The notes under the pieces: model-generated
Seen by the model: the letters and a program-made list of their open reading frames with translations, nothing else
What the model was told of the DNA's origin: nothing
Databases searched by the model: none
Program-made: the position numbers and the translations under genes
Virus record (IMG/VR): IMGVR_UViG_3300001815_000318
Location: 1-26,666 of that record
DNA length: 26,666 bases
Source: a virus
Strand: one strand, 5' to 3'
Shown here: one piece after another, positions 1 to 26,666 of the stretch
Layout of the letters: the number at the start of each line of letters is the position of its first letter
Numbering within the stretch: position 1 is the stretch's first letter

Positions 1-795
1 TCACCGGCTGGAGTCCGTAATCGAGAAAGAACCTGTCGTCGGATTGAACTCGGCGACCGCTCGGGATGGTCGACCGTCAGGCCATCGCCCGCCAAGTTGC
101 CGCTTAGGATGCAAACTGCGAACGTGCTCCTCGACGAGCCCTCGCAGGACGTTGAAGAACGTGATCCCACGCTCGAACCGGTAATGGAACTCCGGCCACG
201 TGACAAGCTTGGCGTTGCCACCATTCCGATGTCGCAGCCGAATGCCATCCGTCCACACGACGTAGTCCGCGTGGGCGTACCCATTGCGCAGATCTGGGTC
301 GAACGCATCGCGAAACACTTCGGCCAATCCGTGCAAACCAAGCGTCTTGGCGTGCCCCGCAAGATCCCGCAGCACTTTGTTTGCGTTTGGAGCAATCACG
401 TTGCCCGTGCGCCGGTGCACATCAACCAGATCCTGGAACGGCCAGAGGTTGTAGAAGCCACCCTCGGCCACTCTGAGCATGTTCTTCGGAATCTCATAGA
501 AGCCGCTTGCCTCCGACATGTGGCAATAGAATGCCAAGGCGATTCTTGCCTTGAGCGGGGTCAATTCGCCTTCGTTGAGGAAGGCGATGTATTCGTCGAA
601 GGCTTGCTGCGCTTCAATCGCGGTATTCCAGCCGGGATCTTGCGCACCTCGGAATTCCGGTATGAGCGAGAATACGAACTGAAGTTCGTTCGCCGCACGT
701 GCCTGGTCGAACAGCGCGCGAAGTGCGCCTTCGGCCTTCTCGAAGAAGGCCGCATTCTCCTTGGCCATCGTCGCGGCCGCTTTGGTCTCGTCCAT
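1..795 (-). CDS. HEPN-like protein with RNxxxH motif (264 aa)
   Basis: The reading frame is complete, with its ATG at 793-795 and its TGA on the first three bases of the window. I do not recognise the family. The protein is mostly helical in composition, has no signal peptide or membrane segment, and contains R170-N171-x3-H175, which fits the Rx4-6H signature of HEPN ribonucleases and HEPN-like folds. It lies 11 bases downstream of the longer gene at 807-2498, which has the same motif, so the two are probably co-transcribed from the right. There is no strong Shine-Dalgarno sequence before the ATG, which suggests translation coupled to the upstream gene. A defence or toxin RNase role is inferred from the motif and context; a non-catalytic HEPN-like helical domain is the main alternative. 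Confidence 0.75.
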   Translation of the reverse strand: MDETKAAATMAKENAAFFEKAEGALRALFDQARAANELQFVFSLIPEFRGAQDPGWNTAIEAQQAFDEYIAFLNEGELTPLKARIALAFYCHMSEASGFYEIPKNMLRVAEGGFYNLWPFQDLVDVHRRTGNVIAPNANKVLRDLAGHAKTLGLHGLAEVFRDAFDPDLRNGYAHADYVVWTDGIRLRHRNGGNAKLVTWPEFHYRFERGITFFNVLRGLVEEHVRSLHPKRQLGGRWPDGRPSRAVAEFNPTTGSFSITDSSR

Positions 796-806
796 CGACA
801 GGCAGT

Positions 807-2498
807 CTACCGGACGAGTAGCGCAGCGACCACGGCCCCGATCGCACAGGCGATGGCGACGCCACCCGGATGCTTCAAAGGGTCCTCGTCGGAAGGGTAG
901 ACGAGTTCCGCATCAATCGCGTCGTGATGTGCTGCGTAGTTTCGAGCGATCACAAAGTTGACCAGTGTGGCCGCAGTATGGTCGGCAGTGTCGCTTCCAG
1001 AAGCAACCTCGCTGGGCGAGACCAGAGGCAGGCCCTGCGCTGGATCGAGGTCATGCAGCATCGCATGCTGCTTCAGAAGGTCCCGCGTGCGTTCCTGGGC
1101 GATACGAGACACTGCACCCGTTAGAGACCAGCGGCACAGCAGGTGATTGAGGGTGTCCTTGGCCAGATTCCGAATCTCAGGATACTTCGCCGACTGACGC
1201 CGTTCCCGATACTCATGCGATAGCACGCGTTCCGCATGCATCATGGTGAGGTTGAACTGCTCTATTCGCTCGGCCTGGCGGATGACCGCTTCGCTCTCCA
1301 TGAGGTCCCGGCCGCGCAGCTCTCGATGAAGCCGGTGACACGCGAGTACAAAGCGACGCAAGGGTCGGCTCCGCTGCCAGTTGTCCAATACCAGGCGACG
1401 GAGGCCCTCATTGTCAAGCGCCCCGATCTCAGGGATGGTGTTCTGGAATCGCTGGAGGTACATCAGCGCCGTACGCGGGAAGTCGCGCCGCGCCAGCTCC
1501 TCTTCTCGCGGGAGGGCGTCAATGAGACACGCCCACTCGTGCGCCTGACGCCCGTCGTACCAGAACTCGTCGAGGAAGTCCGTCGGTTGCCCGGTGATGC
1601 GCTCCAAATAGAGCACCGAGTACTCGATCTCCTGTCTGAGCAGTTCGAGGAGGGGACCGTGGTGGCGGGTCAGAGGCGAGAATCGCCCAGTCCAGTCTCG
1701 CCACATGACGAGAAGCGTGTCGCGGATGTCGCTCCGCATCTGGTCGTGCGTGAGCCCGAGACTGTGAGCAACGGCGCGCAGGGCGGTGTCGATGTCTTGC
1801 CAGGTGTGATCACGTGTAACGGAACCGAGGACCGTGCGCATCCGCGAGAGCCACTCGAACGCCGAGTACCGCGCCTGCCACTTGTGGTTCAGCGCCTTAG
1901 CTCTGGCGTCGGCGAACCTGAGCCATGTGTCCCGCGATCTCGCGACCACTTCGGCGAGGTCTTCGGTAATCGTGATGGCGCTGGTCATGGAGAAGAGGTA
2001 GTCCGCAAGCTCGAACACCTGCCAGTAGGCGAAGTAGTCCATCCACAGCCGGATCTCTTGGTTGTGGCGCGGGTGCCGGACGGGCGGTGGAAGGACCGCG
2101 GGCTTCCCCGGGTCGAGAGCATTCGCCCTGGAGGTCTGGGCGAGCGGGTCGTCGGGGTCGTCAAGGAAATAGACCCACCAGTTGGACCGATCCTGGGGAG
2201 GCAGTGATGCCATCGCCTCCGCGTAGAGCGAAAGCGCCCACCGGTCATCTTCGGGGCACGTATCGACGCCGCTCATCGAAAGCTGGGGGTAGTCGCGCCA
2301 CGACATGAACGCCGATTCTGGCAGTCTGACGCGCAGGACCGGCGTCACCCAGCCGAGCGCGACGATTCGCTCAAGCGTGGGCGAATGCGGCAGATCAAGG
2401 CCGCAGTCCTTCAGCAACGCCGCGAAGGCGGACCGATCGATCTGCGTGCCGGGAGCGTGGAGGTATCGACATCGTTGGTCACGGCTGCTGAGCTTCAC
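807..2498 (-). CDS. large HEPN-motif protein with C-terminal membrane anchor (563 aa)
   Basis: This is a long minus-strand frame starting at a GTG (2498) and ending with TAG at 807-809. I cannot name the family. The first ~500 residues are rich in Trp, Arg and acidic residues and look alpha-helical and cytosolic. Near the C-terminus R519-N520-x3-H524 fits the HEPN Rx4-6H signature, followed by a second His (H525). Residues ~545-562 are a run of Gly, Ala, Val, Ile and Leu ending in a single Arg, a plausible tail-anchor transmembrane helix. A membrane-tethered HEPN effector would resemble abortive-infection proteins, but this is inference. The GTG start lacks a good ribosome site, and the next in-frame Met is residue 65, so the N-terminus could be shorter. 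It probably heads a two-gene unit with the gene at 1-795. Confidence 0.75.
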   Translation of the reverse strand: MKLSSRDQRCRYLHAPGTQIDRSAFAALLKDCGLDLPHSPTLERIVALGWVTPVLRVRLPESAFMSWRDYPQLSMSGVDTCPEDDRWALSLYAEAMASLPPQDRSNWWVYFLDDPDDPLAQTSRANALDPGKPAVLPPPVRHPRHNQEIRLWMDYFAYWQVFELADYLFSMTSAITITEDLAEVVARSRDTWLRFADARAKALNHKWQARYSAFEWLSRMRTVLGSVTRDHTWQDIDTALRAVAHSLGLTHDQMRSDIRDTLLVMWRDWTGRFSPLTRHHGPLLELLRQEIEYSVLYLERITGQPTDFLDEFWYDGRQAHEWACLIDALPREEELARRDFPRTALMYLQRFQNTIPEIGALDNEGLRRLVLDNWQRSRPLRRFVLACHRLHRELRGRDLMESEAVIRQAERIEQFNLTMMHAERVLSHEYRERRQSAKYPEIRNLAKDTLNHLLCRWSLTGAVSRIAQERTRDLLKQHAMLHDLDPAQGLPLVSPSEVASGSDTADHTAATLVNFVIARNYAAHHDAIDAELVYPSDEDPLKHPGGVAIACAIGAVVAALLVR

Positions 2499-2516
2499 GG
2501 GAGTGCATCCTACCCC

Positions 2517-2618
2517 CTACTCGTCGTTTCGTTCGTTGTCGGCTACGACATGTTCGATCTCGTCCTCTGAGAACCAGAAGGCACATGATGCCTCGCGCAG
2601 ATCACGCATCCACGGCAT
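2517..2618 (-). pseudogene. 33-codon ORF or surviving 3' end of a gene cut by the recombinase island
   Basis: A minus-strand frame runs from an ATG at 2618 to a TAG at 2517, 18 bases upstream of the GTG of the HEPN-motif gene. Its product is Trp/Phe/Cys-containing in the first half and very acidic at the end, which looks more like the tail of a real protein than like random GC-rich frame. The frame stays open leftwards on the minus strand through the recombinase leader, but there its composition becomes Arg/Pro/Ser-rich like a shadow frame. Either it is a tiny gene (for example an acidic antitoxin for the HEPN pair) or the remnant of a gene interrupted near 2620-2640. I cannot distinguish these. 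Confidence 0.3.
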
Positions 2619-2625
2619 AGATAAC

Positions 2626-2648
2626 CCGAGACACGACCTCTGTCTCGG
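2626..2648. repeat. perfect 8-bp inverted repeat, 7-nt loop, in recombinase-island leader
   Basis: CCGAGACA (2626-2633) is followed after CGACCTC by TGTCTCGG (2641-2648). It sits 8 bases before the first gene of the recombinase island. It could be a recombinase or regulator binding site, or an RNA hairpin covering the leader. The GGAG that serves the ATG at 2657 begins inside the right arm, so folding could limit translation. Confidence 0.6.
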
Positions 2649-2654
2649 AGTCTC
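2643..2654 (+). repeat. 12-bp direct repeat, copy 1 (TCTCGGAGTCTC)
   Basis: The same 12 bases recur exactly at 2877-2888. This copy lies just upstream of the ATG at 2657 and supplies its GGAG ribosome-binding motif. Confidence 0.6.
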
Positions 2655-2656
2655 CC

Positions 2657-2866
2657 ATGCCCACCGGCCGCAACCCCGACCAGATGACCGCTGAAGAGCG
2701 GCGCCGCGAGATCTCGGGCATCCTCGCGGCGGGCGTGCTGCACGCAGTTCGGCAGTCCAGGCGCCGAGGCGGCGAAGGCTCCGACGACTCGTCAGATTCT
2801 CGCGACAGTCGACTTGAACTCGGCGCGGACTCACCGCTCAGTGTGGCTCCGCGCACCGCGGGTTAG
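2657..2866 (+). CDS. small recombinase-island protein (69 aa)
   Basis: This is a short basic, Arg/Ser/Asp-rich protein that starts at ATG 2657, with GGAG 6 bases upstream. The N-terminal stretch with a TAEERRRE motif followed by a hydrophobic I-L-A-A-G-V-L patch is what I recall for small proteins encoded immediately before DUF2924 and serine recombinase genes in planctomycetes. The C-terminal half is low complexity and probably unstructured. It is bracketed by the two copies of the 12-bp repeat. Its function is unknown; a role in regulation or as a recombinase accessory factor is inferred from position only. Confidence 0.6.
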   Translation: MPTGRNPDQMTAEERRREISGILAAGVLHAVRQSRRRGGEGSDDSSDSRDSRLELGADSPLSVAPRTAG

Positions 2867-2876
2867 CGGCCGCGGA

Positions 2877-2888
2877 TCTCGGAGTCTC
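2877..2888 (+). repeat. 12-bp direct repeat, copy 2 (TCTCGGAGTCTC)
   Basis: This exact copy of 2643-2654 lies 16 bases upstream of the start of the DUF2924 gene. A strong AAAGGAG ribosome site follows at 2892-2898. Confidence 0.6.
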
Positions 2889-2904
2889 ACGAAAGGAGCC
2901 ATAT

Positions 2905-3408
2905 ATGCCTGGCGACATCGCGAAAGAGATCGACGCCCTGCAGCAGATGACCACCAGCGAGTTGGCCGAGCGATACCAGCAGTTGCACGGTCAGCCCGTC
3001 CGCACCCGGCACCGCGCCTACCTCATTCGGAAAGTCGCGTGGCGGATCCAAGCCAACGCCGAGGGTGATCTCTCGGAGCGCGCGCGACGGCGGGCGGCTG
3101 AGCTTGCCAACGACTCCGACGTGCGCGTCATGCCGCCGAAGACGACGATCGAGCCGCCTGACGCGGACACGATCCAGGTGACTCGCGAACTCCGCAATGG
3201 CGAGCACAACGACCCGCGAATTCCCCCGCCGGGCTCGGCGATCGTCCGCGAGTACAAAGGGCGCAAGATCCGGGTGATCGTCCTGGCCGATCACGAGGGC
3301 TTCGAGTTCGAGGGCGAGCGCTTCCGAACGCTCTCGGCCATCGCGAGGAGGGTGACCGACAGCCACGTCAACGGATTCCGGTTCTTCCGGCTCGGGAGCA
3401 AGCGATGA
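2905..3408 (+). CDS. DUF2924 family protein (167 aa)
   Basis: The start at ATG 2905 is set by AAAGGAG at 2892-2898, 6 bases away. The N-terminal ~60 residues (short helix with T-S-E-L-A-E-R-Y, then a conserved R-T-R-H-R-A-Y-L-I-R-K segment and W-R-I-Q-A) match my memory of DUF2924, a family encoded next to serine recombinases in planctomycetes and proteobacterial prophages. The C-terminal half has a beta-rich segment with Y-K-G-R-K-I-R-V and F-E-F-E-G-E-R-F, typical of the tail domain of this family. Its TGA overlaps the recombinase ATG (ATGA), so the two are translationally coupled. No biochemical function is established to my knowledge; a recombination directionality or accessory role is a reasonable guess. 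Confidence 0.85.
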   Translation: MPGDIAKEIDALQQMTTSELAERYQQLHGQPVRTRHRAYLIRKVAWRIQANAEGDLSERARRRAAELANDSDVRVMPPKTTIEPPDADTIQVTRELRNGEHNDPRIPPPGSAIVREYKGRKIRVIVLADHEGFEFEGERFRTLSAIARRVTDSHVNGFRFFRLGSKR

Positions 3409-4979
3409 GCCGACGCGGCGAAGCGAAGGAGTCCCCGCCGACGCCGATCCGGTGCGCGATCTACACGCGGAAGTCGAGCGACGAAGGACTCGACCAGGAG
3501 TTCAACTCCCTCGACGCCCAGCGGGAGAGCGCCGAGGCGTTCGTCGCCAGCCAGCGGGCCGAGGGCTGGGAGGTCAACCCCGAGCGATACGACGACGGCG
3601 GCTTCTCAGGCGGCACGATGGAGCGTCCCGCGCTCGACCGCCTGCTCCGTGACATCGAGGCCGGGAAGGTCGACTGCGTGGTGGTCTACAAGGTCGATCG
3701 GCTCAGCCGATCGCTGATGGACTTCTCGAGGATCATGGAGACCTTCGAGAAAGCGGGCGTGTCGTTCGTGTCGGTCACCCAGCAGTTCAACACGACCCAT
3801 TCGATGGGACGCCTGACGCTGAACATCCTGCTGTCGTTCGCCCAGTTCGAGCGTGAGATCATCGGGGAACGGATCCGGGACAAGGTCGCCGCCCAGAAGC
3901 GCAAGGGCAAGTGGACCGGCGGCGTGCCCGTGCTCGGCTATGACGTCGATCGGTCCGGCCCCAGCCCACGGCTGGTGATCAACGATCGTGAGGCCCGGCG
4001 GACGCGGGCCATCTTCAAGCTGTACCTCGAGTTGGGTTCGCTGCTGCCGGTCGTCAAGGAACTGCGGCACCGGGAGTGGAAGAGCAAGAAGCGAACCACG
4101 ACAAAGGGAACGGCCGTTGGCGGCCGGCCGTTCGACAAGGCCACGCTGTACGCGCTGCTGCGAAACCCGATCGTCACCGGCAAGATCACGCACAAGGGCG
4201 AGGTCTACGACGGGGAGCACGAGGCGATCGTCGATCAGGATCTGTTCGACGAAGTCCAGGCCCTCCTTTCGCTCAACGGGCGAACGGGCGGCCCCGAGAC
4301 CCGGAACAAGTACGGAGCGATCCTGCGAGGACTTCTACGCTGCCGCGGCTGTGACAAGTCGATGACCCACACGTTCTGCGGCGGCAAGAAGAAGCACTTC
4401 TACAGGTACTACCGGTGCATCGGCGCGATCAAGAACGGAGCCGACACATGCTCGGCCGGGACGCTGCCCGCTGAGGAGATCGAGAAGCTGGTCATTGACG
4501 AGGTGCGGGGGCTCTCGACTGATTCCGTGCTGCTCGACCAAGTCCTTGCCGAAGCTCAAGCAACGATCGAGACCGAGCGGGTAACGCTCGACTCCGAGCG
4601 GAGCGAACTTCGAAGGGCTGTGGGCGAGAGCCACCGGGCGCTTCGCCGGCTGATCGAGAAGCGGCAGGCCACGAGCGAGGTGACGGCGCGAATCGCTCAG
4701 CTCAACGAGCAGATCGTTGACGCTGAACGGCGTCTCCCGATTCTGGACGCCCGGCTGGCGGAACTCGACCGCGAGTCGATCACGCGCTGCGAGGCGGAAG
4801 CCGTGTTCTCCGACTTTGATGCGGTGTGGAAGAATCTCAGCCCGAAGGAGCAAGCACGGCTGATCGCGCTGCTGGTGGCACGCGTGGAGTACGACGGCGA
4901 GGCCGGCACCGTGTCGGTGACGTTCCGCCCCAACGGCATCAGCTCGCTCGTGAAGGCCCGGCTGGAGGTCGCAGCATGA
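3405..4979 (+). CDS. large serine recombinase (524 aa)
   Basis: This is a site-specific DNA recombinase of the resolvase/invertase superfamily. The catalytic domain (~residues 16-165) begins with a Y-T-R-K-S-S-D-E motif containing the nucleophilic serine and includes V-D-R-L-S-R-S and the E-R-E-I-I-G-E-R-I-R-D-K segment at the start of the long E helix. The recombinase domain (~170-285) has G-Y-D-V and the L-R-N-P-I-V-T-G-K motif. A zinc-ribbon domain follows, with C-R-G-C and two later Cys (~310-355). A coiled coil (~385-480) leads into the C-terminus. Length is normal for large serine integrases. It overlaps both the DUF2924 gene and the downstream HTH gene by ATGA. It is the only obvious recombinase in the window and the likely integrase of this island; attachment sites were not identified. 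Confidence 0.95.
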   Translation: MSRRGEAKESPPTPIRCAIYTRKSSDEGLDQEFNSLDAQRESAEAFVASQRAEGWEVNPERYDDGGFSGGTMERPALDRLLRDIEAGKVDCVVVYKVDRLSRSLMDFSRIMETFEKAGVSFVSVTQQFNTTHSMGRLTLNILLSFAQFEREIIGERIRDKVAAQKRKGKWTGGVPVLGYDVDRSGPSPRLVINDREARRTRAIFKLYLELGSLLPVVKELRHREWKSKKRTTTKGTAVGGRPFDKATLYALLRNPIVTGKITHKGEVYDGEHEAIVDQDLFDEVQALLSLNGRTGGPETRNKYGAILRGLLRCRGCDKSMTHTFCGGKKKHFYRYYRCIGAIKNGADTCSAGTLPAEEIEKLVIDEVRGLSTDSVLLDQVLAEAQATIETERVTLDSERSELRRAVGESHRALRRLIEKRQATSEVTARIAQLNEQIVDAERRLPILDARLAELDRESITRCEAEAVFSDFDAVWKNLSPKEQARLIALLVARVEYDGEAGTVSVTFRPNGISSLVKARLEVAA

Positions 4980-5437
4980 CCACGGTGACCAGACGCGTTG
5001 ACTTCGGATTCAAGGGGAAACGGAAGCGGGCAATCCGCGACCCTGGGCCCGCGAGCGAGGGACCGTCCGGCCGCGTCCCGAGGATCTCGAAGCTGATGGC
5101 CCTGGCGATCCGCTTCGACGGCCTGCTGCGGGACGGCATCGTGTCGAGCCAGTCGGAACTGGCGGAGCTGGCACAGGTCTCACAGCCGCGGATGACGCAG
5201 ATCATGAACCTGCTGCACCTGGCGCCGGATATCCAGGAGGAGATCCTGTTCATGGAGCCGATTGAGGAGGGGCGGGATCCGGTGACGGAAAGGGACCTGC
5301 GTTCGGTGGCCTCAATCAGTACTTGGGATGCTCAGAGGAGTCGGTGGCGGGCTCTGGCTTGCGGTCCATATCCGGAACTCGGGCCGCACATCCGCGAAAA
5401 CGCGACGGGTGGTGCCGGAGTGTACAATGACCACTAG
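4976..5437 (+). CDS. ParB/KorB-like HTH protein of recombinase island (153 aa)
   Basis: The ATG at 4976 overlaps the recombinase TGA as ATGA. The N-terminal 30 residues are basic. Residues ~50-90 contain a helix-turn-helix of the ParB/KorB sort, with S-Q-S-E-L-A-E-L-A-Q-V-S-Q-P-R-M-T-Q-I as helices 2-3, followed by an acidic stretch and E-R-D-L-R. I recall similar short HTH proteins immediately after planctomycete serine recombinases. The last ~30 residues look degenerate (Gly/Asn-rich), and the natural end may have been replaced when the methyltransferase locus was inserted just downstream. The role is probably DNA binding at the recombinase operon or att site. Confidence 0.75.
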   Translation: MTTVTRRVDFGFKGKRKRAIRDPGPASEGPSGRVPRISKLMALAIRFDGLLRDGIVSSQSELAELAQVSQPRMTQIMNLLHLAPDIQEEILFMEPIEEGRDPVTERDLRSVASISTWDAQRSRWRALACGPYPELGPHIRENATGGAGVYNDH

Positions 5438-5474
5438 CAGTGGACGCCTCCAGAACGCAAACGCAAGGGAACGC

Positions 5475-6800
5475 ATGGCGAGGAAGGGTCAGCTCCAGTT
5501 CGTGGATCTCTTCGCCGGTCTCGGCGGGTTCCATGCTGGACTAGAGCGACTCGGCCACCGGTGCGTCCTCGCTTGCGAGAAGGACGAGCGTCTCCGGGAG
5601 CTCTACCGCCAGAACTATGGCATGGAACCTGTCGGCGACATTCGCGATCTAGACGTCGATGATGTCCCGCGGCACGACATTCTGTGCGCGGGTTTCCCGT
5701 GCCAACCATTCTCCAAAGCTGGTGAGCAACTTGGCTTGGTCTGTGAGCGCGACGGGGATCTATTCGAGGAAATCCTGAGAATCTTGGATCACCGGCGTCC
5801 GAAGTGGCTCGTTCTGGAGAACGTAGCGAACCTGCTCAGGCATGATGCCGGCGACACCTACACCTGGATGAAGGACGAGTTGGCTTCCCTCGGGTACGAG
5901 GTCGATGAACGTGTCCTATCTCCACATCGATACGGAATCCCACAGATCCGAGAGCGGGCTTTCATTGTTGGTTCACTCGACGGCCTTGAGCAGTTTTACT
6001 GGCCTGAGCCTCACGACACGCGCCCAGACATCCGAAGCGTGCTCGATCACAAGCCTGCCGAAGCACGCCGCATACCCGATCAATACTTGGATTGCCTGAA
6101 CGTCTGGCAGGAGTTTCTCGATCGCATTCCGGCTGAAGAGCCTCTCCCGTCATTCCCCATCTGGACGTTCGAGTTCGGCGCAACGTACCCGTACTCCGGG
6201 CCACCGCCACTGCTCAGAGATCCTCGCTATCTCGCCAGGACACGAGGGTCCTTCGGGCAATCGCTCAAGGGGCTCTCAGAGGCTGAAAGACGCCAGCGAC
6301 TTCCCAGCTATGCCCGCGGCTCTGCTCCGTTTCCCAAGTGGAAACAGACGTTCATTGCGCAAAACCGAGCGTTCTTTGAGAGGCATCGCCGAAGACTAAA
6401 GCCTTGGCTTAAGAAGCTTGAACCATTCACCCCCAGCCTTCAAAAACTTGAGTGGAACTGTAAGGGCGAAGTGCGCCGACTAGACAACCACGTCCTTCAA
6501 TTCCGTGCATCAGGTGTGCGGGTTAAGCGGTCGAACTGGGCACCTGCCCTTGTGGCCATGACGACGACACAGGTACCCGTGATTACCTGGGAGCACCGGT
6601 ACATGACCGTTCGAGAATGCTCGCGACTTCAGGGACTTGGCGAGATCGACCTGTCACAATTGAGTTCGACGAGTGCATACAGAGCAATTGGCAATGCTGT
6701 CAGTGCGGACATTGTCGAGATGATTTGTGCCGCGTTGCTCAAGACTGGAAACCAAGGACGGACTCCCGTCCGGGAACACTCCCGCTTAGTGGGAGCGTGA
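5475..6800 (+). CDS. DNA (cytosine-5-)-methyltransferase of R-M locus (441 aa)
   Basis: It transfers a methyl group from S-adenosylmethionine to C5 of cytosine. All signature motifs are visible: motif I D-L-F-A-G-L-G-G (11-18), motif IV with P-C-Q (catalytic C76), motif VI E-N-V (115-117), motif VIII Q-I-R-E-R-A (157-162), a long target-recognition region (~185-370), motif IX R-E-C-S-R-L-Q-G and motif X A-I-G-N-A-V. I chose ATG 5475, just before motif I, with AAGGGA 4 bases upstream; an in-frame ATG at 5427 would overlap the preceding gene by 11 bases and is possible. It converges on the DUF4420 nuclease gene with a 15-base tail overlap. It is clearly the self-protection arm of the restriction locus; its target sequence cannot be read from sequence. 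Base composition is more AT than the flanks. Confidence 0.95.
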   Translation: MARKGQLQFVDLFAGLGGFHAGLERLGHRCVLACEKDERLRELYRQNYGMEPVGDIRDLDVDDVPRHDILCAGFPCQPFSKAGEQLGLVCERDGDLFEEILRILDHRRPKWLVLENVANLLRHDAGDTYTWMKDELASLGYEVDERVLSPHRYGIPQIRERAFIVGSLDGLEQFYWPEPHDTRPDIRSVLDHKPAEARRIPDQYLDCLNVWQEFLDRIPAEEPLPSFPIWTFEFGATYPYSGPPPLLRDPRYLARTRGSFGQSLKGLSEAERRQRLPSYARGSAPFPKWKQTFIAQNRAFFERHRRRLKPWLKKLEPFTPSLQKLEWNCKGEVRRLDNHVLQFRASGVRVKRSNWAPALVAMTTTQVPVITWEHRYMTVRECSRLQGLGEIDLSQLSSTSAYRAIGNAVSADIVEMICAALLKTGNQGRTPVREHSRLVGA

Positions 6801-6803
6801 GTC
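6761..6803. terminator. nested inverted repeats at convergent gene ends (possible bidirectional terminator)
   Basis: Several short inverted repeats lie where the methyltransferase and the nuclease operon meet tail to tail: TCCCG/CGGGA (6764-6775), CACTCCC with GGGAGCG (6777-6783 and 6791-6797, one mismatch), and outer GACTC/GAGTC (6761-6765, 6799-6803). There is no U-tract on either strand, so factor-independent termination is uncertain. Confidence 0.3.
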
Positions 6804-7781
6804 GGTGCACGTTAGTGCAGCAGAAATCAGGCCAGCGGGCGTCGGGGGATCGCCTCGCCAAGCCTGTCCAAGGCTGAAATCCGATGTGAATCGAGCTCGG
6901 ATCACACCCGCTGGCAGATTGCCGATCTGAGGCACATCTCCAACCGGGTAAACCTCAAGGGTCGAGAGCGCCTTAGCCATATCAAAGCTGATCTCACGGG
7001 CCATCTGCCAATCTCTCCCGAGTGCCCGAATGCACTCTGCATCTATCCTCGCTTGGGAATCGGGCGCGAGCGCGAGAGCCCGATCCCAAAGTGTGCCGAC
7101 ACTGGTCCCTTGTGAGACCTGCTCCGTCATGATGGACACGAATGCCGCGGCGACGCCGGGGGGCGGAGATACTTGGCTCGACGCAAGTTCGTGTTGTCGC
7201 TGAACTGAGGTCGTCGCCTTGACATCCAGTCGCTCGGTCTCCGATCCAAAGTCGTACCGCGATCCCGAATGACTTCGCCAATGCTGTGCGAGGTACGCTG
7301 GATCTGGGCTGTGCACAATCAGAAGCAGTTCTGCCCAGAGACCGAGGATCTGGGCGTCACCGGCGTACGAGTAATCCCTGAAAAGATCAAGAAGCCTCTC
7401 GACCACCTCGCCGAGTGACTCCTGGTCTGCCTTCGTGCCATCAACCAGGACGCCACCGACAGCACGGATGAATAACGACACTGTCGCATCGTCTTGGACA
7501 AGGCACTCAAGAAGGCTGACGGTTTCCTCGTGAGTATCCCCGTCATCAATGGACACTCGAACCCCGTGTCGCACCCGCAGTAGTGGTAACGAGACTGCGG
7601 GATGACCATGTCGCTCGGCTGACGTCGCCAATAGAAAGGCAACCCCGCAGTGCGTGTTTCGTCCAATCCACCCGACTTCTTCGCCACCCGGAAGCGGACG
7701 AACGGTAAATCCAAACTGATCGTGCTCCGCCCTCGGCTGGATCGACTCGACTATCTGGATGAGCGAATCAAACGTGTTCAT
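6786..7781 (-). CDS. PD-(D/E)XK motif protein, DUF4420 family (331 aa)
   Basis: This is the candidate nuclease subunit of the restriction system. The ATG at 7781 overlaps the TGA of the Z1 gene (ATGA), which fixes the start. The nuclease core is at ~145-190: E151 in G-L-W-A-E-L-L-L, D177 in R-Y-D-F-G-S, and D186-V-K188 in L-D-V-K-A-T, giving the E...D...DxK pattern of the fold. The N-terminal half (strand-rich, ending with an H-E-E-T type motif and a long helix) and the F-R-D-Y spacer agree with DUF4420, a family I know from loci with Z1 and MORC-like ATPases. It would cleave DNA lacking the methylation made by the convergent methyltransferase. The 3' end overlaps that gene by 15 bases. Confidence 0.9.
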   Translation of the reverse strand: MNTFDSLIQIVESIQPRAEHDQFGFTVRPLPGGEEVGWIGRNTHCGVAFLLATSAERHGHPAVSLPLLRVRHGVRVSIDDGDTHEETVSLLECLVQDDATVSLFIRAVGGVLVDGTKADQESLGEVVERLLDLFRDYSYAGDAQILGLWAELLLIVHSPDPAYLAQHWRSHSGSRYDFGSETERLDVKATTSVQRQHELASSQVSPPPGVAAAFVSIMTEQVSQGTSVGTLWDRALALAPDSQARIDAECIRALGRDWQMAREISFDMAKALSTLEVYPVGDVPQIGNLPAGVIRARFTSDFSLGQAWRGDPPTPAGLISAALTCTDSRSH

Positions 7782-10024
7782 TGAGCAGCCTGACCCTGAC
7801 GGATCATCGGGCGATTGACCCGCTCGCCCAGCCACAGCGCGAGAACCGGAACACGGGCCTCGATCACTTCGCGATCAGTGGCCGAGGCGGCGTCGCTACC
7901 GTGGCCTATGTCGAAGCAGTGCAACTGAAGCGTGACGTCGTCGAGATGGACCTCGCGGTCACCGGAGTAGGCGTACGGTGGTCGGCCTGGATGGGCACCT
8001 GCAAAGACTTGCTTGATGCGTCCGGTTTCATCAACACCGCGGAAGGGTTCAGACTCGGGTCGCATTATGATCACATTGGCCGCCAAGTCCTCGTGCTCGT
8101 CGAGGGCATTCGCAATCATCGACATAGCGACTTGCCACTGCGTGTGTTCCTCGGGATCTGGGAGAACCACGCCGGCCAGAACCCGCTCATAGAACTCCTT
8201 TAGCGGAATATCGATCTGTCCAGTGTGCCGATGATCATTCCTGATCCCGCTGGAGTCTTCGATCCAAGGCGCTTCGGTGAACATCAGCAATTCTGCTCTC
8301 GATGCAACAAACTCATGCACCAGAGCCCCGTTCTCCCGGCACCGCTGCACTCGCTCCAGAGTCCCCGCTTGAGGGAGCCAGCCCTTACGGAGTATGTAGC
8401 GAGTCGGGTTATCGACAAGCACCGCCGGACGTGTCGGCCGGAGTAAGGCGTCGAGCTCAAATTCCCGTGGAATCGTTGGCTCCGCCAAGCGGTGGCGATT
8501 GCGCTCGAGAAAGCCGCGCATGCTTCGCTCGTGTCGCACGTACACGGAGAAGGCCCGCCGAGAATCTGGGCCTAGGTAAATCCGGCACAGATCCTCGTAA
8601 CCCCGCTTGTATCCGAAGAACCGGGCTCTTTGCTGAATAGTGTCGGCTTGACCGGTCCCGATGTCTCTCGGCATATATGTGACCGTCAGACCTTCGACGG
8701 TGAAGCCGCGGTCGAGGTTCTGTCCGCCAACGAGAATCCACGAATAGGTCTGCCCCCACTCTGTTGACCAATCGGTACGATCGACTCCCGGCCGAGCATT
8801 CACCTCCCGGACCTGTGTATGTCCGATCGCTTCGGGGAGCATCTCAGCCAACTCGTCAAACTCGGCGAGTTCCTCATTCGTATCCGTGCCGGCCAGGTCT
8901 GCGTACGCCTCCTGGAAAGCCGCCAATTGAAGTGGGCGATCGTGCTCATCGCCGATCTCTCTACACCAAGAGGCCATTGCCATTCGAATCCGATCCGCAA
9001 AGAACTGGTGGCTGTTCTGTGATCGGGACGGGTGCACCATCATCGATCGGTTGGACGGCACAGGAAGCTCGCCCGTTCGACGTTCGTTGACAAGTCCTTG
9101 TGCTACTCCCAAAAAAAAGACTCGCATCGCCTTGAACAGCGATGGCGGGGCCTCGAGCAGATCATCGCACATCTGCAGGTCATTCTGCGAGATACCGCGG
9201 ACTAGGTCATCCTCGCGCTCGACGAACACTCGATGCCCGCCCACATAGCCGTCTCCGGGCTCCAGCGGCTCACAGAAGCTCGGAGACAGGCGATCCCATA
9301 GAGGAATAAAGACGTTCGCCTGTGGCGTGGCCGTGTACTGCAGATAGGTGTGTCGCGGAGCACGATCGCGGAGACCGAGGATCTGGGAGTAGTTGGCGCT
9401 TTCTCCGTTCTGATTCACCTGAGTATTCAACGAAATCTGGTCGGCTTCATCATCGATGATCAGCATCGGCGAAGCCGAGTCACCCAGCGCCTCTATCAGC
9501 GCTCCGAGGTTCTGGACGTGCCGATGGTGCTTCAGCGAGGTGAGTAGCAGCGTCTTTGGCCGTCCGTTGTCCCATCCTGCGAGAGCGGTATTGAGTTCAT
9601 GCAGTTGAGCGGTCGTCGGATTGTGCGCGCGATGCCATGGACGTCGAAAGTTCGCGCCAATGTCGAGATCTTTCGCGAGTCGGTCCTTGTTCTGATCCGC
9701 GAGATTGAGAGACGACCCCGCGATCACGGCGACGCAACGGAAGCCATTGTCATGAGCTGCGGCTGCCACAGATGTGAACGACAGTGTCTTGCCGCTCTGA
9801 ACGTAGCCGACCACAAGCCCAGTACTGTTGGCTTCGTCTGAGTCTGGCACGGGACTGACGCACTGTCGCAGAATTCGGATTGTGGATTCTCGTACCGCGC
9901 GTCTCGCGAGGGGGTCATCGGGGAACTTCGCATTGAGGAGGCGCTCGAGTTCCTTGCCGACTGTGGGTTCCCACCGTTCGCCACTCGGTCCCAATACCCT
10001 CGCCTCGGCATTGCCGTTACTCAT
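7778..10024 (-). CDS. Z1-domain superfamily 2-like NTPase (748 aa)
   Basis: This is a helicase-like ATPase thought to move or remodel DNA for the restriction complex. Walker A is G-Y-V-Q-S-G-K-T (73-80), Walker B is I-I-D-D-E-A-D (~189-195), and a motif III-like T-A-T-P-Q-A-N follows at 231-237. Later, G-G-Q-N-L-D-R-G-F-T and Q-Q-R-A-R-F-F-G-Y-K are the characteristic Z1 elements corresponding to helicase motifs V and VI. The length is normal for the family. It overlaps the ATPase gene upstream (ATGA at 10021-10024) and the DUF4420 gene downstream (ATGA at 7778-7781), so the three subunits are translationally coupled in the order ATPase, Z1, nuclease. Codon use is less GC-biased than in the phage-like genes to the right. 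Confidence 0.95.
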   Translation of the reverse strand: MSNGNAEARVLGPSGERWEPTVGKELERLLNAKFPDDPLARRAVRESTIRILRQCVSPVPDSDEANSTGLVVGYVQSGKTLSFTSVAAAAHDNGFRCVAVIAGSSLNLADQNKDRLAKDLDIGANFRRPWHRAHNPTTAQLHELNTALAGWDNGRPKTLLLTSLKHHRHVQNLGALIEALGDSASPMLIIDDEADQISLNTQVNQNGESANYSQILGLRDRAPRHTYLQYTATPQANVFIPLWDRLSPSFCEPLEPGDGYVGGHRVFVEREDDLVRGISQNDLQMCDDLLEAPPSLFKAMRVFFLGVAQGLVNERRTGELPVPSNRSMMVHPSRSQNSHQFFADRIRMAMASWCREIGDEHDRPLQLAAFQEAYADLAGTDTNEELAEFDELAEMLPEAIGHTQVREVNARPGVDRTDWSTEWGQTYSWILVGGQNLDRGFTVEGLTVTYMPRDIGTGQADTIQQRARFFGYKRGYEDLCRIYLGPDSRRAFSVYVRHERSMRGFLERNRHRLAEPTIPREFELDALLRPTRPAVLVDNPTRYILRKGWLPQAGTLERVQRCRENGALVHEFVASRAELLMFTEAPWIEDSSGIRNDHRHTGQIDIPLKEFYERVLAGVVLPDPEEHTQWQVAMSMIANALDEHEDLAANVIIMRPESEPFRGVDETGRIKQVFAGAHPGRPPYAYSGDREVHLDDVTLQLHCFDIGHGSDAASATDREVIEARVPVLALWLGERVNRPMIRQGQAAQ

Positions 10025-11592
10025 TCGTCGCCTCCATTAGTGCGGCGCGAGAGGGATGACCTCAGCAACTCATTGGCATTCCGGCGCAGTTCGCCAGGGC
10101 CGCAACTCCCGCCGCTGAACCTCGCAAGTACCTCCGCCAGACCGAACGCTGCAGCCAATCGAAGGACCGGCTCGAGGCTCTCCTGTTCATCAAGCCTGAC
10201 CATCCTCCGCATGAACGGGCTGGCGAGGTTCACCCGGAGCCCGACACGCCGAGTCCGCAGCGCCTCGTTCTGATCACAAGCGATTTCTAGCCAGTCCGTC
10301 GCACCCTCAGAATTCGATAATTCGACCGTCACGCTCCACTCGCCTCCGTTCGCGTGGATCGCAAACTCCCGATGCTCGATAGCCGCTTCCTCATCCTCAG
10401 GTAAGGCCGCTGGAGGCTCGGGCGCCGTAGCAGTCGTTGCGCCTACGCGTGACAAGTCTTCGGCGCCGTGGTTCGTCAACGCCGTTACGACTCCAGAGAC
10501 CGCGTTGCTCGTAGCACGGGATGTGCCGGATCGTGTCGGACGCCCGCTTCGGTAGTTTCGCGCCTGTTTAAGGAGAGGAAGTGGTTCTTCGTCTAGTGCA
10601 CTACGTAGTCGCTCCAAGAACTGATCCTCAGCATCGCCCCAGCGAAAGCCATCCTTCGTGTGCGACACATCAAAGTCGTCCATGTGAAGCTCGCCCCACA
10701 CGCGTTGCGACTCATACGTGTTACCACTGCCGAAGATCTCGGGCGGCCGATACTTCTCGTCGCCTGTGCCGATGATCGCTCGATTCCGACGGAAAAGACA
10801 GAGGCCGGCTCGACGGGTGTCACCCCGGGCGAGCAGCCCTGCCTCGCCGCAAACCACACGGCCGTCATCAAGTTCGAATGCGATGGACTTTCGCCACGAT
10901 ACAGGCTCACCATCTGGTTCGTTCTGTACGCCATAGCGAGATGCGACGAGCGACTCTGGCTCAACGTACGTCAAGGCCTCGCCGGAGGACAGGCCCGACG
11001 CCCCGGGCACTCGTAGCTCTAGGAGTTGATCGCGGATAAAGCAGCGATAGATGTCGGAGAGGTGATCACGGATCTTTCCGAGCGTGCGACCCTGCGGAAC
11101 CTGGTACACGTTGCGAAGCGTGATCCGCGTGAAGTGGTCGGAGGGATCACACGGTACGGTCTCGATGTCCAGTTCATCGATGCGGTCCTCGATGATCTTG
11201 TCGATGTTGAAGTAGATACGGCGCTCTACTGGCTCCCCGATTGCACTCGTGTGAACGTCCCACATGGGAGCGAACCAGCAAGAAGCGCTCTTCATCCCCA
11301 TGCCAAACTGACTGAGCCCCCTCGCATTCTGCGGAGGCTCAGCGGGCCGGAACGCACGTGCGATGTCGGATTCGGCAATGCCGCCGGCGTTGTCTGTGAT
11401 CACGATCGTCTTATCGAGACGGTCAATCTCGATGGCCACAGACAGCGTGGCTCCCGGTCGAAGACGGTCGCGAGACGACAGAAAGCTCTGCGCCGCGTTG
11501 TCGACATATTCCGCCAAGGCGTACCAAGGCTTGTACTCCAGGTGACGGAGCACGGCAAGAATATTGACGCCCGGTCGGATTCCAACTCTCAT
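10021..11592 (-). CDS. MORC/MutL-like GHKL ATPase of R-M locus (523 aa)
   Basis: This is an ATP-dependent clamp-type protein and the first gene of the restriction operon. The GHKL (histidine kinase/HSP90-like) fold is marked by the N-box A-E-Y-V-D-N-A (E28, D31, N32), the D-N-A-G-G-I box (67-72) and the glycine lid G-L-S-Q-F-G-M-G-M-K-S-A-S (92-104). The F-R-P-A segment before the lid and the S-Q-F-G-x-G pattern are typical of the bacterial MORC-related group rather than MutL proper. The C-terminal ~200 residues are less conserved and probably mediate dimerisation or partner contacts. The ATG at 11592 has no clear ribosome site. The gene is divergent from the XRE gene across a 120-base gap that may hold both promoters. 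Confidence 0.93.
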   Translation of the reverse strand: MRVGIRPGVNILAVLRHLEYKPWYALAEYVDNAAQSFLSSRDRLRPGATLSVAIEIDRLDKTIVITDNAGGIAESDIARAFRPAEPPQNARGLSQFGMGMKSASCWFAPMWDVHTSAIGEPVERRIYFNIDKIIEDRIDELDIETVPCDPSDHFTRITLRNVYQVPQGRTLGKIRDHLSDIYRCFIRDQLLELRVPGASGLSSGEALTYVEPESLVASRYGVQNEPDGEPVSWRKSIAFELDDGRVVCGEAGLLARGDTRRAGLCLFRRNRAIIGTGDEKYRPPEIFGSGNTYESQRVWGELHMDDFDVSHTKDGFRWGDAEDQFLERLRSALDEEPLPLLKQARNYRSGRPTRSGTSRATSNAVSGVVTALTNHGAEDLSRVGATTATAPEPPAALPEDEEAAIEHREFAIHANGGEWSVTVELSNSEGATDWLEIACDQNEALRTRRVGLRVNLASPFMRRMVRLDEQESLEPVLRLAAAFGLAEVLARFSGGSCGPGELRRNANELLRSSLSRRTNGGDE

Positions 11593-11642
11593 GATCTTCG
11601 GCCCACTGTCGTCGATGGGTCGCTCCGCATACGGGCCAACCC

Positions 11643-11672
11643 TTGACCCGCCGGTTATGTGCAGGATATCCT
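11643..11672 (+). promoter_or_regulatory. candidate sigma-70 promoter of the XRE-ImmA unit
   Basis: TTGACC (11643-11648) and TATCCT (11667-11672) are separated by 18 bases, with the XRE ATG 40 bases further down. The -10 box lies inside a large palindrome, which fits autorepression. A similarly good match for the divergent restriction operon was not seen. Confidence 0.5.
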
Positions 11673-11678
11673 AAACAT
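11657..11678. promoter_or_regulatory. 22-bp interrupted palindrome, candidate XRE operator
   Basis: The core AGGATATCCT (11663-11672) is a perfect 10-bp palindrome. Its flanks ATGT (11657-11660) and ACAT (11675-11678) are also symmetric about the same centre; only two positions per half do not pair. It covers the -10 box of the XRE promoter and lies between divergent units, so binding by the XRE protein could control one or both. Confidence 0.5.
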
Positions 11679-11712
11679 CGCCCCCTGTCCGGGTCAAGGC
11701 GAGCACGACCGC

Positions 11713-12078
11713 ATGAGCGACCCCCTCCAGCATTTCGGTTCCGTCCTTCGCGAACGGCGGCTCGAGAAGGGCTTCAGCCTGCGGAAGTTCGCCGAGTTGG
11801 TGGACATCAGCCCGACGTACCTGTCGCTCGTCGAAACCGGGAAGGCGGAGTACGCCCCCGCCGCCGAGCGCGTCCGCAAGATGGCCGAGGTGCTGGGCGC
11901 CGACCCGGATCACTGGATCGCGCTGGCCGGCCGCATGCCCGAGGACGTCAAGAACATCATCCTCAAGGATCCGGAGCAGATGCCGGCGCTGCTCCGTGCC
12001 GCGAAGAACCTCACCCCCGAGCAGCTCAAGAAGCTGATCGCCGACGCAGAGCGCAAGGGCAAGGGGGCCGAGGACTGA
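11713..12078 (+). CDS. XRE-family transcriptional regulator (121 aa)
   Basis: This is a DNA-binding repressor or activator. The five-helix HTH covers ~residues 7-65 with F-S-L-R-K-F-A-E-L-V-D-I-S-P-T-Y-L-S-L-V-E as the recognition region (21-41). A charged C-terminal helix (~75-121) ends in Lys/Glu/Asp. I chose ATG 11713 over upstream GTG 11659 because the latter falls inside the operator and the promoter -10 box lies at 11667-11672; AAGGCGAG at 11698-11705 could serve as ribosome site. The stop shares a base with the ImmA start (TGATG). Pairs of XRE regulators and ImmA/IrrE peptidases normally work together: the peptidase cleaves the repressor on a signal and releases the operon. Confidence 0.9.
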   Translation: MSDPLQHFGSVLRERRLEKGFSLRKFAELVDISPTYLSLVETGKAEYAPAAERVRKMAEVLGADPDHWIALAGRMPEDVKNIILKDPEQMPALLRAAKNLTPEQLKKLIADAERKGKGAED

Positions 12079-12785
12079 TGGCCTCCGGATCGCACCAGAA
12101 GCATCGCGTGAAGTTCCTGCACGAGAAGCAGATCGAGCGGGAGGCGAAGCTCCTGCTCGACGAGTGGGCGGAGAAGGGCCACGAGATCACCGTGCCGATC
12201 CCGCTCGATGAGCTGGTCGAGATTCACCTGCAGTTGCCGTTCGAGATCGTGGATCTGCGGTCGCAGTTCGGTGGGCACGATGTCATGGGCGCCATCTGGT
12301 TCGACGACGGCACGATCCGCATCGACGCCTCGCTCGACCCGCACGAATACCCGCACCTGCGCGGGCGCTACAACTTCACCGTTGCGCACGAGGTGGGCCA
12401 TTGGCGGCTGCACCGTTCGCAGCTGCTCGACGACCCGAACGAGCGGACGCTCTTCGAGTCCGGCAGCAAGCCCGCGTTCGTGTGCCGCGATGGCGACAGC
12501 GTGCCCGAAGAGTGGCAGGCGAATGCGTTCGCGGGGTGCTTGCTGATGCCCCGCGAGCTGGTCTTCGACGAGTGGCACGCGTGGCGCGGTGCCGATGCGC
12601 CCGTGCCGGACGCGGATCTGGACGTCCGACCCCTCGCCCGCAACCAGAAACGAGATGTCGAACTCGCCCGCGAGGCGCTGTGCAAGCCGCTGGCGGAGAG
12701 GTTCGAGGTGTCCGCGCACGCGATGCGGATCCGCCTGGAGAACCTCGGGCTGTTCGTGAAGGAGATCGAACCCGGGCTGTTCTGA
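12078..12785 (+). CDS. ImmA/IrrE family metallopeptidase (235 aa)
   Basis: This is a zinc peptidase expected to cleave the partner XRE repressor. The active-site helix is A-H-E-V-G-H-W (HEVGH 104-108: zinc ligands H104 and H108, catalytic E105). The third-ligand region E-E-W-Q-A-N-A-F-A-G-C-L-L-M-P (~145-160) is the usual second signature of the family. The N-terminal ~90 residues include an I-P-L-D-E-L-V-E-I helix and a strand pair that lead into the protease core; the C-terminus adds a helical segment of the sort often seen as a signal-sensing extension. TGATG links it to the XRE gene. After its stop, a 66-base gap with a weak hairpin and an inverted repeat precedes the next gene. Confidence 0.93.
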   Translation: MASGSHQKHRVKFLHEKQIEREAKLLLDEWAEKGHEITVPIPLDELVEIHLQLPFEIVDLRSQFGGHDVMGAIWFDDGTIRIDASLDPHEYPHLRGRYNFTVAHEVGHWRLHRSQLLDDPNERTLFESGSKPAFVCRDGDSVPEEWQANAFAGCLLMPRELVFDEWHAWRGADAPVPDADLDVRPLARNQKRDVELAREALCKPLAERFEVSAHAMRIRLENLGLFVKEIEPGLF

Positions 12786-12823
12786 CAGGGCGCGTTGCCC
12801 TCTCTATTTGCCCGGAGTGTTTA

Positions 12824-12838
12824 CTGTCCACGGGACAG
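12824..12838. promoter_or_regulatory. perfect inverted repeat CTGTCC-ACG-GGACAG, candidate operator
   Basis: The two 6-bp arms (12824-12829 and 12833-12838) are exact complements around a 3-base spacer, 14 bases upstream of the ATG at 12852. A TTTACT at 12820-12825 is a possible -10 element, with TTGCCC at 12795-12800 as a weakly placed -35 (spacing 19). It suggests an internal promoter controlled by a dimeric regulator. Its sequence differs from the palindrome before the XRE gene, so the regulator need not be the same. Confidence 0.4.
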
Positions 12839-12851
12839 AAAGGTATGAGTC

Positions 12852-14036
12852 ATGGCCAAGGCCTTTGACCCCCGCAAGGTGCTCAAGCAGATCGCCAACC
12901 CCCTCCTCCGCGCGTTCTTCGAGCGGCGCGGGGAGCTGACGGAGATCACATGGGATGAACTCACCGAGCACAAGATCGAGCCCGTCTTCGAGGCGTGGCA
13001 GGCGCTGCCCGAGCGCCAGCGGCAGGAGGTGCAGGTCATCCTGCGCGATATCAACGAGCTGGCGGACCACCGCGGCATGGCGGTCCTGGCCGAGGAGATC
13101 CTTTGGCGCGATGCGACCATGGCCGAGGACTTCAAGGCCCAGGCGAGCAAGCAGGACAAGGCGATGTGGGTTTACCTGCACCTGCCCGAGGCGTTCACCG
13201 AGGGCGCGATGTTCGCGCGGGCGGACAGCCTCGCCGCCGGCCGGCATTGGAAGCGGCGGAACAGCCTGCCGAAGGTGCCGCTCGAGGTGACGCCCGAGAT
13301 GCTCGAGCGGCTCAGCGATGCGCTCACCGCCTTCTACGGGCCCAAGCAGATGCGCGGTCGCTGCTGCAAGGTGGTCCACTACCGCCGCCAGGGCGGGGCC
13401 GATTACTTCTTCGCGTATCTGGACGACTACCCGGACAAGCACATCGTGTTCGACGCCGACAGCGATGAGCCCGTGGTGCGGTCGGACCGCTACGCCTTCG
13501 AGAACGTCTTCGTGTACAACGCCGATGACGGGTCGATGGAGGTGTTCGCGCAGGGCGGCAAGCCGGTCTGGGAGCCGCTGCAGCTCGCGTTCTGCAAGGC
13601 GGTGCTGGGCCGGGATGTGGACCCGGCCGACCCGCTGAGGCCGACCTTCAAGCTCGACCATCTGCTCAGCCCGGACTTCCCGTTGGCCGTCGAGGCAACA
13701 GACGGCGTCGAGGACGCTCGCATCACGCAGATGCGCATCGCGCCCCGCGGCAGCGGCGGCTGGGTCGAGATCAAGGCCGACCCCAAGGCCTCGCCGAACG
13801 ACATCTACCGCAAGTTCGAGCGGTGGCTGCGCACGGAGAACGTCACGGCCGAGGGCGCAAAGGTCCTGTCGGCCTCGGTCGCGATGCGGTTCCGGCACGA
13901 CGGTCCGGGCCGGGCGCCCACGCTTCGGTTCAGCGTCTCGGCGCCGAACTCGAGCAACCTCAAGAGCAAGCCGGACGAGCATCGGGCCGTCGGCGAGCGG
14001 TGCCTGCGGCGCTGGGGGGTGACCGATGACCAGTGA
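12852..14036 (+). CDS. unassigned protein X of XRE-ImmA unit (394 aa)
   Basis: This is a clear real gene by codon bias, starting at ATG 12852 with AAAGG 8-9 bases upstream. I do not recognise the family. The N-terminal ~145 residues are helical and charged, with W-D-E-L, an E-R-Q-R-Q-E-V segment, and W-V-Y-L-H-L-P. A middle region (~150-270) is mixed alpha/beta with C-C-K-V-V-H-Y-R-R and Y-F-F-A-Y-L-D-D-Y-P-D-K-H, which has the look of a compact enzymatic or ligand-binding core. The C-terminal ~110 residues are strand-rich with repeated R-x-S-V-S-A type strands and a conserved-looking D-I-Y-R-K-F-E-R-W. There is no signal peptide or membrane segment. It overlaps the next gene by 11 bases, so the two are probably partners. 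Confidence 0.85.
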   Translation: MAKAFDPRKVLKQIANPLLRAFFERRGELTEITWDELTEHKIEPVFEAWQALPERQRQEVQVILRDINELADHRGMAVLAEEILWRDATMAEDFKAQASKQDKAMWVYLHLPEAFTEGAMFARADSLAAGRHWKRRNSLPKVPLEVTPEMLERLSDALTAFYGPKQMRGRCCKVVHYRRQGGADYFFAYLDDYPDKHIVFDADSDEPVVRSDRYAFENVFVYNADDGSMEVFAQGGKPVWEPLQLAFCKAVLGRDVDPADPLRPTFKLDHLLSPDFPLAVEATDGVEDARITQMRIAPRGSGGWVEIKADPKASPNDIYRKFERWLRTENVTAEGAKVLSASVAMRFRHDGPGRAPTLRFSVSAPNSSNLKSKPDEHRAVGERCLRRWGVTDDQ

Positions 14037-15513
14037 GGCGGTGATGCGACTACTGCTCGCCGCGGCCGATGACCTCGGCCGCACCTTCGACCACCGCGAC
14101 CTGAGCGAGTGGCCCCCGGGGTCACTCCAGGTCTTCCAGAAGCTCGGCGTGGTCCGCCGGTCCGCCGGCGGCCTGACCGCCTCGTGCCCGAGTTGTGACG
14201 ACGGGCACATCGAGGTCGTGGCCGAGCGGCCCGGTCCCGACGGCCAGACGAGGCTTTACATTTACTGCCCGGAGCAACTCCGTCTCGAGGTCACTGCCGA
14301 GATGTGCCAGGGCTGGGAGGTCAACCCGGACGGGCTGGCCGCGTGCGTCGCAGCCGGGCTGGGCCTCAAGGGCACGCCGAAGGCCGTGGTGCCCAACCGG
14401 CTCTGGCGAATCGGCCGGATCCCGTGCGACGGCACGACCCGCGAGGTCGTGTTCGCCGTGCGGCTCGGCGAGGCCGACGCGGCCTCTGTCATGGCGCATG
14501 TTGGGGTAGGCGGGCGGGCGATCGTGGTCGTCCCTCGCCTCGTCCCAGACGACCGGATCTGGCCGGGGCGGGTCCCGGCGGTCGTGCCTCTGGACCGCGT
14601 GGGCGAGCTCGATGCCGACCAGTTCGTCGTCGATGGCGCTGCGTTCATGGAGATCATCGCTGAGACGGACGCGATCGCTGAATCCAAGAGCCTCCTCCCG
14701 GTTGACCCCCAGGTGAAGAAGCAGGTCATCCGCAAGCAGCTCAAGGCCGAGATCAAGGGCCATCTCAACGACGACGTGCTCATCGCTGCTCGGATAACGC
14801 ACGGCTCGACGAGAAAGGCCGCCACCGCGTTGACGCAGCAACTGGGTCGGACGGTGTCCAAGGACCAAGTCCAGCGTGCCATCAACCGCGCTGGTGGGCT
14901 GGACGCGATCTCGGAACTCGATGACTCGAACTCTGTCGCCCGGACTGTCGCGTCGCAAAGCCGCGACAGGGCAAAGAAAATTGAGCAGTACCGCTCAGTC
15001 CGTCATTCACAGCGCCTTGCGGACTTCGGGGCGGGCCGTCGGCTCGCCCTTTTTCTTGCGCCATCCGCGACACCACAGCCCGCGTCCGAGGCCGGTCAGC
15101 TCATAACCGGCCAGTCAGCGGACGCACCTGTGATCCTCGCCGCGCGTGCGGCGACACAGTTCCACGACTGTGCGGACCTGCCGACTGGCGGTGAGCCAGA
15201 CCTCCGGCCTCGGAGGTTTCGATGGCAACCTGCCACGACGTCGTCACGCACACGTTCACCGTTGACTTCATCCGCATCAAGGCCCGCCAGCTCTGCCGCC
15301 GGTCCGACGTGTCCCGCTCGGACCAGGATGACATGCAGCAGGAGATGCGACTGTACCTGTGGAAGAAGGCTCATCTCTTCGATCCCGGCCGCGGCAATGT
15401 CGAGGCATTCGTCACCACGGCGATCAACAGCTGGGTCGGCATGCACCTCCGCGGTCTTGATCGGATCAAGCGCCGCAACGAGGCGACCGCGATCTCGCTC
15501 GAACGCACGCTGA
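14026..15513 (+). CDS. unassigned protein Y with zinc-knuckle and HTH (frame open to 15513; true end probably before 15030)
   Basis: The ATG at 14026 lies inside the end of protein X. Recognisable coding runs to about residue 310. Near residues 49-85 C-P-S-C and a later Y-C-P-E could bind zinc. Residues ~245-290 contain an HTH-like segment with S-T-R-K-A-A-T-A-L-T-Q-Q-L-G-R-T-V-S-K-D-Q-V-Q-R-A-I, preceded by a helical linker. Beyond ~335 the frame crosses a strong terminator (15029-15057) and then lies out of frame on the sigma-like gene, where it is Arg/Ser/Pro-rich shadow sequence. The real stop was probably lost by a frameshift or base error: the frame one base behind has stops at 14922 and 14982. 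A DNA-binding role is suggested by the HTH; the family is unknown to me. Confidence 0.65.
   Translation: MTSEAVMRLLLAAADDLGRTFDHRDLSEWPPGSLQVFQKLGVVRRSAGGLTASCPSCDDGHIEVVAERPGPDGQTRLYIYCPEQLRLEVTAEMCQGWEVNPDGLAACVAAGLGLKGTPKAVVPNRLWRIGRIPCDGTTREVVFAVRLGEADAASVMAHVGVGGRAIVVVPRLVPDDRIWPGRVPAVVPLDRVGELDADQFVVDGAAFMEIIAETDAIAESKSLLPVDPQVKKQVIRKQLKAEIKGHLNDDVLIAARITHGSTRKAATALTQQLGRTVSKDQVQRAINRAGGLDAISELDDSNSVARTVASQSRDRAKKIEQYRSVRHSQRLADFGAGRRLALFLAPSATPQPASEAGQLITGQSADAPVILAARAATQFHDCADLPTGGEPDLRPRRFRWQPATTSSRTRSPLTSSASRPASSAAGPTCPARTRMTCSRRCDCTCGRRLISSIPAAAMSRHSSPRRSTAGSACTSAVLIGSSAATRRPRSRSNAR
15029..15057 (+). terminator. strong intrinsic terminator ending the XRE-ImmA unit
   Basis: GGGCGGGCC (15029-15037) pairs with GGCTCGCCC (15041-15049) through one G-U wobble and a 3-base loop, followed by TTTTTCTT (15050-15057). 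This is a textbook factor-independent terminator and the clearest one in the window. It separates the regulator unit from the phage-like genes and lies within the formally open frame of protein Y. Confidence 0.85.
15201..15216 (+). promoter_or_regulatory. hairpin that sequesters the ribosome site of the sigma-like gene
   Basis: CCTCCG (15201-15206) and CGGAGG (15211-15216) are perfect complements around GCCT. The right arm is the GGAGG Shine-Dalgarno sequence of the gene starting at 15222, 5 bases away. In the RNA the site would be masked, which suggests that translation of the sigma-like factor is held down until the hairpin opens. Confidence 0.5.
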
Positions 15514-15803
15514 TCGAGAACGACGGTGATGTCACATCCCTCGGGTCCGTCATCACCGACGCCGATCGCGGCCGTCGGTATGACGCGGCATCACCGGACC
15601 CGGTCGAGTCGCACGATCTCCGCGAAGCAGTCGACCACGCGCTCGCTCAGCTGACGGGCGAGGACCGTTCGCTCTTGGAATGCATCGCCGAGCACGGCGT
15701 CTCGGCGGCGGCCCGCACGCGGAAGGTCTCGCGCCGGCAGATCTACAACGCGCTCGAACGCATGCGGTCGCGGTTCGAGAACGCCGGGCTTGGCTCTGTC
15801 TGA
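15222..15803 (+). CDS. sigma-70-like RNA polymerase factor (193 aa)
   Basis: This is probably a phage or element-encoded transcription factor. Residues ~32-85 resemble sigma region 2: D-Q-D-D-M-Q-Q-E-M-R-L-Y-L-W-K followed by F-D-P-G-R-G-N-V-E-A-F-V and a basic D-R-I-K-R-R. An acidic linker (~95-130) leads to a region 4-like HTH (~133-186) with L-T-G-E-D-R-S-L-L-E-C-I-A and S-R-R-Q-I-Y-N-A-L-E-R-M-R-S-R as recognition helix. The start is fixed by GGAGG at 15212-15216. It is the first gene after the strong terminator and likely directs expression of the downstream replication block. An alternative is a sigma-like regulator that does not form holoenzyme. Confidence 0.8.
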   Translation: MATCHDVVTHTFTVDFIRIKARQLCRRSDVSRSDQDDMQQEMRLYLWKKAHLFDPGRGNVEAFVTTAINSWVGMHLRGLDRIKRRNEATAISLERTLIENDGDVTSLGSVITDADRGRRYDAASPDPVESHDLREAVDHALAQLTGEDRSLLECIAEHGVSAAARTRKVSRRQIYNALERMRSRFENAGLGSV

Positions 15804-15950
15804 TCGGTCATCTGCCGTCCCGACGGCATAGGGAACCCAAAGACCGCACGCCATCCTCGCTCGCAGCCCCTCGATGTCCCGGGCGTCCGCGGCCTTGTCC
15901 GTGGCGCCCGCGACATGGGGCATGAGCGCGACGCTGTTCAGGAGATCAGT

Positions 15951-16256
15951 ATGAGAACGGACGTCTACCGCTTCTGCTTCGCTCGCTCGATCAACATGAT
16001 GGAGGCCGAAGCCACGCTCCAGCTTGCCATCCTCGCGAGCGAGGGGTTGTTCGGCGAGGCCCGGGTGCGGATCGAGGTCTCGTACCTGATCGACGCCCCG
16101 CGATGTGTGATCGTCGTGGATGGCGGGACACCTTCGGGCGTCGCGGTCGCGCGCATCTTCGCCGCGTTCCTCACTCGCGAGTTAGGAGCCGATGGATTCT
16201 CCGTCCGCGCCGTTCCCTCCCCGGCCCCCGTGTCTGCTGCCCGGTACGCAGCGTGA
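15951..16256 (+). CDS. small unassigned phage-type protein (101 aa)
   Basis: The ATG at 15951 has AGGAG 6 bases upstream, a better start than the ATG at 15915. The protein has two clear halves: an N-terminal helix (A-R-S-I-N-M-M-E-A-E-A-T-L-Q-L-A-I) followed by strands C-V-I-V-V-D and a second helix R-I-F-A-A-F-L-T-R-E-L. This is an alpha/beta two-layer pattern like an ACT- or ferredoxin-type fold, though I cannot assign it. It lies between the sigma-like gene and the exonuclease gene, with its stop overlapping a GTG start. A small accessory protein of the replication block is the best guess. Confidence 0.7.
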   Translation: MRTDVYRFCFARSINMMEAEATLQLAILASEGLFGEARVRIEVSYLIDAPRCVIVVDGGTPSGVAVARIFAAFLTRELGADGFSVRAVPSPAPVSAARYAA

Positions 16257-17236
16257 ACGGGGGGCGACGTTCTCATCAAGGCTCGAACCGGGCAGGAACG
16301 CCGCACGGCGCGCCCCTCGCCCGGCTCGGCCAGGGCGATTTCGAGCGTGAGATCCGGCCCGAGGACCTCGACGGATCCGAACGCCGGGCACACGAGATTG
16401 ACCTTGGCTTCCTGATTACCGAGCCGGCGTCGGTCTACCACGCGAAGGCCAAGGACAACCTGTCCTCGCACCAGCTCGCGGACTTCCGGCGATGCCCGAA
16501 GCTATATAGAAAGAGGCAACTCGGCCTCGTGCCCCAGCGGGGCTCCGCGGCGTACGCCCTTGGGCGGGCCGCCCACGTGCTCATCCTCGAGGGTCGGGAG
16601 CGTTTCGAGGCTGAGTTCGCGGTCGGCGGGCCGATCAACCCGAAGACGGGCCAGCCGTTCGGGACGCAGACGAAGGCGTTCGCGGAGTGGGCGGCGTCGG
16701 TCGGGAGGCCGGTGCTCAGCGACGCGGACGCGGCGCTGCTCGAGCAGATGCGCGCCGGCGTGCACGACCACGTGTTCGCCCGCGAGCTGCTGCGATCGGG
16801 CGTCGCCGAGGGCGTGGTGCGGGCCGAGTACGGCGGCGTGCCGTGCCAGGCGCGGGTCGATTGGATCAACCCCGTCGACGGCCGCGGCATCGTCGACCTG
16901 AAGACGTGCAGCGACCTCGACGAGTTTGAGCGCGACGTGCATCGCTACGGCTACCTCCACCAGATGGCCTTCTACCGCGAGTTGGTGGTCGAGGCTTGCG
17001 ACGTCGAGTTCGAGGTGCATCTGGTCGAGATCGAGAAGAGGGAGCCGTACCGCTGCGGCGTGTGGCAGCTTTCTCGCCGTCTGCTCGACCGCGCCGCCGA
17101 CGAGAACCTCGCCGCCATTGACGAGTTGACGCGCTGCCGCGAGCACGACATCTGGAAGACGCGGTTCGAGTCGCTGCGGCTGATCGATATCGACTCGCCG
17201 GCCCCCTCATCAACCCACCCACAGGAGCACACATGA
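16253..17236 (+). CDS. PD-(D/E)XK exonuclease, DUF3799/RecE-like (about 327 aa)
   Basis: This is the exonuclease that would resect double-strand ends for phage recombination. In GTG-start numbering the segments are: S-H-Q-L-A-D-F-R-R-C-P-K-L-Y (72-85), G-R-A-A-H-V-L-I-L-E-G (104-114), D203 in R-V-D-W, D215-L-K217 in I-V-D-L-K-T, and Q237-x3-Y241 in H-Q-M-A-F-Y. This is the motif order of RecE/Cas4-type nucleases. The start is uncertain because there is no ATG before residue ~166; I chose the GTG at 16253, which overlaps the upstream stop (GTGA). The first ~60 residues are atypical for the family, so initiation could be further in. The stop overlaps the ATPase ATG (ATGA). Confidence 0.85.
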   Translation: MNGGRRSHQGSNRAGTPHGAPLARLGQGDFEREIRPEDLDGSERRAHEIDLGFLITEPASVYHAKAKDNLSSHQLADFRRCPKLYRKRQLGLVPQRGSAAYALGRAAHVLILEGRERFEAEFAVGGPINPKTGQPFGTQTKAFAEWAASVGRPVLSDADAALLEQMRAGVHDHVFARELLRSGVAEGVVRAEYGGVPCQARVDWINPVDGRGIVDLKTCSDLDEFERDVHRYGYLHQMAFYRELVVEACDVEFEVHLVEIEKREPYRCGVWQLSRRLLDRAADENLAAIDELTRCREHDIWKTRFESLRLIDIDSPAPSSTHPQEHT

Positions 17237-18036
17237 GCCTGATGAAGCACATCGAGCGCGGTCGAGCCGCTCGCCCCCGCCGCGTCATGGTCTACGGGAC
17301 GCACGGCATCGGGAAGTCGACGTTCGGCGCGATGGCCGAGCGGCCAGTCTTCATCCAGACCGAGGACGGCCTCGCGGACATCGACGCCGAGCGGTTCCCG
17401 CTGGCGACGGAGTTCAAGCAGGTCATCGAGATGCTCGGGGCCCTGTACACCGAGGAGCACGAATACCAGACCGTCGTCATCGACAGCCTCGACTGGCTCG
17501 AGCGGCTGATCCACGCGAAGACCTGCCGCGACCGCGGCGTGAAGTCGATCGAGGACGTACCCTACGCGAAGGGTTACATCTTCGCCCTCGACGCGTGGCG
17601 TGAGGTTCTCGCCGGGCTCGACGCGCTCCGCTCCGACCGCGGCATGCAGGTGATCCTGATCGCGCACGCCGCGGTCGAGAAGTTCGCCAACCCCGAGACC
17701 GAGACGTACGACCGGTACGCGCCGCGGCTCAACAAGCACGCGTCGGCCCTCGTGCAGGAGTGGTGCGACGAGGTGATGTTCGCGAGCTACCGCGTGCTCA
17801 CCAAGAGCACGGACGAGGGCTTCAACCGCAAGCGTGTGCAGGGCATCGGCAGCGGCGAGCGGGTGCTCAAGACCACCGAGCGCCCGGCGCACGTCGCCAA
17901 GAACCGTCTCGGGCTTCCAGACGAGCTGCCGCTGGACTTCCGCGCGTACGCGGCCCACCGCGACGGCGAGGCGATCGACGCCATCACCGACACCACCGAC
18001 ACGAACGAGTCACCCACCACCAGGGAAGGAGCCTGA
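17233..18036 (+). CDS. phage RecA-fold ATPase, AAA_24/Sak4-like (267 aa)
   Basis: This is a DNA-recombination ATPase found in many phages. Walker A is G-T-H-G-I-G-K-S-T (22-30), Walker B is T-V-V-I-D-S-L-D-W (80-88), and Q-V-I-L-I-A-H-A forms the following strand and sensor. The protein has the single RecA-like core of the phage nucleotide-binding group, with no large extra domains; length is normal. AGGAG at 17222-17226 and the ATGA overlap fix the start at 17233. Being between an exonuclease and a DUF669 protein, it probably anneals or pairs single strands made by the nuclease. The Sak4 label is my inference from fold and order, not from a search. Confidence 0.85.
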   Translation: MSLMKHIERGRAARPRRVMVYGTHGIGKSTFGAMAERPVFIQTEDGLADIDAERFPLATEFKQVIEMLGALYTEEHEYQTVVIDSLDWLERLIHAKTCRDRGVKSIEDVPYAKGYIFALDAWREVLAGLDALRSDRGMQVILIAHAAVEKFANPETETYDRYAPRLNKHASALVQEWCDEVMFASYRVLTKSTDEGFNRKRVQGIGSGERVLKTTERPAHVAKNRLGLPDELPLDFRAYAAHRDGEAIDAITDTTDTNESPTTREGA

Positions 18037-18038
18037 GC

Positions 18039-18521
18039 ATGGCCAGTCTGAACGGATTCAATGCGAGCGATGTTGATCCCGCCGCCGACTTCGAGGCGGT
18101 CCCGCCCGGGGAGTACACCGCGGTCATCACCGAATCGGAAACCAAGCCCACGAAGGCGGGCACGGGCAGCTACCTGCAGTTCACGTTCCAGATCGTGGAC
18201 GGCGAGCACAAGGGCCGGCTGCTGTGGGCCCGTCTCAACCTCGACAACCCCAGCGAGACGGCGGTGAAGATCGCCCGCGGGCAGCTCTCGGCGCTGTGCC
18301 GGGCGGTCAACGTGCTCCAGCCGCGGGACTCGCTCGAACTCCACAACATCCCGCTGGTGATCAAGGTCGGCGTGAAGCGCCGCGAGGACACGGGCGAGTT
18401 CATGAACGAGGTGAAGGGGTTCGCGCCGCGCGGCGGTGCCGCTGGCGGCGCCCCGTCGAACAACGGCGTCGCCCCGCGTCCGGCTTCGACCGCCGGGAGC
18501 ACCCCGCCGTGGAAGCGTTGA
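18039..18521 (+). CDS. DUF669 family, single-strand-binding-like phage protein (160 aa)
   Basis: ATG 18039 has GAAGGAG 7 bases upstream. The sequence P-P-G-E-Y-T-A-V-I-T-E-S-E followed by Y-L-Q-F-T-F-Q-I-V-D-G-E-H-K-G-R and L-W-A-R-L-N-L is the pattern I know for DUF669, an OB-like beta-barrel family. The tail (~130-160) is a Gly/Pro/Ala linker ending in a short P-P-W-K-R tip, reminiscent of the flexible acceptor tails of SSB proteins, although the tip here is basic rather than acidic. It probably coats single-stranded DNA produced by the exonuclease and works with the RecA-fold ATPase. Confidence 0.85.
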   Translation: MASLNGFNASDVDPAADFEAVPPGEYTAVITESETKPTKAGTGSYLQFTFQIVDGEHKGRLLWARLNLDNPSETAVKIARGQLSALCRAVNVLQPRDSLELHNIPLVIKVGVKRREDTGEFMNEVKGFAPRGGAAGGAPSNNGVAPRPASTAGSTPPWKR

Positions 18522-18552
18522 TCGTTCACCTGCTGCGGAGGCGAGGCCACGG

Positions 18553-18951
18553 ATGGCTGACGCGACCGTGCATCTCACGCTGCCCTGGCCGCCGAGCGTC
18601 AACCGGTACTGGCGGTCGGTGCCGATGGGACGCGGCCGGGGCGTGCGGGTGCTGATAAGCCGCGAGGGCCGGGCGTTCCGCACGGACGCGGTCGCCCGGC
18701 TCGCGCGGTTCCGGCGGCGGGCGCCGCTGGCCGGCCGTCTCGATGTCCGCATCGAACTGTGCGCACCGACGCGTCGCGCCCTCGACATCGACAACCGGCT
18801 CAAAGCCCTGCTCGACGCCATGCAGCACGCCGGCGTCTACCGCGACGACGGCCAGATCGACCGGCTGCTGATCGAGCGGGGCCCCGTGACGCGCGGCGGG
18901 CTGGTGCATGTCGCGATCGAACCACTGAACACGGAGACAGCCGCGGCATGA
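18553..18951 (+). CDS. rusA: RusA family Holliday junction resolvase (132 aa)
   Basis: This is an endonuclease that resolves branched recombination intermediates. The N-terminal strand T-L-P-W-P-P-S-V-N-R-Y-W is the classical RusA opening. The catalytic acidic residues are D78 and D80 in L-D-I-D-N-R, and D99 in Y-R-D-D-G-Q-I-D; the D80-D99 spacing of 19 equals the D72-D91 spacing of E. coli RusA. Start ATG 18553 places the opening motif at residue 9. The longer upstream frame overlaps the DUF669 gene and is not needed. The stop overlaps the helicase ATG (ATGA). Confidence 0.93.
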   Translation: MADATVHLTLPWPPSVNRYWRSVPMGRGRGVRVLISREGRAFRTDAVARLARFRRRAPLAGRLDVRIELCAPTRRALDIDNRLKALLDAMQHAGVYRDDGQIDRLLIERGPVTRGGLVHVAIEPLNTETAAA

Positions 18952-20654
18952 AGCTCAGGGCGTACCAGCAGGAGGCGGTGGACCGGGTGTACGCGTACCT
19001 CCGCGAGCGGGACGACAATCCGTGCGTCGTCATTCCGACGGGCGGGGGCAAGACGCCGGTGATCGCGACGATCTGCCGCGACGCCGTCGAGCTCTGGAAC
19101 GGGCGCGTGCTAATCCTCGCGCACGTGAAGGAGCTGCTCGAGCAGGCTGTCGAGAAGATCCGGGCGATCGGGCCCGACCTGCCGCTGGGCGTCTACTCGG
19201 CGGGGCTCAAGCGGCGGGACACCGAGTACGCGGTCACCGTCGCTGGCATCCAAAGCGTGTGGAAGCGGGCGTGCGACCTGGCCAACGGTGGCGGCGCGTT
19301 CGACCTGATCCTGATCGACGAGGCGCACATGGTGCCCGCCGAGGACGACGGGATGTACCGGCGGTTCATCGCCGACATGCAGCGGATCAACCCGCATGTC
19401 CGGATCGTCGGCCTGACCGCGACGCCGTACCGGCTCAAGACCGGCGAGATCTGCGGCGCTGACAACATCCTGAACGAGGTGTGCTACGAGGTCGGCGTCC
19501 GCGAGCTGATCGCCCAGGGGTACCTATCGCCGCTGCGCACGAAGGCCGGGGCGACGAAGGCCGACACCGCCGGCCTGCACGTCCGCGCGGGCGAGTTTGT
19601 CGCCGGCGAGGCCGAGGACCTGATGGACGACGATGTCCTCGTCGAAGGCGCGTGCGCCGAGATCGCCGAGGAGACCCGCGACCGCGCAGCCACGCTGATC
19701 TTCGCGACTGGTATCAAGCACGGGCGGCACATCGAGTCGGTGCTGCGCGAGCGGCACGCGATCGAGTGCGGCTTCGTATCGGGCGACACTCCGGCCGGCG
19801 AGCGGGCCGAGATCCTGGACCGGTTCCGCTCGGGCGAGTTGCGGTGCCTCGCGAACGTGAACGTGCTCACGACCGGGTTTGACGCCCCACACATCGATTG
19901 CGTGGCGCTCGTGCGGCCGACGATGAGCCCGGGGCTGTACTACCAGATGGTCGGGCGGGGATTCCGGCTGCACCCCGGTAAGGACGACTGCCTGGTGCTC
20001 GACTTCGGCGGCAACGTGCTGCGGCACGGGCCCGTCGACGCGGTGCGCGTGGCGACCGACGACCGTGGCGAGGGAGGAGAAGCGCCGGCCAAGGAGTGCC
20101 CGTCGTGCCGGGCGTTGATCGCGGCGGGCTACCAGACCTGCCCCGAGTGCGGGCACGAGTTCCCGCCGCCGAACCGGTCCAAACACGAGGCGCGGGCGTC
20201 GGACGAGGGCATCCTCACCGGGCAGGTCACGCGCTCCGAGCACGACGTCACGGACACCACGTACCACATCCACTGGAAGAAGCACGACCCCGGGGCGGCG
20301 CTCACGATGCGCGTCGAGTACGAGGTCGGCATCGGGCAGGTGTTCCGCGAGTGGATCTGCTTCGACCACGAGGGGTACGCGCGAACCAAGGCCGAGGCGT
20401 GGTGGCGGGCGAGGTCGATCGAGCCCGTTCCCGACTGCGTCGAGGAAGCGGTCGAGCTCGCGAAAGCCGGGGCGCTAGCGCCGACGCACGCGATCACCGT
20501 CGAGAAGAAAGCCGGTGACAAGTTCGACCGGGTCGTGCGGCACCGGCTCGGTGACAAGCCGCCACCGCTGGACGACCCGGACGCGGCGCCCGCGTGCTCA
20601 ACACCCGCCGCCGAGGCTTGGCGTGACATTCCGCTAGATGAGATCCCGTTCTGA
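18948..20654 (+). CDS. superfamily 2 DEAH helicase with zinc ribbon (568 aa)
   Basis: This is a phage replication or recombination helicase. Motifs: Q-like L-R-A-Y-Q-Q-E-A (3-10), Walker A I-P-T-G-G-G-K-T (29-36), D-E-A-H (124-127), T-A-T-P (157-160), N-V-L-T-T-G-F-D near ~305, and motif VI Y-Q-M-V-G-R-G-F-R (~331-340). A four-cysteine zinc ribbon C-P-S-C ... C-P-E-C follows at ~383-402. The C-terminal ~160 residues include a beta-rich segment. It starts by ATGA overlap with rusA and ends TGATG with the primase, so RusA, helicase and primase are produced together. Confidence 0.95.
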   Translation: MKLRAYQQEAVDRVYAYLRERDDNPCVVIPTGGGKTPVIATICRDAVELWNGRVLILAHVKELLEQAVEKIRAIGPDLPLGVYSAGLKRRDTEYAVTVAGIQSVWKRACDLANGGGAFDLILIDEAHMVPAEDDGMYRRFIADMQRINPHVRIVGLTATPYRLKTGEICGADNILNEVCYEVGVRELIAQGYLSPLRTKAGATKADTAGLHVRAGEFVAGEAEDLMDDDVLVEGACAEIAEETRDRAATLIFATGIKHGRHIESVLRERHAIECGFVSGDTPAGERAEILDRFRSGELRCLANVNVLTTGFDAPHIDCVALVRPTMSPGLYYQMVGRGFRLHPGKDDCLVLDFGGNVLRHGPVDAVRVATDDRGEGGEAPAKECPSCRALIAAGYQTCPECGHEFPPPNRSKHEARASDEGILTGQVTRSEHDVTDTTYHIHWKKHDPGAALTMRVEYEVGIGQVFREWICFDHEGYARTKAEAWWRARSIEPVPDCVEEAVELAKAGALAPTHAITVEKKAGDKFDRVVRHRLGDKPPPLDDPDAAPACSTPAAEAWRDIPLDEIPF

Positions 20655-22870
20655 TGACCATCGACGCGTCCAATCTGCTCGACGCCGCCCGGTGGTACCG
20701 CGGCCGCGGGTACGCGCCTATTCCGCTGCCGGCGGGCGAGAAGAAGCCGGCGATCCGCGGGTGGAACACGCTGCGTCTGTCCGAGGACGACCTGCCCCTC
20801 CACTTCAACGGCACCGGCAACATCGGTCTCCTGCTCGGCGAGCCCTCGGGGTGGCTCGTCGATGTCGACCTCGACTGCGACAAGGCGGTCGAGCTCGCGG
20901 AGCAGTACCTGCCGCCGACCGGTGCGGTCACGGGGCGGCCGAGCCGGCCGGGCTCGCACCGCTGGTACGTCTGCGAGCGGGCAGCAACGGTGAAGCACAA
21001 GGACCCGGCGACGGGCGCGATGGTCGTCGAGCTGCGCTCGACCGGGACTCAGACCGTGGTCGGCCCGAGCCTGCACCCCGATGGCGAGCCGTACGACCCG
21101 CTGGAAGGAGAACCGGCCGCCGTGCCCGCGGCGATGCTGGCTGCGTGCGTCAAAGCGCTCGCGGACGCCGTGGTCGAACGCCGCCACGGAGGGGATTCCG
21201 CTCCCAGACCCACGCGCCCGGAGCCGCGGTCGCCGCCGAGCGCCGATCTCGTCGAGCGGCGGGCCGCGGCGTACCTCGACGCGATGCCGCCGGCCATCTC
21301 CGGCCAGGGCGGGCACGGGCGGACCTACGCCGCCGCGACCTCGCTCGTGCACGGGTTCGAACTCGAACCCGAGATGGCGCTGCGGATGCTCCTCGAGCGG
21401 TACAACCCGCGGTGCGAGCCGCCGTGGTCGGAGAAGGAACTCCGCCACAAGGTCGAGGACGCGGCGTCCAAGCCGCACGACCGCCCGCGCGGGTGGCTGC
21501 TCGAGTCGGATTCAATCAACCCCGCCGCCCCCGCCGTGAACATCTCGGCGATGATCGCCAGCGAGGCGCCGCCCCAGCCCGATGCGCCGGAGCCGTGCGA
21601 CCCCGGCCCGCTGCCGCCGGAGCTGCTCCGACTGCCCGGCTTCGTCGGCGAGGTCATGGACCACTGCATGGCCGGCGCGCCGTACCCGAACCAGACGCTC
21701 GCGTTCTGCGGCGCGCTGTCGCTGCTGGCGATGCTCTCGGGCCGGAAGGTACGCGACCCCGGCGACAACCGCACCAACATCTACCTGCTCGGCCTGTCGC
21801 ACTCCTCGGGCGGGAAGGACTGGCCGCGGAAGATCAACACACAGGTTCTTCGGCGCGTCGGCCTCGCGAACAGCCTCGGCGAGCAGCTCGCCTCGGGCGA
21901 GGGCATCCAGGACGCGCTCTTCACGACGCCCGCGATGCTGTTCCAGACCGACGAGATCGACACGCTGCTCCAGTCGATGAAGCGGGCCCGCGACGCCCGG
22001 TACGAGTCGATCATGGCGACGCTGCTGACCATGTACTCGTCGTCGAACTCGGTGTACCCGATGCGCCGCCGGGCGAACAACCCCGACCCGGGCGTGATCG
22101 ACCAGCCGTGCCTCGTGCTGTTCGGTACCGCGATCCCGAACCACTACTACGCGGCGCTCTCTGAACGAATGCTCACCAACGGGCTCTTCGCCCGCATGAT
22201 CGTGCTCGAGTCCGGGCGGCGTCCGCCGGGCCAGGAGCCGGGCATCCTCGACCCGCCCGACCGCGTCGTCGAGACCGCGGCGTGGTGGGCTAACTTCAAG
22301 CCGGGCAGCGGGAACCTCGCCGACGCCCATCCCGTGCCCAAGACCATCGCGCACACGGCGGAGGCCAAGCGGCTGCTCATTGGGCTTCGGCTCGACGCCG
22401 AGCGGTCATACTCCGAGGCGGAGGCAAAGTCAGACGCCGTCGCGACGACCGTCTGGGGCCGCGTCAGCGAGAACGCCCGCAAGCTCGCGCTGCTCTACGC
22501 CATCAGCGAGAACCACCGCGAACCGGAGATCGGCGCGGACGCAGTGCGGTGGGCTTCCGCGCTGATCCTGCACCAGACCAGGCGGATGCTGTACATGGCC
22601 GACGGGTACGCGGCCGACGGCGAGTTCGACGAGCTCGCGCTGAAGCTGCTCCGCAAGCTCCGCGAGGCCGAGGGCCAGCGTCTGCCGCACAGCGTGCTGC
22701 TCAAGCGGATGAAGCTCGATGCGAAGGCGTTCCGCCAGCTCGTCGAGACGCTCGTGGAGCGCGGCGACGTCGCCGTCGAGGTCGCCAAGACCGCGGGCCG
22801 TGACTCCATCGCGTACGCACTCGCGGGGAATCAGGGTGAAGAAGGGGTGAAAGAAGGAGGGGCGGAATGA
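20654..22870 (+). CDS. bifunctional primase-polymerase with C-terminal DUF3987-like region (738 aa)
   Basis: This synthesises primers for element replication. The prim-pol domain (~10-170) has W-Y-x-x-R-G-Y-A-P-I-P-L, the metal-binding acidic cluster V-D-V-D-L-D (D70, D72, D74) and S-H-R-W-Y-V (101-106). A helical PriCT-like segment (~200-275) with P-P-W-S-E-K-E-L follows. The region ~330-690 resembles DUF3987-type phage ATPase/primase domains, with L-L-G-L-S-H-S-S-G-G-K-D near 376-390 as a modified P-loop. The last ~60 residues form a winged-helix-like segment (L-P-H-S-V-L-L-K-R-M) and an acidic Gly/Glu tail. It shares TGATG with the helicase gene. Confidence 0.92.
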   Translation: MTIDASNLLDAARWYRGRGYAPIPLPAGEKKPAIRGWNTLRLSEDDLPLHFNGTGNIGLLLGEPSGWLVDVDLDCDKAVELAEQYLPPTGAVTGRPSRPGSHRWYVCERAATVKHKDPATGAMVVELRSTGTQTVVGPSLHPDGEPYDPLEGEPAAVPAAMLAACVKALADAVVERRHGGDSAPRPTRPEPRSPPSADLVERRAAAYLDAMPPAISGQGGHGRTYAAATSLVHGFELEPEMALRMLLERYNPRCEPPWSEKELRHKVEDAASKPHDRPRGWLLESDSINPAAPAVNISAMIASEAPPQPDAPEPCDPGPLPPELLRLPGFVGEVMDHCMAGAPYPNQTLAFCGALSLLAMLSGRKVRDPGDNRTNIYLLGLSHSSGGKDWPRKINTQVLRRVGLANSLGEQLASGEGIQDALFTTPAMLFQTDEIDTLLQSMKRARDARYESIMATLLTMYSSSNSVYPMRRRANNPDPGVIDQPCLVLFGTAIPNHYYAALSERMLTNGLFARMIVLESGRRPPGQEPGILDPPDRVVETAAWWANFKPGSGNLADAHPVPKTIAHTAEAKRLLIGLRLDAERSYSEAEAKSDAVATTVWGRVSENARKLALLYAISENHREPEIGADAVRWASALILHQTRRMLYMADGYAADGEFDELALKLLRKLREAEGQRLPHSVLLKRMKLDAKAFRQLVETLVERGDVAVEVAKTAGRDSIAYALAGNQGEEGVKEGGAE

Positions 22871-23208
22871 CGGCTCTATGTATTAAAAACTTCTTCTTTC
22901 TCTCTTTCACCCTACCCCTGCCCGCGCCCGCGTGCGTGCGCGTGAGACCCCCGGTGAACATGGTGAAAGAGGGAAAGAAGTCGGGCGGCCGTGGGTCCTC
23001 CCGGGCAGATCGGCCCGGCTACGCCCGCGGGAACAGCCGCGGTATCCGACTGAGTTTGTTGCGCCTGTCCGAACGCCGGACGGGACGCCGCACTTGGGCC
23101 CCGACGTTGGCCCACGGCGCCGAGGGCGGCGGCGTGGCGGGCACTGGGGCCACCTCGAACCTCGACGCCACGCGGGGCGACGACGCGGCCGCGTCGCCGC
23201 GCGGATGA
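22867..23208 (+). CDS. doubtful ORF after the primase gene (113 aa)
   Basis: The ATG overlaps the primase stop (ATGA) and has AAGGAGG at 22854-22860 at ideal distance, which would normally indicate a gene. The first 20 codons give a hydrophobic Phe/Leu stretch, but they coincide with the pyrimidine arm of a long inverted repeat, and the rest is Arg/Gly/Ala-rich like a non-coding GC-rich frame. A second frame (GTG 22932 to 23246) ends in an ATGA overlap with the next gene and is equally weak. I regard both as unproven. Confidence 0.2.
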   Translation: MTALCIKNFFFLSFTLPLPAPACVRVRPPVNMVKEGKKSGGRGSSRADRPGYARGNSRGIRLSLLRLSERRTGRRTWAPTLAHGAEGGGVAGTGATSNLDATRGDDAAASPRG

Positions 23209-23242
23209 ACACATGGACGCACGAACGTGCAAGGAGCGCGCA
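22871..23242. other. structured intergenic region, candidate replication origin
   Basis: No convincing gene fills these 372 bases. They hold an AT-rich patch (about 22877-22903), a long inverted repeat (22893-22980), a 16-base alternating purine-pyrimidine tract (22929-22944), and GGTGAA repeats at 22953 and 22962 that continue two copies in the end of the primase gene (22835, 22846). This mix of an easily melted stretch and repeats next to a primase gene is what an iteron-type phage origin could look like, but a regulatory RNA leader for the methyltransferase gene fits as well. Confidence 0.35.
22893..22980. repeat. 19-bp inverted repeat (18 of 19 paired), 50-nt loop
   Basis: The pyrimidine arm at 22893-22911 and the purine arm at 22962-22980 match as reverse complements at 18 of 19 positions. 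The pyrimidine arm can also pair with GGGTGAAAGA in the primase 3' end (about 22845-22854), so two exclusive RNA folds are possible. No U-tract follows, so this is not a simple terminator. Confidence 0.75.
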
Positions 23243-24538
23243 ATGAAGATCGAGCAATGGGACATCGGGCGGGTGACGCCCTACGAGCGGAACCCGCGGC
23301 GGAACGACGACGCCGTCGAGGCGGTGTCGGCGAGCATCCGGGAGTTCGGGTTCCGCCAGCCGATTGTGGTTGACGCCGAGGGGGTGGTCATCGCCGGCCA
23401 CACCCGGCTGAAGGCAGCTCAGCACCTGGGGCTGGCGAAGGTGCCGGTGCACGTCGCCAAGGACCTCACGACGGAGCAGGTGCGGGCGCTGCGCATCGCC
23501 GACAACAAGACCGGCGAGCTGGCAACGTGGGACATGGACCTGCTGCCGCTCGAGCTGGCCGACCTGCGCGACGCGGAGTTCGACCTGTCGGTGCTGGGCT
23601 TCGACATGAGCGAGGTCGAGGCGATGCTCGCGCCGGCGGGGACCGAGGGCAAGACGCCCGCGGACGATGTGCCCGAGACGCCCGAAGAAAACGAGGTCGT
23701 CACGCGGCCTGGAGACCTGTGGGTACTGGGCCGGCACCGCCTGCTCTGTGGCGACTCGACCAACGCCGGTGACGTCGATCGGCTCATGAACGGCGAGCGG
23801 GCGGCGCTGGTCGCGACGGACCCGCCGTACCTGGTCGACTACACCGGCGAGCGGCCCAACGGCACGGGCAAAGACTGGACGGAGAACTACCGCGAGATCG
23901 ACATCGACGACGCCGAGGGGTTCTTCCGCGGCGTGTTCGAGAACGTGACGCGCGTCGTCGCGCCGCACGCCGCGATCTACTGCTGGCACGCGCACAAGCG
24001 GTGCGGTGTGATCCAGAAGGTCTGGAGCGACCTTGGTATCCTCGATCACCAGTCGGTCGTGTGGGTGAAGCCGACGCCGGTGTTCGGCCGCGTGTTCTGG
24101 CACTTCCGCCACGAGCCGTGCATGATGGGCTGGGTGCAGGGCAGCAAGCCCGAGCACGACGGCGACCACTCGATGGAGATGAACTCCGTCTGGGAGCTCG
24201 GCTGGGAAGGCGGCGCGGCTGGCGACAAGAGCCGCGTGACCGGCAACGAGCATCCGACGCAGAAGCCGGTCGAGCTGTTCGCCCGCCCGATGCGCAAGCA
24301 CACCAAGCCGGGGCAGGTCTGCTACGAGCCGTTCAGCGGGTCGGGGTCGCAGCTGATCGCGGGCGAGCAGGAAGGCCGGCGGGTCTTCGCGATGGAGATC
24401 TCGCCGGCGTTCGTGGACGTTGCGGTGCGGCGTTGGCAGCGGTTCACGGGCGAGGTCGCGACGCGGTTCGATGCCGACGGCGTGGAACAGGGCGGGATCG
24501 GAACCGAGGCGGCGGTCGAGCTTGGGAGCGGGGTGTGA
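23243..24538 (+). CDS. ParB-N domain fused to N4/N6 DNA methyltransferase (431 aa)
   Basis: ATG 23243 has AAGGAG 6 bases upstream. The N-terminal ~90 residues are a ParB/Srx-like domain, with P-Y-E-R-N-P-R-R, F-G-F-R-Q-P-I-V-V and A-G-H-T-R-L-K-A-A. The methyltransferase domain follows (~155-410): motif IV D-P-P-Y (193-196), then H-P-T-Q-K-P motif X-like (~337-342), then motif I E-P-F-S-G-S-G (362-368). The IV-before-I order is that of beta-class amino-methyltransferases, which methylate adenine N6 or cytosine N4. Such fusions are common in phages and probably protect the element's DNA from host restriction. No cognate nuclease lies beside it, so it is best seen as an orphan. It ends 14 bases from the convergent toxin gene. 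Confidence 0.95.
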   Translation: MKIEQWDIGRVTPYERNPRRNDDAVEAVSASIREFGFRQPIVVDAEGVVIAGHTRLKAAQHLGLAKVPVHVAKDLTTEQVRALRIADNKTGELATWDMDLLPLELADLRDAEFDLSVLGFDMSEVEAMLAPAGTEGKTPADDVPETPEENEVVTRPGDLWVLGRHRLLCGDSTNAGDVDRLMNGERAALVATDPPYLVDYTGERPNGTGKDWTENYREIDIDDAEGFFRGVFENVTRVVAPHAAIYCWHAHKRCGVIQKVWSDLGILDHQSVVWVKPTPVFGRVFWHFRHEPCMMGWVQGSKPEHDGDHSMEMNSVWELGWEGGAAGDKSRVTGNEHPTQKPVELFARPMRKHTKPGQVCYEPFSGSGSQLIAGEQEGRRVFAMEISPAFVDVAVRRWQRFTGEVATRFDADGVEQGGIGTEAAVELGSGV

Positions 24539-24552
24539 GCGACGTTCCCCGG

Positions 24553-24936
24553 TTACACCACGCGGTCACGGAAGAACGTCGCGACCTCGGGCTTCTTAGC
24601 TTCTCCCGAGGCGACGGCGATGGTGATGTCGTGCAGGTCGCCCCGCTGGAGCTTCACAGCAACGTCATTGATGCGGAGGAACAGAAGCGCGGCGACGGCG
24701 CCAGCTCGCTTGTTCCCGTCGGCGAACGGGTGGTTCTGCACGATGTGGAACAGGTACGCCGCGGCCATCTCGAACGCGTCGCGGCAGACGGGCTCGCCGT
24801 CGAAGGCGAGTTGCGGCTGCGCGATGGCCGACTCGAGCAGGCCTGGATCGCGCACGCCCACCGCGCCGCCGTACCTGGCGATTTGGTCGGCGTACAGCAT
24901 CAGCACGTCATCGAGGGTGAGGAACTCGACCGCCAT
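24553..24936 (-). CDS. doc: Doc-type Fic toxin (127 aa)
   Basis: This is a death-on-curing toxin. Its Fic-fold active-site loop is H-P-F-A-D-G-N-K-R (69-77), matching HxFx(D/N)GN(K/R)R. In phage P1 Doc, this family phosphorylates elongation factor Tu and blocks translation; the same reaction here is inference. The opening F-L-T-L-D-D-V-L and the G-V-R-D-P-G-L-L-E-S-A segment (27-37) are standard Doc features, and 127 residues is the normal length. It lies 3 bases downstream of the antitoxin gene in one operon. Confidence 0.95.
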   Translation of the reverse strand: MAVEFLTLDDVLMLYADQIARYGGAVGVRDPGLLESAIAQPQLAFDGEPVCRDAFEMAAAYLFHIVQNHPFADGNKRAGAVAALLFLRINDVAVKLQRGDLHDITIAVASGEAKKPEVATFFRDRVV

Positions 24937-24939
24937 CGG

Positions 24940-25167
24940 TCACTCGGCGAGCCGCCGCAGGTCCGCCTCGTGCTCGGCGTTAATGTCCTCCAGCGCGTCG
25001 CGGAGTTTGGCCTCCCGCTCGGCATCACGCACCGGCGACACGAGGATCGACCGCCCGTTGGTGGTGATCTCCAGCGGCGTGTCGGGATTGATCCGGAGCA
25101 GGTCGAGGATCGGCTTGTCGATGATCATCGCGTAGCTGTTGCCGTGCTTGATGAGGTTCTTGACCAT
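24940..25167 (-). CDS. AbrB/MazE-like antitoxin (75 aa)
   Basis: The N-terminal half has the swapped-hairpin AbrB pattern: K-H-G-N-S-Y-A-M-I-I-D-K-P-I-L, then L-E-I-T-T-N-G-R-S-I-L-V-S-P-V. The C-terminal half is a charged Glu/Arg/Asp helix that would cover the toxin. It is the first gene of the operon and probably represses its own promoter through the palindrome just upstream. Doc in P1 is paired with a Phd antitoxin, so this pair swaps the antitoxin family, a known arrangement. The ATG at 25167 has GGAGG in the preceding leader (minus strand). Confidence 0.92.
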   Translation of the reverse strand: MVKNLIKHGNSYAMIIDKPILDLLRINPDTPLEITTNGRSILVSPVRDAEREAKLRDALEDINAEHEADLRRLAE

Positions 25168-25186
25168 GGGGGCCTCCGTCTGCCGG

Positions 25187-25215
25187 AATACTATCGTATA
25201 TACGGCGTGTATCCA
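25187..25215 (-). promoter_or_regulatory. sigma-70 promoter of the toxin-antitoxin operon
   Basis: On the minus strand TTGGAT (25215-25210) and TAGTAT (25192-25187) are spaced by exactly 17 bases, with the antitoxin ATG 19 bases further on. The patch is notably AT-rich among GC-rich DNA. Confidence 0.6.
25194..25203. promoter_or_regulatory. palindrome CGTATATACG in TA promoter, likely antitoxin operator
   Basis: This perfect 10-bp palindrome lies between the -35 and -10 boxes, the usual place for an autorepressor site of an AbrB-type antitoxin. Bound protein would block RNA polymerase. Confidence 0.5.
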
Positions 25216-25473
25216 AGCCGGGTTCAGCCCGACCGGGCGGATTCCGGGGCATCGCCGCCCCCCGATGGCGTTACCGGGCCCGGAAAACCTGCCTGGCGGC
25301 TGGTTCAGGCCGCTTTACCAGCGGCCGGCGCTAGTTAAGCCGGCTTGACCTGGGGCCCGCTGAGAAGCGCTCGTTTCTCTGCGGGTGGTCCTGGGAAGCG
25401 ATCGCTTCGCACCCGTCGCACGAGAAACCCCGGCCGGCGGCCGGGGAAGCGGTGTCGGGCGGCCCGAAGCCGG
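25216..25473. other. palindrome-rich non-coding spacer
   Basis: No gene was found between the TA promoter and the stop at 25474. The spacer is full of inverted repeats: a perfect 14-bp palindrome GAAGCGATCGCTTC (25394-25407) inside outer arms GTTTCTC (25372-25378) and GAGAAAC (25421-25427), an alternative GAGAA/TTCTC hairpin (25361-25378), CCGGC/GCCGG around 25324-25343, and an 8-bp GC hairpin (25427-25445). It may be a DNA site for a recombinase or a folding RNA. Confidence 0.6.
25427..25445 (-). terminator. possible terminator of the minus-strand HARE-HTH operon
   Basis: CCCCGGCC and GGCCGGGG form a perfect 8-bp stem with a 3-base loop. Read on the minus strand it lies 29 bases after the stop of the gene at 25474-25833 and is followed by TTTCTC, a weak U-tract. 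Confidence 0.45.
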
Positions 25474-25833
25474 TCAGCCGGCGTCCGTGGGCTCGGGGCC
25501 CTTCTCCCGCAGCGCGTGGTACTCGGTCATGGCGTCGAGGTAGCAATCGGGGCTGGCCGCGTGGTTGGAGTCGCCCCGGCGCTCGACGATGCCCCGCTCC
25601 TTCAGGAACGCCAGGGCGACGGCCGCCTGGGTCCAGGCGACCTGCTCGGCCCCGGCGATCTGGTTGAGCGTCCGCTGGTCGCTGTCGCGCCCGTCGAAGT
25701 GGTGCGCGACCGCCCGGAGCGTCACGAGCGAGCAGCGGTGCTCATAGGTGTGGCCGTCGGTGCTGATGCGGGTACGGACGAGCTCGCCCTTGTCATCGAC
25801 GCGGAAGTGTTCGATCGGGTGGCGTCGGTTCAT
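25474..25833 (-). CDS. small unassigned protein (119 aa)
   Basis: ATG 25833 overlaps the stop of the upstream zinc-ribbon gene (ATGA). The family is not recognised. Residues ~18-35 suggest a strand pair with R-T-R-I-S-T-D-G-H-T-Y-E. Residues ~57-92 (L-N-Q-I-A-G-A-E-Q-V ... V-A-L-A-F-L-K-E-R-G-I-V-E-R-R) have the helix-helix-strand rhythm of a winged helix, so DNA binding is possible. It is the last gene of the three-gene minus-strand unit with the HARE-HTH protein. Confidence 0.7.
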   Translation of the reverse strand: MNRRHPIEHFRVDDKGELVRTRISTDGHTYEHRCSLVTLRAVAHHFDGRDSDQRTLNQIAGAEQVAWTQAAVALAFLKERGIVERRGDSNHAASPDCYLDAMTEYHALREKGPEPTDAG

Positions 25834-26027
25834 GCCTCGGCCTCCCGCTCGCGAGTTGGGTCGCCCTCGCGCCAGATCAGGCCCGGCCCCGGGTCGTACC
25901 GGCAGCCGCAGGTGTGGCACTCGACCACGTCGTCCTCGACCCAGATCAAAAGGTCCATCTCCCGCTCACCGCACCAAGGGCATGCGAAGCCGGGTTCAAC
26001 GGAGGTGCTGTCGTGCTGATCGGTCAT
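25830..26027 (-). CDS. small zinc-ribbon protein (65 aa)
   Basis: C16-P-W-C19 and C37-H-T-C40 form a typical four-cysteine zinc ribbon within 65 residues, with an extra C42. Acidic stretches surround it. A GGGAG ribosome site lies in the end of the HARE-HTH gene 8 bases before the ATG at 26027. Such small ribbon proteins are frequent in phage genomes; the function is not known. Confidence 0.75.
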   Translation of the reverse strand: MTDQHDSTSVEPGFACPWCGEREMDLLIWVEDDVVECHTCGCRYDPGPGLIWREGDPTREREAEA

Positions 26028-26030
26028 GGT

Positions 26031-26666
26031 TCAGGCTCCCTTCTTCGTCTTGGGCCCCGCCTCGAACAGCCCGCGGTCGGCCTTGCGGAAGCGGGCCGCC
26101 TCACCCTTCTTGGCGATCTCACGCGTCATCGCGGCGTAGAGCGTGGCCTCGGGCGTCTTGCCGCTGGTCTTCCAGCCGGCGGCGATCGCACGCTCGGCGA
26201 TCTGCTTGGCCTTCAGGGGCTCGCCTGCATCGGCGAGCACCTTGGCGGCGAGGTCGAGCCCGCTCGGCTTGCGATCCGCTTTGGCCGCGATCTTCGCGAC
26301 CGGGTCCTTCCCGCCGTCCTGCTTGCGACGCTTCGCCGCGGCCTTCGCGGGTGCGGCACTCTCGGTCATCGCCCGTTCGCTCGGCGTCATGCCGTCCTTG
26401 CTCGCGGCCCGCTGGTCGCGCTTGGTCGCGTTCTCCTGGTCGGCCGCGGCGATGGCCTTGAGGTTGGCGTCGACGCTCGCCTTCGCGTCGGCGAGGGCCC
26501 GCTTGGACTTCGCCGCGCCGTCGGCCCGGGCGGCGCTCGCGGACATTCGCGGTGTCTTCCTGGCGGCGGTCAAAGCTGCGACCGTCTTCGCGGCTGCTGC
26601 TTTGGTCGCGGCGGACTTCTTGGTGATCGCCGCTCGTTGCTCGGCCGTTTTCTTGGTGGTGGTCTT
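26031..26666 (-). CDS. HARE-HTH domain protein with Lys/Ala-rich tail (partial, N-terminus beyond right edge)
   Basis: The frame is open to the right edge, so the true start is outside the window; an in-frame TTG at 26573 is not a credible start. At least 211 residues are present. The N-terminal part is Lys/Ala/Thr-rich like histone H1 tails. The last ~75 residues, from G-L-D-L-A-A-K-V-L-A-D-A-G to the D-R-G-L-F-E end, match the HARE-HTH winged helix (HB1, ASXL, restriction endonuclease HTH), including G-E-P-L-K-A-K-Q-I and T-P-E-A-T-L-Y-A-A-M. This domain has been proposed to sense DNA modification. Its job here, next to DNA methyltransferases, is likely DNA binding or compaction. Confidence 0.85.
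   Translation of the reverse strand, partial: KTTTKKTAEQRAAITKKSAATKAAAAKTVAALTAARKTPRMSASAARADGAAKSKRALADAKASVDANLKAIAAADQENATKRDQRAASKDGMTPSERAMTESAAPAKAAAKRRKQDGGKDPVAKIAAKADRKPSGLDLAAKVLADAGEPLKAKQIAERAIAAGWKTSGKTPEATLYAAMTREIAKKGEAARFRKADRGLFEAGPKTKKGA

Follow-up and report, generated by a model that had tools for sequence, protein, structure and literature searches.

Predicted lysogeny control by an XRE-ImmA-X-Y unit with exchangeable defence cargo in Phycisphaerae prophages

What does an XRE regulator control when it is followed by an ImmA/IrrE peptidase and two unassigned proteins, X and Y, and borders a restriction-modification (R-M) locus? The question is raised by IMGVR_UViG_3300001815_000318, a viral record of 26,666 bases, which was analysed over its whole length (the window; Table 1). 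A first-pass annotation had proposed a four-gene unit in which X and Y act as effectors or element-induction factors released by repressor cleavage. All of the parts it listed are in place: XRE, ImmA with an HEVGH motif, X and Y with their 11-base overlap, an XRE promoter with an embedded palindrome, an inverted repeat before X, and a terminator. X and Y also stay unrecognised; none of the profiles searched identifies them as known phage structural or replication proteins. We assign a probability of about 0.7 to the reading that the whole region serves lysogeny and induction control of a serine-recombinase prophage. On the sequence evidence, the four-gene unit is the predicted control point of a large prophage family in Phycisphaerae, and the window itself is a viral contig.

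Table 1 Features of the window discussed in the text
Feature	Position	Strand	Evidence or remark
C5-cytosine DNA methyltransferase	5328..6800	+	DNA_methylase 2.9e-64
DUF4420 PD-(D/E)XK nuclease, defence operon	6786..7835	-	DUF4420 5.3e-10
Z1-domain helicase, defence operon	7778..10024	-	Z1 9.5e-41; Helicase_II 1.6e-50; MzaC 1.9e-24
GHKL (MORC-type) ATPase, first gene of divergent defence operon	10021..11592	-	HATPase_c_3 6e-13
Symmetric bidirectional promoter	11643..11697	both	TTGACC-18-TATCCT for XRE (+), TTGACC-18-TAGGAT for R-M operon (-)
XRE, CapH/ImmR-like HTH repressor	11713..12078	+	HTH_3 1.8e-13; PADLOC capH 1.2e-10
ImmA, CapP/IrrE-like M78 metallopeptidase, HEVGH	12078..12785	+	Peptidase_M78 6.2e-11; PADLOC capP 1.1e-18
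Inverted repeat CTGTCCACGGGACAG, candidate repressor operator ahead of X	12824..12838	.	similar repeats in relatives
X, 394 aa, phrog_37634, likely DNA-binding, weak RdgC/CENP-N-like fold	12852..14036	+	profile and predicted structure
Y, N-terminal zinc CxxC...H...C and HTH	14026..14994 (conserved end ~14994)	+	open frame on to 15513 here
Intrinsic terminator after Y	15028..15056 (hairpin 15028-15050 and T run)	+	hairpins at same place in many relatives
Pseudoknotted leader RNA of sigma-like gene	15065..15224	+	conserved 160-base block between Y and sigma-like gene
Leader pseudoknot	15083-15088:15119-15124	+	one helix of the leader
Other leader helices	15089-15095:15204-15210, 15099-15102:15193-15196, 15111-15116:15183-15188, plus a hairpin	+	
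SD-like GGAGG in leader	15212-15216	+	
Sigma-70 region 2-like gene	15222..15803	+	Sigma70_r2 1.3e-6
Phage early operon (DUF3799 exonuclease-like, AAA_24, RusA-like, helicase, Prim-Pol)	16103..22870	+	comes after X-Y in most relatives

Relatives of X come from viral contigs and genomes. Of the nine that are named, eight are Phycisphaerae or other Planctomycetota and one is a Nevskiales MAG. Within the class Phycisphaerae, X is present in 39 of 298 genomes, and neither X nor Y found a match among the INPHARED phages (tblastn with each protein). The order 3' of X-Y is a sigma-like gene, a small protein, a DUF3799 exonuclease-like gene, AAA_24, a DUF669-like gene, a RusA-like gene, a helicase and a primase, where the names DUF669-like, RusA-like and helicase were read from the sequence without a profile result. 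On the 5' side, where contigs extend far enough, we find DUF2924, a serine recombinase and an HTH gene.

X and Y are the constant part of the unit. We surveyed 86 distinct X loci, and Y adjoins X in 69 of the 72 with enough downstream sequence. Ten contigs end too early upstream, which leaves 76 loci for the 5' side. XRE-ImmA precedes X in 41 distinct loci; hence the recurrence of the four-gene order, which the first-pass annotation had put forward as its check, is not due to chance. In 35 of the 76 loci, the usual XRE-ImmA pair is exchanged or not recognised: a divergent sigma/small/M78 set, a version that strain ZRK34 (CP050848) has, stands in its place in five, a divergent XRE/M78 pair in one and LexA in two (L125, with Peptidase_S24 at 1.1e-33 and LexA_DNA_bind at 2.8e-19; L148, assigned by similarity), while in 27 nothing is recognised upstream. 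A single self-contained system of all four genes is therefore not supported. All of the replacement sets include either an M78 protease or a LexA-type repressor that cleaves itself, in keeping with a target induced by damage. The swapping of one protease-linked or self-cleaving regulator for another points to X-Y as the target under control and to damage as a likely trigger. Phage early genes lie co-directionally 3' of X-Y in all 29 XRE-ImmA loci with more than 4 kb downstream, and some deep X-Y pairs outside this phage type lie beside cas, DUF499 or AAA-subtilase genes. As X-Y usually opens the phage early operon, it is best read as an early element module. Of the two roles offered earlier for X and Y, element-induction factors thus fits and defence effectors is not supported.

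X: All 35 X members match phrog_37634 (function unknown). The AlphaFold models were usable, with a pLDDT of 81 for X and 82 for Y. The X model weakly resembles CENP-N, CENP-L, Iml3 and RdgC (VIA Z 5.1 to 7.9; Foldseek against CENP-N and RdgC, E 1.9e-4 to 4.6e-3), and we treat this fold as a lead only because Z values under 8 can reflect just a common arrangement. Chl4/Iml3 (CENP-N/L) have already been described as resembling RdgC (PMC4080450). X differs from the RdgC (PF04381) and CENP-N/CENP-L fold by an extra N-terminal helical region and by having no sequence match; PF04381 did not match X in Pfam at E<=1, and it was not found in three X-Y-carrying genomes either. Against BFVD, the X model found two uncharacterised phage proteins (E 7e-5 and 3e-4) at low TM-scores. 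In a profile search against PDB sequences, short partial lectin matches (best E 3.6e-5) were judged spurious. X is probably a DNA-binding protein.

Y: C54, C57, H61 and C81 are invariant. The C-terminal ends are of several kinds and are swappable. HTH families were matched weakly by a few Y members, and residues 246-288 superpose on a transposase HTH with 1.8 A across 43 residues. VIA and Foldseek gave no clear fold for Y, an absence that we do not take as evidence. A designed repeat protein found in the profile search against PDB sequences (E 4e-4, short partial) was judged spurious. Y probably confers DNA specificity as a partner with zinc and HTH parts. Its start overlaps the end of X in the window, and most relatives likewise have an overlap, of 11 or 14 bases. 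The annotated end of Y near 15,057 has to be revised: the frame stays open because codon 324 (14995-14997) is TCA, and the extended frame crosses the terminator and enters the sigma-like gene. In the 21 relatives whose Y is complete, the protein stops at 306-325 aa and closes with a conserved tail (...VASQxRDRxKK...). The stop loss may be real or a contig error.

These properties bear on what X and Y do. X could be an RdgC-like DNA or RecA modulator and Y its origin- or site-binding partner, both being replication or recombination proteins and not regulators. The position of X-Y ahead of the exonuclease, AAA_24, RusA, helicase and primase genes argues for this, as do the likeness of X to RdgC, CENP-N and CENP-L and the swappable C-terminal domains of Y. 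However, the fold scores of X are weak (VIA Z 6.0-7.9 for this group) and an RdgC sequence match is missing, and we give this assignment somewhat less than an even chance. It concerns the role of X-Y only and is compatible with lysogeny control of the region.

The regulators upstream belong to a known type. According to the account of Lau et al. (2022) in PMC13373217, CapH/CapP is a CBASS-associated, damage-responsive pair of repressor and protease, and adjacent immune operons are under its control (PMC13373217). The window likewise contains a small capH-type HTH repressor, an adjoining capP-type M78 protease with HExxH, and an immune operon alongside. In contrast to CapH/CapP, XRE-ImmA here also precedes the phage early genes X-Y, and CBASS is missing. 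The second comparison is with ImmR/ImmA, a switch known from ICEBs1 and TnSmu1 (PMC10233336), in which a repressor and an antirepressor protease control mobile-element induction. Here too, a repressor/protease pair in a mobile element lies ahead of X-Y and the early genes, but its targets are others and it is replaced by other regulators in some sister prophages. XRE-ImmA thus looks like the damage-type proteolytic switch that had been proposed, judging by the profile matches in Table 1.

From this we infer the following course. XRE (CapH/ImmR type) would repress the promoter ahead of X and probably its own promoter too. Upon DNA damage, ImmA (CapP/IrrE type) would be activated, perhaps by ssDNA, and XRE would be cut. 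Cleavage of XRE would release X-Y and then the early replication and recombination genes. X and Y may jointly act early, as a regulator or as a DNA-processing factor. The sequence itself shows the order of the genes, the exchange of regulators, the defence cargo with its two couplings, and the layout of the promoter, whereas repression, cleavage, the sensing of damage and the roles of X and Y are inferred.

The promoter region of XRE contains two promoter-like sites versus 0.3 in shuffles, scored on the sigma-70 consensus of E. coli, one that Planctomycetota may not share. The XRE promoter spans 11643-11672, and the palindrome AGGATATCCT at 11663-11672 is the overlap of its -10 element with that of the opposing promoter. 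For the candidate operator before X, the repeat alone reaches p=0.08; yet perfect 6-8 bp repeats recur at about the same site in relatives (L003-L007, L010, L014, L016, L020 and L090), and many XRE-bearing loci have an inverted repeat ahead of X. The candidate operator matched the XRE promoter region within a locus no better than between loci (p=0.66), and we therefore do not claim a shared locus-specific operator. This result was counted against lysogeny control, together with the 27 loci without a recognised upstream regulator and the deep X-Y pairs elsewhere.

Defence genes adjoin the unit in most relatives and not in the window alone, which extends the earlier remark that it borders defence. 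In the window, the GHKL ATPase, Z1 helicase, DUF4420 nuclease and DNA methyltransferase beside XRE resemble Mza-type defence and the MORC-Z1 R-M system, the latter reportedly described by Iyer et al. in 2008. The difference is that the window's ATPase matched no PADLOC model; in the relative L014, MzaB occupies the same position. At most tested loci, PADLOC identified the cassette directly upstream as type I R-M, Hma/DUF499, Ssp, Mza, PLD helicase or others, with the second cassette gene as the protein tested in some loci. The cassettes of L011, L128, L159 and L164 had no PADLOC match at the thresholds used.

The cassette is coupled to XRE in two ways. Where the neighbour is divergent, a mirror promoter TTGAC-N-GTCAA of 52-55 bases with overlapping -10 elements is found in 14 of 16 loci, the window included. 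It is absent from all 21 loci with a co-directional neighbour (shuffled rate 0.18%; Fisher p = 2e-8, not a true probability because the 37 loci are related). The spacers match between strands, mostly as 17/17, as 18/18 in the two 55-base versions and as 16/17 in one. PMC12825309 and PMC10268837 describe pseudo-symmetric promoters with divergent transcription as a known bacterial form. Where the neighbour is co-directional, XRE starts -4 to 102 bases after the neighbour's stop in 20 of 21 loci, and these cassettes are apparently co-transcribed with XRE. The exception, L045, has a gap of 540 and a recombinase module there. Phage lambda offers a likeness, as cI-rexAB is a lysogenic-conversion operon in which rexAB is expressed with cI. 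Since the defence genes here share the promoter region of the repressor, they would be expressed with it in the lysogen in the same manner. In contrast to cI-rexAB, the cassette freely changes type and is linked by a bidirectional promoter or by run-in to XRE. RexAB-type prophage defence is covered in PMC12894663.

Since the cassette is tied so closely to the promoter or operon of XRE, and since the profiles are capH/capP, XRE-ImmA could also be first of all a true CapH/CapP that controls the defence genes and that the phage uses second-hand for X-Y. We consider this rather unlikely, as the cassette type varies between phages while XRE-ImmA and X-Y retain phage synteny, and the operator-like repeats sit before X. 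It is improbable that the four genes form a self-sufficient anti-phage system in which X and Y would be effectors freed by repressor cleavage: CapH/CapP do govern adjacent immune operons (PMC13373217), and both the defence genes in most relatives and the surroundings of some deep X-Y pairs would agree with it, but early phage genes follow X-Y at every XRE-ImmA locus with enough sequence, PADLOC has no profile that matches X or Y, and XRE-ImmA is swapped while X-Y remains.

A conserved leader RNA follows Y. Its pseudoknot helix reaches 97-98% pairing, and two neighbouring pairs show changes on both sides. The structure beats shuffled and slid controls on most measures, and the copy in the window folds at z -4.2. 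Pair counts on a further leader alignment, which we weighted less, lean towards the structure model. With a covariance model, the leader was found in 12 of 298 genomes at 13 places, each directly 3' of an X locus by coordinates. G-U pairs outnumber A-C pairs by 69 to 4, which points to a + strand RNA, and the block was rejected as a coding sequence or DNA site. The Rfam covariance models gave no match within the window at E<=1 and, in four relatives, one weak unrelated match elsewhere. An HDV-like ribozyme was considered because of the crossed pseudoknot and discarded: inspection by eye showed neither P1.1 nor the catalytic C, and Rfam gave nothing. Three leader bases can pair either within the pseudoknot or towards the ribosome-binding site, which makes translational control of the sigma-like gene a fair guess.

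The switch is, as predicted here, of a known type, and its coupling to defence cargo is unusual and recurrent; two unnamed proteins and an undescribed RNA come with it. The picture for this Phycisphaerae prophage group as a whole is put forward tentatively. It would be a widespread group with one standard site for defence systems of almost any kind, each joined to the transcription of the lysogeny repressor through a symmetric bidirectional promoter or through co-transcription. A new early module, X (probably RdgC-like) and Y (zinc, swappable DNA-binding ends), would be under the control of that same repressor and protease, and after it would come a new pseudoknotted leader RNA controlling the phage sigma-like factor. 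Cargo tied to repressor transcription would be on in the lysogen, so that its link to induction is testable. Two conserved unnamed phage protein families (X being PHROG 37634) and an undescribed structured RNA can be tested in one operon. If true, this would amount to a concrete rule for the carriage of exchangeable defence genes by prophages.

A leader RNA with a pseudoknot precedes the gene for the Sigma-70 region 2-like protein and has no Rfam entry. In the genomes searched, its only sites lie downstream of the genes for X and Y, the two unnamed adjacent proteins. Where relatives have the stop codon of Y, the window has TCA, and the frame reads through; thus extended, it spans both the terminator and the leader. 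The X locus L138 (G172:C1, ~291000-294000) is a broken second copy of the prophage start within one genome, in which X and Y are broken up across several frames and the leader RNA is still discernible.

A mirror-symmetric bidirectional promoter separates the repressor gene XRE from the divergent defence cassette in the window and in relatives. Cassettes co-directional with XRE lack this mirror arrangement and instead lead into XRE. In five relatives (L009, L015, L021, L023, and L098), the place of XRE-ImmA is taken by a divergent set that encodes a sigma-like protein, a small protein, and an M78 protease; in L009 and L021, type I R-M genes lie after the protease gene on its strand. At L125 and L148, a LexA gene immediately 5′ of X takes the place of XRE-ImmA. 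The distant X-Y pairs L129, L133, L136, and L137 neighbor cas3/cas4-cas1, an AAA-subtilase pair, or DUF499 with a DNA methyltransferase.

Elsewhere in the window, two genes left of the recombinase module gave no Pfam match. Many relatives also carry a ParB_N-methyltransferase fusion. The Fic/Doc protein and its MazE-like neighbor are likely a toxin-antitoxin pair.

Features of the window and their positions
Feature	Position	Strand
Gene left of recombinase module	1-795	-
Gene left of recombinase module	807-2498	-
Bidirectional promoter	11643-11697	
Readthrough part of the Y frame	14995-15513	
Leader RNA	15065-15224	
ParB_N domain fused to N6/N4 methyltransferase	23213-24538	
Fic/Doc protein and MazE-like antitoxin	24553-25167
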